64,000 nucleotides of DNA from Arthrobacter koreensis (lineage in GTDB: Bacteria; Actinomycetota; Actinomycetes; Actinomycetales; Micrococcaceae): contig NZ_WACG01000001.1 in assembly GCF_009193255.1 (NCBI RefSeq), positions 806,001 to 870,000 on the forward strand. Direction: 5' to 3'. This document shows positions 1-64,000 of this stretch, one piece after another. The notes under the pieces are model-generated. The model searched no databases and was not told the DNA's origin. It saw nothing but the letters and a program-made list of their open reading frames with translations. Made by a program: the position numbers and the translations under genes. Each line of letters starts with the position of its first letter. Within the stretch, counting starts at the first letter, position 1.

Positions 1-105
1 GGGAAGCGGCAGGTACCGCCGCAGACTCCTAGCCGTCCCGCAGCCGGCCGGAGGAACCGCAGCACGCGGGCCCTCCGGTCGGCTGCGCACGGAAACGGCA
101 GGTAA
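1..105 (+). CDS. Possible C-terminal tail of an upstream gene (partial)
   Basis: Frame 1 is open from the first base to a TAA at 103-105 and would encode 34 residues rich in Arg, Pro and Ser. This could be the basic tail of a gene that begins outside the window, for example an RNA-binding protein. The next gene starts 10 bases later, which fits an operon. There is no domain to recognise, and an open frame this short in high-GC DNA can be chance. Confidence 0.35.
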   Translation, partial: GKRQVPPQTPSRPAAGRRNRSTRALRSAAHGNGR

Positions 106-114
106 CGTAAGAGC

Positions 115-1098
115 GTGCAGGCATCATCACCGGTAATCAAGGCAGTCACTATCTGGCTCACTGCCCTCATGCTCTCCATCGCGGCCGCCGTCGTCGTGAT
201 CTGGCTCGTGAACGCCAAGGTCTACGGGCCGGCAAAGCAGGTGGAGAACTACTTCCAGGCGCTCCAGGACGGAGACGGCGCTCTGGCCCTTGGAATCCTC
301 AACGCGGAGGTGCCGGAGGCAAACGCTGCCCTGCTGGACGCGGACGCACTGCGTGCCTCCACTGCAGGCCTTGAGGTGCTCGGCATGGAGGAGGTCTCCA
401 CGTCCATGGACGGGCGCACCAACGTGGTGGTGAACTACCGGCTTGACGGAGCCGAGCAGCAGTCCACCTTCGAGCTGGAGCAGACCGGCACCCGGTGGAT
501 GTTCTTCGACGAGTGGTCTTTCCGGCCGCAGGACCTGCCCACCGTGCGCGTCAACGCGCCCAACCAAAACGAGGCGCAGCTGAACGGAGCCCGGGTCCTG
601 CTGCCCGAGGGCAGCAACACCTTCGCCGCGTTCTACCCCTCGCGGGTGGCGGCCTCCTACACCAGCGGGTACTTCGAGGCACCGGAGCAGTCCGCTGTCC
701 TGGCCGGGCCGGGCGACTCAGTGGACCTGACGCTGCGCAGCCAGGCTACCGAGGAACTGGTCAAGACGGTTGATGCCCGGGTGCGCGAGTTCCTGGACAA
801 CTGCGCCGGCGAGCAGAACCGCCTGGCACCTCCGGGCTGCCCGTTCTACCACCTCACGGACAACCGCGTGGAGCCCCCCATCACCTGGGAGATCCTGGAG
901 TACCCCACGGTGGAGATTTCTCCGGCTGACGGCCACTGGGTACTGGCCCCGCTGCAGGGCAAGGCCCGCGTGAGCGCCACCCAGACCGATCTCTTCTCGG
1001 GCGCGCAGAGCCCGCTCATTGAGGAGAAGGACTTCACCTTCGGCGCCCGGCTCTCCGTGACCGACGCCGGAGTGTCGCTGACCGCCGTCATCGACTAG
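115..1098 (+). CDS. Membrane-anchored extracytoplasmic protein of unknown function
   Basis: This 327-residue protein has one N-terminal hydrophobic segment (about residues 7-32, rich in Ala, Val, Ile and Leu) followed by a long soluble region, so it is probably an anchored protein facing outward. Residues 35-130 have the look of a small alpha+beta fold of the NTF2/DUF4878 kind (start of the soluble part: YGPAKQVENYFQALQDGD), but I cannot assign a family. The start is GTG at 115; the same frame is closed by TAA at 103-105, so no longer start exists in the window, and the Shine-Dalgarno sequence is weak. It converges on the NHL gene, with a 56-bp perfect palindrome between the stops. Confidence 0.75.
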   Translation: MQASSPVIKAVTIWLTALMLSIAAAVVVIWLVNAKVYGPAKQVENYFQALQDGDGALALGILNAEVPEANAALLDADALRASTAGLEVLGMEEVSTSMDGRTNVVVNYRLDGAEQQSTFELEQTGTRWMFFDEWSFRPQDLPTVRVNAPNQNEAQLNGARVLLPEGSNTFAAFYPSRVAASYTSGYFEAPEQSAVLAGPGDSVDLTLRSQATEELVKTVDARVREFLDNCAGEQNRLAPPGCPFYHLTDNRVEPPITWEILEYPTVEISPADGHWVLAPLQGKARVSATQTDLFSGAQSPLIEEKDFTFGARLSVTDAGVSLTAVID

Positions 1099-1115
1099 CT
1101 CCCCCCACACACAAA

Positions 1116-1171
1116 CGAGATAACAGAAACTGCCCGTATCCGGCCGGATACGGGCAGTTTCTGTTATCTCG
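1116..1171. repeat. 56-bp perfect palindrome, family A copy 1
   Basis: Positions 1116-1143 are the exact reverse complement of 1144-1171. The arms contain GATAACAGAAACTGCCCGTA and its complement. It lies 17 bp past the stop of the plus-strand gene and 7 bp from the stop of the minus-strand gene, so it could end transcription in both directions. It has no T-tract and no unpaired loop. Related copies lie at 48663-48720 and 50085-50150. Confidence 0.9.
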
Positions 1172-1178
1172 ATGGTGG

Positions 1179-3092
1179 TTAGTCGAGGCCGCGGAGGTCC
1201 AGGGTCAGTTCCGTTTCGCCGCCGGCCTGCATCACCACGGGGATCCCCCAGTCCTGCTGGTACAGGTGGCAGGCGGCGTGGTCCGGGATTTCTCCGCCGG
1301 GTTCACCGTCGCAGGCCGCAGCGCGGGCGGTGATGTGCAGGACTCCCTCGGCAACGGAATCGGAAAGCACCAGTTCACGGACCAATCCGACGGCGGTTCC
1401 CCCGCCCGAAACCAGCAGCTCCTCCGGGGAGGAAGAGATCTTCAGCTGAGTGGGGTCTCCCCACCGGTCATCAAGCTTCTGTCCCTTGGGCGCGGCGAAG
1501 CGGACGGTGAGGCCCAGGGCGCCAGGTGCCATGGGGGTCTTCGGCCGCTGGGTCTGCCGGGCCCCTTCATCCACGGACTGCGCTTCCTTGGGGATCGGCA
1601 GCCGGACCAGCTGGTGCTTGTTGGCCTCCACAACCACCAGGAGCGGCTCGTCGGACGTCGAGTCCACCAGGACTCCCGAGGGCTCTGCGAGGCCGCGGGT
1701 GAGGGTGGAAACGGTCTTCGTCGCCGGGTCATAGCGGCGCACGGCGCCGTTGTAGGTGTCGGCGATCGCCACGGAGCCGTCCGGAAGGACAGCGACTCCC
1801 AGCGGGTGCTGGAGCCGTGCCTCGGAAGCGTCGCCGTCGCGGAAGCCGAAGTCGAACAGCCCGGCGCCGACGGCGGTGTCCACCGTGACGGCGGGCTTGC
1901 CTGCGGCGGAGGTGTCGAAGCGGAGCCGGCGCAGTGCGGACGTCTCGGAGTCGGCGACCCAGATGCTGCCTTCAGCGTCCTGGGCGAAACCGGAGGACTG
2001 GGCAAACCAGGCGGCGTCGCCGTCGCCGTCGAGCAGGCCTTCAAGGCCGGTTCCGGCCAGGATGGACAGCGCGCCGGTGGCGGGGTCGAAGGCGAAGATC
2101 TGGTGGGTGCCGGCCATGGCCACCACGGCCTGGCCCAGCGCGGTGGACCACAGCACATCCCACGGAGAGGACAGCGAGGTCCCCAGCGGATCGGTTCCCA
2201 GGTCCGTGGACGCGGGGGCGGTCTGGTTCTCAGCGTCAAGCAGCCGCTGGATCCCGTTTCCGGCCACGGTGGTGACGGCTCCGGTGGCCAGGTTCACGCC
2301 GCGCAGGCGGTGGTTGACGGTGTCAGCAACCAGCACGTCGTAGTCGAGGGTCTCTGCGACGGCAGCGGGGAGCACGGTCAGGCCCTGCGGTTCATTGAAC
2401 CTGGCCGTACCGGCGTCGCCGTCGCGCCAGCCCTTGGTGCCTTCACCAATGACCCGGCGCACCGTGGAGAGGTCCGCTTCCAGTTCCACCAGGCGGTGGT
2501 GGCCGGTGTCCGTGACCAGGAAGGTTCCTTCCGGCAGGGCTACCGCCTTGCCCGGGAAGCGCAGGTCTCCGGAGGTTACCTCTGCCGGCACGTACGGGCC
2601 GTCGCCGCGGTGCAGGGTGCCCTTGGCTTCGTGCTCAGCCACCAGCTCAGCAACCAGGGACTCCAGGCCGGCTGCGTGGCCTTCGCCGGAGAGGTGGGCC
2701 ACGATGTAACCCTCGGGGTCAATGACCACCAGGGTGGGCCAGGCACGGGCCGTGTAGGCCTGCCAGGTGGCCAGTTCCGGGTCATCGAGGACGGGGTGGT
2801 GGATTTCGTAGCGTTCGACGGCGGCAGCAAGTGCCACCGGATCGGCCTCATGCTCGAACTTGGGCGAATGGACGCCCACGGTCACCAGGACGTCGGAGTA
2901 CTTCTCCTCCAGCGGCCGCAGCTCATCCAGGACGTGGAGGCAATTGATGCAGCAGAAAGTCCAGAAGTCCAGCAGGACGATCTTGCCGCGGAGGTCTTCC
3001 AGCCCCAGCTGCTTCCCGCCCGTGTTGAGCCAGTTGCGGCCTTCCAGCTCGGAGGCCCGGACGCGGTATCCGGCGCGCACCGTTTCAGTCAT
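1179..3092 (-). CDS. Thioredoxin-like/NHL-repeat protein (NHLRC2-like)
   Basis: This 637-residue protein has three parts. Residues 1-165 form a thioredoxin fold with the redox motif FCCINC (CINC at 48-51) and the cis-Pro region ARAWPTLVVID. Residues of about 175-500 form an NHL beta-propeller with repeated segments such as LVTDTGHHRLVEL, VLVADTVNHRLRGV and AIADTYNGAVRRYDP. The C-terminal part is beta-rich. This is the arrangement of human NHLRC2. No signal peptide is visible, so it is probably cytoplasmic. Its ATG overlaps the stop of the upstream CopD-CtaG gene (ATGA, 3089-3092), so the two are translationally coupled. That suggests a link to thiol or copper handling during oxidase assembly, but this is inference. 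Confidence 0.85.
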   Translation of the reverse strand: MTETVRAGYRVRASELEGRNWLNTGGKQLGLEDLRGKIVLLDFWTFCCINCLHVLDELRPLEEKYSDVLVTVGVHSPKFEHEADPVALAAAVERYEIHHPVLDDPELATWQAYTARAWPTLVVIDPEGYIVAHLSGEGHAAGLESLVAELVAEHEAKGTLHRGDGPYVPAEVTSGDLRFPGKAVALPEGTFLVTDTGHHRLVELEADLSTVRRVIGEGTKGWRDGDAGTARFNEPQGLTVLPAAVAETLDYDVLVADTVNHRLRGVNLATGAVTTVAGNGIQRLLDAENQTAPASTDLGTDPLGTSLSSPWDVLWSTALGQAVVAMAGTHQIFAFDPATGALSILAGTGLEGLLDGDGDAAWFAQSSGFAQDAEGSIWVADSETSALRRLRFDTSAAGKPAVTVDTAVGAGLFDFGFRDGDASEARLQHPLGVAVLPDGSVAIADTYNGAVRRYDPATKTVSTLTRGLAEPSGVLVDSTSDEPLLVVVEANKHQLVRLPIPKEAQSVDEGARQTQRPKTPMAPGALGLTVRFAAPKGQKLDDRWGDPTQLKISSSPEELLVSGGGTAVGLVRELVLSDSVAEGVLHITARAAACDGEPGGEIPDHAACHLYQQDWGIPVVMQAGGETELTLDLRGLD

Positions 3093-5236
3093 CTGCGTTC
3101 TCCTTGGTCTGTCCTAGCATCACGTTCGGCCAGCTGGGCGAACATATTGTTGTAAGCCGTAAGTTCAGCATCGTTATTCCGTTCGGCCGCACGGTCTTTG
3201 CGTTTTGTTTCACGTGCATCCGTCCGGGACCACTGGAGAGCGACGCCAATCGCCACCAGAACCGTGGGAACTTCGCCGATTCCCCACATGATTGCTCCAC
3301 CCAGCTGTTGGTCTTCCAGGGCGCTGACGCCCCAGTCACGGCCCATGTTGCCGAAGTAGGACGCCTGGATCAGCGAGGTCTGGCCCATCACCGCCACACC
3401 GAAGAACGCGTGGAATGCCATGGTGGCCAGCAGGATGACCAGGCGCAGCGGGTACGGCGCCCGGCTGGGCAGCGGATCGATCCCGATCATGGTCAGGATG
3501 AAGATGTAGCCGGTGAGCAGGAAGTGCAGCACCATCAGCTCATGGCCCACGTGCTCGCGCAGCGCGAAGCCAAAGAGGTCCGAGTAGTAGAAAATCACAA
3601 TGGAGCCGGCGAAGTTCACTGCCGCGAAGATCGGGTTGGTAATGATCTTCGAGTACCGCGAATGCACCCCGATCAGGATCCATTCACGCAGGCCGCGGCT
3701 GCCGTCCCGGCGCGGGGTCAGGGCCTTGAGTGCCAGGGTGACGGGCGCTCCGAGAACCAGGAACAGGGGCACCACCATGGTCAGGGCCATGTGGCCAAGC
3801 ATGTGCGTGCTGAAGAGCACCATGCCGTACACGGCGGGCGCACCGGAGGTGACGTAGGTCAGCGCAACAAGGCCAACCAGCCAGCACAGCGTCCGGACCA
3901 GGGACCATTTGTCTCCCCGGCGGCGCACTTTGATGACTCCAAGCACGTACGCGACGCCGATGGTCACTGTGATCGCGACCCACAGCCAGTCGAAGCGCCA
4001 CTCGGTGAGGAATCGCTCAGCGGTCAGCTCGGGAGGCAGGTCGTACCCGGTGAGGATACGGGCCGGGGAAGCGTTCGGCGGCAATTCCTCCGGCCGCGGC
4101 GGGGCCGTGCGTGCAAGTGCCGCGGCAACGCCGGAAATGGCCCCCATGATGAGCAGTTCCACGCCGACGAGCTGCCACAGCACCCTGCGGGCACTCATGG
4201 AGCGTGGTGTCTCCGCTGAGGTCCCCTTGGTGGACCCTGCCGCCTGGGCCGGCAGCTGCGGGATGATCCAGCGCCGGTGCAGGAAACCGAAGACGCCCAG
4301 CACCAGCGTGGCCGCTACCTTGAAGAGCACCAGGGCACCCCAGCGTGAATCGAGCTGCTCCAGGGACGTGATCCGCAGTGAGGCGTTAACCAGGCCGGAA
4401 AGGGAAACCAGGACAAAGCCGAAACCGGCCAGTGCCGAGAACCGGCGCAGCACCACCCCGGTGATGTCGCCAAGCTGCCTGGCTATGACGACGAGGACGA
4501 TGAGCCCGCCGATCCACACACAGACGCCAATGAGGTGCAGCCCGATCGAGTTCACGGCGGCACTGTGGTCATCACCGCCGGCCGCGTGGCCCACCAGTGC
4601 CATGGGCAGCAGTCCGCCGGCAGCAAGTATCAGCGTGAGAGCCAGGCCGGTGAGGGAACGGACACCAAACGTCAGGGTAGTCACGACGGCGGCAATAATG
4701 CTCACTGCCAGCCAGGCGCGTCCGGTGGCGAAATCGGTGAGGAAGGATGCGAGCCCTTCGGTATAAGACGGGTCCGGGCTCAGCGGCAGGCCGGAGACAT
4801 CCGAGTAGGTGAACAGCATGACCGCGATGGCGGACAGTGTCCACAGCGCGGCGGCGCCGGAGGCGAGGTACATGGCCTGCGTGAACGCAGGATGCTCTGG
4901 ACGAGTCTCCCGTTCGCCTTTGCCGGGGCGGGGCCCGGTGTGCTTGGGAAGTATGAAAACGGCGAACACCAGGGCGCCGATGACTGCCGCAACGGCACCG
5001 TTCTGCAGCGCCTTGGCGATGGGCAGCCCCCAGCGGGTCAGCGCACCGGGGTCCGAGAGCTGGGACGCCGCGGCGGCACCCGTGAACAGCAGCGCAATGC
5101 CCAGGGCGAGAACCATGACACCCGCGGCAGCAGCCAGCCAGCCGTTGCGGGCCGGGTGTCCGGCTTCGGACGCCGATCCGGCAGGACGGCCCGGTGAGGT
5201 GTTCTGGGTCTTGGCAGAGTTTGGCACGGTATCCAT
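3089..5236 (-). CDS. CopD-CtaG fusion: copper resistance/cytochrome c oxidase assembly membrane protein
   Basis: A 715-residue polytopic membrane protein. The N-terminal half (to about residue 380) carries a CopD-type copper domain with the pattern HLIGVCVWIGGL. The C-terminal half is a caa3-type CtaG domain with the His-containing helices FSTHMLGHMAL and HELMVLHFLLTGY and the loop MIGIDPLP. A hydrophilic charged tail of about 40 residues ends it. The fusion is common in actinobacteria and is thought to supply copper to cytochrome c oxidase. The gene overlaps the downstream thioredoxin/NHL gene by 4 bases. The ATG at 5236 is followed by a polar stretch of about 30 residues before the first helix. 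Confidence 0.88.
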   Translation of the reverse strand: MDTVPNSAKTQNTSPGRPAGSASEAGHPARNGWLAAAAGVMVLALGIALLFTGAAAASQLSDPGALTRWGLPIAKALQNGAVAAVIGALVFAVFILPKHTGPRPGKGERETRPEHPAFTQAMYLASGAAALWTLSAIAVMLFTYSDVSGLPLSPDPSYTEGLASFLTDFATGRAWLAVSIIAAVVTTLTFGVRSLTGLALTLILAAGGLLPMALVGHAAGGDDHSAAVNSIGLHLIGVCVWIGGLIVLVVIARQLGDITGVVLRRFSALAGFGFVLVSLSGLVNASLRITSLEQLDSRWGALVLFKVAATLVLGVFGFLHRRWIIPQLPAQAAGSTKGTSAETPRSMSARRVLWQLVGVELLIMGAISGVAAALARTAPPRPEELPPNASPARILTGYDLPPELTAERFLTEWRFDWLWVAITVTIGVAYVLGVIKVRRRGDKWSLVRTLCWLVGLVALTYVTSGAPAVYGMVLFSTHMLGHMALTMVVPLFLVLGAPVTLALKALTPRRDGSRGLREWILIGVHSRYSKIITNPIFAAVNFAGSIVIFYYSDLFGFALREHVGHELMVLHFLLTGYIFILTMIGIDPLPSRAPYPLRLVILLATMAFHAFFGVAVMGQTSLIQASYFGNMGRDWGVSALEDQQLGGAIMWGIGEVPTVLVAIGVALQWSRTDARETKRKDRAAERNNDAELTAYNNMFAQLAERDARTDQGERR

Positions 5237-5307
5237 TCTCTACCCCTTGTAAAAATTGGGCCAATCCCGGCCGCTGGTTGGACCAGCCTGCGGGCCCGGG
5301 AACACGG

Positions 5308-5335
5308 GAGGCCGGCACCATCCGGTACCGGCCTC
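5308..5335 (-). terminator. Hairpin downstream of the HU gene
   Basis: Twelve-base arms at 5308-5319 and 5324-5335 (one mismatch) flank a 4-base loop, 17 bases past the HU stop codon on the minus strand. There is no clear T-tract. It may end HU transcription before the CopD-CtaG gene. Confidence 0.6.
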
Positions 5336-5352
5336 TCGGGAAAGCGAGAATA

Positions 5353-5637
5353 CTACTTCTTGGCGACAGCAGCCTTCAGCTTGGAGCCTGCGGTCAGCTT
5401 GACGCTGTGGCCGGCCGGGATCTGGATGGTTTCGCCGGTCTGCGGGTTGCGGCCCTGGCGAGCTGCACGGTCGGTGCGCTCAACAGCAAGCCAGCCCGGG
5501 ATGGTGATCTTTTCGCCGTTGGCAACGGAAGTGGCGAAGATGTCGAAGACAGCGTCGAGCACGCCGTTAACGGCGGTCTGGCTGTTGCCGGACTTCTCTG
5601 CGACAGCGGCAACAAGTTCACTGCGGTTCATAGCCAA
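5353..5637 (-). CDS. HU-family nucleoid DNA-binding protein
   Basis: This 94-residue protein matches a full-length HU/IHF monomer. It starts MNRSELVAAVAEKSG, with the dimerisation helices in residues 1-45. The DNA-binding beta arm follows, with IPGWLAVERTDRAARQGRNP and the tip GRNPQTGETIQIPA. It binds and bends DNA as a dimer. There is no Lys/Ala-rich extension of the mycobacterial or streptomycete HupS type. ATGs occur at codons 1 and 3 (MAMNR); both sit behind a CCAGGAGGACAT Shine-Dalgarno and the first is called here. Hairpins lie on both sides, so it is probably transcribed alone. Confidence 0.93.
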   Translation of the reverse strand: MAMNRSELVAAVAEKSGNSQTAVNGVLDAVFDIFATSVANGEKITIPGWLAVERTDRAARQGRNPQTGETIQIPAGHSVKLTAGSKLKAAVAKK

Positions 5638-5814
5638 TTTATGTCCTCCTGGACTCTGGTGTTTAGCGCGAGCGGTTCACGGATGCGTAACCGCCTCTGT
5701 TCGAAAACTTACCAGCTTAGAAGCCTAAGTCACGCTGAAAACCCCGGTTTTTCGCGGTTTTTTCGGGTTTTTGGGCAAAATCCGGGGAGTTTTGGATGCA
5801 GTAAAGTGCCGGGC

Positions 5815-5853
5815 ATGAAAAAAGGGCGGCAACCACGGGGGTTGCCGCCCTTT
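5815..5853 (-). terminator. Rho-independent terminator of the rpmB-rpmG-rpsN operon
   Basis: Arms of 14 bases at 5821-5834 and 5840-5853 are perfectly complementary (GGGCGGCAACC core). On the minus strand the hairpin is followed by a run of T (A-run at 5818-5823 on the plus strand). It lies 21 bases past the rpsN stop. Confidence 0.88.
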
Positions 5854-5873
5854 TCAGGCGTGGAAAGCGGAGC

Positions 5874-6179
5874 TTACCAGCTGGACTTCTTGATGCCGGG
5901 CAGTTCGCCGGCGTGAGCCATATCGCGGAAACGCACGCGGGAGATACCGAACTTCTGGAGGGTACCCCGGGGGCGGCCGTCAATCTGGTCGCGGTTGCGC
6001 AGGCGAACCGGGGAAGCGTTGCGGGGAAGCTTCTGCAGGCCGAGGCGTGCTGCTTCGCGTGCTTCGTCGGTCGCGTTCGGGTCGACCAGGGTCTTCTTCA
6101 GTTCGAGGCGCTTGGCAGCGTAGCGCTCAACAACAACCTTGCGCTGCTCGTTGCGGGCAATCTTGGACTTCTTTGCCAT
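5874..6179 (-). CDS. rpsN: 30S ribosomal protein S14, zinc-independent long form
   Basis: The 101-residue product starts [20 protein letters not shown] and ends PGIKKSSW, typical of the long bacterial S14. It has no cysteine, so it lacks the zinc-ribbon CxxC pairs of the short S14 encoded in the main ribosomal operon of most actinobacteria. It is the last gene of rpmB-rpmG-rpsN, starting 2 bases after the rpmG stop with a GAGGAG Shine-Dalgarno inside rpmG. In mycobacteria and streptomycetes such cysteine-free sets replace zinc-binding versions when zinc is short and are controlled by Zur. Confidence 0.95.
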
Positions 6180-6181
6180 TC

Positions 6182-6349
6182 TTAGCGCTCCTCACGGAAT
6201 TCGACGTGCTGGCGGATCTTGGGGTCGTACTTCTTCAGAACCATGCGGTCCGGGTCGTTACGACGGTTCTTGCGGGTCACATAGGTGTACCCGGTGCCGG
6301 CGGTCGACTTCAGCTTGATGATCGGACGAACGTCCTTGTCCTTAGCCAC
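6182..6349 (-). CDS. rpmG: 50S ribosomal protein L33, zinc-independent form
   Basis: A 55-residue reading frame read directly from the minus strand. It begins at GTG (6347-6349) with [20 protein letters not shown] and ends [15 protein letters not shown]33 proteins that bind zinc carry two CxxC pairs; this one has no cysteine. The GTG overlaps the rpmB TAG by one base (TAGTG), and rpsN follows 2 bases after its TAA. Length, sequence and operon position all agree with the C-minus L33. Confidence 0.94.
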
Positions 6350-6585
6350 TAGAGCTTCACACCCTTCGCGAGGAGTTCGGTGACGACTGCGTCAATGCCG
6401 CGGACGTCGATCGTCTTGATGCCGCGGGCGGAAACCTGCAGCGTCACGTTGCGGCGCAGGGACGGAACCCAGTAGCGCTTCTTCTGAATATTCGGGTCGA
6501 ACCGACGCTTGTTGCGGCGGTGCGAGTGCGAAATGCTGTGACCAAAGCCGGGAACAGCTCCGGTTACCTGGCAGTAAGCTGCCAT
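6349..6585 (-). CDS. rpmB: 50S ribosomal protein L28, zinc-independent form
   Basis: A 78-residue L28 with the signature [20 protein letters not shown]. Only one cysteine is present (MAAYCQVTG), so the zinc-binding CxxC pairs of the other L28 type are missing. The reading frame stays open upstream to 6843, but the ATG at 6585 is the real start: it has a strong GGAGGAGAG Shine-Dalgarno and matches the family N-terminus exactly. It is first in a tightly packed operon with rpmG and rpsN. Confidence 0.95.
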
Positions 6586-6939
6586 GATCTCTCCTCCAGT
6601 TGTAGTAAATATGACGGTCCTCAAAAAACAAGCACCAGGCGATGCCGCCATGGCACCTGCAATAAAGAGCGTCCCGCCACCAGTTTTGACACCGTTATTA
6701 CTGCGACTTTCCGGAGGTTGACCTGGCGGGGTGAGATCCAGCCGAAGTGCCTCGCCGCGGGGAAGACGGTGAAGTTCGGGCAGGCACAGCGGAAATCCAC
6801 TGTGACAGCCTTCAATTCTAGGTTTATACGGGCGGCCACGCAAATGCCCTGGTCCCTGCTCTTGCGGGAAGGAACCAGATCATGGGCGCGACTTAACGCC
6901 TTCCTATCCTAAACGGTGCGGGCCCCTGGTCCAAACCGG
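6586..6939. other. 354-bp intergenic region upstream of rpmB
   Basis: This stretch separates the end of the GlgC-like gene from rpmB. The part nearest rpmB (about 6600-6635) is AT-rich and should hold the rpmB promoter (CATATT on the minus strand). I looked for a Zur box (a 7-1-7 palindrome close to TGAAAATGATTTTCA) and found no good match. I see no RNA gene and no clear terminator for the GlgC-like gene. Confidence 0.5.
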
Positions 6940-8085
6940 CTAATCAGCGGAGGGCTTCTCCAGCGCTCCGGCGGCAGTCACGACGGCGATCCCGGTTTCC
7001 GGGTCCTCTTTCGCGCCGTCCAAATCAGTTGCGCCGCCCACCACGGCCCCGGAATCCACCACCATGTTCCGCAGCCGGGCGCCGCTGGTGACGCGCACTC
7101 CGTCCAGCAGCACGCAGCCATGGATCTCGGCGCCGGGTTCAACATGGCAGTCCGGGCCCACCACGCTGCGGACAACTTTGCCGTCCACGCGCGAGCCGGG
7201 AGCCAGCAGGCTGGTTTCAACCTGCGCAGAGGCACCCACGAAAGCGGGCAGGCGGCGCGGGGTGGCGGAAAGGATGGGCCATGCCGGGTCGTCGAAGACC
7301 AAGCCGTGCCCTTCGAGCAGGTCCATGTGCGCCTGGTGGTAGCTCTCCGGCGTACCCATGTCCCGCCAGTAGCCGTCCAACCGGTGTTCGATGACCTTTT
7401 CGCGCTCCACGAGGTACGGCAGGAGCTGGTCTCCGTAGTCTTCCAGCTTGCCGTCGCGCTCCATGAGCTCCTCCAGGCTGCGCAGCAGAACTTCGGCGTC
7501 GTAGAGGAAGATTTCCGCCGCAACCAGGTCCGACTTGGGATCCTCGGGCTTGTATTCGAACCCGGTGACGGTGCCGTCCGCCACTTCGAGGACACCGTGC
7601 TCGGACGGCTCATGGCTGATCCGGTAGCTCACTACGGTGAGGGCGGCGGCCGCGGACGTGTGCGCGGCTATAACGTCCCGGTAATCCAGCCGGTACAGGT
7701 GGTCCGCGCTGAGGACCAGGACCAGGTCCGGATCATATTCGCGGATGTAGTCCACCTGGCGGTACAGGGCATCGGCATTGCCTTCGGCGAACCCCTCCCC
7801 CTCGGACCCCTGGTAGGGCGGAAGCACGCGCAGGCCGCCGTTGGTGCGGTCCAGGTCCCAGGGCCGTCCGCTGACCAGATGGTCATTCAGGGACTTCGGT
7901 TCGTACTGCTCCACGATCCAGACGTCGCTGAGTCCGGAGTTGTGCAGGTTCGAAAGCGGGATGTCGATTAGCCGGTAGGAACCGCCCACCGGCATGGCAG
8001 GCTTGGCCCGCGTGTCTGTGAGGCTTCCCAGCCTTCCTCCGGATCCCCCGGCAAGGATGATGGTCAGTATCCGCGGCTGGCGCAT
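6940..8085 (-). CDS. GlgC-like sugar nucleotidyltransferase (glucose-1-phosphate adenylyltransferase family)
   Basis: A 381-residue protein with an N-terminal nucleotidyltransferase domain: LAGGSGGRLGSLTDTRAKPA at about residues 11-30, then GGSYRLIDIPLSNLHNSG and VLVLSADHLYRLDY. The C-terminal part (from about 280) has the left-handed beta-helix pattern of GlgC (GSRVDGKVVRSVVGPDCHVE). The glycine-rich loop differs from classical GlgC (GGxGTRL), so this may be a paralogue with another sugar or regulatory role. Its ATG directly follows the stop of the MarR gene, so the two are one transcription unit. Confidence 0.82.
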   Translation of the reverse strand: MRQPRILTIILAGGSGGRLGSLTDTRAKPAMPVGGSYRLIDIPLSNLHNSGLSDVWIVEQYEPKSLNDHLVSGRPWDLDRTNGGLRVLPPYQGSEGEGFAEGNADALYRQVDYIREYDPDLVLVLSADHLYRLDYRDVIAAHTSAAAALTVVSYRISHEPSEHGVLEVADGTVTGFEYKPEDPKSDLVAAEIFLYDAEVLLRSLEELMERDGKLEDYGDQLLPYLVEREKVIEHRLDGYWRDMGTPESYHQAHMDLLEGHGLVFDDPAWPILSATPRRLPAFVGASAQVETSLLAPGSRVDGKVVRSVVGPDCHVEPGAEIHGCVLLDGVRVTSGARLRNMVVDSGAVVGGATDLDGAKEDPETGIAVVTAAGALEKPSAD

Positions 8086-8586
8086 TCAGGTTCCTTCGGT
8101 TGGGGCGCCCGGACGGTCCGAGGCCGGATCGAGCAGGGTAAGGATTTTGGTGCCTACGCGGGTCAGGTCTTCCACGTCCCGGTCATCCAAGGCGTCGAAA
8201 ACCGCTTCCCGGACAGTCTCCACATGCCCGGGGGCGAGTTCAACCAGGGCAGCCATGCCCTCTTCCGTGAGTGCCGCCGTCGTCACCCGTGCGTCCGTGG
8301 GGGACGGGAAGCGGCGCATCCAGCCGCGCGCCTCGAGTTTCTTCACGACGTGTGACAGGCGGGAGAGGGAAGCGTTGGAGCGTGAGGCGAGTTCGCTCAT
8401 GGCCAGCTGCTGCCCCTCGGCCTCCGACGTCATGGCCAGCACGTGGTAGTCAAAAAGGGTGATCCGTGCCCGGCGGAAAAGATCGGCGTCGAGGGTTCCC
8501 GGCAGCCGCGTGGCGACGGCGTAGAGCGCCAGCCAGGCGCTGCGTTCCTCCGGGGTGAGCCACCGGCCGGACTGCTGTTCGGTCAT
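8086..8586 (-). CDS. MarR-family transcriptional regulator
   Basis: A 166-residue winged-helix protein. The recognition region reads MSELASRSNASLSRLSHVVK followed by the wing FPSPTDARVTTAALTEEG, which is typical of MarR. The gene sits immediately upstream of the GlgC-like gene with no spacer between TGA and ATG. Ligand and targets are unknown; self-regulation of this pair is the simple expectation. The family usually binds a short palindrome in its own promoter, but I cannot pick one out in 8587-8634. Confidence 0.88.
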   Translation of the reverse strand: MTEQQSGRWLTPEERSAWLALYAVATRLPGTLDADLFRRARITLFDYHVLAMTSEAEGQQLAMSELASRSNASLSRLSHVVKKLEARGWMRRFPSPTDARVTTAALTEEGMAALVELAPGHVETVREAVFDALDDRDVEDLTRVGTKILTLLDPASDRPGAPTEGT

Positions 8587-8634
8587 GGGGCCAATTCTCT
8601 CACGTCACTTGAGCCTTCAAGCCTTAAGTCAGGA

Positions 8635-8678
8635 CCTGGCCGGCACCCTTCTCCATTCGGACAGGGGTGCCGGCCAGG
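8635..8678 (-). terminator. Hairpin downstream of the MHS transporter gene
   Basis: Fourteen-base perfect arms at 8635-8648 and 8665-8678 (CTGGCCGGCACCC core). The hairpin lies 20 bases past the stop of the transporter gene and 48 bases before the MarR start on the same strand. No T-run follows. Confidence 0.65.
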
Positions 8679-8698
8679 CATCCGGCTCTGCGCAGGAG

Positions 8699-10285
8699 CT
8701 AGCGAACCGCTTCCCGGCCCCCGGGCGCGGATGGTCCGCCTGCCTCGTCCGCTGAGTCGAACGGGAGCGAATCCAGGTCAAGCAGCGGGTTCTCGTCCTG
8801 CGTCGCAACCAGCTCGCGGGCCTCCTCTTCGGTGGCAACGCTCGGCATGGACCCGGGCATCGGGCGGCGCGCCGATTCCTTCATGATGCCGATGGCGACG
8901 GCTCCAATGGCCGAGGTTGCCATCAGGTAGTAGGCGGGCATCATGTCATCGCCGGTAAGGGTGATCAGGCCCTGCATGATCAGCGGAGCGGTACCGCCAA
9001 AGATCGCCACCGCGAAGTTGTAGGCAATGCCCATCGCTCCGTAGCGGCTGGCGGTGGGGAAGAGTGCCGGCAGAGCCGAGGCCAGGTTGGCAACGTAGAA
9101 CGTCACCGGAATGGCGAGCAGGCCCAGTCCGAGCAGGGTGGTCCAGATGGGGCCCTGGTCAATGAGGACGAAGGCCGGGACGGCCAGCACGATGGTGCTT
9201 CCGGCGCCCATCCACAGCACCGGGCGCCGGCCGATCCGGTCCGAAAGGCGTCCGGTCAGCGGAATGCACAGGGCCATGGCTACCAGCACCGGGATGGTCA
9301 GCAGGGTGCCGTGGAGCGGATCGTAGCCCTTCGAATCGGTGAGGTAGGAAGGCATGTAGGACGTCAGGGCGTACCCGACGGTGTTCGCTGCGGCCACGAG
9401 GACCATGGCCAGCACGATCGGGCGCCAGTAGGTGCGGAAGATCCCAAAGGTTCCCTGCGCAACTGAATCCTTGTCCAGGTCCTTGCTGGCGGCGGAAGCG
9501 GCCTGCTCCTCCTGGGCGTCCAAGGTGGCCTGGAAAGCGGGGGATTCTTCGATCTTCAGGCGGAAGTAGATGGCAATGGCGCCAAGCGGTCCGGCGATCA
9601 GGAACGGGATCCGCCAGCCCCAGTCCAGCATGGTTTCTTCGCTGAGGGTCAGCTGCAGCGTTGAGACTGTCAGCGCGCCGAGGGCGAAGCCCATGTAGCT
9701 GCCGAGGTCCAGGATGCTGGCCAGGAAGCCGCGGCGCTTGTCCGGAGCGTATTCCGAGACGAACGTGGTGGCGCCTGCGTATTCACCACCGGTGCTGAAG
9801 CCCTGCAGGAGCTTCATGAGGACCAGCAGCACGGGTGCGGCCATGCCAATCTGGGCATAACCCGGCAGCAGGCCAATGACGAACGTGGACGCCGCCATCA
9901 TGATCAGCGTGGCGGCCAGCGTCTTCTGCCGGCCAATCCGGTCTCCGATGCGCCCGAAGACGACGCCGCCCAGCGGGCGGGCAACGAAGGTCGCCGCGAA
10001 CACGCCCAGGCTGAAGAGCAGCTGGGCGGCGGGGTCCGCGTCGGAAAGGAAGACGGCGCCCATGGTGACGGCCAGGTAGCCGTACACGCCGATGTCGAAC
10101 CATTCCATGGTGTTGCCGACGACGGTGCCTCCGACGGCTTTCTTCATCATCGAATGATCAACTACGTTGACGTCTTCTACCTCGAGCCGGCGGCGGCGAA
10201 GCGGGTTGCGCTTCGGTTTGCGGGCCGCAGCGCCCGGGAGTGAACCGGGCGGAGCGGTGCTCGAATCAGGTGCTTCCTGCTGCAT
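8699..10285 (-). CDS. MFS transporter, metabolite:H+ symporter type (ProP-like)
   Basis: A 528-residue, 12-helix major facilitator. It carries the MHS-family landmarks GNTMEWFDIGVYGYLA, RPLGGVVFGRIGDRIGRQK (loop 2-3), GFSTGGEYAGATTF and the motif GRLSDRIGRRP in the second half. ProP and close relatives carry proline, betaine or other small organic solutes with protons. The charged N-terminus (about 50 residues) and C-terminal tail are longer than usual. I take the ATG at 10285 because AAAAGG precedes it; an ATG at 10309 lacks a Shine-Dalgarno. Terminator-like hairpins isolate it from the MarR gene. Confidence 0.87.
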   Translation of the reverse strand: MQQEAPDSSTAPPGSLPGAAARKPKRNPLRRRRLEVEDVNVVDHSMMKKAVGGTVVGNTMEWFDIGVYGYLAVTMGAVFLSDADPAAQLLFSLGVFAATFVARPLGGVVFGRIGDRIGRQKTLAATLIMMAASTFVIGLLPGYAQIGMAAPVLLVLMKLLQGFSTGGEYAGATTFVSEYAPDKRRGFLASILDLGSYMGFALGALTVSTLQLTLSEETMLDWGWRIPFLIAGPLGAIAIYFRLKIEESPAFQATLDAQEEQAASAASKDLDKDSVAQGTFGIFRTYWRPIVLAMVLVAAANTVGYALTSYMPSYLTDSKGYDPLHGTLLTIPVLVAMALCIPLTGRLSDRIGRRPVLWMGAGSTIVLAVPAFVLIDQGPIWTTLLGLGLLAIPVTFYVANLASALPALFPTASRYGAMGIAYNFAVAIFGGTAPLIMQGLITLTGDDMMPAYYLMATSAIGAVAIGIMKESARRPMPGSMPSVATEEEARELVATQDENPLLDLDSLPFDSADEAGGPSAPGGREAVR

Positions 10286-10526
10286 TTGGGCCTTTTCTCT
10301 AGAGGTCATCTGCTGAGGGGTGGTGCATCCCTGCGCGCCGGCAGCGGGCCGGCAGACCCATAAGTCTAGAAAAACGGGCGGCTATTCCCGAATCGTAAGG
10401 GTGCTTATCCAGGTTCGGGCGCGCGGCAGCGCCCGCAGTGGCCAACAACTACGCGGCAATCCACGAGTATTGTGAAGTGAGTCACACACATAGTTTCGCG
10501 GGGCCTTTTCCGGCCCTGGACCCGGC

Positions 10527-11300
10527 TCAGCCCTGTGGAGCGAGCTGCACCAGCCCCGGGAATTTGGCGGTGAGATTATCTCCCGAGGAAACTCCGCGGA
10601 GGCGCCGGCTGACCCACGGACCGAGGTACTCACGGGCCCAGCGAGCGTCGTGCTTCAGGCGCTGGATCCGGTCGCGGGCCGGCAGGGTATCCAGCTCGGG
10701 AACATCCAGTGCGTCGGTGGCACGCAGCACCTCAAGAACCTTCTTCGCCGTCTGGATGTGGCCTGCCGGGGACATGTGAAGGCGGTCCACGTCCCAGTAC
10801 CTCTCGTCCTGCAGGACCTTCAGGCGCCAGTAGTCCACCAGGATTGCTCCGCGTGCGTCCACGGCTTCGCGCACCAGCTCGTTGTACAGTGCGGTGCGTC
10901 CCCGCGTCCGGCCGAAAATGGGCGACTGGCCCGAGTCGAAACCCGTGAAGACCAGCACGGCCGCTCCGGAGGCCTGCAGGCGGCCGATCGCGGAATCGTA
11001 GGCCTGGACAATGGCATCGATGTCCACCTTGGGACGCAGGATGTCATTGCCGCCGGCATAGATGCTCACCAGCGTGGGTTCCAGTGCCAGTGCCGGTTCA
11101 ATTTGCTCGTCGATGACCTGGCGCAGCTTCTTTCCGCGGATGGCCAGGTTGGCATAGCCCCAGGAGGGGTCGGCCAGGGTGAGCTGCTCCGCTACCCGGT
11201 CCGCCCAGCCGCGGACGCCGTTGGGGCGGGAGGAATCCCAGTCCCCCACACCTTCGGTAAAGGAATCTCCAAGGGCCACGTATCGCTGCGAGAAAGTCAC
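10527..11300 (-). CDS. SGNH/GDSL-family hydrolase
   Basis: A 257-residue esterase/lipase-type enzyme with all four SGNH blocks: YVALGDSFTEG with the nucleophilic Ser near the N-terminus, a Gly in LAIRGKK, YAGGNDIL, and DRLHMSPAGH holding the Asp/His pair. No signal peptide is present, so it is probably cytoplasmic. Substrate is unknown. GTG codons lie at 11306 and 11300; I prefer 11300 because an AGG sits 7 bases upstream, while it would be only 2 bases from the other. It is divergent from the lipid kinase gene. Confidence 0.87.
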   Translation of the reverse strand: MTFSQRYVALGDSFTEGVGDWDSSRPNGVRGWADRVAEQLTLADPSWGYANLAIRGKKLRQVIDEQIEPALALEPTLVSIYAGGNDILRPKVDIDAIVQAYDSAIGRLQASGAAVLVFTGFDSGQSPIFGRTRGRTALYNELVREAVDARGAILVDYWRLKVLQDERYWDVDRLHMSPAGHIQTAKKVLEVLRATDALDVPELDTLPARDRIQRLKHDARWAREYLGPWVSRRLRGVSSGDNLTAKFPGLVQLAPQG

Positions 11301-11389
11301 CCCCACAGCCTACAAGCCGTTCTTCACGCCGGTGGCCCGGCAGCAGTCTAGACTCAGAGCCGGAACACTCCCATCTATCGAAGGGCATC

Positions 11390-12382
11390 ATGTCCAGCCA
11401 GTCCCAGACGCAGGGCGCGGCAGAATCCGCTGCGCACTCCCCCGGTCGGCGCGCCGCCGTCGTTATCAACCCCACCAAGAAGACAGACGTGGACATCCGC
11501 GCACTGGTGGAGCAGGTCTGCGCCGGTGAAGGGTGGGCTGCGCCGCTGTGGCTGGAAACTGAGGCGGATGACCCCGGCCACGGCATGGCGAAGCAGGCGC
11601 TGGAAGAAGGTGCCGACGTCGTCATCGCCGCGGGGGGCGACGGCACCGTACGCTGCGTCGCCGCTGAGCTGGCCGACACGGACACTCCCCTGGGACTGCT
11701 GCCGCTCGGGACCGGCAACCTGCTGGCCCGGAACCTGGACGTGCCGGTTGATGACCCGGAGGGTGCCATCCGCACGGCTCTGGCAGGGACCGAACGGCGC
11801 ATTGACGTGGTCCACGTCAAGGTGGACGAGGCCGTGGACAGCGAAATCTTCCTGGTCATGGCCGGGCTCGGCTACGACGCCGTGATGATGGGGGACACCA
11901 ATACTGCGCTCAAGGACCGCGTGGGATGGCTGGCCTACGTGGATGCCGGTATCCGCAACCTCCCCGGCAAGCCGGTGAAGACCATGATCTCGATTGACGG
12001 CGGCAAACCGTTCTCCCGGCGGCTCCGCAGCGTCATGGGCGGCAATTGCGGCAAGATCGTCGGCGGCCTGGAAGTCTTCCCCGGTGCCAAGATCGATGAC
12101 GGCCTCCTGGACATCATGACCATGGCGCCGAAGGGCCGGCTCGGCTGGCTCTCCGTGGTGGCCGGGCTGCTGCGCCGCGGCAAGGGCCGGGGTACGGCCG
12201 TTGAGTACTTCCAGTGCCGCAGCGCCGATATCTGGGCGGACTCCCCGCAGGACTTCGAGATGGACGGAGACCACCTGGGCAGCGCAACGCGCCTGTCGCT
12301 GCGGGTTGATCCGAGCGCCCTGCGGATCCGCATGCCCCACGGAAAGAAAGACCCGGCGATCCTCACCAATCCGGAGCCCTAA
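11390..12382 (+). CDS. Diacylglycerol/lipid kinase family protein (YegS/DgkB-like)
   Basis: A 330-residue protein with the diacylglycerol kinase catalytic domain: AAVVINPTKK at the start, the nucleotide loop VIAAGGDGTVRCVA, and the GLLPLGTGNLLARNL block. The second beta-sandwich domain follows (VFPGAKIDDGLLDIM). It is expected to phosphorylate diacylglycerol or a related lipid at the membrane using ATP. The ATG at 11390 has an AAGGGC Shine-Dalgarno 4 bases upstream. A strong hairpin follows the stop. Confidence 0.88.
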   Translation: MSSQSQTQGAAESAAHSPGRRAAVVINPTKKTDVDIRALVEQVCAGEGWAAPLWLETEADDPGHGMAKQALEEGADVVIAAGGDGTVRCVAAELADTDTPLGLLPLGTGNLLARNLDVPVDDPEGAIRTALAGTERRIDVVHVKVDEAVDSEIFLVMAGLGYDAVMMGDTNTALKDRVGWLAYVDAGIRNLPGKPVKTMISIDGGKPFSRRLRSVMGGNCGKIVGGLEVFPGAKIDDGLLDIMTMAPKGRLGWLSVVAGLLRRGKGRGTAVEYFQCRSADIWADSPQDFEMDGDHLGSATRLSLRVDPSALRIRMPHGKKDPAILTNPEP

Positions 12383-12402
12383 GCTCCCGAAGACATAAGA
12401 AG

Positions 12403-12432
12403 GACAGCCCCCGGCTCATGCCGGGGGCTGTC
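12403..12432. terminator. Bidirectional terminator between lipid kinase and M23 peptidase
   Basis: Perfect 12-base arms at 12403-12414 and 12421-12432 with a 6-base loop, between two convergent stop codons (12382 and 12442). It can serve both genes. Confidence 0.8.
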
Positions 12433-12441
12433 TGTTGTGAC

Positions 12442-13260
12442 CTAGAGCCAGGTCATGGGATCGATGTATTCACCGTTGATGAGCACTTCGAAGTGCAGGT
12501 GGGGACCGGTGGAGTTTCCGGTGCTGCCAACTCCGCCGACTGCCTGGCCTTCCCCGACGGGCTGTCCGGGTTCAACCCGGATGTCGTTGAGATGGTTGTA
12601 GGTGGTCTGGGTTCCGTTCCCGTGGTCCACCACCACCCTGAGCCCACCGCCGCCGGTGGTGTGCCAGCCGGCTTCCGTGACCGTGCCTGCTCGGGCTGAG
12701 CGGACCTCGGTGCCCGTGACTCCGCGGAAATCGGTGCCGGTGTGCCACTCCTGGCCGGATCCGGTCATCGGGTTGATCCGCCACCCGAACGGTGAGGTGA
12801 TCACCATTCCGTCCACCGGAACGGAAGGCTTGGCCGGTGGCTCTTCGGCAACGGGGGCGGTAGTGCCGGCGCCATCCTGGACCGGGGCGGTTGAGCCGGC
12901 GCCGTCCTCGACGGGAGCCTCTGCGGGCGGTTCCTCGTCAAGCTGACGGATGTTGACCAGCTGCCGTTCGGAAACCGTTTCGGGTGCTTCAAGGGTTGCG
13001 GCTTCGGCCACGCCGAAGACCATCCCGCTGAGCAGCAGGGAAGCGCCGGTTCCAAGCGCTGCCGTCTTGCGTGCGGGTGTGCTGTATGTCCGGGCACGCC
13101 GCAGGGCCTGCTGCAGCCCGGCGGAATCGAAAAGATGCTGACGGTCGCCTTCCGGCCCGGCATGCCGGCCGGGGGTACGGTACCGGGACGCGGTTTCGGT
13201 GATATACCGTCGGAAAGCGTCAGCCAGGTTCCGGGCGGTCTCGTTCAGTTTGGGGGTCAC
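12442..13260 (-). CDS. M23-family (LytM-type) peptidoglycan endopeptidase
   Basis: A 272-residue protein. A basic cytoplasmic N-terminus is followed by one hydrophobic segment (AALGTGASLLLSGMVFGVAE), a Pro/Glu linker with two near-identical copies of APVEDGAGSTAP/APVQDGAGTTAP, and a C-terminal M23 domain. Zinc and catalytic residues are visible in HTGTDF and PHLHFEV. It should cut peptide cross-bridges of the cell wall. The start is GTG at 13260 with AGTGGAG 5 bases upstream, which is better than a TTG at 13284. It converges on the lipid kinase gene. Confidence 0.88.
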   Translation of the reverse strand: MTPKLNETARNLADAFRRYITETASRYRTPGRHAGPEGDRQHLFDSAGLQQALRRARTYSTPARKTAALGTGASLLLSGMVFGVAEAATLEAPETVSERQLVNIRQLDEEPPAEAPVEDGAGSTAPVQDGAGTTAPVAEEPPAKPSVPVDGMVITSPFGWRINPMTGSGQEWHTGTDFRGVTGTEVRSARAGTVTEAGWHTTGGGGLRVVVDHGNGTQTTYNHLNDIRVEPGQPVGEGQAVGGVGSTGNSTGPHLHFEVLINGEYIDPMTWL

Positions 13261-13471
13261 GCATACTCCACTGTGGATAGACAACAGTTCTGTCGGTACT
13301 GCGGTGCCTCTTGAGGGCGTGCGAGAGCCACGGAAAAGTGGAAGTGATTTCCTCCAGCTTAACGAAGCCCGTCTTGACAGTGGAGCTTTTGTGTCTAAAC
13401 AAACAGGGGCGCGTGGCGGGGCCTACTGCCCGGCCGGCAGCGCCAATTCACACCAGGCGGGAAGCGGAAAT

Positions 13472-14545
13472 TTAGGAAGCTTCGGCCCGTCCCTGCCGCC
13501 AGTAGCCCATGAAGGCCACCTGCTTGCGGTCGATTCCGGCTTCCCGGACCAGGTAGCGGCGCAGCCCCCGGACTACCGCCGCTTCGCCCGCAATCCAGGC
13601 ATAGAACGGCAGCGCGCCGGCAGGCGTATTGGGGCTGGGAGAACCCTTGACGACGTCGGGGTCGAGCCGGGCGGGCGTTTCCCAGAGTATAACTGAATCG
13701 ATGTCCACGTCTTCCAGTTCCGGCCGGCGGGCCGGAACAGGAGCAGCCGTTTCCGCGCGTTCAACCGTGGCGTACCCCGGAACCGCGACGGCATCCCGTA
13801 CCGCGGCTTCCAGCGCTTCGCCGTGAGGCCGGCCGTTGCGGGGGAGCCAGCTGATGCTCACCTTGGATGCCGTGGTGAGCTGCTGGACGTCTGCGGCGTC
13901 GGGAACTTCCAGCAGCGCGTGTCCGGTGAAGTCCTCCGGAAGGTTTTCGAGGATGGAGGCGATCGCCGGCACCGCGGTCTCGTCACCGGCCAGCAGCACG
14001 TGCTGGGCCAGTCCGGGACGCCATTCAATGCCACCGTAGGACTCCGCGGTGACGCAGTGCACTGCGTTGGGGCCGATGACCGTCACACGGTCCCCGGGCT
14101 TTGCCGCGGCCGCCCAGGTGGAAGCCGGGCCGCCTTCGCCGTCGGCATCGAAGTGCAGGACGAAGTCGACGTCGATCTCCGGCTCGGGCGCGGAGCAGCG
14201 GGAGGCCCGGACGGTGTACGTGCGCATCGAGCCGCGGGCCTGCGCATCCATGGCGAGCCAGTTCCGGTACCACCCGGCGTCGTCGCAGTCGATGGGAGGC
14301 AGCGGCGCCCGGGTGCCGTCAGCGGCCTGCGGCGGAATGACCAGCTTGATCCGGAGGTCGTCCGTGCAGCCCTGCACCCCGAATTCGCGCAGGCATTCCC
14401 CGCCGAAGGTGATGCGCTGGAAGTTGGCGCTGAGCCGCAAGACGTTACGGACCTCGACGTCGAAGGCCAGTACGGCAGCATTCGCGCCCTGGCGCCGTGC
14501 CGGGGCAGCAGCCGCTGCCGTCGAGGTGGTGCGGATAGCGGTCAT
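13472..14545 (-). CDS. Siderophore-interacting protein (FAD-dependent ferric-siderophore reductase)
   Basis: A 357-residue SIP/ViuB-like protein. The FAD domain is shown by GSMRTYTVRASR, followed by HFDADGEGGPASTWA. The NAD(P)-binding half has LLAGDETAVPAIASIL, FYAWIAGEAAVVRGLRRYL and the C-terminal GYWRQGRAE that marks the family. It releases iron from imported ferric siderophores in the cytoplasm. It is the last gene of the uptake operon and overlaps the ATPase stop by 4 bases (ATGA). An insertion of about 60 residues around 270-310 (PELEDVDIDSV) is longer than in ViuB. Confidence 0.92.
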   Translation of the reverse strand: MTAIRTTSTAAAAAPARRQGANAAVLAFDVEVRNVLRLSANFQRITFGGECLREFGVQGCTDDLRIKLVIPPQAADGTRAPLPPIDCDDAGWYRNWLAMDAQARGSMRTYTVRASRCSAPEPEIDVDFVLHFDADGEGGPASTWAAAAKPGDRVTVIGPNAVHCVTAESYGGIEWRPGLAQHVLLAGDETAVPAIASILENLPEDFTGHALLEVPDAADVQQLTTASKVSISWLPRNGRPHGEALEAAVRDAVAVPGYATVERAETAAPVPARRPELEDVDIDSVILWETPARLDPDVVKGSPSPNTPAGALPFYAWIAGEAAVVRGLRRYLVREAGIDRKQVAFMGYWRQGRAEAS

Positions 14546-15429
14546 GAAGCTGCCTCCATTGGGTTGTGGTGCTCATGGCGGGAATCGTGCGGGTTGGGCA
14601 GGTAGCCCACGGCGGGGTTCTTCGCGGCCGGAGCCGGGCGGGAATGGTGGCGTCCCACCGGGACCACCATGGGCGTTCCGGATACCGGATCGGGGATGAC
14701 GGCGGCTTCCAGGCCGAATACGTCCTGGACCAGTTCCTCGGTCACGACGTCGGCCGGAGCACCCTGGGCGGCGATGCAGCCGCCCTTCATGGCAATGAGG
14801 TGGTCTGCGTAGCGGGCCGCCAGGTTCAGGTCATGCAGGACTATCACCACGGTGGTGCCCGCGCGCCGGTTCAGGTCAGTAACCAGGTCCAGGACTTCCA
14901 CCTGGTGGGTGACGTCCAGGAAGGTGGTGGGTTCGTCCAGGAGCAGGATGTCCGTCTGCTGGGCCAGTGCCATGGCGATCCAGACCCGCTGGCGCTGGCC
15001 GCCGGAGAGCTCGTCGATGTCCCGTCCAGCGAGCTCCAGCGTGCCGGTCGCTTCGAGGGCAGCGGCGACTGCGGCGTCGTCATCCGCGTTCCACTGGCGG
15101 AACCAGCCCTGGTGCGGGTAGCGGCCACGGCCCACGAGGTCCGCGACGGTGATGCCATCCGGCGCGTTCGGCGTCTGGGGCAGCAGGCCGAGGGTGCGGG
15201 CTACTTCGCGGCTGGGCATTGAATTGATGTTCCGGCCGTTCAGTTCCACCACGCCGGAGGCAGGCTTCAGCAGGCGCGCCAGGCCACGCAGGAGAGTGGA
15301 CTTCCCGCAGGCGTTGGCACCGACGATCACGGTGATCTTCCCGGCGGGCAGCTCAACGGTAAGGCCGTCTACCACCGTCCGGTCTGCGTAGGAGAGCACC
15401 AGGTCCCGTGCCTCGAGCTTGTTCTGCAT
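14542..15429 (-). CDS. Iron-siderophore ABC transporter ATP-binding protein (FepC/FecE-like)
   Basis: A 295-residue ABC ATPase with Walker A GANACGKST (37-45), signature LSGGQRQRV, and Walker B ILLLDEPTTFLD with the following H-loop VLHDLNLAARY. Strong similarity of layout to FepC/FecE and position between FecCD permeases and a SIP identify ferric-siderophore import. AGGAGGC precedes the ATG at 15429, 3 bases after the upstream permease stop. The C-terminus has about 35 His/Pro/Asn-rich residues beyond the usual end of the domain (for example HDSRHEHHNP). Confidence 0.93.
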   Translation of the reverse strand: MQNKLEARDLVLSYADRTVVDGLTVELPAGKITVIVGANACGKSTLLRGLARLLKPASGVVELNGRNINSMPSREVARTLGLLPQTPNAPDGITVADLVGRGRYPHQGWFRQWNADDDAAVAAALEATGTLELAGRDIDELSGGQRQRVWIAMALAQQTDILLLDEPTTFLDVTHQVEVLDLVTDLNRRAGTTVVIVLHDLNLAARYADHLIAMKGGCIAAQGAPADVVTEELVQDVFGLEAAVIPDPVSGTPMVVPVGRHHSRPAPAAKNPAVGYLPNPHDSRHEHHNPMEAAS

Positions 15430-15432
15430 GCT

Positions 15433-16488
15433 TTAGCCTCCTCGGCCTACGCGGTTGGAGCTGACGAGCAGCCACAGCAGGAACGGCGCGCCCAAGGCGC
15501 CCGTCACAACGCCGACGGGCAGGGCACCCGGAAGCAGGTTGCCGGCCACGAAGTCGGCGGCCAGCAGGATGAGGGCACCGGTGAGGGCGGCCGCAGCCAG
15601 CGAGGCACGCCCGCCAATCAGCTGGCGGGAAATCGGGCCGGCCAGGAACGCCACAAAGGCCACGGGCCCCGCCGCTGCGGTCGCCACGGCAGCGAGTGCG
15701 ACGCCGGTGAACAGCAGGCCGGCGCGGGTTCCTTCCACGGGCAGGCCCAGTCCGGCAGCGAAATCGTCCCCCAGTTCCAGCACGCGCAGGCGCCGGCCCA
15801 GCAGGACGGCGGCGGGGATCAGCACCACCAGTGCGGCGGCAACGATGCCGGCACGCTCCCAGGACGCGGAGTTGAGGGACCCGGTCAGCCACACGAGCGA
15901 CTCGGCTGCCGTGCGGACATCCGTGCGGGTGAGCAGGAAGTTCACCACGGCCTGGAGCACGGCCGCGAAGCCGATACCCATGAGGACAAGGCGTGCACCG
16001 GACGCCCCGCCGCGCCGGCTGAGCAGGTGCAGGGACACGGCGATCACGCAGGCCCCGGCGAGGGCAGCGAGGGAGACTCCGGCGCCGGTGGCACCAAAGA
16101 CGACCATGGCCGTGACGGCCGCGGCGCTCGCTCCGTAGCTGATGCCGATGATGTCCGGGCTGGCCAGCGGGTTGCGGAGCATGGTCTGGAAAAGGTGTCC
16201 GGAGATTCCGAAGGCCGCGCCAATGAGGACGGCGGTCACGGCACGCGGCAGCTTGCTCTCCATAACGATGAACGAGGCGCCGGGGATCCTCTCCCCCGCC
16301 AGGATGCGCACAAAGTCAGGGATGGTCACGGTGTAGCTGCCGAGCAGCACGCCGGCGAAGAAGAGCACCACCACTGCGGCTGCAAGCGCAGCAAGTACCG
16401 CACGGCGGCGCCGCCCGCTGCGCCGGCGGACGTCCCGTACGGCTGCGGCGGCAGGCCGGTTCTCCTGCATCAGGGGTGCGGCGCTCAC
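15433..16488 (-). CDS. Iron-siderophore ABC transporter permease 2 (FecCD family)
   Basis: A 351-residue polytopic permease with the FecCD signatures LPRAVTAVLIGAAFGISGHL, RNPLASPDIIGISYGAS and GPVAFVAFLAGPISRQL. The frame stays open upstream into the previous gene, but the GTG at 16488 overlaps that gene's TGA (GTGA), which fits coupling; an ATG at 16470 is the alternative. With its paralogue it forms the membrane channel of the uptake system. Confidence 0.91.
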   Translation of the reverse strand: MSAAPLMQENRPAAAAVRDVRRRSGRRRRAVLAALAAAVVVLFFAGVLLGSYTVTIPDFVRILAGERIPGASFIVMESKLPRAVTAVLIGAAFGISGHLFQTMLRNPLASPDIIGISYGASAAAVTAMVVFGATGAGVSLAALAGACVIAVSLHLLSRRGGASGARLVLMGIGFAAVLQAVVNFLLTRTDVRTAAESLVWLTGSLNSASWERAGIVAAALVVLIPAAVLLGRRLRVLELGDDFAAGLGLPVEGTRAGLLFTGVALAAVATAAAGPVAFVAFLAGPISRQLIGGRASLAAAALTGALILLAADFVAGNLLPGALPVGVVTGALGAPFLLWLLVSSNRVGRGG

Positions 16489-17543
16489 AGCTCGGCCAGC
16501 TTCCGCCGGCGGATGATCGCAATAAAGACGGGTGCGCCGATGACGGCGGTCATGATGCCAACCGGCACTTCGCCAGGGGGCAGGATGAGACGGCCGACGA
16601 CGTCCGCCACCAGCAGCAGTACGGGCGCCAGCACCGCCGAGAGCACCAGGATCCACCGGTAGTCCGGCCCGGCCAGGCCGCGTACCAGGTGCGGAATGAC
16701 CAGGCCGAGGAACGCGATGGGGCCGGCCGCCGCGGTTGCGGCACCGCAGAGCAGCACGACGCCAACTGCCATGACGCCGCGGGAAAGGGCGACGTTCTGG
16801 CCCAGGCCGCGCGCGACGTCGTCGCCCAGGCTCAGGCCGTTCAGCGCACGACCGGAGGCAAGCAGGATGGCTGCGCCCACGGCGAGGAACGGGATCAGCG
16901 GAAGCAGGACGTCCCAGCCGCGGCCGGAGACCGTGCCCACCTGCCAGAAGCGGAAGGTGTTCAGAGTCTGCTGGCTGGAGACCAGCACGGCGGAGAGCAG
17001 GCTGGTTAGTCCGGCGGTGAGGGCCGCGCCGGCCAGTGCCAGCTTCACCGGGGTGGCCCCTTCCCTGCCCAGGGACGCGACGGCGTAAACCACCAGTGCG
17101 GCGAGGGCTGTGCCTGCGAGGGCGAACCACACATAGCCGGTAAAGGACGTAACGCCGAAAACGTAGATTGCGGTGACGACCGCGAAGGCCGCGCCCGCGT
17201 TAAGGCCCATGATTCCGGGGTCTGCGAGGGGGTTGCGGGTCATGCCCTGCAGCGCGGTTCCGGCAAGTCCGAGCGCGGCGCCGATGAGCAGCGCGGAGAC
17301 GGTGCGCGGAAGCCGGCTCAGCACGACGGCGTGGTCACCGTTGGCGGGATCGGCGTTGACGAGGGCCTGCCAGACGGTGTCTAGGGAGAGCGGCCTGGCA
17401 CCGAGCGCAACGGAGGCGAATGCGGCCACGGCCAGGATGCCGAGGGAGACTGCCAGAAGGAGCACCGGGGGCACCCGGCGGCCATTCTGCTGTGCGGGCC
17501 GGGAACCGGAGACGGGGGTGCTGAGCACGGCCGGTGAGGACAC
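16485..17543 (-). CDS. Iron-siderophore ABC transporter permease 1 (FecCD family)
   Basis: A 352-residue FecCD permease, first gene of the four-gene uptake operon. Landmarks are LPRTVSALLIGAALGLAGTA, RNPLADPGIMGLNAGA and GPIAFLGLVIPHLVRGLAGP. The start is GTG at 17543 with a strong AGGAGGTG Shine-Dalgarno. An iron box lies 33 bases upstream, so the operon should be repressed by a DtxR/IdeR regulator when iron is plentiful. The binding protein is not in this operon; the likely partner is at 23927-24973. Confidence 0.92.
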   Translation of the reverse strand: MSSPAVLSTPVSGSRPAQQNGRRVPPVLLLAVSLGILAVAAFASVALGARPLSLDTVWQALVNADPANGDHAVVLSRLPRTVSALLIGAALGLAGTALQGMTRNPLADPGIMGLNAGAAFAVVTAIYVFGVTSFTGYVWFALAGTALAALVVYAVASLGREGATPVKLALAGAALTAGLTSLLSAVLVSSQQTLNTFRFWQVGTVSGRGWDVLLPLIPFLAVGAAILLASGRALNGLSLGDDVARGLGQNVALSRGVMAVGVVLLCGAATAAAGPIAFLGLVIPHLVRGLAGPDYRWILVLSAVLAPVLLLVADVVGRLILPPGEVPVGIMTAVIGAPVFIAIIRRRKLAEL

Positions 17544-17575
17544 GGCGGCACCTCCTGAAGCCAGCGGTATAGGAC

Positions 17576-17594
17576 TTAAGTAAGGCTAACCTAC
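17576..17594. promoter_or_regulatory. DtxR/IdeR-type iron box upstream of the siderophore-uptake operon
   Basis: The 19-mer TTAAGTAAGGCTAACCTAC agrees at 16 of 19 positions with the actinobacterial iron-box consensus TTAGGTTAGGCTAACCTAA. It is centred about 42 bases upstream of the first permease start. Confidence 0.85.
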
Positions 17595-17645
17595 GGCTGG
17601 TCAGATTAAGAAACAGTTCTGTGCCGTATTACTCACCACGAGACA

Positions 17646-17705
17646 CGCGAGAGGCCAGTTACGGCTCGTATGGACGTCCATAACAGCCGTAACTGGCCTC
17701 TCGCG
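17646..17705. repeat. 60-bp palindrome, family B
   Basis: Positions 17646-17675 and 17676-17705 are reverse complements with two mismatches. The arms contain CGAGAGGCCAGTTACGGC. It begins 24 bases past the stop of the GST-like gene and lies upstream of the siderophore operon. The design (long arms, no loop, no T-tract) resembles family A, but the sequence is unrelated. Confidence 0.85.
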
Positions 17706-17729
17706 GGTTCAGGAGTGAAGCAAAGCGAG

Positions 17730-18779
17730 TTACTCGGCGCCGTGGCCGGGGGCAACTTCCTCGCCGGGACGGACCGGTCCGGGAGCGGTTCCGTTACCGA
17801 ACGGACGGCCGCCCAGCGCCTCCCGTCCGTGCTCGGTCAGCCAGACCGAGTTGTCCGGCCCCTTGGGCACGATCCCCGTGGGATTAATGTCCTCGTGGAC
17901 GATGTAGTAGTGCTGCTTGATCTGCACGAAATCCACGGTGTCGCCGAAGCCCGGAGTCTGGAACAGGTCCCGGGCGTAGCCCCACAGGTTCGGCATCTCG
18001 CTGAGCTTGTTCCGGTTGCACTTGAAATGGCCGTGGTAGACGGCGTCGAACCGAACCAGGGTGGTGAACAGCCGCACGTCAGCCTCGGTGATGGTGTCAC
18101 CAATCAGGTACCGCTGCGTGGCCAGCCGGTCTTCCAGCCAGTCCATTGCCGTCCAGAGGCGGTCATAAGCGGCGTCGTACGCTTCCTGCGATCCGGCGAA
18201 ACCGCAGCGGTACACACCGTTGTTCACCTCGGTGAAGACGCGCTTGTTGACCTCGCGCATTTCCTCCAGATGTTCGGCCGGCCACAGGTCCGGAGCTCCG
18301 TCGCGGTGGAAATCGACCCACTCGCTGCTGAAGTCCTCGGTGATCTGCGGGAAGTTGTTCGTCACCACGGCGCCGGTGGGTATATCGACGACGGCGGGAA
18401 CGGTGATACCGCGGCTGTAGCCGGGGGTGCGGCGGAAGAAGGCTTCCTGCAGCCGTTCGATGCCCAGTACCGGGTCCTTGCCGTCCGGGTCCAGGTCGAA
18501 GGTCCAGCTGCGGGAGTCGTGCGTGGGGCCGGGCATGCCCAAGGAGATCGCATCCTCCAGGCCCAGCAGCCGGCGCACGATGATGGTGCGGTTGGCCCAA
18601 GGGCACGCGCGGGCCGCGATCAACCGGTACCGGCCCGCTTCTACGGGGTAGCCATCACGGCCGTCTCGGGTGATGCGGGTTTCGATGTAGTTGGTGTCGC
18701 GGGTGTACTCCTGCCCGCCGGACACATAGGCCCCCTTGGTGCTGTACTCCGATGCTGCCTGGTCCGCTGCGTTCGCCAT
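17730..18779 (-). CDS. Omega-class GST-like reductase (ECM4/glutathionyl-hydroquinone reductase family)
   Basis: A 349-residue protein of the ECM4/GSTO family. The active-site Cys lies in ARACPWANR (Cys59), and the family blocks PTHDSRSWTFDLD, YSRGITVPAVVD and YLIGDTITEADVRLFTTLVRFDAVY are present. Family enzymes remove a thiol adduct from quinone conjugates. Actinobacteria of this kind usually make mycothiol, not glutathione, so the physiological thiol is uncertain. I use ATG 18779, which has AGGAAAGGCGGAG upstream; a GTG lies at 18800. Confidence 0.87.
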   Translation of the reverse strand: MANAADQAASEYSTKGAYVSGGQEYTRDTNYIETRITRDGRDGYPVEAGRYRLIAARACPWANRTIIVRRLLGLEDAISLGMPGPTHDSRSWTFDLDPDGKDPVLGIERLQEAFFRRTPGYSRGITVPAVVDIPTGAVVTNNFPQITEDFSSEWVDFHRDGAPDLWPAEHLEEMREVNKRVFTEVNNGVYRCGFAGSQEAYDAAYDRLWTAMDWLEDRLATQRYLIGDTITEADVRLFTTLVRFDAVYHGHFKCNRNKLSEMPNLWGYARDLFQTPGFGDTVDFVQIKQHYYIVHEDINPTGIVPKGPDNSVWLTEHGREALGGRPFGNGTAPGPVRPGEEVAPGHGAE

Positions 18780-18923
18780 GGTCGCTCCGCCTTTCCTCAC
18801 CGCTTGCCTGCTCTGGCCTCCAGCCTATCGCCCTGCCGGCCGGGCCGGTTGAGCTGTAGAGTCGGGAACCAACAGCACTGCCGCAGCGGAACCGCGGGTT
18901 CGAAGATCGAAGGGACTTTCTTG

Positions 18924-19961
18924 ATGCGTGTAGCCGTCCTTGGAGCAACCGGAAACGTTGGGACCGCCGTCCTGCGCAGACTGCAGGCAGCGCGGGCCGA
19001 ACGTCCCGATGGCCTGGAGATCATCGGCGTCGCCCGCCGGATTCCGGAGCAGCGCACCGGCCCCTACGAGTCAGTGCAGTGGCACAGCATCGACGTAGCG
19101 TCACGGGCGGGAACCGAAGAGCTGACTGAGGTGCTGCGCGGCGTGGACGCCGTGATCCACCTGGTCTGGGCCATTCAGCCGAACCGTGATGAGGCGGAGC
19201 TGCACCGGATTAACGTGCGCGGTACGCAGAACATGCTCGCCGCTGCTGCGGAGGCCGGAGTGCGGCAGGTTGTCTGCGCGTCCTCCGTGGGCGCCTACTC
19301 CCCTGCCCCGAAGGACAGGCTTACGGACGAGTCCTGGCCGGCCCGCGGCATCGCCACTTCCCACTACAGCCGGCACAAGGGTGAGCAGGAAGAACTGCTG
19401 GACGAATTCGAGCGGCGCTATCCGGAGATCCGGGTGGCACGGCTGCGTCCGGGACTGATTTTCCAGTCCGACGCCGGCAGTGAAATTGGCCGGTACTTCC
19501 TGGGCCCGCTGGTTCCCCGGTCCATCCTGAACAAGCTCAGCCTGCCGATCATCCCGCTGCCCGCCGAGTTCTCCTTCCAGGTGGTCCACGCGGATGACAT
19601 GGCGGACGCGTACTGGCGCGTCGTGGACCAGCGGGCGGAGGGTGCCTTCAACATTGCCTCCGATCCCGTCGTCACGCCCGAGCTGCTGGCCGGCATGCTG
19701 GGAGCTCGCAGGATCATTAACGTTCCCGTGCGTGTCATCCGTGCCATTGTGGGCCTCACCTGGGCCGCACATCTGCAGGCCACCGATCCGGGATGGATCG
19801 ACATGGCTGCGGGAGCACCGCTGATGGACACCACCCGTGCCCGTGAGGTTCTTGGCTGGCAGCCGACCCGCACGTCCCTGCGGGCGTTCCAGGATGTGCT
19901 GGACGGACTGAGCGAGCAGGCCGGCGTACCGGCATCGCCGCTGCTGGGTCCCGGCCGCTGA
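18924..19961 (+). CDS. NAD-dependent epimerase/dehydratase (extended SDR)
   Basis: A 345-residue extended short-chain dehydrogenase. It begins with the dinucleotide loop VLGATGNVG (5-13), has VDAVIHLVW, the catalytic region CASSVGAYS and YSRHK (Tyr-x-x-x-Lys), and a C-terminal substrate domain. The substrate cannot be read from sequence. The frame is open far upstream, but the ATG at 18924 follows a GAAGGGAC Shine-Dalgarno and gives a family-typical N-terminus. It is divergent from the GST-like gene, with 144 bp between them. Confidence 0.85.
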   Translation: MRVAVLGATGNVGTAVLRRLQAARAERPDGLEIIGVARRIPEQRTGPYESVQWHSIDVASRAGTEELTEVLRGVDAVIHLVWAIQPNRDEAELHRINVRGTQNMLAAAAEAGVRQVVCASSVGAYSPAPKDRLTDESWPARGIATSHYSRHKGEQEELLDEFERRYPEIRVARLRPGLIFQSDAGSEIGRYFLGPLVPRSILNKLSLPIIPLPAEFSFQVVHADDMADAYWRVVDQRAEGAFNIASDPVVTPELLAGMLGARRIINVPVRVIRAIVGLTWAAHLQATDPGWIDMAAGAPLMDTTRAREVLGWQPTRTSLRAFQDVLDGLSEQAGVPASPLLGPGR

Positions 19962-19967
19962 TCCGGC

Positions 19968-19995
19968 CTCCCGGCCTGCTGCAGCGGGCCGGGAG
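19968..19995 (+). terminator. Hairpin after the epimerase gene
   Basis: Nine-base arms at 19968-19976 and 19987-19995 (CTCCCGGCC and complement), 6 bases past the stop. No T-run is visible. Confidence 0.6.
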
Positions 19996-20033
19996 TTCCC
20001 GGTGCCTCCGGGACGTCTAGTAGCGTGGACCGA

Positions 20034-20996
20034 ATGGTTTCTTCACACCCCTCGCCGCTGCCCACGCCGTCCAAACCCGCGCGGCCCGTCCGTTCCGGCG
20101 TCACCCACGCCGGCCGCGGCGCCCTCATTGGCCTGGTGGAACTTGTCCCCGGAGTCTCCGGCGGCACCGTTGCACTGGTCCTTGGCGTTTTCGATCGGCT
20201 GATCGCCTCGGCAAACCACTTCATCAGCGGCGCAGTGCACCTGGTGCTCCGGCGGGACCGGGCCGGCGCCGTCCGCAGGGCGTCCGGGGTGGAATGGAAC
20301 CTGCTCCTCCCGCTGGCTGCCGGAATGTTCCTTGCCCTGATCTTCCTGTCCGGACCGCTGCATGCCTTCGTGGAGGGCCAGCCGAAGATCGCCAGCGGAT
20401 TGTTCTTCGGCATGGTGGCGGCCAGCCTGGTTGTTCCGATCAGCATGGCCCGTGACGCCGCGCCGGCCGGACCGGCGACGGCGGCGGGCAGGCTGGCTGG
20501 TCCCGCGGTGGTGCTCGTGACAGCTGCCGCCGCGTTCGCGCTGCTCGGGATCCCCGCCCTGCAGATTGAGAACCACTCGTGGTGGGTCCTGGTCCTCAGC
20601 GGTGCGATAGCAGTCTGTGCGTTGGCGCTTCCCGGCCTGTCCGGGTCCTTCCTGCTGCTGACCTTTGGCATGTACGAGCCGACGCTGGAAGCCGTGAGCA
20701 ACCGGGACCTGGGATACCTTGCCTTCTTCGCCGCCGGAGCGGTCATCGGCCTGGGGTCCTTTGTCCGCCTGCTGGGTTACCTGCTGCGGGTCCACCGCCG
20801 TGCCGTCCTGCTGGTGGCGACCGGCCTGATCCTGGGTTCCATCCGGGCGCTGTGGCCCTGGCAGGAAGACAGTGCCCTGCTGCCGCCCGATGATGCGTGG
20901 ATGATGCCGCTCGCCGCCGCCCTTATCGGTGCCGCGGTGGTGCTGCTGCTGTGGTTCGCACAGTCCCGCGCCGAAGCGAAGAACCTTTCCGCCTAG
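20034..20996 (+). CDS. DUF368 membrane protein (PopT-type polyprenyl-phosphate transporter)
   Basis: A 320-residue protein of about eight to ten helices. The family signature is RGALIGLVELVPGVSGGTVAL near residue 30, repeated in inverted form as ALPGLSGSFLLLTFGMYEPT near residue 210. DUF368 proteins have recently been shown in other bacteria to recycle undecaprenyl phosphate across the membrane (PopT). The start is taken as ATG 20034; a GTG at 20025 is in frame. No Shine-Dalgarno is visible, so translation may be leaderless. Confidence 0.85.
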   Translation: MVSSHPSPLPTPSKPARPVRSGVTHAGRGALIGLVELVPGVSGGTVALVLGVFDRLIASANHFISGAVHLVLRRDRAGAVRRASGVEWNLLLPLAAGMFLALIFLSGPLHAFVEGQPKIASGLFFGMVAASLVVPISMARDAAPAGPATAAGRLAGPAVVLVTAAAAFALLGIPALQIENHSWWVLVLSGAIAVCALALPGLSGSFLLLTFGMYEPTLEAVSNRDLGYLAFFAAGAVIGLGSFVRLLGYLLRVHRRAVLLVATGLILGSIRALWPWQEDSALLPPDDAWMMPLAAALIGAAVVLLLWFAQSRAEAKNLSA

Positions 20997-21010
20997 CACC
21001 TGCGGCCTGG

Positions 21011-21038
21011 TTCCCGGCCCGCTGGAGCGGGCCGGGAA
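21011..21038. terminator. Near-loopless hairpin between DUF368 and YihY genes
   Basis: Perfect 13-base arms at 21011-21023 and 21026-21038 with a 2-base centre, between two convergent stop codons (20996 and 21044). Confidence 0.75.
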
Positions 21039-21043
21039 ACCGC

Positions 21044-22111
21044 CTACAGGTCGTCGTCGTAGTCCTTGCCCGCGTGCTGCTGGCGCAGTTCCCGGCCCTG
21101 CTGGACGTCCTTTTCTTCTTGTTCCGCGCGCTTCTCGATCTGGCGGGTGTCCCGCGGAGGCAGCTGAATCGAATGCTCGGCCTGGATCCCGGCCTGCAGT
21201 TCCCGGCCGCGTTCCACCTCGGCGTCGAACTCGGCGCCAAAGAGCAGGGATATATTCACCAGCCACAGCCACAGCAGCAGCACGATGACACCACCGATTG
21301 CACCGTAGGTGGCGTTGTAGCTGCCGAACCGGCTGACATAGAAGGCGAACCCGAGCGTGGCAACGGCCATGACCACCAGTGCCAGGAAGGCACCCATGCT
21401 CATCCAGCGGAACTTGGGCTGCTTCACGTTGGGTGTGGCGTAGTACAGCACGGCAATCAGGATGACGGCGAAAATGACCATCACCGGCCACTTGGCGATG
21501 TTCCACACGGTCAGGGCCTGCCCGCCCATGCCGATCCAGTTGCCGATGCTTTCGGCGATCGGCCCGCTGACCACCAGCATAATCAGCAGGCAGGCCACGA
21601 GGAGGATCAGGATGAGGGTGACCAGCAGCTGGATGGGGCGCAGCTTCCAGATGGGCCGGCCCTCTTCGACTTCGTAGATCCGGTTCATCGCCCGCCCGAA
21701 CGCGCCGGTGTAGCCGGAGGCGGACCAGAGGGCGCCCGCGAGACCAACGAACAGCGCCAGACCCGCTGCGGAGGAGGAAGTGAGCTGCTCGATCGGCCCC
21801 TCTAGCACCGTGACGGCTTCGGCCGGCGCGAAGGAGCGGACGTACTCCATCAGGGTGCTGGTAGTGCTCTCCGCCTGCCCCACAAGGCCCAGAATGGAAA
21901 CCAGGGCCAGTAGCGCTGGGAACAGCGCGAGCACCGTGTAGTAGGTCAGGGACGCAGCCAGGTCGGTGCACTGGTCCTTGGAGAATTCCCGCGCTGTTTT
22001 CTTGAAGATATACATCCAGCTGGGCTTGGTGACTTCCGCCGGGGTGTCCGGCTTCGACGCCGTTCCGAGCGAACCTTCGCCCGACTGGTCAGATTTGTCC
22101 TGCTGAGCCAT
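21044..22111 (-). CDS. YihY/BrkB-family membrane protein
   Basis: A 355-residue protein with the YihY core of six helices: DLAASLTYYTVLALFPALLA, LWSASGYTGAFGRAMNRIY and the late YNATYGAIGGVIVLLLWLWL. A charged tail of about 60 residues rich in Glu, Gln and Asp ends in DYDDDL. The molecular role of the family is not established. The ATG follows CAGGAGGGGCCCC. It converges with the DUF368 gene. Confidence 0.88.
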   Translation of the reverse strand: MAQQDKSDQSGEGSLGTASKPDTPAEVTKPSWMYIFKKTAREFSKDQCTDLAASLTYYTVLALFPALLALVSILGLVGQAESTTSTLMEYVRSFAPAEAVTVLEGPIEQLTSSSAAGLALFVGLAGALWSASGYTGAFGRAMNRIYEVEEGRPIWKLRPIQLLVTLILILLVACLLIMLVVSGPIAESIGNWIGMGGQALTVWNIAKWPVMVIFAVILIAVLYYATPNVKQPKFRWMSMGAFLALVVMAVATLGFAFYVSRFGSYNATYGAIGGVIVLLLWLWLVNISLLFGAEFDAEVERGRELQAGIQAEHSIQLPPRDTRQIEKRAEQEEKDVQQGRELRQQHAGKDYDDDL

Positions 22112-22191
22112 GGGGCCCCTCCTGGCATGCTCGAGTCCGGGTTACCCATGGTATTGCTAAGTAGACTTATGTCCAAGCAGCCCCGCCGGGC

Positions 22192-22503
22192 TCACCAGGC
22201 CTTGTAATAGTCCTCCAGCTGCGCTTCCTCCTCCGGAGTAAGCGCGCCGTCGTGGTCCACGTCCGGGGAATCCTCGATCGCCTTGCGGGAATAGTTCACG
22301 TACAGGTCATCGTCGTCCCGGCGGGAGCCCTGCAGCGGCACGAAATACTGCCGGCCTTCAAAGAGCCCCAACGCCACCGTGATCCAGGCCGGCTGTCCCG
22401 TGGCCCGGTCCAGATGGACGTTGCCCACCAGCCCCAGCCGTTCGCCGTCCTTCGCCCACACATTCGAGCCCTGCAATTCGTGGATCACGTACTGGTCAAC
22501 CAT
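22192..22503 (-). CDS. PRC-barrel domain protein with C-terminal EF-hand loop
   Basis: A 103-residue protein. Residues 1-75 fit a PRC-barrel: YVIHELQGSNVWAKDGERLG, then VGNVHLDRATGQPAWITVAL and YFVPLQG. The C-terminal segment carries DVDHDGALTPEE, which meets every position of the canonical EF-hand calcium loop (Asp at 1, 3, 5; Gly 6; Leu 8; Glu 12), followed by the helix EAQLEDYYKAW. One EF-hand on a PRC-barrel is unusual to my knowledge. AAGGAG lies 10 bases before the ATG. Function is unknown; PRC-barrels act in RNA processing and photosynthetic complexes elsewhere. Confidence 0.83.
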   Translation of the reverse strand: MVDQYVIHELQGSNVWAKDGERLGLVGNVHLDRATGQPAWITVALGLFEGRQYFVPLQGSRRDDDDLYVNYSRKAIEDSPDVDHDGALTPEEEAQLEDYYKAW

Positions 22504-22605
22504 GGCCGCTGGCTCCTTCTCAGGGTGGTTCGCACAGCCTTTCCGGCTTCGCTGGCTGCGCCGTGGGTATCATTCCAGCCCTAAGGCCCCCCGGGTTGTC
22601 AACAC

Positions 22606-23820
22606 CTAGCGGTCCGTATGGTCATCCCGGTCTTCCCAGGCGTCGCGGCCGGGACCGGCAAAACTGCGGTTGCGTTCCACCGCATCGATGCTGCCGGTGA
22701 ACAGCTGCGACGTGCTGGTATCTTCGCCTCCGCCGCGGCGCTGCGGCTGCAGGCGCGGGGGCACCGCGTCCACGGCCGGCTGGCGCAGCTGCTCGAAGCG
22801 CTGCCGCGGCAGGGCCGCCGGGTGCTCATCCTGCAGGAAGGAAACCATTGACTCCCGGACCAGGCAGCGCAGGTCGAACAGGGTGCCCGAGTCCGGAGCT
22901 GAAACGAGGATGCGGACCCGAATGAGGCCCTGGATGGCATCGGTGATCTGGAGGACGCCGGTGCGTCCGTCCCAGAGATCCGTGCCGGCCAGGATGCGCT
23001 TCAACTCATCGCGCATTGCCGCCACCGGAGACTCCCAGTCCAGGTCCAGTTCAACGGTGCCGAGGATCGCGGACTGCTTGCGGGTCCAGTTCTCGAAGGG
23101 GGTGGAGGTGAAATAGGTGGAGGGCAGGATCAACCGCCGGTCATCCCAGATATGCACCACCACGTAGGTCATGGTGATTTCTTCGATGGTGCCCCACTGG
23201 CCCTCCACCACCACCACGTCATCCACGCGGATGGCATCGGTGAAGGCGAGCTGCAGGCCGGCAAAAACGTTTCCGAGGGTGCTTTGCACCGCAAGGCCGG
23301 CCACGATCGAGAGCAGGCCGGCGGAGGCCAGCAGGCCTGCGCCCAGGGCACGGACTTCCTCGATGGTCAGCAGCACGCAGGCTACGGCCACGGTGATGAT
23401 CAGCGCGACGGCGACCCGGCGGCCCAGGATGACCTGCGTCTTCAGGCGCCGCAGCCGCCGGTTGTCCTTGGTGTCGGTGCTGTACTTCGTGAGGATGACG
23501 GCTTCGACGATCAGCAGTGCGACGACGGCGAGCCAGCCGATGGCAGCGATCAGCCCAATGACCAGCACGTAGTCCAGGGTGCCGTACCAGGACTCCCCGC
23601 GGGCCGTGGCTCCGAGGGCAATCCGGGTGCCGATCAGCGCGAGTACCAGCCGCAGCGGGTTCCGCCCCAGGGCGGTGACTTCGCGGATGTGCGGGACCTT
23701 CCGGAAAATCCGGGCAGCGGATCCGTGCACAACACGGGCGGCAATTAATGCGGCAGTGACGGCTAGAAGAACAGCGATCAGTGGCCGCAGCGGGTCCAGG
23801 GTGTCGAGGAATTCCTGCAT
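22606..23820 (-). CDS. Mechanosensitive ion channel of the MscS family
   Basis: A 404-residue protein with four predicted helices followed by the MscS pore and beta domain: LLASAGLLSIVAGLAVQSTLGNVFAG-type pore helix (from about residue 160), then FTDAIRVDDVVVVEGQWGTIEEIT and RRLILPSTYFTSTPFENW. A charged tail of about 80 residues, poorly conserved in appearance, follows. It should open under membrane tension in hypo-osmotic shock. The Shine-Dalgarno before ATG 23820 is weak. Confidence 0.9.
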   Translation of the reverse strand: MQEFLDTLDPLRPLIAVLLAVTAALIAARVVHGSAARIFRKVPHIREVTALGRNPLRLVLALIGTRIALGATARGESWYGTLDYVLVIGLIAAIGWLAVVALLIVEAVILTKYSTDTKDNRRLRRLKTQVILGRRVAVALIITVAVACVLLTIEEVRALGAGLLASAGLLSIVAGLAVQSTLGNVFAGLQLAFTDAIRVDDVVVVEGQWGTIEEITMTYVVVHIWDDRRLILPSTYFTSTPFENWTRKQSAILGTVELDLDWESPVAAMRDELKRILAGTDLWDGRTGVLQITDAIQGLIRVRILVSAPDSGTLFDLRCLVRESMVSFLQDEHPAALPRQRFEQLRQPAVDAVPPRLQPQRRGGGEDTSTSQLFTGSIDAVERNRSFAGPGRDAWEDRDDHTDR

Positions 23821-23880
23821 GGGCCGATCATGGCAAACGTCCCGGGGGGCCTGTCCAATTCTGTGATCCCGGACGCAAAA

Positions 23881-23909
23881 GTGCCCCTCCGGACGAACCG
23901 GAGGGGCAC
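23881..23909 (-). terminator. Rho-independent terminator of the siderophore-binding protein gene
   Basis: Perfect 12-base arms at 23881-23892 and 23898-23909 with a 5-base loop; on the minus strand the hairpin is followed by TTTT. It lies 17 bases past the stop codon. Confidence 0.88.
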
Positions 23910-23926
23910 CTGTGCGCGGAACGGTG

Positions 23927-24973
23927 TTACTTGACCTGCGCGGCGGCCTCGCCCAGCATCGGAACGAAGTTGTCCAGCGCGTAGGGGATGCTCAGCACGT
24001 TTGCGGCGGAGATGGACAGCGTGAGGGTGTTGTCCGAGTCCGCAACCAGTCCGCCGTTCTTGACGGCCGGAATCTGGCTCAGCAGCGGATCGGACACAAT
24101 GGCTTCCTTGGCGGCGTCGTCCGCCACCCAGCTGACAAAGAGGTCGGCTTCGAGCTCATTGGCGCGCTCGGGAGACCAGGTCAGGTAGAACGCGTCGGAG
24201 GGAGCGTTCTCGTCCACCAGCGGAGCCTGGACCATGCCGAGTTCCTTCAGGAACTTGGGCCGGTTGTCCCCGGAGGTGTAGATCGAAATCTGGTCTGCAC
24301 CAGCCGTGGTGTCCAGGTTGCCGTAGATGAAGCTGGTTCCTGCCAGTTCGGGGTATTCGGCGGCCTTATCCGTGATGGCCTGCTCGGTTTCCTCCACCAG
24401 CTTCGCTGCTTCGTCGCTCTTGCCCAGGGCTTCGCCGATCATCTCGGCGGAATCCTGCCAGGAGGTGTAGTACGGAGTCTCCGGGTAGGCGACCACCGGA
24501 GCGATGGCGCTGAGCTTGTCATATTCTTCCTCGGTAATGCCTGAGTAGGCGGCAAGGATGACGTCGGGGGTGGTGGCAGCGATGGCATCGAAGTTGATGC
24601 CGTCAGTCTCGGAGTACTGGACCGGAGCGTTCTCCGATCCGATGGGTGCCCCCAGCTCTTCAAGTGCGTCGTCAATCCACGGGGTGGTGCCGTTCTCGTT
24701 GCCGCCCCACTCGTATTCCGGCATGCCCACGGGGACTACGCCCAGGGCCAGCGCGGTGTCGGTGTTCACCCAGGAAACAGTGGCGACTCGCTCCGGCACC
24801 TCATCGATGGTGGTTTCACCGAACGCGTGCTGGATCGTGACGGGGAACTGGTCGCTGGAGCCGGCAGAGCTTGCGCTGCCCGCATCCGAGGTGGACCCGG
24901 TGGAGCAGGCGGAAAGGGACAGCGCGGCAACGGCTGCGACGGCCGCAAGGCTGCGCATGCGGGACAGGGCCAT
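23927..24973 (-). CDS. Iron-siderophore substrate-binding lipoprotein
   Basis: A 348-residue periplasmic-type binding protein (FepB/FecB fold). It starts with a lipoprotein signal peptide ending in the lipobox LSAC (Cys23), then a Ser/Gly/Ala linker. The mature part has VTIQHAFGETTIDEVPERVA and PDVILAAYSGITEEEYDKLS, typical of class III iron-siderophore receptors. An iron box lies 55 bases upstream and AAGGAG precedes the ATG. It stands alone, 6.4 kb from the permease/ATPase operon with the same kind of box, so it probably serves that importer. Confidence 0.92.
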   Translation of the reverse strand: MALSRMRSLAAVAAVAALSLSACSTGSTSDAGSASSAGSSDQFPVTIQHAFGETTIDEVPERVATVSWVNTDTALALGVVPVGMPEYEWGGNENGTTPWIDDALEELGAPIGSENAPVQYSETDGINFDAIAATTPDVILAAYSGITEEEYDKLSAIAPVVAYPETPYYTSWQDSAEMIGEALGKSDEAAKLVEETEQAITDKAAEYPELAGTSFIYGNLDTTAGADQISIYTSGDNRPKFLKELGMVQAPLVDENAPSDAFYLTWSPERANELEADLFVSWVADDAAKEAIVSDPLLSQIPAVKNGGLVADSDNTLTLSISAANVLSIPYALDNFVPMLGEAAAQVK

Positions 24974-25028
24974 TTGTGGGCTCCTTGATAGTGCAATGTG
25001 GACGGGGATGCCGGCGTTTTTTGTCCGG

Positions 25029-25047
25029 CAAGGTAAGGCTAACCTAT
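25029..25047. promoter_or_regulatory. DtxR/IdeR-type iron box upstream of the siderophore-binding protein
   Basis: CAAGGTAAGGCTAACCTAT matches the iron-box consensus TTAGGTTAGGCTAACCTAA at 15 of 19 positions; the inner core AAGGCTAACCTA is identical to that in the box at 17576-17594. Confidence 0.85.
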
Positions 25048-25092
25048 TCGTCAGCTAAATACGCAAAACAGATGTGTCCTAATGGGTCACAC

Positions 25093-26298
25093 TCAGGGCC
25101 GGGGACGCAGCAGCCGGCGCAGGTCAACCTTGGGATCAGCCAACGCGGCAGCGTCCACAGGCTTGCCCAGCGCAATCAGCCGCCGCGCGGCACGCATGGA
25201 GTTCCCGGCGTCTATTCCGGCTGCGCCGGCGAGCGTTCCATCCTCAGAGACGCGGAACACCATGTACCCCGGGCCGGGAAGTCCGCGCTCCACACTGGAA
25301 CCGCTCCGGGTCATCGATCCCACTGCCTCGGCATGAATGCCATAACGGTCGGTCCAGAACCACGGCACGGCGGCTTCCGGGGGTTCCTGCCCCAGGATTC
25401 CGGCCGCGGCAGCCTGCCCGGACCGCACGGCTGCGTCCCAGTGCTCCGCTCGCCGCTCGAGGTGTCCGCCGCTCCGGAGGCGGACGGCGTCGCCCGCTGC
25501 GTAAGCACGGGGATGGCTGGTGCGCCCGGCGGAGTCCACCACAATTCCGTCATCAACCTCCAGACCTGCAGCTTCAGCGAGCGCAGTGTCCGGGACCATT
25601 CCCACCGCGGCCAGCACGGTATCCGCGGCCACCGCGGATCCGTCTTCCAGCAGCACAGCCAGCCCGGCGCCGTCGGGCACTACGTCCACAGGCAGGGCGG
25701 TAAGGGTTTCAACCCCGTTCCGGGCATGAAGTGAATGGAGGTAAGCGGCAGCTTCCGGCCCCATGGCCGGAACCAGCGGTACGGGCACAGGGTCAATGAG
25801 TACGACGGCGGTGCCGGCCGCGGCGGCCGTGGCCGCGACTTCAGCTCCGATGAGTCCGGCCCCTATGATGGCGAGGCGTTTTCCGGCACCCAGACGGCCG
25901 CGGAGGGCATCGGCATCTGCGCGCGTCCGCAGGGCATGGAGGAATTCCGCGCCGGGGACGGGCAACGTCCGTGCGGTGCCGCCGGTGGCCAGCAGCACAG
26001 CGTCGGCCTGGATCTCCTCCCCGCCGGCCAATACTACGGTTCCGGAATCCGGGTGCAGCTGCACGGCCGTCCCGGATACCACTTCCACGGCATTGGCTTG
26101 GTACCAGGAATCCTCGGCCAGGGCGGTGGCGGATCCGCCGGCCAGGTAGGCCTTGCTGAGCGGCGGACGGTCATAGGGCAGGCCGTCCGGATCGAGGAGC
26201 TGGATGCGTCCGGGGAAACCGCGCCGGCGTAGTTCGGCGGCAGCACTGAAGCCCGCCGGACCGGCCCCGATGATGGCTGCGGAGCGGGGCTGGGACAT
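25093..26298 (-). CDS. FAD-dependent ferredoxin reductase
   Basis: A 401-residue pyridine nucleotide-disulfide type flavoprotein of the class that feeds Rieske oxygenases and P450s. FAD loop IIGAGPAGFSAAAELRRRG near the N-terminus, NAD loop LAIIGAGLIGAEVAAT in the middle, and the FAD/C-terminal block YAAGDAVRL. Start is 3 bases after the stop of the Rieske ferredoxin gene, so the two should form one electron-transfer chain (NAD(P)H to reductase to ferredoxin). No terminal oxygenase lies next to them. Confidence 0.88.
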   Translation of the reverse strand: MSQPRSAAIIGAGPAGFSAAAELRRRGFPGRIQLLDPDGLPYDRPPLSKAYLAGGSATALAEDSWYQANAVEVVSGTAVQLHPDSGTVVLAGGEEIQADAVLLATGGTARTLPVPGAEFLHALRTRADADALRGRLGAGKRLAIIGAGLIGAEVAATAAAAGTAVVLIDPVPVPLVPAMGPEAAAYLHSLHARNGVETLTALPVDVVPDGAGLAVLLEDGSAVAADTVLAAVGMVPDTALAEAAGLEVDDGIVVDSAGRTSHPRAYAAGDAVRLRSGGHLERRAEHWDAAVRSGQAAAAGILGQEPPEAAVPWFWTDRYGIHAEAVGSMTRSGSSVERGLPGPGYMVFRVSEDGTLAGAAGIDAGNSMRAARRLIALGKPVDAAALADPKVDLRRLLRPRP

Positions 26299-26301
26299 CC
26301 C

Positions 26302-26646
26302 CTAGGACCCGGCGGGGGCGACGCCCGGGTAGAGGATCACGTCCCCGTCCACGACCTCCACGCGGTGGGCAACGGCATTCACAGTGGCGGGAAGGCACAG
26401 GGCCTCACCGGTCTTGAGGCAGAAGCGCGCCGAGTGGACCGGGCACTCAACCTCGCCGTCTTCGATCCACCCTTCAGCCAGGGATGCTTCCTCATGCGTG
26501 CAGGTGTCATTGAGGGCGTAGAACCCGCCGTCGTCGCTGTGGAAGACAGCTATGTCGTCCGCTGTTCCGGTGGTGGTGGAGTCAACCGTGATGGCTTCGC
26601 CCTCATCGATGTCATCTGCTGCAGCTACGCGAATACCTTCACTCAT
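26302..26646 (-). CDS. Rieske [2Fe-2S] ferredoxin
   Basis: A 114-residue Rieske protein of the BphF/NirD type. Cluster ligands are the Cys and His of CTHEEASLAEG and of CPVHSARFC. Residues before it (GGFYALNDTC) complete the domain. An in-frame GTG lies 9 bases upstream at 26655; the ATG at 26646 (MSEGIRVAAAD) matches the family better. Expected partner is the reductase gene that follows after 3 bases. Confidence 0.9.
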   Translation of the reverse strand: MSEGIRVAAADDIDEGEAITVDSTTTGTADDIAVFHSDDGGFYALNDTCTHEEASLAEGWIEDGEVECPVHSARFCLKTGEALCLPATVNAVAHRVEVVDGDVILYPGVAPAGS

Positions 26647-26691
26647 GGCATCCACGTTACCGCGAGCCCAGCGCCCGAACTGAGCCGGCGC

Positions 26692-27135
26692 CTAGGCACC
26701 GGCGGACCCTGCGGCTCCGTACTGGCGCTGTCCCTCCAGCTCGGAGATTAGTGAGATGAGCTCCTGGCGCAGTGCCGGCCGGAGTTCAGCCGTAAGGCTC
26801 TGGTCTTCCAGGCTGATTGCCTCTCCCAGCGCTTCGCGGCCGTACTCGGAAATGTGCACTGCACGCTTGGGCGCCTCGGCGCCGTCGCCCACTTCGTAGA
26901 CGAGCCCCTGCGAGCGCATGCTCACCAGGGTGGTACCCAGTGTCTGCGCGGTCACCCGGAGCCTGCGTGCCAGTTCCGCCCGGCGCATCGGCCCAAAGTC
27001 CCGCAGGACCTTCAGAGCCGTGACCCGCTCCTGGGTCAGCCCCATGGCCCGCAGCCGGTTATCCATCTCCCGGCGCAGCATCCGGGCTGCCGTAGACAGC
27101 AGCCGGACCGCTTCCCAATCCCCCTCGTTCTGCAT
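26692..27135 (-). CDS. MarR-family transcriptional regulator
   Basis: A 147-residue winged-helix protein. The helix-turn-helix lies around RRAELARRLRVTAQTLGTTL, with the wing region GDGAEAPKRAVHISEYGREA. It sits 45 bases upstream of the Rieske/reductase pair on the same strand, so control of that pair is plausible. The ligand is unknown. Confidence 0.85.
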   Translation of the reverse strand: MQNEGDWEAVRLLSTAARMLRREMDNRLRAMGLTQERVTALKVLRDFGPMRRAELARRLRVTAQTLGTTLVSMRSQGLVYEVGDGAEAPKRAVHISEYGREALGEAISLEDQSLTAELRPALRQELISLISELEGQRQYGAAGSAGA

Positions 27136-27236
27136 ACCTCGGTTCCCCCTGAGTTAGCTGTGGCTGGTTTCCGATTTCCTCAGTGTACTTACTATCCAAA
27201 CCGAAGCAGGGGGGTGGCTGTCAAGCTCGGCCGCCC

Positions 27237-27872
27237 TCAGGCCCCGGCATAGTCCTCGAATCGCGCCACGCACCCGGGCGCGCCGGAAATCCGCACCTGC
27301 GCGGCCGTTCGCCTTCCCATGGCATGCAGCGCCAGCTCGGTCACCGGGCCGGTGATGGTCACTGCCGGCTCGCCTTTGCGCACCGTGACCTGCTCTCCGC
27401 CGGGAACCTGCAGCACCACCCCCACGGGGCTGCGCCGGTACCCCAGGCGGGCCATCAGCGGCAGCCTGCGGCGCAGTTCGCGCAGCTCGCCCTCCGGCAG
27501 TTCCCGGGGTTCCGCATGACCGGTTCCGCGGCGGATGTCTTCGTGGTGCACGAAAAACTCGAGGAGGTTGGCGGTGTCGCCGCCCCACCGCATTGGCGAG
27601 AAACCCCGGCTGCCGGCGGCGAACCGGTCAACGAGCTGCCGGTAACCGGTTTCCGTCGCGGCCTGGGCCACCAGCGGGTCCAGGCTGTGCTCCTGCCCCG
27701 GTTTGTCCCTCCGGACCACATCCCCTGCCATCGCCCACGGCCGTTCCTCCCGCACTATCAGGTGAGCGAGCAGCCTGCTCACGTTCCAGCCGTCGCAGAG
27801 CGTGGGTGCGTGCGGGTCAGCGGCGTGCAAAGTGCGGACCATGGCCTCGCGTTCGGTTTCCATCCATGCCAT
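27237..27872 (-). CDS. TIGR03085-type DinB/mycothiol maleylpyruvate isomerase-like protein
   Basis: A 211-residue protein of the DinB-like four-helix fold found in actinobacteria. Typical segments are LCDGWNVSRLLAHLIVREER near the N-terminus and LLEFFVHHEDIRRGTG in the middle; these His residues are candidates for the metal site of the fold. Family members related to mycothiol-dependent maleylpyruvate isomerase use a metal and sometimes mycothiol; the reaction here is unknown. The ATG at 27872 has TAGGG upstream; a second ATG lies 9 bases downstream. Confidence 0.8.
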   Translation of the reverse strand: MAWMETEREAMVRTLHAADPHAPTLCDGWNVSRLLAHLIVREERPWAMAGDVVRRDKPGQEHSLDPLVAQAATETGYRQLVDRFAAGSRGFSPMRWGGDTANLLEFFVHHEDIRRGTGHAEPRELPEGELRELRRRLPLMARLGYRRSPVGVVLQVPGGEQVTVRKGEPAVTITGPVTELALHAMGRRTAAQVRISGAPGCVARFEDYAGA

Positions 27873-27931
27873 GCCCGGTACCCTACATGGCCGCCGTCCC
27901 GGCACCTGCAAAAGGGCGGTGTCGTGGATTG

Positions 27932-27980
27932 CCTACTGGCCGGCACCGGTTCTCCGGCTACCCCTTTACCGGCCAGTAGG
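27932..27980. promoter_or_regulatory. Paired operator-like elements upstream of the VLCAD-like gene
   Basis: Twelve-base arms CCTACTGGCCGG (27932-27943) and CCGGCCAGTAGG (27969-27980) are exact reverse complements 25 bases apart. Each arm overlaps its own near-dyad of the form TACYGGCCRGTA (27934-27945 and 27967-27978), whose centres are 33 bp apart, about three helical turns. This fits two dimers of a TetR-like regulator of fatty-acid genes better than a terminator. Confidence 0.5.
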
Positions 27981-28058
27981 AACGCGTAGCATGGCTGGCA
28001 CAGCCAGCGGAGGCTGCATGGGGAGCGGCCCTGATCAGTTCAGAACTAGGGGAAAACC

Positions 28059-30038
28059 ATGAGTTCAACTAATCTGCAGGATGCCCAAAACACCGGCGAG
28101 GATGATTCGGTCCGCCGGCTCCGGGAACGCAAGGTCAGCGAAAAGGACGCCCGCGACGTCGCAGAGGCGTCCCGTATCACCGACGAGCAGCGGCCCAGCT
28201 TCGCCAAGGGCATCTACCTGGGCGACTTCGATCTTTCCCTCATCCGCCCGCATCCCGCGCCGTCGCCCGGCGAAACAGCCCGTTCGGAGAAGTTCCTGGC
28301 GGACCTGACGGAGTATTGCGCCACCATGGACGGCCAGCTGATCGAGCGCACCGGGGTGATCCCGGACGAGTATCTGGCGGGCCTGGCCGAGCTGGGAGTC
28401 TTCGGCCTGAAGATTCCGCAGGAATACGGTGGCCTGGGACTCTCCCTGCTCTACTACGGCCGAGCCCTGATGATCCTGGGTACGGTCCATCCCAGCCTGG
28501 GCGCCCTCGTCTCGGCAGACCTCTCGATCGGCGTCCCTGAGCCCGTGAAGGTCTTCGGCAGTGAAGAGCAGCGACGGGAGTACCTGCCGCGCTGCGCCGC
28601 CGGGGCAATCACGGCCTTCCTCCTCACCGAACCGGATGTCGGATCGGACCCGGCCCGCATGCGCACCACGGCCGTTCCCACTGAAGACGGCAGCGAATAC
28701 GTACTGGACGGCGTGAAGCTCTGGACCACCAACGGCGTCATCGCCGAACTGGTGGTGGTGATGGCCGCTGTTCCTCCGCACGACGGCCAGAAGGGCGGGA
28801 TCAGTGCATTCATCGTGGAGATGGATTCGCCGGGGATCAGCGTCGAGAACCGTAATAACTTCATGGGCCTGCGGGGCATCGAGAACGGCGTGACCCGGCT
28901 GCAGGGCGTCCGGGTTCCGGCGGCAAACCGGGTGGGCAGCGAAGGCCAGGGCCTCAAGATCGCATTGACCACCCTGAACACCGGGCGGCTTTCAATTCCG
29001 GCCATGTGCGCAGCCGGCGGCAAGTGGTCGCTGAAGATCGCCAGGGGGTGGTCGAACGCCCGTGAACAGTGGGGCCGCCCGATCGGCCGGCACGAGGCGG
29101 TGGGAAAGAAGCTGGCGTTCATCGCGGCCACCACCTTCGCCCTGGAGTCCGTCTTTGAACTCTCCGCGGAGATGGCCGACGCCGGAACCAAGGACATCCG
29201 GATCGAGGCTGCACTGGCCAAGCTGTGGGCGAGCGAAATGGCCTACGACATTGCCGATGAGCTGGTCCAGGTCCGCGGCGGGCGCGGGTTCGAGACTGCT
29301 GCATCGCTGGCTGCCCGCGGGGAGCGGGCGGTCGCCGCGGAGCAGCAGCTGCGGGACCTGCGGATCAACCGGGTCTTCGAGGGGTCCACGGAAATCATGC
29401 ACCTGCTCATCGCCCGCGAAGCCGTGGATTCGCACCTCAAGGCTGCCGGGGACCTCGCGGTGGCCGACGCACCGCTGTCCAGCAAGGTGAGGGCCGGCGC
29501 GAAGGCCAGCGGCTTCTACGGTAAGTGGCTGCCCACCCTTGCGGTGGGCAGCGGCAACGTCCCGACGTCGTACGCCGAGTTCGGGCCACTGGCCAAGCAC
29601 CTGCGCTACGCCGAGCGCGCTTCCCGGAAGCTGGCACGCTCCACCTTCTACGGCATGGCCCGCTGGCAGGCCGGGCTTGAGCACCACCAGGCGTTCCTGG
29701 GCCGGATCGTGGACATCGGCGCGGAGCTGTTCGCCATGTCCGCGTCCTGCATGAAGGCAGAAACCATCCGGCGGCGGGATGCCTCCGAAGGCGCCGGAGC
29801 GTACGAGCTGGCCGACGCTTTCTGCGCCCAGTCGCGGGTGCGGGTGGATGCCCTCTTTGCCGAGCTGTGGAGCAACTCGGATGCCGAGGACCACAGGCTT
29901 TCAAAGAAGGTCCTGGACGGCCGGTACACCTGGCTGGAGAAGGGCGTGCTGGACCAGTCGGAGGGAACCGGCCCGTGGATCTCCCCCACGGCGTCCGACG
30001 GCGAACCCAAGGAGAACCTGCACCGCAAGTACCGCTGA
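28059..30038 (+). CDS. Acyl-CoA dehydrogenase, VLCAD/ACAD9-like
   Basis: A 659-residue enzyme, longer than the usual 380-400 because of an N-terminal extension of about 55 residues and a C-terminal helical domain of about 170, as in very-long-chain and ACAD9 types. The core has FGLKIPQEYGGLGLSLLYYG, the FAD/substrate block AFLLTEPDVGSDPARMRTTA, LWTTNGVIAEL and the late VFEGSTEIMHLLIAREAV, in which Glu is at the usual general-base position. It should oxidise a long-chain acyl-CoA to the 2-enoyl-CoA. AGGGGAAAACC precedes the ATG. It has no operon partner. Confidence 0.9.
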   Translation: MSSTNLQDAQNTGEDDSVRRLRERKVSEKDARDVAEASRITDEQRPSFAKGIYLGDFDLSLIRPHPAPSPGETARSEKFLADLTEYCATMDGQLIERTGVIPDEYLAGLAELGVFGLKIPQEYGGLGLSLLYYGRALMILGTVHPSLGALVSADLSIGVPEPVKVFGSEEQRREYLPRCAAGAITAFLLTEPDVGSDPARMRTTAVPTEDGSEYVLDGVKLWTTNGVIAELVVVMAAVPPHDGQKGGISAFIVEMDSPGISVENRNNFMGLRGIENGVTRLQGVRVPAANRVGSEGQGLKIALTTLNTGRLSIPAMCAAGGKWSLKIARGWSNAREQWGRPIGRHEAVGKKLAFIAATTFALESVFELSAEMADAGTKDIRIEAALAKLWASEMAYDIADELVQVRGGRGFETAASLAARGERAVAAEQQLRDLRINRVFEGSTEIMHLLIAREAVDSHLKAAGDLAVADAPLSSKVRAGAKASGFYGKWLPTLAVGSGNVPTSYAEFGPLAKHLRYAERASRKLARSTFYGMARWQAGLEHHQAFLGRIVDIGAELFAMSASCMKAETIRRRDASEGAGAYELADAFCAQSRVRVDALFAELWSNSDAEDHRLSKKVLDGRYTWLEKGVLDQSEGTGPWISPTASDGEPKENLHRKYR

Positions 30039-30092
30039 GCGGAGCGCCTGCCCCGGAACCGTGCCCGGGGCAGACGTGCGCGGCTGGCCGTT

Positions 30093-31352
30093 TTAGCGGC
30101 TTGAGTCGCGCGGTGCTCCGATTCCGGGGTCTATCTGGAAGGGTCCGGATGCCGAGGGCCGCACGTCGAAGTCGAAGATCGACGTCGGAATGTAGACGGT
30201 GGAGCAGGAGTTGGGAATGTCGACGACGCCGGAGAGCCTGCCCTCGATCGGCGCGGCACCCAGCAGCAGGTACGCCTGTTCCGGGCTGTAGCCGAACTTG
30301 GTCAGGTAATCGATCGCGTGCAGGCAGGCCCGCTGGTAGGACAGGTGCGAGTCGAGGTAGCGCTGCTCGCCGTCGAGCGTCACCGACGTTCCGGAGAACG
30401 CGATCCATTCGCTGAACTGCGGGTCCACGTTGCCGGGCATGAAAATGGCGTTCTGCTGCACTCCGTACGTGTCCATGCCGTCCTTGATGATGTCCACGCG
30501 CAGGTCGATAAAGCCGCCCATCTCGATGGCACCGCAGAAGGTTATCTCACCGTCTCCCTGGGAGAAGTGCAGGTCCCCCACGGAGAGATTGGCGCCGTCC
30601 ACAAACACCGGATAGAAGATCCTCGAGCCCTTGGAGAGGTTCTTGATGTCCTGGTTGCCGCCGTTCTCCCGCGGGGGCGCGGTGCGCGCCGCTTCGCCGC
30701 CCACGCGTGCCCAGTCCTCCCGCGGCAGCCCGCCGAGAACGGCATGTTCGGCTTCCGGCGGCAGGGCCAGCGGCGGCACCCGGTGCGGGTCCGTGGCGAT
30801 GAGGTCCCCCTCGCGCTTGTTCCACTTGGCCAGCAGCGCCGCGGACGGCGCCGTTCCCATCAGGCCGGGGTGGATCAGCCCGGTAAAGGAGACGCCGGGG
30901 ACGTGGCGCGAGGTGGCCGTCTGGCCGTTGAAGTCCCAAATAGCCTTATAGGCGTCCGGGAACTGGTCCGTGAGGAAGCCGCCGCCGTTTTCCTTGGCGA
31001 AAATGCCGGTGTAGCCCCAGCCCTGTCCCGCCAGCGGGCCTGAATCCTCCTGCGGAATAGGCCCCACGTCCAGGATGTCCACTATCAGCAGGTCACCGGG
31101 TTTGGCGCCCTCCACTGCGAAGGGTCCGCTGAGCTTGTGCACGGTCAGCAGCGGGGCGTTGAGGATGTCCTCGGCGGAATCATCGTTGACAATCGCGCCG
31201 TCAAACCATTCCCGGCAGTCCACCCGGAAGGATTCGCCCGGTTTTACCACGGCGACCGGAGGGATCTCCGGGTGCCACCGGTTATGTCCCAGCTTTTCCT
31301 GGTCTTCGAATTTTCTGGCCGAGTCGAGTGGAAACAGGTTTTTTGGCACCAT
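30093..31352 (-). CDS. fmdA: Formamidase/acetamidase family enzyme
   Basis: A 419-residue protein matching FmdA/acetamidase: VKPGESFRVDCREWFDGAI, KPGDLLIVDILDVGPI, VSFTGLIHPGLMGTAPS and GDLHFSQGDGEITFCGAIEM. It hydrolyses formamide to formate and ammonia. It follows the zinc-ribbon gene fmdB by 19 bases, as in Methylophilus. The start is uncertain: AAGGAGG ends only 1 base before the ATG at 31352 and 4 bases before an in-frame GTG at 31349, so GTG may be used. A long in-frame extension upstream is not coding in appearance. Confidence 0.9.
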   Translation of the reverse strand: MVPKNLFPLDSARKFEDQEKLGHNRWHPEIPPVAVVKPGESFRVDCREWFDGAIVNDDSAEDILNAPLLTVHKLSGPFAVEGAKPGDLLIVDILDVGPIPQEDSGPLAGQGWGYTGIFAKENGGGFLTDQFPDAYKAIWDFNGQTATSRHVPGVSFTGLIHPGLMGTAPSAALLAKWNKREGDLIATDPHRVPPLALPPEAEHAVLGGLPREDWARVGGEAARTAPPRENGGNQDIKNLSKGSRIFYPVFVDGANLSVGDLHFSQGDGEITFCGAIEMGGFIDLRVDIIKDGMDTYGVQQNAIFMPGNVDPQFSEWIAFSGTSVTLDGEQRYLDSHLSYQRACLHAIDYLTKFGYSPEQAYLLLGAAPIEGRLSGVVDIPNSCSTVYIPTSIFDFDVRPSASGPFQIDPGIGAPRDSSR

Positions 31353-31371
31353 TCCTCCTTGTGGACATTCT

Positions 31372-31656
31372 TTAATCGGGGCGGGGAAGCTTCCGGTGGA
31401 GCGGATTCCGGGTAATCCCGGAAGACGGGAGCCGCCCGCCCGGGGAGGAAACCACGGCAGGAACAGACGCGCTGCGGGCCGTACTCTCGATGAGTTGATA
31501 GGCGCTGGAGGACGCGCGTGACAGGTTAGGGGCGGTGAATCTCCGTGGTGCCGGGGCCCCGCAGTCCGGGCATGGTTCCGCATCCCGGACGCTGCCCATG
31601 GGTGACTGGACCTCAAAGACCGAGCAGTCCATGCACCGGTACGCGTACAGCGGCAT
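31372..31656 (-). CDS. fmdB: FmdB-family zinc-ribbon protein
   Basis: A 94-residue protein with the FmdB zinc ribbon: MPLYAYRCMDC at the start, Cys8/Cys11 and Cys29/Cys32 (PCPDCGAP). The rest is a low-complexity tail. FmdB was described as a positive regulator of formamidase expression. The ATG has GAGAGGTGA 4 bases upstream and fmdA follows after 19 bases. A perfect 15-bp palindrome lies 55 bases upstream of the start. Confidence 0.88.
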   Translation of the reverse strand: MPLYAYRCMDCSVFEVQSPMGSVRDAEPCPDCGAPAPRRFTAPNLSRASSSAYQLIESTARSASVPAVVSSPGGRLPSSGITRNPLHRKLPRPD

Positions 31657-31710
31657 TAGTCACCTCTCTGCGGGCATTTCTTCCGGGCCCGGTTCCGTTT
31701 ACGGATACAT

Positions 31711-31725
31711 TCCAGAAATTCTGGA
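31711..31725. promoter_or_regulatory. Candidate operator upstream of fmdBA
   Basis: TCCAGAAATTCTGGA is a perfect odd palindrome (7-base arms) in the intergenic region between fmdB and the divergent SDR gene. No regulator gene adjoins it. Confidence 0.4.
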
Positions 31726-31936
31726 CCCCGGGCCTGAATAGTTTCCGAAAAACCAAACGGCGATTGTTTCACACCCTAATGACGGCTCCTCATAAAGGTC
31801 AATGGTTCGTGCTGCCCGGCACTTTTGCCGAGTGCTGCGGTGGAACCTGGACGAGCCTTGACACCTCCCGGAGGCCGGCGCAGACTCAGGCCCTCCGGCA
31901 GCCGAGTCCGGACGGCGAACAGCGAAGGGGATGCCC

Positions 31937-32722
31937 GTGAGTACCTATCCGGCACCGGCAGCAGGCGGTCCTGGCCGCCTGGCGGGGAGGAGGGCAGTAG
32001 TCACCGCGTCCAGCCGCGGTATTGGGCTGGCCATAGCGCACCGTCTTGTGGACGAAGGTGCCCGCGTGCTGATCACCGGCAGGGACGCGGCTGCGCTTGG
32101 CGAAGCAGCTGCGGGATTCCCGGAGGGAACGGTGCTGGCCGTCTCCGGCAACGCGTCGGATCCGCTGCACCAGCGGGGCGTGCTGGACGCGGCGGCCGAC
32201 GGGCTGGGAGGCCTCGACATCCTCGTGAACTGTGCCGGGACCAACCCCGTCTACGGTCCGCTGCTGGACCTGGATCTGGACGCGGCGCGGAAGATCCTGG
32301 AGACGAACCTGCTTACCACCCTGGCCTGGGTGCAGGCAGCCTGCCGCCATCCGGCCGCCGGATTTCTCGGCGGCGGAGCGTCGGTGGTGAACCTCTCCTC
32401 GGTGAGCGCGCGGACTGCGGCGAGGGGGATCGCGTTCTATGGCATCAGCAAGGCCGCATTGGAGCACCTCACCCGGTCCCTCGCCGTCGAGCTGGCACCG
32501 GCGGTGCGCGTGAATGCGCTGGCACCCGCCGTCGTCCGGACGCGCTTCTCCCAGGCCCTCTATGAGGGGCGTGAGGAGAAGGCTGCGGCCGCCTATCCGC
32601 TTGAACGGCTGGGCACCCCGGAGGACGTCGCGGCGGGAGCAGCGTTCCTGGCTTCCGACGACGCGGCGTGGATCACGGGCCAGGTGCTGACGCTCGACGG
32701 CGGACTGCTGGGCGGCGGTTAG
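31937..32722 (+). CDS. Short-chain dehydrogenase/reductase (SDR)
   Basis: A classical SDR of 261 residues from GTG 31937. It has SRGIGLAIAHRLVDEG (cofactor loop written TASSRGIG in place of the common TGxxxGIG), ILVNCAGTNPVYGP, the Ser of NLSSVSART and YGISK (Tyr-x-x-x-Lys). It closely resembles the SDR at 52500-53282 (shared blocks GTPEDVA and TGQVLTLDGGLL). GAAGGGG ends 6 bases before the GTG but touches an ATG at 31931, so I prefer the GTG. The substrate is unknown. Confidence 0.85.
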   Translation: MSTYPAPAAGGPGRLAGRRAVVTASSRGIGLAIAHRLVDEGARVLITGRDAAALGEAAAGFPEGTVLAVSGNASDPLHQRGVLDAAADGLGGLDILVNCAGTNPVYGPLLDLDLDAARKILETNLLTTLAWVQAACRHPAAGFLGGGASVVNLSSVSARTAARGIAFYGISKAALEHLTRSLAVELAPAVRVNALAPAVVRTRFSQALYEGREEKAAAAYPLERLGTPEDVAAGAAFLASDDAAWITGQVLTLDGGLLGGG

Positions 32723-32740
32723 CCTTCCCGCGGCAGCCGG

Positions 32741-33778
32741 TTACGGGACGATGACGGCGCGGCCCAGCAGCTGGTTGTTCTTCAGCTTCTCGTACGCAGA
32801 CGGTGCATCATCGAGCGAGAAGACCTCGGTGTGCACCCGGATGTTTCCGCTCCGGGCGAGGTCCAGGACTTCGAACAGCTCGGAGCGCGAACCCCAGTAC
32901 GGTGAGCGCACGGAGACGTCCCACGCCGCTCCGGAGACCAGCCCCATCTTCAGGTTTCCGGCGCCGGCGCCCAGGAGCACATGGTCGCCCTGGTGGCGCA
33001 CCATTGCCTGGCCCAGGTCCAGGGTGGCCTGGTTGGCTACGAAGTCGAAGACGGCGTCTACACCCAGGCCGTTGGTCAGATCGCTGACCATGGTCGCGGC
33101 GCCGGCCTCGGACGGGAAGGTGTACTGCGCGCCGACGTCGCTGGCCAGGTTCAGTTTTGCCTCGTCGATGTCCAGCGCAACCACCGTGGCGCTGGTAAGT
33201 GCCCGCAGGATCTGGATGGCCACGTGGCCAAGCCCGCCAACGCCAATCACAACCGCCGTGGCCCCTGAGTGCAGCTTCTCCAGGGATCCCTTAATCCCGT
33301 GGTACGGAGTAAGGCCGGCGTCGGTGAGGGAAACATTCCTGACCGGATCCAGGTCCCCCAGCGGCACGAGGTGCCGGGCACTGTCCACAATCATGTATTC
33401 CGCCATGGAGCCCGGTGCACCCAGCCCGGGAGGAGTGATGCCGTACGTGCCCGCGTTCCGGCAGTAGTTTTCCCGGCCGGAGGAGCATTCGTAGCAGAGG
33501 CCGCATCCCCACGGTCCGTAGACGGCCATTGACTGGCCCTCCTCGATGTACTTCACCCCCTCGCCGATCTTGTCCACGATCCCTGCACCCTCATGGCCGA
33601 GGGTCAGCGGCAGCCCGTAGACATACTCGCTTTCAGGGAGGGACATGATGTATTCGTCGGAGTGGCACACTCCGGCGGCCGTGACCTTGAGCCGCACCTG
33701 TCCCGGCCCGGGCTCCGGGGTGTCGATTTCCACTACTTCGGGGGCTTGGCCAATGCTGCGGTATTGAAGGGCCTTCAT
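32741..33778 (-). CDS. Zinc-dependent alcohol dehydrogenase (MDR family)
   Basis: A 345-residue medium-chain dehydrogenase. Catalytic zinc ligands are Cys38 and His62 (GVCHSDEY, LGHEGAG); the structural zinc Cys set is 92, 95, 98 and 106 (WGCGLCYECSSG...NYC). The NAD fold has VIGVGGLGHVAIQ, with Asp-Ile-Asp after it (VALDIDEAKL), which favours NAD over NADP. AGGAG lies 8 bases before the ATG at 33778. It converges on the SDR gene with 18 bp between stops. The substrate is not determined. Confidence 0.88.
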   Translation of the reverse strand: MKALQYRSIGQAPEVVEIDTPEPGPGQVRLKVTAAGVCHSDEYIMSLPESEYVYGLPLTLGHEGAGIVDKIGEGVKYIEEGQSMAVYGPWGCGLCYECSSGRENYCRNAGTYGITPPGLGAPGSMAEYMIVDSARHLVPLGDLDPVRNVSLTDAGLTPYHGIKGSLEKLHSGATAVVIGVGGLGHVAIQILRALTSATVVALDIDEAKLNLASDVGAQYTFPSEAGAATMVSDLTNGLGVDAVFDFVANQATLDLGQAMVRHQGDHVLLGAGAGNLKMGLVSGAAWDVSVRSPYWGSRSELFEVLDLARSGNIRVHTEVFSLDDAPSAYEKLKNNQLLGRAVIVP

Positions 33779-33912
33779 GGCATGCTCCTGTCTCCGCACC
33801 GGCAGATCCTGCCCGCACGGGTGGATGGATTTGCCCTTTCATCGTTGCACCGTTGGGCTGATTACACAGCCCCGCAGCGCAGCGCACGGCGGCCCGGAGG
33901 CCACCTTAGGGG

Positions 33913-34014
33913 CTATCCGAAGAGCGCTGCCGCCTTGGTCAGGGTCTGGAAGACACCGTAGGCGAGGGGAATGCCGACCAGCAGCCAGCTAAAGGTCAGT
34001 TTCAGGTTGCTCAT
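33913..34014 (-). CDS. MFS transporter small subunit (33 residues)
   Basis: A 33-residue reading frame starting MSNLKLTFSWLLVGIPLAYG and ending AAALFG, with one hydrophobic helix. Its ATG overlaps the stop of the OFA transporter gene by 4 bases (ATGA at 34011-34014). Tiny membrane proteins with this N-terminal pattern are found next to OFA-family transporters and are annotated as MFS transporter small subunits. It is too short for most gene finders. Confidence 0.82.
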   Translation of the reverse strand: MSNLKLTFSWLLVGIPLAYGVFQTLTKAAALFG

Positions 34015-35447
34015 CGCGTGCCTTCCTCAAGGGGTTCGCTTGCATTGGGGTCCCGGGCCGGATTCTCGTCCGCCGCTTCGGACGCATGATCCTTGCCGGG
34101 CTCGTGGTACTTCGTGGCCACCGGCTTGATCAGCAGGTTGGCGATGAACCCCACGATCAGCAGTCCCACCATAGTCAGCAGCGCCGGCTGGTATGCCTGG
34201 GCGGTGAGTTCGCCGGGAGTGCCCTGCGCATCCAGGAAAGAGTTGACGATCAACGGACCGGCGATGCCCGCAGCAGACCAAGCGGTGAGGAGGCGGCCGT
34301 GAATTGCACCGACCTGGAACGTGCCGAAAAGGTCACGCAGGTAGGCCGGGACGGTGGCGAATCCGCCGCCGTAGAAGGAGAGGATGATGAAGGCCAGCAG
34401 CACGTACAGGATGGTGGACGTGGAGCCGAACAGGGCCAGCAGTACGTAGCACGCGGCACCTGCACCCAGGTAGACCATGTAGATGCGTTTGCGGCCGATC
34501 AGGTCCGAGGTGGCTGACCAGACAAACCGGCCGCCCATGTTGCCGATCGAGAGCAGTCCCACGAACCCGCCGGCGACGGCCGCCGTGACCAGGGAGGCGC
34601 CGTCGGGCTCCCGGAAGAAGTCCTGGATCATGGGTGCGGCCTGTTCCAGGATGCCGATTCCCGCGGTCACGTTGCAGAAGAGCACAATCCACACCAGCCA
34701 GAACTGGCGGGTCTTGATGGCGTTGGACGCCGACACGTTGGCGTTGGTGACCAGAGGTTTCCTGGCGACGGTGGCCGGATCGAATCCCTTGGGCTTCCAG
34801 TCATCCGCGGGCACGCGGATAGTCCATGCCCCGTAGAGCATATAGACGAGGTACACGATTCCGAGGGTCAGGAACAGCTTGCCGACGGCGTCGCCGCTGG
34901 CCACCCAGCCGGGGTTCCCTGAGTCCGGATCATAGAAGGCCAGCAGGGCCGAGGAAAGCGGGCTGGCGATAAGGGCGCCGCCGCCAAATCCCATGATCGC
35001 CATGCCTGTTGCCAGGCCTGGACGGTCCGGGAACCATTTGATCAGCGTGGACACCGGCGAGATGTAGCCGATGCCAAGTCCAATACCGCCCAGGAATCCG
35101 TAGCCCACGTACACCAGCCACAGCTGTCCGGTGAAGATGCCCGCGGCGCCGACCATAAAACCACCGGACCAGAAAAGCGCCGAGACGAACATGGCCTTGC
35201 GCGGACCGTTGCGGTCCACCCAGGTGCCCATGACCGCGGCCGAAAGACCGAGCATCACGATGGCGATGGAGAAAATCACGCCAATCTGGGTGAGGCTCGC
35301 GTCGAAGTACTCCACCAGGGCTGTCTTATAGACGCTCGTCGCGTACGCCTGTCCGATGCAGAGGTGAACGGCGAGTGCGGCAGGAGGAATGAGCCATCGG
35401 TTGAATCCGGGCGGGGCAATTATGCGGTCTCGGTCCAGCCAGCTCAT
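34011..35447 (-). CDS. OFA-family MFS transporter (oxalate/formate antiporter-like)
   Basis: A 478-residue, 12-helix transporter. OFA landmarks: ALAVHLCIGQAYATSVYKTA at the first helix, GYGFLGGIGLGIGYISPVST, LIKWFPDRPGLATGMAIMGF, and NMGGRFVWSATSDLIGRK in the second half. A charged tail of about 35 residues follows. Relatives exchange oxalate, formate or other carboxylates. The ATG at 35447 has GGGAGA 6 bases upstream; an in-frame start 18 bases earlier is less likely. The 33-residue partner gene overlaps its stop. Formamidase nearby would make formate, but a link is speculation. Confidence 0.87.
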   Translation of the reverse strand: MSWLDRDRIIAPPGFNRWLIPPAALAVHLCIGQAYATSVYKTALVEYFDASLTQIGVIFSIAIVMLGLSAAVMGTWVDRNGPRKAMFVSALFWSGGFMVGAAGIFTGQLWLVYVGYGFLGGIGLGIGYISPVSTLIKWFPDRPGLATGMAIMGFGGGALIASPLSSALLAFYDPDSGNPGWVASGDAVGKLFLTLGIVYLVYMLYGAWTIRVPADDWKPKGFDPATVARKPLVTNANVSASNAIKTRQFWLVWIVLFCNVTAGIGILEQAAPMIQDFFREPDGASLVTAAVAGGFVGLLSIGNMGGRFVWSATSDLIGRKRIYMVYLGAGAACYVLLALFGSTSTILYVLLAFIILSFYGGGFATVPAYLRDLFGTFQVGAIHGRLLTAWSAAGIAGPLIVNSFLDAQGTPGELTAQAYQPALLTMVGLLIVGFIANLLIKPVATKYHEPGKDHASEAADENPARDPNASEPLEEGTR

Positions 35448-35820
35448 CTGTTCTCCCAATCTCACCCAGCACAGTCATTGGCCGGCCGGTGCCGCCAGGG
35501 CAGCACCGGCCTGTGCGCCCCAGCCTTGTCGATGCCTGGGGATACGGGGGCCTCGACACGCCGTAAATTGCCGGATCATATGCGCGACAGGGCCGCAACC
35601 TACCCGCGGGTAACTAATTTTGAAAAACCCTTGCTTTGTTACCAATCAGTAAGTTAGATGTAACCGACATCACATTCCTACTGTCCGGTAACCACCGTTC
35701 GTGACACTCCATGACACGGGGGAACTACCCGGCAGCGCACCACGAAGGCGGAGCCCACAGGCGTACTCCCGCCGTTGAAGCGGTCTCAAGACCGAAGTTG
35801 AATCAGAAAAGGGATATTCA
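35448..35820. other. 373-bp divergent promoter region with several dyads
   Basis: It separates the OFA transporter from the heptad-repeat gene. I see a 9-base-arm hairpin GGCCGGTGC...GCACCGGCC at 35484-35511 in the transporter leader, a perfect 12-bp palindrome TACCCGCGGGTA at 35601-35612, and TTACCAATCAGTAA (TTAC-N6-GTAA) at 35639-35652 inside an AT-rich promoter-like stretch. No gene or RNA is recognised. Confidence 0.5.
35639..35652. promoter_or_regulatory. TTAC-N6-GTAA dyad in the promoter of the heptad-repeat gene
   Basis: TTACCAATCAGTAA lies in an AT-rich stretch 170 bases upstream of the start at 35821. Short dyads of this form are typical of TetR-like repressors. No such regulator is adjacent. 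Confidence 0.35.
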
Positions 35821-37419
35821 ATGACGAGTTCCACGTCCGGCCGGTCCACTAACCGGCCGCACACCATTCTGACCGGTCTTTTGGCCGTGTTCCTGGTCTT
35901 GCTGCTGGCGTTCTTCGTCCTCTTCACCAACCAGGTAGCCAACGGCGCCTCCCAGCTCTCCGAAGGGGCCGAGCGGGCATCCGCCGGTGCCGGAGACCTG
36001 AAGGAAGGCGCTGCTGCAGCCGCGGAGGGCGCAGACAAAGTCGCCGCCGGCAGTGAAAAAGTGGACAGCGGTGCCCAGACCCTCGCCCAGGGCATCGGGA
36101 CCGCCAAGACCGGCGCCACGTCCCTGAATGACGGCGCTGCCACCCTGAACGACGGCGCCGCTGCCGCCTCTGAGGGCGCCAGCAAGCTCGCCGCCGGTGC
36201 CACGAATGCCTACACCGGAGCCTCCACGCTGGCCAACGGCGCCTACTCCGCTTCCGAGGGCGCCAACAAGCTGGCCACCGGCGCGACCACCGCCCGGGAA
36301 GGTTCGTCCGCCTTGGCCACCGGCGCCAACGAGCTCTACACGAAGATGGAGCCCCTGGTAGGGGGCTCCAAGGAACTCGCCGCCGGTGCGGACGCGGCCG
36401 TTGCCGGCATCGGGCAGCTGGCCCCGGGGGCGCAGGCGCTGAGCAAAGGTGTGAACGACGTCTATGCCGCGATCAACCTCCAGCCGGATGCCGAAGGGCT
36501 CACCCCCTACCAGAAGATCTCCGCGGACCTAACGCCGTACTCGACGAGCGGAACCTCCGCGGGAGCCCAAGACCTCCGCGATGCAGGGGCAGCACTGGCG
36601 CCATTGGAAGCCCTTGGATTCGTTCCGGCAGGCAGCGGCGCCAAACTGGCAGTCGCAGCCGACAAGCTCGAAGGACTGGAACGCCTCGTAGTGGGCATCG
36701 ACCTCGGCCTCAAAGGCAACCCTGCCGCCCCCTCCCATCCGACGAAGTTCGGAACCACTGTTTATCAGGGCGGGCTTGTATATGGCTCCGATGCTGTATC
36801 CGGAGGTCTAAGCGAGCTCAACACCAAAGCCCCCGCCCTCGCGGCCGGAGCAAACAGCGCAGCAGCGGGCGTCGAACAGCTCTACGCCGGAGCCGGAACG
36901 CTCTCCGCAGGTGCCCAGAACCTGAACCAGGGCCTCATCACCCTCGAAAACGGCGCCTACACCCTCTCCGAAGGCAACGCGAAGCTCGCCAACGGCGCGG
37001 GAACCCTGACCAGCGGCCTCGGCACCCTTGAAGCTGGCGCATACACGCTCTCCGAGGGCAACGCCAAGCTGGCAGACGGCTCCGGCCGGCTGCTCTCCGG
37101 CTCGGATTCGCTGAACGAAGGCATGGTCAAGCTGAACGACGGCGCTCAGACGCTGAAGGAAGGAACCACCACGCTGAAGACCGGCGCGGCGGACCTCGCA
37201 GAAGGCAACGGCAAGCTCGCCGACGGCACCGTGACCCTCGCTGACGGCAACGGTCAAATCTCCGCCGGCGCCGGAACCATGATGGAACGCACCTCGGCCA
37301 TGACGCCGGGTGAGATCCTCACCTCGCCCGCCATCCTGGCGGTCCTGATCCCGGTGGCTCTGCTGCTCATCCCGCTGGCCCTGCTGATCTCGGCCCGCGG
37401 CCGCCGCTCACAGCACTAG
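35821..37419 (+). CDS. Double-anchored membrane protein of xxxLxxG heptad repeats (YhgE-like stalk)
   Basis: A 532-residue protein. One membrane helix near the N-terminus (about 16-37) and one at the C-terminus (504-524). Between them are about 48 seven-residue repeats in two blocks: 41-215 (xGAxxLx type, e.g. EGASKLA, DGAATLN) and 327-487 (xxGxxxL type, e.g. SEGNAKL twice, ANGAGTL). A 110-residue non-repeat insert separates them. The pattern is the X-X-X-Leu-X-X-Gly heptad seen in YhgE/Pip and some RND/MmpL-like exporters, but no transport domain is present. It is likely a long extracytoplasmic helical stalk. GGGATATTC precedes the ATG. A strong terminator follows. Confidence 0.8.
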   Translation: MTSSTSGRSTNRPHTILTGLLAVFLVLLLAFFVLFTNQVANGASQLSEGAERASAGAGDLKEGAAAAAEGADKVAAGSEKVDSGAQTLAQGIGTAKTGATSLNDGAATLNDGAAAASEGASKLAAGATNAYTGASTLANGAYSASEGANKLATGATTAREGSSALATGANELYTKMEPLVGGSKELAAGADAAVAGIGQLAPGAQALSKGVNDVYAAINLQPDAEGLTPYQKISADLTPYSTSGTSAGAQDLRDAGAALAPLEALGFVPAGSGAKLAVAADKLEGLERLVVGIDLGLKGNPAAPSHPTKFGTTVYQGGLVYGSDAVSGGLSELNTKAPALAAGANSAAAGVEQLYAGAGTLSAGAQNLNQGLITLENGAYTLSEGNAKLANGAGTLTSGLGTLEAGAYTLSEGNAKLADGSGRLLSGSDSLNEGMVKLNDGAQTLKEGTTTLKTGAADLAEGNGKLADGTVTLADGNGQISAGAGTMMERTSAMTPGEILTSPAILAVLIPVALLLIPLALLISARGRRSQH

Positions 37420-37450
37420 AGCGGCGCGGATAAGCGCACCACCGACGAAG

Positions 37451-37490
37451 GAAAGGCCGGACACGTCCCCAGGGAGGTGTCCGGCCTTTC
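37451..37490 (+). terminator. Terminator of the heptad-repeat gene
   Basis: Perfect 14-base arms at 37451-37464 and 37477-37490 (GAAAGGCCGGACAC and complement), 31 bases past the stop, with Ts in the distal arm. Confidence 0.82.
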
Positions 37491-37555
37491 TACGTGCCGG
37501 CCGGCGTGCAGACAGGCGGCTTGGAGGCGCCGGGCCGCGGAACTAGAGTTCAACC

Positions 37556-38239
37556 ATGCAGGAAAACCCCACGCACCAGCATGATCCGCAGGAATCGGAG
37601 CCCCCGGCCCGGCCCCATGAATTCTGGGACGGGTTCTACCGCGAACGCACCCAGGTGTGGAGCGGGAACCCCAACGCCCTGCTGGTCCGTGAGGTCGAAG
37701 GACTGAATCCGGGCACCGCACTCGAGCTCGGCTGCGGAGAAGGGGCAGACGCCGTCTGGCTGGCGAAAAAGGGCTGGGAAGTGACGGGCATGGACATCTC
37801 CGCGGTGGCCCTTGAACGGGCAGCCGCACATGCGCGCGACGCCGGGGTGGATAACCTGGTCACGCTCCTCGAAGCAGACCTGGCGGAGTGGTCCGCCACG
37901 GATCCCGGGACCTGCCCCGGCTATGACCTGGTCTGTGCACAGTACCTGCACTCCCCCACCGAACTTCCGCGCAACGCCATTCTGCTGCGCGCGGTCGCCG
38001 CCGTGGCGCCGCGCGGCCGGCTCCTCGTCGTCGGGCACCAGGACTTCCCGCCGTGGGGCCGCCACCCGGCGCCCGATCCCGCACTGCCCACCGCAGGGGA
38101 ACTGGCGGAGGAGCTTGGCCTGGTGGCTGCGGGCTGGATCATCGAGACCGCTGAGGCGATTCCGCGGACAGTCCAGGGCCCCGAAGGCCAGGAAGCCGTT
38201 GTCCATGACAACGTACTGTTGGCCCAGCGCGGAGCCTAG
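37556..38239 (+). CDS. Class I SAM-dependent methyltransferase
   Basis: A 227-residue methyltransferase. Motif I is ALELGCGEGADAVWLAKKGW, with VTGMDISAVALERA (motif II acidic residue) and LLEADLAEW. The N-terminus FWDGFYRERTQVWSGNPN resembles TehB/thiopurine-type small-molecule methyltransferases. The substrate is unknown. It follows the heptad-repeat gene after a terminator, so it has its own promoter. It converges on the reductase gene with only 18 bp between the stops. Confidence 0.85.
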   Translation: MQENPTHQHDPQESEPPARPHEFWDGFYRERTQVWSGNPNALLVREVEGLNPGTALELGCGEGADAVWLAKKGWEVTGMDISAVALERAAAHARDAGVDNLVTLLEADLAEWSATDPGTCPGYDLVCAQYLHSPTELPRNAILLRAVAAVAPRGRLLVVGHQDFPPWGRHPAPDPALPTAGELAEELGLVAAGWIIETAEAIPRTVQGPEGQEAVVHDNVLLAQRGA

Positions 38240-38257
38240 AGGTATGGGTCAGGGGGG

Positions 38258-38857
38258 TTAGAAGGCCGCGCGAAACGGCCGCGGGAGGAGGGACAGTGCC
38301 ACCAGGCCTGACTTGGTGACGTGCGTTCCCGCCACGATGAAGGACGACGGCGGCACGGAGTCCTGGAACAGCCGCTTGCCGGCACCCACCACCACGGGAA
38401 AGATGAGCAGCCGGTACTCGTCCACCAGGCCGGCTTCGTAGAGCGACTGGGCCAGCTGATGGCTGCCGTGCATCTGCAGTTCGCCCCGTTCATGCTTCTT
38501 GATCCTGGCGACGGCTTCAACCGGGTCGCCGTCGAGCACCCTGGTGTTGTGCCAGCTCGGTTCCGCGAGGGTGCTGGAGACCAGGTACTTAGGCAGGTGG
38601 TTCAGGGAATCGGCTACCTCATCGCACGGATCCGTGACCATCTCCCAGTAGGGCTGCAGGATCTCATACGTGGTCCTGCCGAGCAGCAGCGCATCCGCCT
38701 GCCGAAACCATCCGGAGACGATCTGGTCCATTTCTTCGCCTGCCAGCGGCACCAGCCAGCCGCCCCGGTCGAACCCATTGGACGGGTCCTCATCCGCACC
38801 ACCGGGCCCCTGCATCACGCCGTCCATGCTCAGCAGTGTGTTTACGGTAAGCCGCAT
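38258..38857 (-). CDS. Dihydrofolate reductase family protein (RibD C-terminal fold)
   Basis: A 199-residue protein of the RibD_C/YyaP family: MRLTVNTLLSMDGVMQGPGG, ADALLLGRTTYEILQPYW, and LQMHGSHQLAQSLYEAGLVD. These enzymes have the DHFR fold and bind NADPH, but most have unknown substrates. ATG 38857 has GGAGGTG 6 bases upstream; a longer in-frame extension has no such site. Confidence 0.86.
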   Translation of the reverse strand: MRLTVNTLLSMDGVMQGPGGADEDPSNGFDRGGWLVPLAGEEMDQIVSGWFRQADALLLGRTTYEILQPYWEMVTDPCDEVADSLNHLPKYLVSSTLAEPSWHNTRVLDGDPVEAVARIKKHERGELQMHGSHQLAQSLYEAGLVDEYRLLIFPVVVGAGKRLFQDSVPPSSFIVAGTHVTKSGLVALSLLPRPFRAAF

Positions 38858-38906
38858 GGCCGGCACCTCCGGACTCCAGAACCCGAATGCCGCAGATGCG
38901 GCTATT

Positions 38907-38934
38907 CTCAGGCTCGGCCAGTGCCGAACCTGAG
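38907..38934 (-). terminator. Hairpin after the thioesterase gene
   Basis: Arms CTCAGG-C-TCGGC and GCCGA-A-CCTGAG (38907-38918 and 38923-38934) pair around a 4-base loop with one internal mismatch. They lie 11 bases past the thioesterase stop on the minus strand. Confidence 0.6.
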
Positions 38935-38945
38935 TCAAGAGAGGA

Positions 38946-39500
38946 TCAGGCAGCCCAGGCGTGCGGAGCCGGACGGCGTGTACCGGGCAGCGCCACGTTG
39001 GCCCGCCAGTCAGCAATCCACTCAGGCAGCACCAGGTCTTCGGGCGGGCGGCGGCCCACCGCCTCAAAGATTTCCTCGTTGCTGACGGGCCCGTTCTTGG
39101 AGAGCATCCGGGTGGCGATGAACGCGCTGGCGTAGATTTCGCCGTCCACCACCATGCGCTGTTCGAAGTAGATGGCGCGCTCATCGAAACCTATGATCTT
39201 CGTTTCAATGCTGTAGCGCTGCCAGGGTTCGAGCGACTTGCGGAAGCTGATGGTCTCGTTGCTGATCACCGGGCCCCAGCCCTTGCGGCGCATCAGCTTC
39301 CAGAACCCGCTGCGGATCATCAGATCGAACCGGCCCAGATCCATCAGCGAGAGGTACATGCCGTTGTTGACGTGGTTCGCGAAGTCGAGGTCCGTGGGCA
39401 GGACACGCATGGGCAGGGAGGACGTCTCGAACAGGTCGAGTGAGGGCCGGCGGCGGCGCGCGGTCAGGAGCAGCAGCAGGGTGCGGAAGATCAGGTGCAT
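38946..39500 (-). CDS. Acyl-CoA thioesterase (hotdog fold, THEM6-like)
   Basis: A 184-residue hotdog protein: LPTDLDFANHVNNGMYLSLM (the catalytic-helix region, with an Asp and Asn in the usual places), then WKLMRRKGWGPVISNETISF and the strand FDERAIYFEQRMVVDGE. The N-terminus is hydrophobic (IFRTLLLLLTA), so it may be membrane-attached like THEM6. The acyl substrate is unknown. The Shine-Dalgarno before ATG 39500 is weak. Confidence 0.84.
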   Translation of the reverse strand: MHLIFRTLLLLLTARRRRPSLDLFETSSLPMRVLPTDLDFANHVNNGMYLSLMDLGRFDLMIRSGFWKLMRRKGWGPVISNETISFRKSLEPWQRYSIETKIIGFDERAIYFEQRMVVDGEIYASAFIATRMLSKNGPVSNEEIFEAVGRRPPEDLVLPEWIADWRANVALPGTRRPAPHAWAA

Positions 39501-39624
39501 GCCGTCATATTACCCATGAGTAACATAGCTGCGCGCCACCCCGCCGCTGTGTTTCGGCACAGTGAGCGTGAATGCGTGCAACTACTCGTTACAGGAGAGG
39601 CAGCCTGGGTGTAGAACTCTGCTC

Positions 39625-39837
39625 ATGAGCGAGGAATTCAACGTGGGCGACAGGGTGCGGTGGAACTCGCGCACGGGAGCCGTCACGGGGGAAGTGACCG
39701 AAGTACACACCGCAGACTTCGAGTTCATGGGCCGGCGCCGGGTGTGCTCGGAAGATGACCCGCAGTACAAGGTGCGCAGTGACGCCACCGCACTGCACGC
39801 GGTCCACCGGGCGGATGCCCTGCGGCGCCTGGGCTGA
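39625..39837 (+). CDS. DUF2945/HVA1 Tudor-like small protein
   Basis: A 70-residue protein. It starts MSEEFNVGDRVRWNSRTGAV and has the middle block EVTEVHTADFEFMGRRR, which matches the DUF2945 (hypervirulence-associated Tudor domain) family. These proteins are small SH3/Tudor-like barrels of unknown role. The ATG is at 39625. It is convergent with the APC permease gene. Confidence 0.83.
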   Translation: MSEEFNVGDRVRWNSRTGAVTGEVTEVHTADFEFMGRRRVCSEDDPQYKVRSDATALHAVHRADALRRLG

Positions 39838-39855
39838 TTCTCAAGCCAGACGCGC

Positions 39856-39888
39856 GGCGGCGGCGTCCCCGCCGGGGAAGCCGCCGCC
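39856..39888. terminator. Hairpin between the DUF2945 and APC permease genes
   Basis: Arms GGCGGCGGC (39856-39864) and GCCGCCGCC (39880-39888) with an inner pair TCCCC/GGGGA, between convergent stops. Confidence 0.65.
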
Positions 39889-39927
39889 GTCGTCGTGTTG
39901 AGGTGCCCGTCGTTGTGTTGCAGTGCC

Positions 39928-41373
39928 CTAGGAGCGTGCACCAGCCCTGGCCCGGAGCTTGGCGAGCACATGCTCCTCCGCGTCAGGTCCGGCCTTGATG
40001 CCGCCCGGAACCCGGAAGAAGAAGATGAGCCCAATGACCCACCATGCGCCGAACAGCAGCCACGGTTCGATTCCCAGCGCGGCAGGCATGCCCGGCATGT
40101 AGAGGCTGAACAGTGCGGTTCCCAGGATGGCTGCGGCGATGCCGATGGCGATGCCGCCCTTGCCCTTGCCGCCTACGCGGAGCGGCCGGTCCATTCCCGG
40201 TTCACGGCGGCGCAGGATCAGGAAGGACACGGCTACCAGGGTGTAGGCCAGCACGATGCTGGGCGCGCCGGAGTCCACCAGCCAGCCGAGCATTTCAGCT
40301 CCGCCGAACGGCGCCAAAACACTGAGTCCGCCGATGAACAGCAGCGCGTTGTGCGGGGTGTGGTACTTCGGGTGCAGCCGGCCGAACCAGGCCGGGAGCA
40401 TGCCGGAGCGGGCCAGGGAGAACATCAGTCGGGACGCACCCATGAGCAGCGAGTTCCAGGAAGTCAGGATGCCGGCGATGCCGCCCGCAATGAGGACCTT
40501 GGCCATGAAGTCGGAACCGAACATCGCACCGACGGCGTCTGCAGTGGCGATATCCGCACCGGCCAGCTCCGACGCAGGCATGGCGGATGACGTGGTGAGG
40601 ATGACCATCACGTACCAGATGGTTGCCAGGATGACTGAGATGACAACCAGCCGGCCGATCTGCCGGGCAGGGATGTTCACTTCCTCTGCGGACTGCGGAA
40701 TGACGTCGAAGCCGATGAAGAGGAACGGGACCACCACGAGGACCGCGAAGAATCCGGTCATCCCGCCGGTGAACCAGGGATCCATGTTGGCGGCGGCGCC
40801 GCCGGAGAAGGAACCGAAGATCATGATCAGCCCAATGGCCAGCAGGAACAGGACCACGAAGGTCTGCACAATGCCGGCTTCCTTCACGCCGCGGACGTTG
40901 ATCCAGGTGATAACGACGGCGGCAATGGCCCCTACCAGCGCCCACGTCAGGTGCACTTCGAATCCCGCCACCGTCCAGAGCGGAATCTGGCTGAGGTCCG
41001 GGAAGATGTACTGCACCGTCCGCGGCAGGGCCACGGCTTCGAACGCAACGATGGTGACGTAGCCGCCGATGATTGCCCAGGAACCGATGAAGGACGTACG
41101 CGGACCCATCGCCCGCAGGATGTAGTTGTGCTCGCCGCCGGCCTTTGGCATTGCGGCGCACAGTTCGGCGTAGGTCAGGCCCACGATCGCCATGATGACG
41201 CCGCCGGTGAGCATGGCGAGGATCGCGCCTCCGGTGCCGGCATTGGACAGCCAGTCCCCCGTCAGCACAACCCAGCCGAAGCCGATCATGGCGCCAAATC
41301 CAAGTGCCAGAACGTCGATGCGGCCCAGGACCTTTTTGAGTGAGGGTTCGGTTCCGGTTTCTGCTGCGGACAC
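39928..41373 (-). CDS. APC-family amino acid permease
   Basis: A 481-residue permease with about 12 helices. APC landmarks: GFGAMIGFGWVVLTGDWLSNAG at helix 1 (split here by GFGWVVLTG), LTYAELCAAMPKAGGEHNYI, and FLFIGFDVIPQSAEEVNIPARQ-type loop after helix 6. The charged C-terminus lacks a recognisable domain. The substrate is probably an amino acid or amine. The start is GTG 41373, with AAAGGGGGG 7 bases upstream; a longer frame begins 57 bases earlier. Confidence 0.86.
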   Translation of the reverse strand: MSAAETGTEPSLKKVLGRIDVLALGFGAMIGFGWVVLTGDWLSNAGTGGAILAMLTGGVIMAIVGLTYAELCAAMPKAGGEHNYILRAMGPRTSFIGSWAIIGGYVTIVAFEAVALPRTVQYIFPDLSQIPLWTVAGFEVHLTWALVGAIAAVVITWINVRGVKEAGIVQTFVVLFLLAIGLIMIFGSFSGGAAANMDPWFTGGMTGFFAVLVVVPFLFIGFDVIPQSAEEVNIPARQIGRLVVISVILATIWYVMVILTTSSAMPASELAGADIATADAVGAMFGSDFMAKVLIAGGIAGILTSWNSLLMGASRLMFSLARSGMLPAWFGRLHPKYHTPHNALLFIGGLSVLAPFGGAEMLGWLVDSGAPSIVLAYTLVAVSFLILRRREPGMDRPLRVGGKGKGGIAIGIAAAILGTALFSLYMPGMPAALGIEPWLLFGAWWVIGLIFFFRVPGGIKAGPDAEEHVLAKLRARAGARS

Positions 41374-41498
41374 GCCGACACCCCCCTTTCTGTAGAGCTG
41401 TGTCACGGGACACGAAACGAAATTGCCCACTCACGTTACTGGGATGGTCCGGCCACACCTAATGTTTCGTCCGGTTTGGGGACTCCAGGTGAAACGCG

Positions 41499-42197
41499 CT
41501 ATGCGTCGTCTGCTTCCACGGGAGCGGAGACGTTCCGTCCGCGGTCGGTTCCATTCATCCAAAGCACGACGTCCATGACACGCAGGCGTGAAATTGGCGC
41601 GGAGAGCTGCGCGTGCTCCTGGATTTCATTTAGTCGGGAAGCAAGCTTGCCTCCGTCCGCTGTCAACGCCGTGTGCCACTCCCGCCACTGAGTCAGCGAG
41701 CTATTGAGTCCAGTCTGGCTCTTGATCACCGAATCCCAGATAGGGATGAGATGCGGTCTTTTACGAGCCATGAGTTTGCTGGCCGTAGTCGGGCCCACTC
41801 CCCACTTCCGGTCGGGTTTTCCGCGTAGTAGATCCCAGAGGTGCCATGATGCGCTGTCCGGTCCCAGAACGGATTCGAACTGGTCACCGTTCAAGTCGCT
41901 TAGCTCCACGTCGGAAGGAATTCCCCGCAGCAGCTGAGTCACTTTCTCTGCGTGGGTTTCCAAGATCCCTATCGCAGCACGGCCCGGGAATGGAATCGAC
42001 AAAAACAATGCGGCAATGACGTCGTCACCAGTAATGGAGTCACGCGTCTCCGGTGAGTCTCCGCCTCCGGCCCAGTCGTCGTATCGGGCGCCGGTGCGGA
42101 CATCCCCCGTGGCCTTCGAAGGTGCTAGATAGTAATCCCGGAGCAGCTGCGAAGCCTGGTCGACTGAACCATCATCGAGAATTTCAGGCAGTTTCAT
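41499..42197 (-). CDS. Hypothetical protein with a helix-hairpin-helix-like motif (DUF6308-like)
   Basis: A 232-residue protein. The central block KWGVGPTTASKLMARKRPHL followed by IPIWDS resembles the helix-hairpin-helix plus acidic residue of base-excision DNA glycosylases. The rest has no motif I know. DUF6308 is my best guess at a family. G+C is lower than in the flanking genes (57% and 52% in two 60-base lines I counted, 41941-42060), which may mean transfer. AGGGGGACTTT precedes the ATG. Confidence 0.7.
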   Translation of the reverse strand: MKLPEILDDGSVDQASQLLRDYYLAPSKATGDVRTGARYDDWAGGGDSPETRDSITGDDVIAALFLSIPFPGRAAIGILETHAEKVTQLLRGIPSDVELSDLNGDQFESVLGPDSASWHLWDLLRGKPDRKWGVGPTTASKLMARKRPHLIPIWDSVIKSQTGLNSSLTQWREWHTALTADGGKLASRLNEIQEHAQLSAPISRLRVMDVVLWMNGTDRGRNVSAPVEADDA

Positions 42198-42299
42198 AAA
42201 GTCCCCCTACAAGTTGCGAAAGTCGGCACGCTCTCCTGTCCCGCATAGTACCCGCGGAAGGATATTTGTAGGCCAGGGATTAGTACCCAGGGGGCCTTC

Positions 42300-42767
42300 C
42301 TAGTCCACGGTAAAGATTTCCAGCCGGACTTCGTTGGGGAGCCGGACACCGGTGCCGATCAGGATGCGGCTGGTGAGCCAGGCCCAGCTGCCGCCGTCGG
42401 GCGCTTCGATTTTCGGGGTGCAGCGGAAATAGATCCGTTCCGGGTCCACCGGCTCGCCGCGCAGGAGGGCAGCAATATCCTCCTCACTGCCCGATCGCAG
42501 CCCGAAATTGTTCACGTAGAGCCGCTCGCCTTTATCCGTTTCGATGGCGTACTTGGCTTCCAGTTCCGTCAGGGTGGAGGTGCGGAGCAACTGGAAATCC
42601 GCGCCGGCAGGCAGGACAGTGCCCCGCAGCGCGGGGCCGTCCACCTTTCCTCCGAGGATGGGAATGATGCGCCGCAGGCCGGCTGCGGTTTGCCCAACCT
42701 CAATGGGTTTGCCCACTTCAACGGAGACGGTGGCCAGATACGAGACAGCAGGAGCGGCAGGAGACAT
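42300..42767 (-). CDS. DUF3237 domain protein
   Basis: A 155-residue single-domain protein. It shows the DUF3237 pattern: SYLATVSVEVGKPIEVGQTA, RRIIPILGGKVDGPALRGTV, PAGADFQLLRTSTLTELEAK and a C-terminal RIYFRCTPKIEAPDG. The function is unknown; the fold is a beta-barrel. The ATG at 42767 gives the expected length; upstream in-frame sequence overlaps the amidohydrolase end and is not coding in appearance. The Shine-Dalgarno is weak. It lies 71 bp downstream of the M20 gene and is probably co-transcribed. Confidence 0.8.
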   Translation of the reverse strand: MSPAAPAVSYLATVSVEVGKPIEVGQTAAGLRRIIPILGGKVDGPALRGTVLPAGADFQLLRTSTLTELEAKYAIETDKGERLYVNNFGLRSGSEEDIAALLRGEPVDPERIYFRCTPKIEAPDGGSWAWLTSRILIGTGVRLPNEVRLEIFTVD

Positions 42768-42838
42768 GTCCACGAGGCTATCGTCTGCCGGGGCCTCGTC
42801 CCGGCAGGCCGCGCCCTCACCTTCTTGTCCCGGAAGAG

Positions 42839-44014
42839 CTACGTGAGCCGGTTGAAGGCGAGCTGGGCCAGCGCCGCGGCCTGGTCCGCCAGCACCGAAT
42901 CGTCGAAAAGCACCCGCGGGGAGTGGTTCCACGCGGCGGTGTCCGGATCCACGTCCGGCGGAGTGGCGCCCAGGAACAGGAAGGTTCCGGGAATCTTCTG
43001 CAGCACCAGGGAGAAATCCTCGGAGCCCATCAGTGGATCGCGGGACTGGAGAACCCGCTCCTCACCGAACATTTCCCGGAGCTCACGCATCGCCTCGAAA
43101 GTCCGCGAAGGGTCATTCTCAGTCATCGGGTAGAGGATTTCGAAGCTGACTTCCGCGGTACAGCCGTGGGCCGCGGCTATCCCGTCCGCGAGCGCCTTGG
43201 TCTCCACGATGAGCCGGTCCACTGATTCCGCGGACAGCGTGCGGACGCTCGCGCCGAGCCGGGCTGAGTCAGGAATGACGTTGATCGCTCGGCCGGCTTC
43301 GAGCTGGGTGATGGTCAGGACGATCGGATCAAAGACCGAGAACTTGCGGGTAGCCATCACCTGGAGCGCACCGGCGATTTCAACCAGGGCCGGCACCGGG
43401 TCAAGGGCGTTGTGCGGCTGGGAACCGTGGCCGCCGGAACCGTGAACCGTAATCCGCAGCTCGTTGGCTCCGGCCATCAGGGTTCCGGGCTTGGTCCTGA
43501 ACAGACCCAGCGGGCCGGGCCGCACGTGCACGCCGTACGCGGCAACCGGCTTTTCGCCGGCCGCCTCAAGGACGCCTTCCTCGATCATCAGCCCGGCACC
43601 GCCGTCGCCCTCTTCGCCGGGCTGGAACATAAAAATGACGTTCCCGGAGATGTCCCGCTGCTGCGCCGCGAGCAGCCGCGCTGCACCAACCAGGCCGGCA
43701 ACGTGGAGGTCGTGGCCGCAGGCGTGCATCGCTCCGTTGGTCGAGGCGTACTCAAGGTCCGTGAGTTCCTCCACCGGCAGCGCGTCCATGTCTCCGCGGA
43801 GCAGCACCGAGGGGCCGTCCTCACCGCCGCGCAGCACTGCGGTCACGGAGCTCAGTGACTTGCCCGTGGTGATTTCCAGCCCCAGTCCGTCCAGCGCGTC
43901 CAGGATCTTCTGCTGGGTCAGCGGCAGGTGCAGGCCCACCTCGGGTTCGCGGTGGATATCCCGGCGCAAAGCCACCAGCTCCGGCAGCAGGTCCTGGCCC
44001 TCAGCAGCAAACAT
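42839..44014 (-). CDS. M20-family amidohydrolase
   Basis: A 391-residue M20D metallo-amidohydrolase (IAA-amino acid hydrolase/hippuricase type). Metal-site motifs are GDMDALP, HACGHDLHVA and FQPGEEGDGG, with HGSGGHGSQPHNALDPV for the dimerisation domain. It should hydrolyse an N-acyl amino acid or related amide. ATG 44014 has AAGGACGAGG upstream; longer in-frame starts up to 44134 overlap the region upstream of the kinase gene and lack support. Confidence 0.88.
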   Translation of the reverse strand: MFAAEGQDLLPELVALRRDIHREPEVGLHLPLTQQKILDALDGLGLEITTGKSLSSVTAVLRGGEDGPSVLLRGDMDALPVEELTDLEYASTNGAMHACGHDLHVAGLVGAARLLAAQQRDISGNVIFMFQPGEEGDGGAGLMIEEGVLEAAGEKPVAAYGVHVRPGPLGLFRTKPGTLMAGANELRITVHGSGGHGSQPHNALDPVPALVEIAGALQVMATRKFSVFDPIVLTITQLEAGRAINVIPDSARLGASVRTLSAESVDRLIVETKALADGIAAAHGCTAEVSFEILYPMTENDPSRTFEAMRELREMFGEERVLQSRDPLMGSEDFSLVLQKIPGTFLFLGATPPDVDPDTAAWNHSPRVLFDDSVLADQAAALAQLAFNRLT

Positions 44015-44203
44015 CCTCGTCCTTACGGTTGGTCCGGCACAGCGGGCGGAGTCCTCCTGCCCTGCGTGGAAGTAAACCACCCCGGACGGACAAACGCACT
44101 TGTCACAGTGGCTTTCCAGGTCCGCGGGGAGCAATGCGCCGGCAGGCCTGCCTCAGCCGCAAGGCGGATCCGCTGCCGGGTTCCCGGATTTAGACTGTTG
44201 GGC

Positions 44204-45652
44204 ATGATTGAAACCCAGCCGTCCGGCACGGACACCGGCGGTCCAGCTGTGCCGGGGAAGAAGCCGGCGGTGTCCGCAGAGTCGCTCCGCGGCCTGGCCG
44301 GACGGATCCGCACGTTCCGGCTCAGCCTGCCCTGGCATGCCGAGGATGACTGGGAACGCCCGGCCCCCGGGCCGGAGGGGTACCGCCGCGACATTATCGG
44401 CGTCGGCATAGCGCTGTTACTCAGCGCGGTAATGCTTGAATTCATGCGCGGATTCGCCTTCGGCGACGGCGACATCGGCAACCGCTGGGTCCAGCACCTG
44501 GTGCAGTCGTCCATTTTCGTCTTCCTGGTCTTCCGGCGCCGGTTCCCGATTGTCGTGATGCTGCTCAGTTCCGCAACGTTCGTCATTGTGGGCATCACCA
44601 TGCCGCCAATCAGCCAGACCATTGGATTCCAGGCCGCCTACTTCACGTCCCTGTACAGCGCCGTGGCATGGGCACGGAACCGACGGGCCCTGTGGCTCTC
44701 CGTCACTGTGGTGGTCGCCGCCATGTTCCTGTGGATCATCGTTGGTTTCACGCTGTCCAGCAGCTACGACGAAATCCTGCAGACCTTCAACATGAGCTCC
44801 AATGACCCGGTAGGACTCTTCGCACCGCTGACTTCCTACGTGCTCTACTCCTTCATGCTCAATGCCGCCTACTTTGGCGGCGCCATCATGTTCGGCTGGA
44901 ACTCCTGGCGCAGCGCCCACCAGCGCGAACAGCTCGCGGACCAGGCCGTCCAGCTTGAGGCCCAGGCTGCTGACCTGGCCCGCAAGGCCGTCATCGAGGA
45001 ACGCCTGCGCATCGCGCGGGAACTGCACGACGTCGTTGCGCACCACATCTCGGTAATCGGCATCCAGGCCGGTGCTGCCCGCCGGGTCCTGGAAAAGAGG
45101 CCGGATGCCGCGGCCGGGGCCCTGCAGACCATCGAATCTTCCAGCCGCGATGCCGTCGCTGAGATGCGCTCCCTGCTCGGTGTCCTGCGCTCCTCGGATG
45201 CCGAGACGGACGGTCCTGCCCAGCGCGAGCCGGAGCCCGGGCTGGAGGAGATTCCGCAGCTCCTGGCGGACTACCGCTCCAACGGCCTGGACGTGAAGTT
45301 CCACCGCGCCGAACACGAACCGGGCGTGCTGGAAAACCTCTCGGCGCCGCTCGCGCTCTCCGTCTACCGGACTATCCAGGAATCGCTGGCGAACATCCGG
45401 CGCCACTCCACGGCCGGAAGCGCCGTCGTCGCCCTGCGAAGCGGCAGCACACCGGCGGGTCCGGATACACCGCCCCTGCGCTGGGTGGAAGTCGAGACGG
45501 TCGACGACGGCCGTCCGCGCCAGGGCACCGGCGGCACCGGTTACGGCCTGCGCGGCATCAGTGAACGGGCTGCCCTGCACGGCGGCATCACGGACATTGG
45601 CCCGCGCGACGGCGGCGGCTGGCGGGTGCGGGTCCGCTTTACGCTGCGCTGA
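44204..45652 (+). CDS. Two-component sensor histidine kinase (NarL-partner type)
   Basis: A 482-residue kinase with an N-terminal cytoplasmic stretch (1-62), about six membrane helices (63-235), a short coiled coil (240-262, AVQLEAQAADLARKA), a HisKA_3 domain with ARELHDVVAHHISV (His275), and an HATPase_c domain with QESLANIRRHS (N-box) and GTGYGLRGISER (G-box). It will phosphorylate the LuxR-type regulator encoded 86 bases downstream. The signal is unknown; a membrane-embedded sensor of this shape often senses cell-envelope stress. The start is ATG 44204. Confidence 0.9.
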   Translation: MIETQPSGTDTGGPAVPGKKPAVSAESLRGLAGRIRTFRLSLPWHAEDDWERPAPGPEGYRRDIIGVGIALLLSAVMLEFMRGFAFGDGDIGNRWVQHLVQSSIFVFLVFRRRFPIVVMLLSSATFVIVGITMPPISQTIGFQAAYFTSLYSAVAWARNRRALWLSVTVVVAAMFLWIIVGFTLSSSYDEILQTFNMSSNDPVGLFAPLTSYVLYSFMLNAAYFGGAIMFGWNSWRSAHQREQLADQAVQLEAQAADLARKAVIEERLRIARELHDVVAHHISVIGIQAGAARRVLEKRPDAAAGALQTIESSSRDAVAEMRSLLGVLRSSDAETDGPAQREPEPGLEEIPQLLADYRSNGLDVKFHRAEHEPGVLENLSAPLALSVYRTIQESLANIRRHSTAGSAVVALRSGSTPAGPDTPPLRWVEVETVDDGRPRQGTGGTGYGLRGISERAALHGGITDIGPRDGGGWRVRVRFTLR

Positions 45653-45738
45653 CATCCGGTTTGCCCCGCCCGGCGGCCTAGCCGATAGGGTGATTCCGGC
45701 GGACGGCACCGGGCCGGCCGGGATTTTTTCGAGGACTT

Positions 45739-46467
45739 ATGGAACCGATCCGTGTTCTGCTTGCTGACGACCAGGCGCTCGTGCGCGCCGGCTTCGCCAT
45801 GATGCTCTCCGTCGAGGATGAGATCGAGGTGGTGGGGGAAGTCGCCAACGGCCAGGAGGCGGTGGACTTCGCGGCGTCCCATGATGTGGACGTCATCCTG
45901 ATGGACGTGCAGATGCCCGTGCTGGACGGCATCCGCGCCACCGAACAGATCGTGGCCGCTGACCGTGCCAAGGTCATCATCCTGACCACCTTCGAACGCG
46001 ACGACTACCTCTTTGACGCCATCCAGGCCGGAGCCAGCGGGTTCCTGCTCAAGAACGCGGATCCCGATGACCTGGTTGGCGCAGTCCATGCCGTCGCCTG
46101 CGGACACGCACTGCTTGCCCCCGAAGTGACCGTGCGGGTGATCGAGCGGTTCGCCCGCCAGCTGGAGGCCGAGCGCAACACCGCCGCGGCCCCCGAGGGT
46201 CCCGCCGCCGTCGAGCCGCAGGCCAACCCGGCCCAGCAGCGGCTTCTCGCTTCGCTGACCGCGCGCGAGCGGGAGGTGCTGGAGCTGGTGGCGGCCGGGC
46301 TGAGCAACGCCGAAATTGCATCCCGCATGTTCGTGGCGGAAGCCACCGTCAAGACACACGTTTCCAATCTGCTGGGCAAGGTCCAGGTACGGGACCGGGT
46401 GCAGGCCGTGGTGTTCGCCTACGAATCCGGACTCATTCTTCCGGGTGAGGCCGGACGCGAAGCGTAA
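45739..46467 (+). CDS. LuxR/NarL-family response regulator
   Basis: A 242-residue protein. Receiver domain with LLADDQALVRAG (acidic pocket at Asp10-11), phospho-acceptor Asp56 in ILMDVQMP, and KVIILTTFERDDYLF. LuxR-type DNA-binding C-terminus with LTAREREVLELVAAGLSNAE and ATVKTHVSNLLGK. An Ala/Pro/Glu-rich linker of about 30 residues joins them. It follows the kinase and precedes the ABC exporter, which it probably controls. Confidence 0.92.
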   Translation: MEPIRVLLADDQALVRAGFAMMLSVEDEIEVVGEVANGQEAVDFAASHDVDVILMDVQMPVLDGIRATEQIVAADRAKVIILTTFERDDYLFDAIQAGASGFLLKNADPDDLVGAVHAVACGHALLAPEVTVRVIERFARQLEAERNTAAAPEGPAAVEPQANPAQQRLLASLTAREREVLELVAAGLSNAEIASRMFVAEATVKTHVSNLLGKVQVRDRVQAVVFAYESGLILPGEAGREA

Positions 46468-46577
46468 GCTGCGGCTTCCGCCGAACGGCCGATCCGGCGT
46501 CGTACTCCCTTCCCTAGGCTGGAGGCAGTTACTTTCGATCAACTGTCCGGCTCGCCGGGAAAAGGAGCAGTACCCCC

Positions 46578-47462
46578 ATGCTGCAGGTCCGCAATCTCAC
46601 CCGAAGGTTCGGTGACAAGACCGCCGTCGACTCGGTGACCTTTGACATCCCTTCAGGTCAAATGACCGGCTTTGTCGGTGCCAACGGTGCCGGCAAGACC
46701 ACCACCATGCGCATGATCATGGGCGTGCTCAGCACCACGTCCGGTGAAATCCTGCTCGACGGCGCTCCGCTGGATGCCGAGGCACGCTCCAGCTTTGGCT
46801 ACATGCCCGAGGAACGCGGCCTCTACCCCAAGCAGCCGATCCTGGACCAGCTGGTGTACCTGGGCCAGCTGCATCGGATGAGCTCCACCGATGCGCGGAA
46901 GGGCGCCACCGAGCTGCTTGAACGCTTTGGCCTGGGCGGCCGCACCAAGGACAAGCTGGAGTCCCTCTCCCTGGGCAACCAGCAGCGGGTGCAGATCGCG
47001 GCGTCGCTGCTGCACGAGCCTTCCGTGCTGATCCTGGATGAACCGTTCTCCGGCCTGGACCCGGTCGCCGTGGATTCGATGGTGGAACTGCTGCGCGAAC
47101 GCACTTCCGCCGGAGTTCCGGTGCTCTTCTCCAGCCACCAGCTGGACCTCGTGGACCGGCTCTGCGACAACATGGTGGTGCTGCAGCAGGGCAAGGTGAT
47201 CGCCTCCGGCACCGGGGATGACCTCCGTGCCAAGGCCGTCAACCGGCACCGTCTCACCATTTCCCCGGACGCCGGCTGGGTGCGCGACGAACCGGGCGTG
47301 CGGGTCCTGGACGTCGCCGGCCCCACGGCCATCCTCCAGTTCGACGACGACGACGCGCGCCAGCGGCTGCTGGCCACCGCCCTGACCCGGGGTTCCGTGG
47401 AGGAATTCGCCCCGATCCGTCCGTCCCTGAGCGAAATCTACCGTGAGGTCACCGCAGCATGA
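46578..47462 (+). CDS. ABC transporter ATP-binding protein (NatA-like)
   Basis: A 294-residue ABC ATPase: Walker A VGANGAGKTTTMRM, signature LSLGNQQRVQIA, Walker B VLILDEPFSGLDPVA, switch His in SSHQLDLVDRL. The C-terminal region of about 80 residues is of the DUF4162 type found in NatA-like exporters. It overlaps the permease start by 4 bases (ATGA at 47459-47462). With the permease it should export sodium, a peptide or a drug; the substrate is not evident. Confidence 0.91.
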   Translation: MLQVRNLTRRFGDKTAVDSVTFDIPSGQMTGFVGANGAGKTTTMRMIMGVLSTTSGEILLDGAPLDAEARSSFGYMPEERGLYPKQPILDQLVYLGQLHRMSSTDARKGATELLERFGLGGRTKDKLESLSLGNQQRVQIAASLLHEPSVLILDEPFSGLDPVAVDSMVELLRERTSAGVPVLFSSHQLDLVDRLCDNMVVLQQGKVIASGTGDDLRAKAVNRHRLTISPDAGWVRDEPGVRVLDVAGPTAILQFDDDDARQRLLATALTRGSVEEFAPIRPSLSEIYREVTAA

Positions 47463-48643
47463 GCACCGTATCCCGGCCCACCCCGGCGTGGGCGATCGTC
47501 ACCCTCCGCGAGGTCATGGTCAAGGCCCGCGACCGCAGCTACCTCATCTCCACCCTCGTCACGCTGGTACTGATCGTCGGCGTCGTCGTCTTCAACGCCT
47601 ACATGAGCAGCAAGGCGGAGGAGTACACCGTTGCGGTGACCGGAGCGGACGCCGTTTCCGTTGTTGAGACGGCACATGAAACCGGCCAGGCCGACGGCGG
47701 CAACACCAGTTTCGAGGCGGTTGAAGCCTCCAGCCGGGAGGCTGCCGAGGAACTGGTCCGGTCCGGAGAAGCCGACGCCGCCCTCCTGGTGGCATACGAC
47801 GGCTGGACGCTGACCGGCAATGAGGAACTCGCCAACGGCCTGCAGCAGGGCATCGCTGAAGCACTGCGGGCGGAGGTCCTGGAAATCAACGCCGCCAACG
47901 CCGGCACCACCCCGGAAGCACTGCTCGAAGGCAGCGAGTTCAAGACCGCCCTGCTGAACGGCGACGCTGAAAACCAGTTCGTTGCCCAGTTCACCGGGTT
48001 CGTGTTCGGTTTCCTGTTCTATATGGCCGCGATCGTGTTCGGCATGGCAATCGCTACCTCAGTCCTGGAGGAAAAGCAGAACCGCGTGGTGGAAATCCTC
48101 GCCACCGCCATTCCGATCCGCCAGCTGCTCTACGGCAAGGTTGCGGGCAACACCATCCTGGCCATGATCCAGCTGGCCCTGTACGCCGGCGCCGCCCTGC
48201 TGGCGCTGACGTTCACCGGCACGGCGGACTCGGTCAGCACCATCATTCCGGCGTCGGGCTGGTTCCTGGTCTTCTTCCTGGTGGGCTTCCTCATCCTGGC
48301 CTCGCTGTGGGCCATGATCGGTTCCATGGCATCCCGCACCGAGGACCTGAACAACAGCTCCGGCCCGGTGCTCACGGTGATTATCGTTGCGCTGTTCGCC
48401 GGCCTGTTCGCCAAGGGACAGCTGCTGGTGGCGGCGTCCTTCGTCCCGGTCATCTCCACGGTGGCCATGCCGGTCCGGATGCTCAGCGGAGAGATTCCGC
48501 TCTGGGAAACCTTCCTCTCCCTGGCGCTCGCCCTGGCTGCGGCCTATGCGCTGCTGCGGTTCGGCGAGAAGATCTACCGCCGTGCCGTGATGCAGGGCGG
48601 CGGCGCACTCACCCTGCGCAAGGCCATGAAGCTGGAGCAGTAG
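47459..48643 (+). CDS. ABC-2 type transporter permease (NatB-like)
   Basis: A 394-residue permease. One N-terminal helix (about 28-48), a large extracytoplasmic region (50-180), then five or six helices from about 178. ABC-2 markers are ATSVLEEKQNRVVEILATAI and the following LLYGKVAGNTILAMIQLAL. It is coupled to the ATPase and lies in the operon kinase-regulator-ATPase-permease. It ends 20 bases before a 58-bp perfect palindrome that separates it from the convergent MHS transporter gene. Confidence 0.9.
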   Translation: MSTVSRPTPAWAIVTLREVMVKARDRSYLISTLVTLVLIVGVVVFNAYMSSKAEEYTVAVTGADAVSVVETAHETGQADGGNTSFEAVEASSREAAEELVRSGEADAALLVAYDGWTLTGNEELANGLQQGIAEALRAEVLEINAANAGTTPEALLEGSEFKTALLNGDAENQFVAQFTGFVFGFLFYMAAIVFGMAIATSVLEEKQNRVVEILATAIPIRQLLYGKVAGNTILAMIQLALYAGAALLALTFTGTADSVSTIIPASGWFLVFFLVGFLILASLWAMIGSMASRTEDLNNSSGPVLTVIIVALFAGLFAKGQLLVAASFVPVISTVAMPVRMLSGEIPLWETFLSLALALAAAYALLRFGEKIYRRAVMQGGGALTLRKAMKLEQ

Positions 48644-48662
48644 CCGCTGCCCCTCTCCCCCT

Positions 48663-48720
48663 TCGAGATGACAGAAACTGCCCGTATGAGCGCTCATACG
48701 GGCAGTTTCTGTCATCTCGA
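48663..48720. repeat. 58-bp perfect palindrome, family A copy 2
   Basis: Positions 48663-48691 are the exact reverse complement of 48692-48720. The arms contain GATGACAGAAACTGCCCGTA; the same 20 bases differ from copy 1 only at the fourth position (GATG against GATA). It lies between convergent stops (48643 and 48741). Confidence 0.9.
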
Positions 48721-48740
48721 TGCGTTGCATCGGCGGCGGG

Positions 48741-50051
48741 CTACGCGTCCTTGAGGTCGATTCCCTTGGTCTCGGGCATCAGCCACACTGCGACGGCGGT
48801 GCAGCCGCAGAGGATCATGATGTAGACGCTGGACATCCAGCCCACGTTCCACTCGATCAGCTGGGCGTTCAGGTACGGAGCCGTGCCGCCGAAGACCGCC
48901 ACCGAAACCGAGTAGGCGAACCCGATGCCCTGGGTGCGCACCTTGGTGGGAAAGTTCTCGGACAGGGTCGCCGAGAGCAGGGCTCCGGGAATAGCGACGA
49001 CGACGAGCGCCAGTGACGACGCGGCCAGCAGGGTCCACGGAGCGGAGCTGATCAGGCCCATTAGCGGCAGCTGCAGCAGGATCATCAGTCCTGCAAAGGC
49101 CAGCATCAGCGGACGGCGGCCCACTGAATCCGAGAGCCGCCCCCAGAACGGCAGCGAAACAAGGGCAATCAGCTGCGCGGTGACGGACATCCAGTACGCC
49201 GAGGCCGCCGGCATGTCCTGCTGGGTGATCGCGTAGGTCGACGCATAGGAAGTCCAGGTGTAGTGCGCGGCCGTGATGCCCGAGGTCATGGCGATCATCA
49301 GCAGCACGGCCCGGACAATCTGCCGGCGCGGCAGGGGTTCCTGCGCGGACGCACCGGCGGTCGCGGCAGCGGCGTCGTCGAACACTTCGCTTTCAACCAT
49401 GCCCTTGCGCAGGTACAGTGCGGCGAGCGCCAGGAAGGCACCCAGGATGAACGGAATCCGCCAGCCCCAGTCGGCCACGGCGCTTTCCCCCAGTACAGCG
49501 GTCACGGACCCGCCCACGGTGTACGCGAGGATTGACCCGGCAAAGATCGCCACGAACACGATGCTGCCCCACATGCCGCGGCGGTTGTGCGGAGCGATTT
49601 CGGCGATGTAGGTGTTGGCCGTGGCCGACTCACCTCCGTGCGCGAAGCCCTGGCCAATCCGTGCGGCCAGCAGGATCACCGAGGCCCAAACGCCAACCGT
49701 CTCGTAGCTGGGCATCAGCCCGATCACCAGGGAGCCGCCGGCCATCATGAGCATGGTGGTGATCAGCACAAATTTGCGGCCCCGGCGGTCGGCGACCCGG
49801 CCGAAGACGATGCCGCCAAGCGGGCGCATGAGGAAGCCGACGGCGAAGACGGCGAGGGTTGAAAGCAGCGCCGAGACCGGGTCATCCGGGTTGAACATCG
49901 CCGCGGCGATGAACGGGGCGAAGACCGCGTAAGCGCTCCATTCGTACCACTCCAGGATGTTGCCGGCCGTAGTGGCCAGCAGGGACTTCTTCTTACCTGC
50001 GGTGGCTGATGCCGGGCGTGCCGGAACGGCAGCCGAAGGCTGTGCAGACAT
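48741..50051 (-). CDS. MFS transporter, metabolite:H+ symporter type (KgtP/ShiA-like)
   Basis: A 436-residue 12-helix transporter of the MHS family: AGNILEWYEWSAYAVFAPFI, RPLGGIVFGRVADRRGRK, GQGFAHGGESATANTYIAE and the second-half GRLSDSVGRRPLM. Relatives import dicarboxylates, shikimate or other organic acids with protons. It is downstream of the acyl-CoA ligase/SDR/dehydrogenase/kinase genes on the same strand, so it is a candidate importer for that pathway. AAAGGAG lies before ATG 50051. A degenerate palindrome sits between it and the kinase gene and may limit read-through. Confidence 0.87.
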   Translation of the reverse strand: MSAQPSAAVPARPASATAGKKKSLLATTAGNILEWYEWSAYAVFAPFIAAAMFNPDDPVSALLSTLAVFAVGFLMRPLGGIVFGRVADRRGRKFVLITTMLMMAGGSLVIGLMPSYETVGVWASVILLAARIGQGFAHGGESATANTYIAEIAPHNRRGMWGSIVFVAIFAGSILAYTVGGSVTAVLGESAVADWGWRIPFILGAFLALAALYLRKGMVESEVFDDAAAATAGASAQEPLPRRQIVRAVLLMIAMTSGITAAHYTWTSYASTYAITQQDMPAASAYWMSVTAQLIALVSLPFWGRLSDSVGRRPLMLAFAGLMILLQLPLMGLISSAPWTLLAASSLALVVVAIPGALLSATLSENFPTKVRTQGIGFAYSVSVAVFGGTAPYLNAQLIEWNVGWMSSVYIMILCGCTAVAVWLMPETKGIDLKDA

Positions 50052-50084
50052 GATGGCTCCTTTGCCAGTGTTGCATCGGGGTGT

Positions 50085-50150
50085 CCCATCGACATGGCAG
50101 AAACTGCCCATTTGACGCCCGATACGGGCAGTTTCTGTCATCTCGATGGG
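50085..50150. repeat. 66-bp degenerate palindrome, family A copy 3
   Basis: Left arm 50085-50117 and right arm 50118-50150 carry the family A core (CAGAAACTGCC and GGCAGTTTCTG) and match at the ends (CCCATCGA and TCGATGGG), but the centre is not paired and two inner positions differ. It starts 34 bases upstream of the transporter ATG and ends 12 bases past the kinase stop. Confidence 0.85.
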
Positions 50151-50161
50151 GGGGGACGGGG

Positions 50162-51253
50162 CTAGCTCCTCCGCAGGGTTTCGGCGGCTGATTCCAGCAG
50201 CAGCGGGACACCTTCTTCGAGGGTGGGTCCGAAGGTGTCCCCGGGGCGTTCGCCCTTGAGGTACCGCGTGTAGATCGCTTCGCAGAAGATGGCGGATTTC
50301 CACAGCGCCAGTGCCTGGTACCAGGGCAGGGCGCTGACATCGAGTCCGGTTCGGTCCGCGTATCCGGCCACCAGCTGGTCCCTGCTCCAGTAGCCGGGCT
50401 GCTTGGTGACAGAGGTCAGGTCCATCACGGTGGACTCGGCACCGGGTTCGGAGTAGGTGGCGGCGAGGTACCCAAGGTCCGCCAGCGGATCGCCCAGGGT
50501 TGCCATTTCCCAGTCCAGGATCCCCGTTACCGTTGCCGGCTGCTGCCGCCCGAACATCAGGTTCCCCAGCCGATAGTCGCCGTGCACCACCGAAGCGCGC
50601 TGGGACGCCGGCACACTGGCCCCCAGTTCCTGGGCGACCTGCTCCACGAGCGGCACATCGCGCAGGGTGTTTGCCTCCCAGAGCCCGGCGAAGCGCCTGA
50701 CCTGCCGTTCCAGGTATCCCTCGGCCCGGCCCAGCCTGGAAAGCTCCGGGCCGGTGACGTCCACGCTGTGCAGCCGGGCAAGGGTTTCGACGACGGCGCG
50801 GCTGATGTCTCCGCGCTGCTCCGGGGTATCCAGGTGCTCCGGGGCTGATCCGGTAATCACGTGCCCGTCCAGGTAGGACATGACGTAGAACGGCACTCCG
50901 AGCAGGGTTTCGTCGCTGCAGACCGCCAGGATCTGCGGCACCGGGATCCCTTCGGCGCCGAGCAGCTGCTGGACCCTGGCTTCGCGCACCATGTCATGCG
51001 TGGACCGGGGAAGCGGCGGACGCGGGCCTCGCCGCAGCACGAACGATTCGCCGCCGCGGATGATCCGGTAGGTGATGTTGGACTGCCCGTCGCCGATGCG
51101 TTCCCAGGCGAGGTCCCCGCTGCCGAGTCCGTGCGCGTCCAGGAAACCGGCGACGGCGTCCAGCACCAGCAGCGGCGGCCGTTCGAGTGCGGCAGCCTGA
51201 GAACCGGTGGAGACAACTTCAGTCCCGTCCGCAGTGGTCTGCAGCCGGCTCAC
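50162..51253 (-). CDS. APH-type phosphotransferase (LvaA/ACAD10-11 kinase-like)
   Basis: A 363-residue protein kinase-like fold of the aminoglycoside phosphotransferase family. The substrate clamp region starts ERIGDGQSNITYRI, a Lys-type ATP contact is replaced by FVLRRGP, the catalytic loop is VHGDYRLGNLMF and the metal site ILDWEMATLGDPLADLGYL. Such proteins next to acyl-CoA dehydrogenases phosphorylate 4-hydroxyacyl-CoA in the ACAD10/11 and Lva pathways. GTG 51253 overlaps the dehydrogenase stop (GTGA), so the two are coupled. It is not expected to confer antibiotic resistance. Confidence 0.85.
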   Translation of the reverse strand: MSRLQTTADGTEVVSTGSQAAALERPPLLVLDAVAGFLDAHGLGSGDLAWERIGDGQSNITYRIIRGGESFVLRRGPRPPLPRSTHDMVREARVQQLLGAEGIPVPQILAVCSDETLLGVPFYVMSYLDGHVITGSAPEHLDTPEQRGDISRAVVETLARLHSVDVTGPELSRLGRAEGYLERQVRRFAGLWEANTLRDVPLVEQVAQELGASVPASQRASVVHGDYRLGNLMFGRQQPATVTGILDWEMATLGDPLADLGYLAATYSEPGAESTVMDLTSVTKQPGYWSRDQLVAGYADRTGLDVSALPWYQALALWKSAIFCEAIYTRYLKGERPGDTFGPTLEEGVPLLLESAAETLRRS

Positions 51254-52500
51254 CGCTCCTGCTCCCCGCGGACGACGGCGTCGCCCTGGTAGGGCGCCCC
51301 GGCTTCCACTTCCCGCCGCCGCCGGGCCGAAGCCCGCCGCGAGATGGCCCACTTATGGGTCTCATTCGAACCGTCGTAGATCCGGAAGGGACGCACTTCG
51401 TTGAGGTACTGGGCCAGCGGCAGCCCGTCGGAAACCCCGTCCCCGCCGCACAGCTGCACGCAGCGGTCAATCACCCGGTACACGGCTTCGGAGCAGTGCA
51501 CCTTGGCCACCGAGGACAGGGCAGAGCCGGCCTTCGCATCCGCTGCCAGCAGGTCCGCCGTGCGGGTGATGATCGCGGCCGAGGTTTCGATGTCGATCAC
51601 GCTCTGCGCTATGAGCTCCTGCGCCAGTCCCAGTTCGCTGATGCTTGAACCGAAGATTTCCCGTTTCCCGGTGCGGTCCAGCGCGATGTCCAGCGAGCGC
51701 CTGGCCAGTCCCAGCCAGCGCATGCAGTGCGTCAGCCGGGCCGGACCGAGCCGCACCTGGGCATATTTGAAGCCCAGCCCCACTTCGCCGAGGACCGCCG
51801 AGTCCGGCACCGCGCAGTCCTCCAGGTACACGTGCGGGTGGCCGCCGCCGATGGTCCGGTCGATCGTGTGGATGTGCTCCCCCACGCGGATGCCCGGGTT
51901 GTCCATGTCCACCAGGAACATGGTGGCACCGGCGGGGGCATCGCCGTCGGCCTCCGTCCGGGCCATGACAATGCAGAACCCGGCGCCGATCGCACCGGAG
52001 GTGAACCGCTTATGGCCGTTGATCAGCCAGCCGTCCCGGTTCCGGCGGGCGGTGGTCTGCAGAGCGTCCGGGTCCGACCCGGCGCCCGGGTGCGGTTCGG
52101 TCATGCCGAAACAGGACCGGACGTCCCCGGCCGCCAGCGGTGCCAGGTACTGCTGCTTTTGTTCCGGCGTGCCGATGAGCTCGAGCATGTGCATGTTGCC
52201 CTCATCCGGCGCCATGCAGTTCAGGGCGGTGGGGCCGATCGGTGAGTAGCCGGCCTCCTCGAAGATTTCCGGCCAGTCCTGCAGCGGCAGCCCCTGGCCG
52301 CCGTACTCCACGGGCACGTGCGGGGCGAAGACGCCGGCGTCCTTGGCTGCCTGCTGGAGGCGGGCACGCTCGGACTCGGTCAGCGCCTGGCCCGGCACCG
52401 GCTCGGCGGGCATCACCACCTCCCGGATAAACGCACGTGTACGCCGGCGCAGGTCCGCCACGGCTTCGCGGCCGGGGGCAGTGTGGGCGGGCGCGCCCAT
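51250..52500 (-). CDS. Acyl-CoA dehydrogenase (LvaC/ACAD10-11-like)
   Basis: A 416-residue dehydrogenase: FAPHVPVEYGGQGLPLQDW, CFGMTEPHPGAGSDPDALQT, NGHKRFTSGAIGAGF and C-terminal IYDGSNETHKWAISR. At the place of the classical general-base Glu (YEG) there is Asp (YDG), as in ACAD10/11-type enzymes. It would remove phosphate from a 4-phosphoacyl-CoA and yield the 3-hydroxy/2-enoyl-CoA. The ATG overlaps the SDR stop by one base (TGATG), and its own stop overlaps the kinase start. Reaction by inference from the gene set. Confidence 0.85.
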   Translation of the reverse strand: MGAPAHTAPGREAVADLRRRTRAFIREVVMPAEPVPGQALTESERARLQQAAKDAGVFAPHVPVEYGGQGLPLQDWPEIFEEAGYSPIGPTALNCMAPDEGNMHMLELIGTPEQKQQYLAPLAAGDVRSCFGMTEPHPGAGSDPDALQTTARRNRDGWLINGHKRFTSGAIGAGFCIVMARTEADGDAPAGATMFLVDMDNPGIRVGEHIHTIDRTIGGGHPHVYLEDCAVPDSAVLGEVGLGFKYAQVRLGPARLTHCMRWLGLARRSLDIALDRTGKREIFGSSISELGLAQELIAQSVIDIETSAAIITRTADLLAADAKAGSALSSVAKVHCSEAVYRVIDRCVQLCGGDGVSDGLPLAQYLNEVRPFRIYDGSNETHKWAISRRASARRRREVEAGAPYQGDAVVRGEQER

Positions 52501-53282
52501 CAGGCGGTACCTCCCGCTGCAAGCAGGCCGCCGTCGAGCGTCAGGACCTGCCCGGTGACCCAGGAAGCGTCCGGGGAGACCAGGTAGGTCACCGCAGAAG
52601 CGACGTCTTCGGGGGTGCCCAGCCGGCCCAGCGGATAGGCGCTGGTGACGGCGTCTTCCTTGCCTTCGTAGAGGGCCCGCGAGAAGCGGGTCTTCACTAC
52701 CGCCGGCGAAACGGCATTGACGCGGATCTCCGGGCCAAGTTCGACGGCGAGGGACCGGGTCAGGTGCGAGACCGCTGCCTTGCTGATGCCGTAGAGCCCG
52801 ATTCCGGGTGAGGGAGTGTCGCCGGAGACTGAGGACAGGTTGACGATTGTTCCGCCGCGTTCACGGAATCCGAGCCCGCTGTGCACCACGGTGTCCTGCA
52901 CCCAGGCGAGGGTGCCCAGGACGTTGACCTCGAAGATCTTCCGGGCCGCTTCAAGGTCCATCTCCACCAGCGGTCCGAAGACCGGGTTGATGCCGGCGTT
53001 GTTGACCAGGATGTCCAGCCCGCCGAACTCCTTGGCCACGGTGTCCAGTACGTCGGCACGGTGCACCGGGTCATCTGACGCCCCGGCGACGGCGATGGCG
53101 CTGCCGTCCGGAAACTGTGCGGCGGCTTCCTTCAGCGCGTCGCTGCGCCGGGCCGTAAGGCAGACCCGCGCGCCCTGGGAGACGAGGTCCCGGGCAATGG
53201 CGAGCCCGATCCCGCGGCTGGCGCCGGTGACGATTGCTGTTTTTCCTTGGAGTTTTCCTTGGAGCCCACGGTCAGTTGCCAC
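52500..53282 (-). CDS. Short-chain dehydrogenase/reductase (LvaD-like)
   Basis: A 260-residue classical SDR: TGASRGIGLAIARDLVSQG, NNAGINPVFGPLVEMDL, NLSSVSGDTPSP (catalytic Ser) and YGISK. In an Lva-type pathway it would reduce a 4-oxoacyl-CoA to the 4-hydroxyacyl-CoA. GTG 53282 follows AAGGAAGGATG; its coding start lies 3 bases after the ligase stop. It closely resembles the SDR at 31937-32722. Confidence 0.86.
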   Translation of the reverse strand: MATDRGLQGKLQGKTAIVTGASRGIGLAIARDLVSQGARVCLTARRSDALKEAAAQFPDGSAIAVAGASDDPVHRADVLDTVAKEFGGLDILVNNAGINPVFGPLVEMDLEAARKIFEVNVLGTLAWVQDTVVHSGLGFRERGGTIVNLSSVSGDTPSPGIGLYGISKAAVSHLTRSLAVELGPEIRVNAVSPAVVKTRFSRALYEGKEDAVTSAYPLGRLGTPEDVASAVTYLVSPDASWVTGQVLTLDGGLLAAGGTA

Positions 53283-53285
53283 GGA

Positions 53286-54941
53286 TCATCCTTCCTTTGG
53301 GGTCTCGCGCAGTTCCCGGCGGCGGATCTTGCCGGTCTGCGTCTTGGGCAGGTCATCGATCACGTGCACGGACCGCGGGTATTTGTAGGCGGCCAGGCGT
53401 TCCCTGGTGAAGGCGATCAGTTCTTCTTCGGTGGCCGCCTGACCGGATTTCAGGGACACGTACGCGACGACGGTTTCGCCCCGGTATGCATCTGGCATCC
53501 CGACGACGGCGGCTTCGTAGACGGCCGGATGTTCGTACAGCACGTCCTCCACCTCGCGCGGCCACACCTTGTAGCCGGAGACGTTGATCTGGTCTTTCAT
53601 CCGGTCAACGATGTACACCCAGCCGGACTCATCCATGGTGGCCACGTCGCCGGTGCGCAGCCGGCCGGCAGGCATGGTTCGGGCGGTTGCTTCGGGGTTG
53701 TTCCAGTACCCGGGGACGATCTGCGGTCCGGCGAGTTCGAGTTCTCCCTGTTCCCCGGCCGGCAGCGGATTCCCGGCCGCGTCGATGATGCGGGCAGTGA
53801 CGTTGGGCAGCGGAAGCCCGATGGAGAGGCTGCCGCTGGCCGGATCCACCGGTGCCTGCACTCCCGGCGGAACACCGATGACGGCAGACGTTGTTTCGGT
53901 CATGCCGAAGATGTTGTGGATATAGGCGCCGAACCGTTGCTGGAAGGACTCAACCGTGGAGGGCGGGATGGGAGCACCGCCGGAGTAGAGGGTTTTGGCG
54001 GAGGCGAAGTGCTCCGCTCCGGCATCCGGGAGCTGGTAGATGGCGTTGAAGACGGTGATGGAACCGGTGGTGCAGGTGACCCGGTGTTCGGCAAAGGCAT
54101 CCACCGCCACGGCCGGGTCGGTTCGGTTCACCATAACCAGCGTGGTGTCCGTGAGCAGCGGCGCAGCGGCGTCGATCACGGCGCCGGTAATGTGGAACAG
54201 CGGTGCGACGGCAAGCACTGTGTCCCCGGGAGCCAGCCCCATCCAGGCCGAGCAGGTTGCCGCGACGTTGAGGATGTTGCCGTGGGTATTCATCGCACCC
54301 TTCGGCGCACCCGTGGTTCCGGAGGTATAGGCCAGCAGGGCGACGTCGTCCTGTGTGATGGTTAGCGGTGCCGGGGCGCGGCCGGTGAATTCGGCGATCA
54401 AGGCAGCCATGTCTCCGTCCGGGGACGGCGGCACCGGTTCCGCTGGCCCGAAGATGCGGGGATCGCAGCGGCTCTGGTACTCCAGGCCGGACGTGGTCAG
54501 GATCCACTCGACACTGGTTCCTGCGGCGGCCGCTGCCGTTGCCTGGTAGAGGGTGTCATCGGCGAGAATGCCCCGGGCGCCTGAGTCTTCGATCAGGTGC
54601 CGCAGTTCGCGTTCCTTGTACATGGGGTTCATCAGCACCGCGATGGCACCCAGTTTCCACAGCGCCAGGAAGGCGATCACGTACTGCGGAATGTTCTGCA
54701 GCTGGATGCCAATCCGGTCCCCGTGTCCGATCCCCCGGTTTTCGAGCGCGGCCGCGAAGGCATCGGAAAGCCCGTCGAGCTCCGCAGCGCTGATCCGGCC
54801 GTCAAAGTAGGCGACTGCTGTTCCGCCGGGGTTGGTCCGGACGCGGTCTTTCCACGCCGCCACCAGCGAAGGGGCCGCCACTTCCAGCCTCGTTGAGACT
54901 CCGGCTGGATAGGCACCGGCCCACGCCGGTGAGAGCGCCAT
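53286..54941 (-). CDS. AMP-dependent acyl-CoA synthetase (LvaE-like)
   Basis: A 551-residue ANL-family ligase: LAYTSGTTGAPKGAMNTHGN (AMP loop), HNIFGMTETTSAVIGVP, GELELAGPQIVPGYWNN, RLRTGDVATMDESGWVYIVD and the C-terminal KTQTGKIRRRELRE with the catalytic Lys. It forms an acyl-CoA from a carboxylic acid, ATP and CoA, and would activate the substrate of the operon. First gene of the minus-strand operon. GGAGG lies just 2 bases before ATG 54941; a GTG at 54950 has no Shine-Dalgarno. Confidence 0.88.
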   Translation of the reverse strand: MALSPAWAGAYPAGVSTRLEVAAPSLVAAWKDRVRTNPGGTAVAYFDGRISAAELDGLSDAFAAALENRGIGHGDRIGIQLQNIPQYVIAFLALWKLGAIAVLMNPMYKERELRHLIEDSGARGILADDTLYQATAAAAAGTSVEWILTTSGLEYQSRCDPRIFGPAEPVPPSPDGDMAALIAEFTGRAPAPLTITQDDVALLAYTSGTTGAPKGAMNTHGNILNVAATCSAWMGLAPGDTVLAVAPLFHITGAVIDAAAPLLTDTTLVMVNRTDPAVAVDAFAEHRVTCTTGSITVFNAIYQLPDAGAEHFASAKTLYSGGAPIPPSTVESFQQRFGAYIHNIFGMTETTSAVIGVPPGVQAPVDPASGSLSIGLPLPNVTARIIDAAGNPLPAGEQGELELAGPQIVPGYWNNPEATARTMPAGRLRTGDVATMDESGWVYIVDRMKDQINVSGYKVWPREVEDVLYEHPAVYEAAVVGMPDAYRGETVVAYVSLKSGQAATEEELIAFTRERLAAYKYPRSVHVIDDLPKTQTGKIRRRELRETPKEG

Positions 54942-54987
54942 GTCCTCCACTGTGTGCCTGCTTCCCTGTAATGGTTCCGCATCTACC

Positions 54988-55007
54988 TTGCGAGCGATCG
55001 CTCGGTA
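54988..55007. promoter_or_regulatory. TetR operator between the acyl-CoA ligase and tetR genes
   Basis: CGAGCGATCGCTCG (54991-55004) is a perfect 14-bp palindrome, with the flanks T and A also pairing at 54988/55007. It is in the divergent promoter region, 47 bases from the ligase start and 83 bases from the tetR start, where a repressor would control both. Confidence 0.75.
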
Positions 55008-55086
55008 GAAGTAGTGTGAAGAACGTCACAAGGTAGTGTCAACCCCCTTTGGCAACCTAATGTTTTTCCAAACACGAAGAGGTCCG

Positions 55087-55743
55087 ATGGCAAAAGCTGC
55101 TGCACAGGAACCGGCTCCCGGCTCCGCCCCCCTGCCCTCCGGCACCCCCGGCTGGCGGAATTACGATATGGATGACCTGCCGCCCATGCTGGCCAGCGCA
55201 CTGGAGTGCTTCATGGAGCACGGCTACCACGGCACCACCATCCGCCAGCTGGCCGCTCGGACAGGCTTGTCAGTTCCGGGCCTCTACCACTACTACCCCT
55301 CGAAGCAGGCGCTACTGGTAGCCATCGCCTCCCATGCCATGAACGATCTGTGGATTCGCAGCGAGCAGGCAATCGCCGAGGCCGGCGGCAACCTTTCCCG
55401 CCGGTTCGACCTGCTCGTCGAGTGCCTGGTGCTTTTCCACGCGCGGCGACGCGGCCAGGCCTTCATCGCTTTCAGCGAGATCCGCTCCCTGGAACCGGAC
55501 GCCCGCGCCGCCCACATCGCGGCCCGGGACCGGCAGCAGCGCCTCATGGACACGATCCTTGAAGAGGGAACGGCGGCGGGAATCTTCTCCGCACCGCACC
55601 CGCGTGAGGCGGGTACCGCCGTCGTCACCATGTGCACCGGGGTCGCACAGTGGTTCCGGCTGGACGGTGAGCTGACTCCGGAGCAGCTGGCCGAACGCTA
55701 CCGCACCATCGCCCGCATGGCCGTGGGGGCCAGGCCGGCCTAG
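55087..55743 (+). CDS. TetR/AcrR-family transcriptional regulator
   Basis: A 218-residue repressor-type protein. The N-terminal HTH is ALECFMEHGYHGTTIRQLAA followed by TGLSVPGLYHYYPSKQALLV, the TetR signature. The C-terminal ligand domain is helical. Divergent position and the palindrome at 54988-55007 suggest it represses the ligase-SDR-dehydrogenase-kinase operon and itself, with an acid or acyl-CoA as inducer. ATG 55087 has AGAGG 5 bases upstream. Its stop overlaps the stop of the convergent dioxygenase gene by 2 bases (55741-55742). Confidence 0.9.
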   Translation: MAKAAAQEPAPGSAPLPSGTPGWRNYDMDDLPPMLASALECFMEHGYHGTTIRQLAARTGLSVPGLYHYYPSKQALLVAIASHAMNDLWIRSEQAIAEAGGNLSRRFDLLVECLVLFHARRRGQAFIAFSEIRSLEPDARAAHIAARDRQQRLMDTILEEGTAAGIFSAPHPREAGTAVVTMCTGVAQWFRLDGELTPEQLAERYRTIARMAVGARPA

Positions 55744-56669
55744 GGAGCTGCCAGGGGTTCGGCGCCCGGACGGTCGCCGGCTGGGGGCTGCCCGCCGGGG
55801 CCTCCCGGCCCTCCGGAAGCTCCTCCTCCGGGAGCTCCTCCCGCGGAAGGCTCCGTGCGGGTGTCCACCGGGACGGCCAGGGTCGCTGAGTAGCCCTGGC
55901 CGACGCTGCCGGTGACCGTGCCCAGCTGGCTCGCACCGCCGTCGTCGCCAAACACGTTATCGCCTTCCAGCGTGACCCCGGACAGATTCTGCACCGAGGC
56001 CTCGTACCCGGAGGTGGCATAGACCGCGTTGCAGGCGTCCTCCGGAAGCGCCATCTGGGAGGTGGCAATGGCGTTGGCTGAATCGGTGATGGAAGCTTCG
56101 TCGGGGTAGACCTCGAAGTGGATATGCGGCCAGCGGCCCGAATAGCAGGCCGGGAAGATGCTGGTGAACCGGACTGCGCCGTCGCCGTCGGCAATCTGGA
56201 CCCCGCGGAGGTAGTTCTGGTCCTCCACACCCTCGGAGTACATCGAGTACAGCCCCTCCCGCGTGCAGTGCCACACGTAGACGGCCACTCCGGCAAAGGG
56301 AGCACCCCCGTTGGCCAGGTCCGTGACCTTCAGTTCCAGATCCAGGGGAATGCCCTCGGCGGTGCCGGAGGATTCGCCAAAACTGGAGCGGATATCGCTG
56401 CGGACAATGCCGCTTTGTTCCAGTACATCCGGACCATTGGATCCGTCGCCCGGATAGGGACCCGCTGTCTCATCGGGGATCTCCCCCTCCGCCCCGGCGG
56501 GTCCACCGCAGGCCGCAAGTCCAAAACCGAGGGCGCCGATGCCGAACACCTTCAGGACCTGCCGCCGCTGGAGGAGGGTCCCGACGTCGAATGGCAGGCC
56601 CTGGTCTTCCAGGTCCTCTTCCGGGCGGGGCAGCGGACGGCCCTGATAGGTGGCTTTCGGGTGCGGCAT
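55740..56669 (-). CDS. Secreted intradiol ring-cleavage dioxygenase-like lipoprotein
   Basis: A 309-residue protein. Twin-arginine signal with QRRQVLK at 34-40 followed by a hydrophobic stretch and lipobox LAAC (Cys54), so it should be exported folded and lipid-anchored. The dioxygenase beta-sandwich follows: GVAVYVWHCTREGLYSMYS and GRWPHIHFEVYPDEAS, which hold the Tyr and His iron ligands. The last 35 residues are Gly/Pro-rich (GGAPGGGASGGPGGPGG). Exported members of this family exist in streptomycetes and bind chitin or degrade aromatics; the substrate here is unknown. GAGGAGAACC precedes the ATG. Confidence 0.85.
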   Translation of the reverse strand: MPHPKATYQGRPLPRPEEDLEDQGLPFDVGTLLQRRQVLKVFGIGALGFGLAACGGPAGAEGEIPDETAGPYPGDGSNGPDVLEQSGIVRSDIRSSFGESSGTAEGIPLDLELKVTDLANGGAPFAGVAVYVWHCTREGLYSMYSEGVEDQNYLRGVQIADGDGAVRFTSIFPACYSGRWPHIHFEVYPDEASITDSANAIATSQMALPEDACNAVYATSGYEASVQNLSGVTLEGDNVFGDDGGASQLGTVTGSVGQGYSATLAVPVDTRTEPSAGGAPGGGASGGPGGPGGQPPAGDRPGAEPLAAP

Positions 56670-56720
56670 GGTTCTCCTCTTCTTCCGGAACTCTCTCCGG
56701 ATTGAGGCTAGGCCCGCTTC

Positions 56721-57329
56721 CTATGTCGCGGCTGTGCCGGAGCTGTCCTCGGGGTAGAGCTCATCCAGCAGCGCCAGTCCGCGCTGTGCCCAGGCAATTT
56801 CAGATTCGGCCCGCGCAGTGAGCCCTTCATAGGTGAACCGCTTGAAGGCGGCTACGCGGGAATGGTCTGCGGAGGGGAAGGTCGCCAGGCGGCGGTTGAG
56901 CATGTCCGAGGTGCCGCCGTCAATCTCCTGGATCTTCTGCTGCCACTGGAGAAGGCGCGCACCGTAGTGCTCGGCGTGGGCCAGCAGCTGGCTGCGGGCC
57001 GCGTCCGGATCCGCCCACTCCAGGTAGGCAGCCTTGAGGTGCATTGGATCCCGTTCGCGCGGATAGTCCAGCTGCGTGTTCACCCAGGTCCGGAATGCTT
57101 CACGGCCGGCATCCGTCACGTGGTACTGCCGCTTGCGTCCCTTGGTACCCCAGGCGACTTCCTCGCCCTCCAGCAGGCCGTCGCGCTCCATGCGGCGCAG
57201 CTCGGGATAGATCTGCGAGTCCGGCGCATGCCAGACATAGCCAACGGACGATTCGAACTGCTTGTACAGGTCATAGCCGGTCATGGGCTCCACGTTCAGC
57301 AGCGCCAGCAGTGCGTACCGAAGGCTCAT
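56721..57329 (-). CDS. PadR-family regulator (VanR-like)
   Basis: A 202-residue PadR protein: N-terminal winged helix ALLALLNVEPMTGYDLYKQF, SQIYPELRRMERDGLLEGE and KRQYHVTDAGREAF, then a helical C-terminal dimerisation domain. It is divergent from vanA with a 17-bp-arm inverted repeat between them. In Corynebacterium glutamicum a PadR-type VanR represses vanABK and is released by vanillate, so the same logic is likely here. The start is ATG 57329. Confidence 0.88.
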   Translation of the reverse strand: MSLRYALLALLNVEPMTGYDLYKQFESSVGYVWHAPDSQIYPELRRMERDGLLEGEEVAWGTKGRKRQYHVTDAGREAFRTWVNTQLDYPRERDPMHLKAAYLEWADPDAARSQLLAHAEHYGARLLQWQQKIQEIDGGTSDMLNRRLATFPSADHSRVAAFKRFTYEGLTARAESEIAWAQRGLALLDELYPEDSSGTAAT

Positions 57330-57367
57330 GACGGCCCCATTCCGTAAAAAGAAATCCCTTGCCTAAC

Positions 57368-57421
57368 CACTATAGACATAGATACTGTGGCGCATATCAC
57401 TAACTATCTATGTCCATAGTG
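57368..57421. promoter_or_regulatory. Inverted-repeat operator between padR and vanA
   Basis: Arms of 17 bases at 57368-57384 and 57405-57421 are reverse complements with one mismatch, 20 bases apart. Each contains a smaller dyad, CTATAGACATAG (57370-57381) and CTATGTCCATAG (57408-57419). Placed 38 bases from the padR start and 44 bases from the vanA start; a likely PadR-binding site overlapping both promoters. Confidence 0.82.
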
Positions 57422-57465
57422 AGTTGTACCGCCGCATCAGTGCAGATGCTCCTGGAAGGAACGCA

Positions 57466-58623
57466 ATGACTGCCGTCTCGACCGATACTGGAATCAACAG
57501 CCAGACACAGAGCTCTACCACGTCCAAGGTGCTGGGCTACCCGCTGAATGCCTGGTACGTGGCTGCCTGGGACCACGAGGTGACCCGCAAGCCCATGTCC
57601 CGCCGGATCGCCGACCGCCCGCTGGCGCTCTACCGGACCGAGGACGGCAAGGCCGTAGCCCTGGCCGACGCCTGCTGGCACCGCCTGGCCCCGCTGTCCA
57701 TGGGCAAGACCACCGGACGGGACGGGATCCAGTGCCCGTACCACGGGATCGTCTACAACTCGGCGGGCCGCTGCATCTCCATGCCGGCCCAGGAAACCAT
57801 CAACCCCAGCGCCACGGTGCCCTCCTTCCCCGTGATCGAACGCCACCGCTACGTCTGGGTCTGGCTCGGCGACCCCACCCTGGCCGATCCGGACGCCGTG
57901 CCGGACATGCACCAGATGTCATCCGACGAATGGGCCGGCGACGGCGAGACCATCTTCGCGCCGTGCAACTACCAGTTGGTCCTGGACAACCTGATGGACC
58001 TCACCCATGAAGAGTTCGTCCACTCCTCCTCCATTGGCCAGGACGAGCTGAGCGAATCCGAATTCGTCGTCACGCATGACGACGACACCGTCACGGTGAC
58101 CCGCTGGATGCTTAACATCGATCCGCCGCCCTTCTGGCTCAAGAACATGCGGGACAAATTCCCCGGCTTTGAAGGCAAGGTGGACCGGTGGCAGATCATC
58201 ACCTACCGTGCGCCGTCGACCATCAACATTGACGTGGGCGTGGCGAAGGCAGGAACTGGCGCACCGCAGGGTGACCGCAGCCAGGGCGTGAACGGATTCG
58301 TCATGAACACCATCACCCCGGAGACGGCGAAGACCTGCCACTACTTCTGGGCCTTCATGCGCAATTACCGGCTGGACAGCCAGCTCATCACCACCCAGCT
58401 GCGCAACGGTGTCCACGGCGTCTTCGGCGAGGATGAGGAAATGCTCGCCGCGCAGCAGGCGGCGATCGACGCGAACCCGGACTACGAGTTCTACAACCTG
58501 AACATCGACGCCGGTGGCATGTGGGTGAGGCGGCTGATCGAACGCCGGCTCGAGGCCGAGGGACGCCGTCCGGACGGAAGCAGGCTCCCGTCCGGTGTCC
58601 GGCAGCGCGCGGCACTGGGCTAG
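57466..58623 (+). CDS. vanA: Vanillate O-demethylase oxygenase subunit (Rieske)
   Basis: A 385-residue Rieske oxygenase: cluster ligands Cys70, His72, Cys90 and His93 (CWHRLAPLSMG, CPYHG) and the mononuclear iron site in DNLMDLTHEEFVHSSSIG. VanA with VanB demethylates vanillate to protocatechuate plus formaldehyde, or works on a related methoxy-aromatic. ATG 57466 has GAAGGAACG upstream; a longer in-frame start at 57424 would overlap the operator. vanB follows after 3 bases. Confidence 0.9.
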   Translation: MTAVSTDTGINSQTQSSTTSKVLGYPLNAWYVAAWDHEVTRKPMSRRIADRPLALYRTEDGKAVALADACWHRLAPLSMGKTTGRDGIQCPYHGIVYNSAGRCISMPAQETINPSATVPSFPVIERHRYVWVWLGDPTLADPDAVPDMHQMSSDEWAGDGETIFAPCNYQLVLDNLMDLTHEEFVHSSSIGQDELSESEFVVTHDDDTVTVTRWMLNIDPPPFWLKNMRDKFPGFEGKVDRWQIITYRAPSTINIDVGVAKAGTGAPQGDRSQGVNGFVMNTITPETAKTCHYFWAFMRNYRLDSQLITTQLRNGVHGVFGEDEEMLAAQQAAIDANPDYEFYNLNIDAGGMWVRRLIERRLEAEGRRPDGSRLPSGVRQRAALG

Positions 58624-58626
58624 GCG

Positions 58627-59640
58627 ATGGCTGCAACAAATGTTGAGGCCTGGCAGCGCGCCGTCGTCCGGGAAACCCGGGACGTAGCGGAGGGCATCCG
58701 CCGCATTGTGCTGGTCCCCGGAGAACCGGTTCCGGCCGCGGCGGGAACCCATGTGGACGTCATGGTCACCATTGACGGCGAGAAGCACCGCCGCTCCTAC
58801 TCGATCGTTGAAGCGCACGACGGCGGCAGGGAACTGGCGATCAGCGTCTTCCGTACCGCGGCGTCCCGCGGCGGGTCGATCTTCATGCATACCCTGGCAC
58901 CGGGGGACGAGCTGGAGATTACCCAGCCGCTGCAGAACTTTCCGCTGCGCGTAGGTGCGCCGCGCTATGTCCTGCTGGCAGGCGGCGTGGGCATCACCGC
59001 CATCCTGAACATGGCCCGGGTCCTGAAGAACGTGAAGGCCGACTACCGTCTGGTCTATGCCGGACGGAACCGCAGCGCCATGGCCTACCTGGCCGAGCTG
59101 CAGGCCGAGCACGGTGACGCCCTTGAAATCCACGTGGATGCCGAAGGCAGTGCGCTGTCCGTTACGGAATTGGTCGCAGGGCTGCAGGACGGAACGGAAC
59201 TGTACATGTGCGGACCGATCCGCCTGATGGACGCGGTACGCCGGTCCTGGCGGGACCATGGCCTGGACCCCGCCAACCTGCGGTATGAGACGTTCGGCAA
59301 CTCTGGCTGGTACCGCCCGGAGGAGTTCATTGTGCGGGTGCCGCGGCTGGGACTTGAAACCCGGGTGGGGCCCGGACGGTCCATGCTCGAAGCCCTCGAA
59401 GACGCCGGGGCGGACATGATGTTCGACTGCCGCAAGGGCGAATGCGGGCTGTGCGAAGTGCGGATCCTGCAGCTGGAAGGCACCGTGGACCACCGGGACG
59501 TCTTCTACAGCGAACGCCAGCAGCGGGCCCGGGAGAAAATGTGCTGCTGCGTCTCGCGCGCCGTCACAGATCCCGCCGCAGAGCCTGGAACTTCCGGGCT
59601 CCGCGCCGGCCCCGCCGTCGTCACCATTGAGGTCTCCTAA
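58627..59640 (+). CDS. vanB: Vanillate O-demethylase reductase subunit (PDR/VanB family)
   Basis: A 337-residue reductase: flavin domain with HRRSYSIVEAHDGGRELAIS, NAD-binding domain with LLAGGVGITAILNMARVL and LYMCGPIRLMDAV, and a C-terminal plant-type [2Fe-2S] domain with DCRKGECGLCEVRILQLEG and a later Cys (EKMCCCVSRAV). It passes electrons from NADH to the VanA Rieske centre. It starts 3 bases after the vanA stop. Confidence 0.91.
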   Translation: MAATNVEAWQRAVVRETRDVAEGIRRIVLVPGEPVPAAAGTHVDVMVTIDGEKHRRSYSIVEAHDGGRELAISVFRTAASRGGSIFMHTLAPGDELEITQPLQNFPLRVGAPRYVLLAGGVGITAILNMARVLKNVKADYRLVYAGRNRSAMAYLAELQAEHGDALEIHVDAEGSALSVTELVAGLQDGTELYMCGPIRLMDAVRRSWRDHGLDPANLRYETFGNSGWYRPEEFIVRVPRLGLETRVGPGRSMLEALEDAGADMMFDCRKGECGLCEVRILQLEGTVDHRDVFYSERQQRAREKMCCCVSRAVTDPAAEPGTSGLRAGPAVVTIEVS

Positions 59641-59666
59641 ACAGTTCTGTGATACGTCTTACGAAG

Positions 59667-59705
59667 GCGCGGCGGCTACCTGCCTGAGCAGGCATGAAGC
59701 CGCGC
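59667..59705 (+). terminator. Hairpin after vanAB
   Basis: Outer arms GCGCGGC (59667-59673) and GCCGCGC (59699-59705) with an inner pair TGCCT/AGGCA, 26 bases past the vanB stop. There is no T-tract. Confidence 0.55.
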
Positions 59706-59726
59706 ATTCGTATAGATTGAACTGAG

Positions 59727-59745
59727 CATTCCGCATAACGGAATG
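59727..59745. promoter_or_regulatory. Inverted repeat upstream of aceE
   Basis: CATTCCG-N5-CGGAATG is a perfect 7-base-arm dyad 58 bases before the aceE start. A related element (ATCCG-N5-CGGAA) lies at 63454-63468 upstream of the IclR and hyi genes. Confidence 0.55.
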
Positions 59746-59747
59746 GT

Positions 59748-59788
59748 CGGTGAGTCACCGAATTACTTTGAGGGGACCCCGCCCTCAA
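59748..59788 (+). promoter_or_regulatory. Structured 5' leader of aceE
   Basis: Two hairpins lie between the dyad at 59727 and the Shine-Dalgarno: CGGTGA-G-TCACCG (59748-59760) and TTGAGGG-N7-CCCTCAA (59768-59788). The second ends 2 bases before the GAGAGG that sets the start, so it could affect access to it. Confidence 0.45.
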
Positions 59789-59802
59789 CCGAGAGGCTGC
59801 AT

Positions 59803-62544
59803 ATGAGCGTCAGTGAAGACAGAACGGACATCCTCAGCGGGCTGACCAGCCAGCTGCCGGATCGTGACCCGGAAGAAACCGCGGAATGGATTGAATCCCT
59901 TGACGAGCTGATCCGCTCGCAGGGCACGGAGCGTGCGCAGTTCATCATGCGCTCGCTGCTCCAGCGGGCAGGATCCCGCTCCGTTGGTGTTCCCATGGTG
60001 ACCACCACCGACTACGTCAACACCATCCCGGTGGACCAGGAACCCGAGTTCCCCGGCGACGAGGAAACCGAACGCCGCTACCGCGCCTGGCTGCGCTGGA
60101 ACGCCGCAGTCATGGTGCACCGCGCGCAGCGCCCGGGCATCGGCGTCGGCGGCCACATCTCCACCTACGCCGGAGCCGCCACCCTGTACGAAGTGGGCAT
60201 GAACCACTTCTTCCGCGGCAAGGACCACCCCGGCGGCGGCGACCAGGTCTTCTTCCAGGGCCATGCATCCCCCGGCGTCTACGCCCGCGCCTTCCTCGAA
60301 GGCCGCCTGAGCGAGGAGGACCTCGACGGGTTCCGGCAGGAAAAGTCCCGTGAGGGACACGCACTGTCCTCCTACCCGCACCCGCGGAACATGCCCGATT
60401 TCTGGGAGTTCCCCACCGTCTCCATGGGCATCGGCCCCATGAACGCCATTTACCAGGCGCAGTCCAACCGCTACCTGCACAACCGCGGACTCAAGGACAC
60501 CTCGGACCAGCACGTCTGGGCGTTCCTGGGCGACGGCGAAATGGACGAGCCGGAATCGCGCGGCCTGCTCCAGCTCGCCGCCAATGACAAGCTGGACAAC
60601 CTGACCTTCGTGGTCAACTGCAACCTGCAGCGCCTGGACGGACCCGTCCGCGGCAACGGCAAGATCATGCAGGAACTGGAAGCCTTCTTCCGCGGTGCCG
60701 GCTGGAACGTCATCAAGGTTGTCTGGGGCCGCGAGTGGGACTCGCTGCTCGAGAAGGACAACGACGGCGCGCTCGTGGACATCATGAACTCCACGCTCGA
60801 CGGCGATTACCAGACCTACAAGGCCGAGTCCGGCGGATTCGTCCGTGAACACTTCTTCGGCAAGACTCCGCAGACCAAGGACATGGTTGCGGACCTGACC
60901 GACCAGGAAATCTGGAACCTCAAGCGCGGCGGCCACGACTACCGCAAGGTCTACGCTGCCTACAAGGCTGCCACCGAGTTCAAGGGCAAGCCGACCGTCA
61001 TCCTGGCGCACACCGTCAAGGGCTACGGCCTGGGCACGCACTTCGAAGCGCGCAACGCCACGCACCAGATGAAGAAGCTGACGCTGGAGGACCTGAAGGC
61101 CTTCCGCGACCACCTGCGCATCCCCATCACGGATGAGCAGCTGGAAGCCGATCCATACCAGCCGCCGTACTACCACCCGGGAGCCGACGCCCCGGAGATC
61201 AAGTACCTGCTGGAACGCCGCCGTGAACTGGGCGGCAACGTGCCCGAACGCCGCGAGAAGCACGCCCCGGTGAAGCTGCCGGAGGCCTCTGCCTACGAGG
61301 TGGCCAACCGCGGTTCCGGCAAGCAGCTGGCTGCCACCACCATGGCCTTCGTCCGCCTGCTCAAGGACCTCATGCGGGACAAGGAATTCGGCAAGCGTAT
61401 TGTGCCGATCATCCCCGATGAGGCCCGTACCTTCGGCATGGACTCGTTCTTCCCGACGGCCAAGATCTACAACCCCAAGGGACAGAACTACCTCTCCGTG
61501 GACCGGGACCTCGTCCTGGCGTACAAGGAGTCCCCGCAGGGCCAGATTGTGCACGTGGGCATCAACGAAGCCGGTTCCATCGCAGCGTTCACCGCTGCGG
61601 GCAGCGCCTACGCCACCCACGGCGAACCGCTGATCCCGGTCTACGTGTTCTACTCCATGTTCGGTTTCCAGCGCACCGCGGACTACATCTGGGCAGCAGC
61701 TGACCAGATGGCACGCGGTTTCCTGATCTCCGCCACGGCCGGCCGCACCACCCTGACCGGTGAAGGCCTGCAGCACGCCGACGGGCACTCCCCGATCCTG
61801 GCCTCCACAAACCCCGCGGTGAAGACCTACGATCCGGCGTACGGCTACGAGATCGGCCACATCATGCGCCGCGGCCTCGAAGAGATGTACGGAGAAGATT
61901 CCGAAGACCGGAACCTGATCTACAACATCATGGTTTACAACGAGCCGATCCTTCAGCCGAAGGCACCGGAAAACCTGGACGTTGAAGGTGTCATTAAGGG
62001 CATCTACAAGGTCTCGGCCTCCGACGCAGAAGGCCCCAAGGCCCAGCTCCTCGCTTCCGGCGTGGCAGTCCCGTGGGCACTGGAGGCCCAGCAGCTGCTT
62101 GCCAGCGACTGGGGCGTCTCCGCCGACGTCTGGTCGGTGACCTCCTGGAACGAACTGCGCCGCGACGGCCTGGCAGCGGAGGAAGAAGCCTTCCTCAACC
62201 CCGGCTCCGAACCGCGCGTGCCGTTCGTGACCCAGCAGCTGGCCGGCGCCGAAGGACCGATTGTGGCCTCCACGGACTACATGAAGGCCGTGCCGGACCA
62301 GATCCGCCAGTTCGTACCGAACGACTTCGCGTCCCTGGGCGCGGACGACTTCGGCTTCGCTGACACCCGTGCAGCGGCCCGGCGCTACTTCAAGATCGAC
62401 AGCCACTCCATGGTGGTCAAGACCCTGCAGCTGCTTGCGGCCCGCGGTGAAGTGGACAAGGACGCTCCGCGCCTGGCGATGGAGAAGTATGACCTGCTGA
62501 ACGTGAATGCAGGCACCAGCGGCAACGCGGGCGGCGACGCCTAA
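59803..62544 (+). CDS. aceE: Pyruvate dehydrogenase E1 component, homodimeric type
   Basis: A 913-residue thiamine-diphosphate enzyme of the AceE type. The ThDP motif is [15 protein letters not shown]...NCN (start GDGEMDE), with [17 protein letters not shown] in the N-domain and [20 protein letters not shown] and [19 protein letters not shown] later. It decarboxylates pyruvate and reductively acetylates the lipoyl group of E2 in the pyruvate dehydrogenase complex. E2 and E3 are not in the window, as is usual in actinobacteria. ATG 59803 has GAGAGG upstream; a start at 59743 would lie inside the leader dyad. Confidence 0.95.
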
Positions 62545-62557
62545 GTCCCCGTCTCAC

Positions 62558-62601
62558 GAAGGAAGGGCCGGAAACCGTATGCGGTTTCCGGCCCTTCCTT
62601 C
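62558..62601. terminator. Strong bidirectional terminator between aceE and the IclR gene
   Basis: Perfect 20-base arms at 62558-62577 and 62582-62601 with a 4-base loop, between convergent stops (62544 and 62616), with T-rich ends on both sides. Confidence 0.88.
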
Positions 62602-62615
62602 TTTCGGTTGGTCTC

Positions 62616-63374
62616 TCAGCGGTGCCGCAGGTCCTCCGCGACCTCCCGCGCGGCTGCTTGGAGCAGCGGAACTGCCCGCTGCCCAAAGGCTTCATCCACC
62701 CGGGAGACCGGCCCGGACACCGAGATCGCGGTGGGGCTGGGCGCACCGGGCACGGCGACGGCGAAGCAGCGCACACCCAGCTCCTGCTCCTGCTCATCCA
62801 CGGACCAGCCGCGCCGGCGGATCAGTTCCAGGTCCGCCAAGAGCCCATCAAGGCCGGTGATGCTGGCTTCCGTAGCAGCGGGCAGCCCGGTGCGGGCCAC
62901 AATGCCGCGAACCTGGTCATCCGGGAGCTGCGCCAGGACCGCCTTTCCGACGCCGGTGGCATGGGCATGGGCCCGCCGGCCCACCTCGGTGAAGGTCCGC
63001 ATGGAGTGCCTGGACGGCGCCTGGGCGATGTACAGCACCTGGTCCGAGTCCAGGACGGCCATGTTGGCTGTTTCGCCCAGCTGGTCAACGAGTTTTTTCA
63101 GCACCGGCAGGGCCAGGGCACCCTGCTGTGCGGTTGCCCCTTCGCCAAGCCGGATCAGCCGGGGCCCCAGGGCGTACCGGCGGTTCGGCAGCTGGCGGAC
63201 GTAGCCCAGGCCAACCAGGGTGCGCAGCAGGCGGTGGATGGTGGGCAGCGGCAGGTCAGCAGTGGCCGCGAGCTCGCTGAGCGCCGCCGAACCGCCGGCG
63301 TCCGTAATGAGCTCCAGCAGCTCGAAGGCCCGTTCCACCGACTGCACACCGGGGCCAGCGGTTCGCTCAGCCAT
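62616..63374 (-). CDS. IclR-family transcriptional regulator
   Basis: A 252-residue regulator. N-terminal winged helix with SVERAFELLELITDAGGSAA, LPLPTIHRLLRTLVGLGYV; C-terminal effector domain with TANMAVLDSDQVLYIAQAPS and GRRAHAHATGVGKAVLAQLP, ending with ISVSGPVSRV. It is divergent from hyi. A GTG at 63377 and ATG at 63374 both fit an AAGGA 6-9 bases upstream. In E. coli AllR, an IclR relative, controls glyoxylate genes such as hyi and gcl, and a glyoxylate role fits here. Confidence 0.88.
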   Translation of the reverse strand: MAERTAGPGVQSVERAFELLELITDAGGSAALSELAATADLPLPTIHRLLRTLVGLGYVRQLPNRRYALGPRLIRLGEGATAQQGALALPVLKKLVDQLGETANMAVLDSDQVLYIAQAPSRHSMRTFTEVGRRAHAHATGVGKAVLAQLPDDQVRGIVARTGLPAATEASITGLDGLLADLELIRRRGWSVDEQEQELGVRCFAVAVPGAPSPTAISVSGPVSRVDEAFGQRAVPLLQAAAREVAEDLRHR

Positions 63375-63431
63375 CACGGCAGGTCCTTCCGGTACGGTTC
63401 ACCAAGGCGAACAGTTCAGCACTACGTTCTC

Positions 63432-63468
63432 ATTCCGTATCGCAAACAATATTATCCGTTCTACGGAA
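63432..63468. promoter_or_regulatory. IclR operator candidates in the iclR-hyi intergenic region
   Basis: TTCCGTA (63433-63439) and TACGGAA (63462-63468) form an inverted pair 22 bases apart. The right arm is also part of ATCCG-N5-CGGAA (63454-63468), the same spacing as the dyad upstream of aceE. Confidence 0.55.
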
Positions 63469-63488
63469 GTCTCAGAGGAGGCACTACC

Positions 63489-64000
63489 ATGGCTGGACCC
63501 TTCCGGGACCTGACCGTGAACTGTTCCATCATGCTCGCGGATCTTCCGCTGCTGGAGCGCCCGGCGGCAGCGGCAGCGGCGGGGTTCAGCGCCGTCGAAT
63601 TCTGGTGGCCGTTCGAATCGCCGGTTCCCGGGGATCGGGAGGTGGATGCCTTCCTCACCGCAATCTCCGACGCCGGCGTCCGGCTGACCGGGCTCAACTT
63701 CTATGCCGGGAACATGCCGGACGGGGAGCGCGGCGTGCTCTCCTCTCCCTCCCGCAGCGCAGCCTTCCGTTCCAGTCTGGAGGCCACGGCCGCCATCGCC
63801 GAGCGGACGGGGTGCCGAGGGTTCAACGCACTGTACGGCCTGCCGGAGGAAAACACCGTCCCGGCCGCCCAGGCAGACTGTGCGGTGGAGAATCTGGCTG
63901 CGGCCGCCGACGCCGTCTCCTCCCTGGGCGGGACGGTCCTGCTGGAGCCGCTCAGCGGGGTCCCCGGGTACCCCCTCCGGACCGCAGCCGACTGCTTCGC
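63489..64000 (+). CDS. hyi: Hydroxypyruvate isomerase (partial, runs off the window)
   Basis: 170 codons of a TIM-barrel isomerase cut by the window end. The N-terminus shows LTVNCSIMLADLPLLERPAA, then AGFSAVEFWWPFESP and LTGLNFYAGNMPDGERG, as in Hyi. The later LLEPLSGVPGYPLRTA keeps the conserved Glu-Pro-Leu. Hyi interconverts hydroxypyruvate and tartronate semialdehyde in glyoxylate metabolism. GAGGAGG lies 7 bases before the ATG. The rest of the gene and any gcl or glxR partners are beyond the edge. Confidence 0.9.
   Translation, partial: MAGPFRDLTVNCSIMLADLPLLERPAAAAAAGFSAVEFWWPFESPVPGDREVDAFLTAISDAGVRLTGLNFYAGNMPDGERGVLSSPSRSAAFRSSLEATAAIAERTGCRGFNALYGLPEENTVPAAQADCAVENLAAAADAVSSLGGTVLLEPLSGVPGYPLRTAADCF

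Follow-up and report, generated by a model that had tools for sequence, protein, structure and literature searches.

A putative operon of Arthrobacter koreensis for small 4-hydroxy or 4-oxo acids, with an ACAD11-type kinase and acyl-CoA dehydrogenase and a predicted TetR operator

In Pseudomonas and in mammals, 4-hydroxy acids are known to be broken down by phosphorylation and subsequent elimination of the phosphate. Our analysis of a 64,000-nucleotide stretch of the Arthrobacter koreensis genome, here referred to as the window, revealed an operon that most likely performs the same trick with different supporting parts, in that a small 4-hydroxy or 4-oxo acid would be imported and its hydroxyl group removed via phosphorylation. 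Judging from sequence comparison, we put at about 0.75 the probability that the genes form a catabolic operon, induced by its substrate, that breaks down a small 4-hydroxy and/or 4-oxo carboxylic acid through a kinase and a phosphate-eliminating acyl-CoA dehydrogenase (ACAD). The gene set and order, the active-site residues, a conserved operator and co-inheritance are read directly from the DNA. The genes and the predicted operator are the following (Pfam domains in brackets).

53286-54950, minus strand: AMP-forming acyl-CoA ligase (AMP-binding); 33.5% identity to LvaE; travels with ACAD and kinase
52500-53282, minus strand: SDR oxidoreductase (SDR); 3 bp gap to the ligase; Y164xxxK; 33.6% identity to LvaD
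51250-52500, minus strand: ACAD11/LvaC-class acyl-CoA dehydrogenase (Acyl-CoA_dh); 1 bp overlap with the SDR (TGATG); R250, R255, H258-C-M-R261, Asp base D376
50162-51253, minus strand: APH-fold kinase, GTG start (APH); 4 bp overlap with the ACAD (GTGA); R90-E91, R183, D226, N231, D247
48741-50051, minus strand: MHS-type (metabolite:H+ symporter) MFS transporter (MFS); best model TIGR00883
55087-55743, plus strand: divergent TetR-family regulator (TetR_N and TetR_C_24)
54991-55004, no strand: predicted palindromic operator CGAGCGATCGCTCG, core of the wider motif ACCGAGCGNNCGCTCGGT

According to the initial annotation, the minus strand carries genes for a ligase, an SDR, an ACAD, an APH-type kinase and an MHS importer, and TetR is divergent across a palindrome; this arrangement was found, and the spacings given for the first four genes (3 bp gap, 1 bp overlap, 4 bp overlap) are exact. 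The MHS gene, whose start is most likely the ATG at 50051, lies 110 bp past the kinase gene and is therefore more loosely attached than the first four genes. For TetR, the ATG at 55087 is a more likely start than the GTG at 55036. A consensus scan of the divergent region did not find a promoter, and the corresponding scan for terminators performed no better than on shuffled sequences.

The proposed core chemistry, C4-phosphorylation of a 4-hydroxyacyl-CoA followed by phosphate elimination, has good support from the sequences, since the ACAD has the residues of the phosphate-eliminating ACAD11/LvaC enzymes and four other ACADs of the same genome do not. As the comparison set we used the ACAD11 active-site residues R626, R631, H634, R637 and D753 given in the cited part of PMC12440821, and their places are occupied in the window ACAD by R250, R255, H258, R261 and D376. 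The residue set occurred in none of the four own-genome ACADs that were checked out of eight further matches. Among the 41 related rows with the window ACAD as best match (two of them identical and one a fragment), every row had the three basic residues and 40 had the Asp; the Cys differed in four. ACAD11 was the best PDB match of the ACAD by sequence and also the best fold match of its model. Plasmid-encoded LvaC, 44.9% identical overall, is nearly identical at the active site (RLAPARLTHCMRWLG and RIYDGPSEVH in LvaC, RLGPARLTHCMRWLG and RIYDGSNETH in the window ACAD); in a quick tree with a long outgroup branch, the window ACAD fell outside the LvaC group. We set aside an ordinary ACAD on account of the Asp base, in place of a Glu base, and of the R/H/R helix. 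The published active-site residues and the nearest solved structures of the ACAD thus bear out the assignment of the ACAD/kinase pair to the ACAD10/11-LvaC/LvaA reaction class.

The kinase points the same way. Its R90, E91, R183, D226, N231 and D247 are conserved in 44/44 related rows, again counting only those with the window protein as best match (those closer to LvaC or LvaA were compared separately), and the strict HGD pattern is found in 43. D226, N231, R183 and R90 match D220, N225, R176 and the Arg beside the alpha-C Glu of the ACAD paper; the latter is R86 in the cited part of PMC12440821, two off the count used here, and was matched by description. By sequence, the best PDB matches were 9o56 and then ACAD11; the fold comparison counts against this reading, as a 25-hydroxysteroid kinase was among the first matches and ACAD11 ranked 14. 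It is very improbable that the genes make up a conventional beta-oxidation cluster with a kinase of unrelated function. APH-fold kinases do have many substrates, and the nearest NCBIfam models of this one are aminoglycoside kinases; however, these score 49 bits against a cut-off of 205, which also speaks against an antibiotic kinase, the ACAD carries the R/H/R set and no Glu base, and the kinase accompanies the ACAD in one genus after another.

The absence of LvaB noted in the initial annotation extends to the genus, with no match to LvaB (DUF6285, PF19802) in any of 29 genomes, the own genome included. This absence is no puzzle, because 6 of the 10 plasmid loci of the kinase/ACAD class examined also do without LvaB and because purified ACAD10/11 are active in PMC12440821, the cited part of which makes no mention of LvaB. 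The P. citronellolis LA18T cluster, as described in part of PMC6692424, likewise has none. The window kinase shares the catalytic D and N with LvaA (27.3% identity over 289 residues); however, in a low-identity alignment, four kinases encoded next to LvaB had Q/E and Leu or a gap in place of R90 and R183. With the two CoA-side arginines kept in 44/44 relatives and in 0/4 LvaB-neighboured kinases, the kinase is by its sequence of the ACAD11 kind and not of the LvaA type, and these arginines may be the reason why LvaB is dispensable.

We compared the locus with the lva operon, using the plasmid lva-type operons of P. aeruginosa (L045, with lvaB annotated) and Stutzerimonas stutzeri (L043) as references. 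Like the lva operon of Pseudomonas putida KT2440, it combines in one operon a ligase, an SDR, an APH-fold kinase and an ACAD with the RLxPARLTHCMR helix and Asp base. It differs in lacking LvaB, in having an MHS protein for the acetate-type symporter LvaFG and TetR for the sigma-54 PrpR/LvaR-type regulator, in its order (ligase-SDR-ACAD-kinase), in the two kinase arginines missing in LvaA and in identities of only 27-45%, measured against the Pseudomonas plasmid operon with annotated lvaB (ACAD-LvaC 44.9%, kinase-LvaA 27.3%, SDR-LvaD 33.6%, ligase-LvaE 33.5%). The earlier statement that the set equals LvaE, LvaD, LvaC and LvaA is therefore not supported as worded. It holds for the reaction class of ACAD and kinase, while the likeness of ligase and SDR is that of superfamily members; TetR does stand where LvaR would. 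We decided against filing the locus as an lva operon because of the missing LvaB, the regulator, the transporter and the kinase residues. Mammalian ACAD10/ACAD11 (the cited parts of PMC12440821 and PMC11342911) share the kinase, the phosphate-eliminating ACAD with the same active-site residues and the lack of LvaB; there, kinase and ACAD form one fused protein, whereas in the window they are two separate overlapping genes, and the operon also has a ligase and an importer. The 25-hydroxysteroid kinase (PDB 9fsg; cited part of PMC8449060) likewise has the APH fold and primes an alcohol for ATP-dependent dehydration, but its substrate is a steroid, and its likeness to the window kinase is limited to fold and sequence.

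The order TetR/ligase-SDR-ACAD-kinase(-MHS) was found again in other genera, and the operon is therefore more than chance: by sequence, it is a conserved unit. Arthrobacter citreus DSM 20133 has it in full (L111/L051). Within the genus, 20 regions in 19 genomes were read in addition to the window, out of 29 genomes. In 13 of the family's 15 ligase-bearing genomes, the ligase and an ACAD of the ACAD11/LvaC class are no more than 2 kb apart, and ligase and ACAD co-occur (15/15 versus 41/280 genomes; Fisher p 2.7e-12, not corrected for kinship). A mirror-tree analysis, which left out the duplicate loci L111, L112, L118 and L095 and rows with <45% identity or <70% length, gave r values of 0.73-0.94 for 15 gene pairs (0/500 permutations each), also without correction for kinship. 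Among 80 actinobacterial ligase loci (the best 80 of 481 relatives), 25 had both a motif-bearing ACAD, of three sequence types, and a kinase within 7.5 kb of the ligase; the other 55, some on short contigs, had no such pair in that distance. In all 40 genomes tested from these 55, an ACAD match was present elsewhere, at a loose limit (E <= 1e-50) and with no ligase-free controls. The six genes need not occur together, as one genome (G006) has SDR-ACAD-kinase without ligase or MHS and another (G024) has TetR-ligase-kinase-MHS at one place and SDR-ACAD-kinase at another.

The likeliest substrate is a short 4-hydroxy or 4-oxo acid. MHS transporters usually carry small carboxylates, the family favouring small polar acids. 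TIGR00883, the best model of the MHS protein, scores 346 bits, below its cut-off of 443, and 32 of the same 80 loci have an MHS homologue no more than 8 kb from the ligase. Levulinate is allowed, and nothing singles it out; an operon dedicated to levulinate or 4-hydroxyvalerate, as in Pseudomonas but with ligase, transporter and regulator swapped, appears unlikely. The enzyme classes are those of lvaA, C, D and E, the near-identity of the LvaC active site and the usual MHS cargo would suit levulinate, and the propionyl-CoA it would yield could enter a methylcitrate operon in the own genome (neighbouring prpC and prpB above cut-offs; PrpD_hiGCgrampos 873 against 950). The methylcitrate genes are general, however. 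All 29 genus genomes had matches to the prpD model TIGR02330, each of them below its cut-off, but in the own genome the scores of the neighbouring genes given above do point to the methylcitrate operon. A methylmalonyl-CoA route was dismissed, no mutase match being present in the own genome. The absence of LvaB and of any LvaR- or LvaFG-type gene in the operon, where TetR and MHS are found instead, further speaks against levulinate, as does the lack of specific closeness of ligase and SDR to LvaE and LvaD. Low ligase identity in itself does not exclude levulinate, because LvaE2 of P. citronellolis makes levulinyl-CoA at only 35% identity to LvaE (cited part of PMC6692424). Neither SDR nor ligase bears a residue-level mark of 4-oxo acids.

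In other orders, the neighbourhood of ligase relatives includes an MBL-fold hydrolase at 6 loci or a cyclase-family hydrolase at 9, as judged by Pfam on one member of each, which would fit acids other than levulinate. It is possible, if short of probable, that this phosphorylation and elimination act on a gamma-hydroxy acid of another class, longer, branched or aromatic, for instance from gamma-lactones or terpenoids. Besides these hydrolases, a Rhodococcus ACAD/kinase/SDR cluster adjoins AtuA and acyl-CoA carboxylase genes, sister SDR-ACAD-kinase loci adjoin a 659-aa ACAD of the fatty-acyl kind, and the best NCBIfam models of the ligase, all sub-cut-off, are long-chain ligases. However, the operon contains no hydrolase, the MHS family's preference runs the other way, and neighbours from other lineages may not transfer.

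TetR is likely a local repressor. Many related loci encode a homologue, usually facing away from the ligase or SDR gene, and some have none. The site at 54991-55004 differs from the wider motif in the last bases, CCGAGCGNNCGCTCG occurs at a single place in the own genome, and a matching operator was found in Arthrobacter, Streptomyces, Cryobacterium and Aeromicrobium. The weight of the operator lies in this conservation, because its core with up to two mismatches is expected 0.8 times by chance in the window.

For the short-acid pathway preferred here, we infer the activities, SDR direction, import, inducer and chain length as follows. The acid would enter through the MHS protein and be converted to its CoA thioester by the ligase, and a 4-oxo group, if present, would be reduced to 4-hydroxy by the SDR. 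The kinase, holding CoA with its own arginines, would phosphorylate the 4-hydroxyl, and the ACAD, with FAD and its Asp base, would eliminate the phosphate to give a 2-enoyl-CoA destined for ordinary beta-oxidation. TetR at the palindrome would repress both directions until released by the acid or its CoA ester.

Homologues of lvaABCD are reported in Alpha-, Beta- and Gammaproteobacteria (cited part of PMC6692424), and the words actinobacteria and actinobacter are absent from the main texts of PMC6692424, PMC11342911 and PMC12440821. A literature search combining ACAD10, LvaC and actinobacteria gave no paper, nor was there one on an actinobacterial operon of the ligase/SDR/ACAD/kinase kind among the matches listed; the cited part of the Arthrobacter arilaitensis genome paper (PMC2991359) covers beta-oxidation genes and galactono-lactone use, not such an operon. 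The locus would represent a compact actinobacterial version of the 4-hydroxy acid route that brings along an importer, an activator and a predicted sensor with one operator, and its substrate is therefore directly testable. The two kinase arginines likewise offer a testable explanation for the dependence of some of these kinases, but not of others, on LvaB. Tentatively, and against the odds, bacterial 4-hydroxyacyl-CoA kinases might fall into two kinds, an LvaA kind without the two CoA-side arginines that depends on LvaB and an ACAD11 kind with both that acts alone. The operon would then be a pathway separately assembled around the ACAD11 kind across Actinobacteria, with one TetR and one operator, one ligase family joined to ACAD/kinase pairs of three sequence types, and gamma-hydroxy acids from lactones or plant matter, not levulinate, as natural substrates.

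Three further features of the window deserve mention.

50098-50137, no strand: 40-bp imperfect palindrome in the kinase-MHS interval
48672-48711, no strand: second copy of the same palindrome, past the MHS gene
31931-32722, plus strand: second SDR, 62% identity to the operon SDR

The 40-bp palindrome occurs at 26 places in the genome, these two included, and is not operon-specific. The second SDR is a remnant of a sister locus, here without ACAD and kinase.

All six genes named in the initial annotation were found in the window with open reading frames, and its spacings were exact: ligase and oxidoreductase (SDR) are separated by 3 bp, SDR and acyl-CoA dehydrogenase (ACAD) overlap by 1 bp, and ACAD and kinase overlap by 4 bp. 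The TetR gene is oriented divergently from the ligase, and the 110 bp between the kinase and the metabolite:H+ symporter-type (MHS) transporter contain a 40-bp palindrome. The features of the locus, in a host genome of 3.55 Mb, are as follows.

55087-55743, plus strand, TetR-type regulator
54991-55004, perfect 14-bp palindrome CGAGCGATCGCTCG between TetR and ligase, predicted operator
53286-54950, minus strand, acyl-CoA ligase
52500-53282, minus strand, SDR
51250-52500, minus strand, ACAD
50162-51253, minus strand, APH-fold kinase
48741-50051, minus strand, MHS transporter
1124-1163, 48672-48711 and 50098-50137, 40-bp palindrome, CAGAAACTGCCC...GGGCAGTTTCTG, the middle being variable and self-complementary

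The 40-bp palindrome recurs throughout the host's own genome, at 26 places; two copies (50098-50137 and 48672-48711) bracket the MHS gene, as they also do in A. citreus. Convergent with TetR, with a 4-bp end overlap, lies a gene for a lipoprotein-like protein with an intradiol dioxygenase C-terminal domain (55740-56669). Further on (57424-59640), a putative vanillate O-demethylase-like oxygenase and reductase pair, so named from its sequence, adjoins a PadR-type regulator.

Among solved structures, the ACAD was matched best by entries of ACAD11, the mammalian kinase/ACAD fusion, and human ACAD11 was the first fold match of its predicted structure (mean pLDDT of 82.5). In a study of ACAD11 (PMC12440821), the modelled 4-phosphate is bound by R626, H634 and R637, non-conservative substitutions of these residues were the most disruptive to the ACAD step, and D753 is the catalytic base. 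R250, H258, R261 and D376 of the window ACAD occupy these places, and plasmid-borne LvaC reads nearly identically there. Among 41 related ACAD rows, two of which (L039 and L095) are identical, the three basic residues were invariant and the Asp was present in all but one, a fragment (40/41). The other ACADs of the same genome that were checked (4 of 8 further matches) lacked this set and carried Glu or Gly at the base position. The phosphorylation and elimination mechanism proposed in the initial annotation is well supported by residues and gene neighbourhood. The resulting 2-enoyl-CoA would enter beta-oxidation, and propionyl-CoA from a C5 acid could be handled by a methylcitrate operon, of which prpC and prpB scored above the cut-off and PrpD somewhat below.

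The Lva-type reading held for this mechanism, but not for strict identity with the Pseudomonas levulinate operon. Compared with the lva-type operon of plasmid pPA272, the identity was 45% for the ACAD, 27% for the kinase and 34% each for the SDR and ligase, and the window, unlike that operon, has no LvaB. The absence of LvaB stated in the initial annotation was borne out, with no match in any of the 29 genus genomes. The ACAD tree separated three groups: LvaC, Rhodococcus/Georgenia and that of the window ACAD. Strictly defined, this is not an lva operon.

The window kinase carries D226, N231, D247, R90-E91 and R183. Fold matches of its predicted structure (mean pLDDT of 89.1) included 3dxp, a 25-hydroxysteroid kinase and Rv3168, with ACAD11 at rank 14. 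According to the same study (PMC12440821), two arginines of modelled ACAD11 contact the CoA moiety; R90 and R183 take their places and were kept in 44/44 related kinase rows. Of the ten plasmid loci opened, four (L043-L046) have DUF6285/LvaB together with the kinase, and six (L039-L042, L047 and L048) lack it. Both arginines were absent, under two alignment settings, from the four LvaB-neighboured kinases, in which the catalytic D and N are still present, and both were present in the LvaB-free L041 and L047 kinases. Given the low identity to LvaA and the prior division of the kinases by best match, this difference is a lead, not proof. Possession of its own CoA-side arginines would account for the absence of LvaB here.

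The motif CCGAGCGNNCGCTCG occurs at a single place in the host's own genome, at the operon, and sits at such an operon in 18 of 29 genus genomes. Nine further places in nine genomes look like background, since a backward-pattern control also matched eight genomes. Upstream of the ligase, loci of Streptomyces, Cryobacterium, Aeromicrobium and other Arthrobacter carry the full ACCGAGCGNNCGCTCGGT, from which the site in the window differs in its last bases. From this distribution, TetR most likely acts as a local regulator at this candidate operator. No consensus promoter was found in the TetR/ligase divergent region.

Our genus survey (20 regions from 19 genomes) revealed two locus types. Type A, TetR/ligase-SDR-ACAD-kinase-MHS, is complete in the window, A. 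citreus DSM 20133 (G004) and genome G018; the MHS gene was not seen in G014, nor were ligase and MHS in G006, and the regions of both lacked the lipoprotein-like gene at 55740-56669. In G006 the ligase's last codons remain between operator and SDR (L049, 11050-11420), which indicates that a deletion removed the ligase but spared the operator, so that the same control region now serves the SDR. Type B consists of SDR-ACAD-kinase, in most cases with TetR, and has a 659-aa ACAD and a zinc alcohol dehydrogenase nearby. G018 holds both types; in G024, type B is complemented by TetR-ligase-kinase-MHS at a separate place. Outside the genus but within the family, type A is complete in G126, G264 and G284, has its MHS gene about 2 kb away in G199 and shows none in G062. 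The ligase (E ≤ 1e-120) was present in 15 of 295 family genomes, with an ACAD match no more than 2 kb away in all except G024 and G044 (13/15). As ligase-bearing members branch first within the family's ACAD group, the operon that includes the ligase probably predates the form without it.

Beyond the family, a profile scan of genome contigs with the ligase alignment yielded 481 relatives. Within 7.5 kb of the best 80, we found an ACAD with the R..R..xMR helix in 26, the kinase motif in 29 and both in 25; a homologue of the MHS transporter was near the ligase in 32. The ACADs fell into three sequence types (LTHCMR, MTHVMR and IHHxMR); the association of one ligase family with such differing ACAD/kinase pairs speaks for a common function. 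For the 55 loci lacking the pair, a search of 40 genomes, all ligase-bearing, found an ACAD match (E ≤ 1e-50) elsewhere in each; 19 of the best 20 such loci fetched have both motifs. In Brevibacterium (L161, L165 and L167), kinase and ligase occur together with no ACAD motif within 7.5 kb.

Both the kind of transporter (MHS) and the class of the ligase suggest that the substrate is a small or medium acid; levulinate cannot be separated by sequence from other 4-hydroxy or 4-oxo acids. In other orders, hydrolases neighbour some of the ligase relatives (MBL-fold at six loci, cyclase-family at nine), which at most hints at lactone or ester precursors. The chemistry is known; the assembly and the lineage are new. 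On a Rhodococcus plasmid (L040), ACAD-kinase-SDR directly follows AtuA and acyl-CoA carboxylase genes, a hint of terpenoid-derived acids in that lineage. Finally, a stripped type B copy lies 20 kb from the operon (28059-35465), in which the 659-aa ACAD, a formamidase, an SDR (62% to the operon SDR), a zinc alcohol dehydrogenase and an MFS transporter are left, and TetR, ACAD and kinase are missing. The locus looks the same in G001 and G012, and similar, with more DNA between, in G011.
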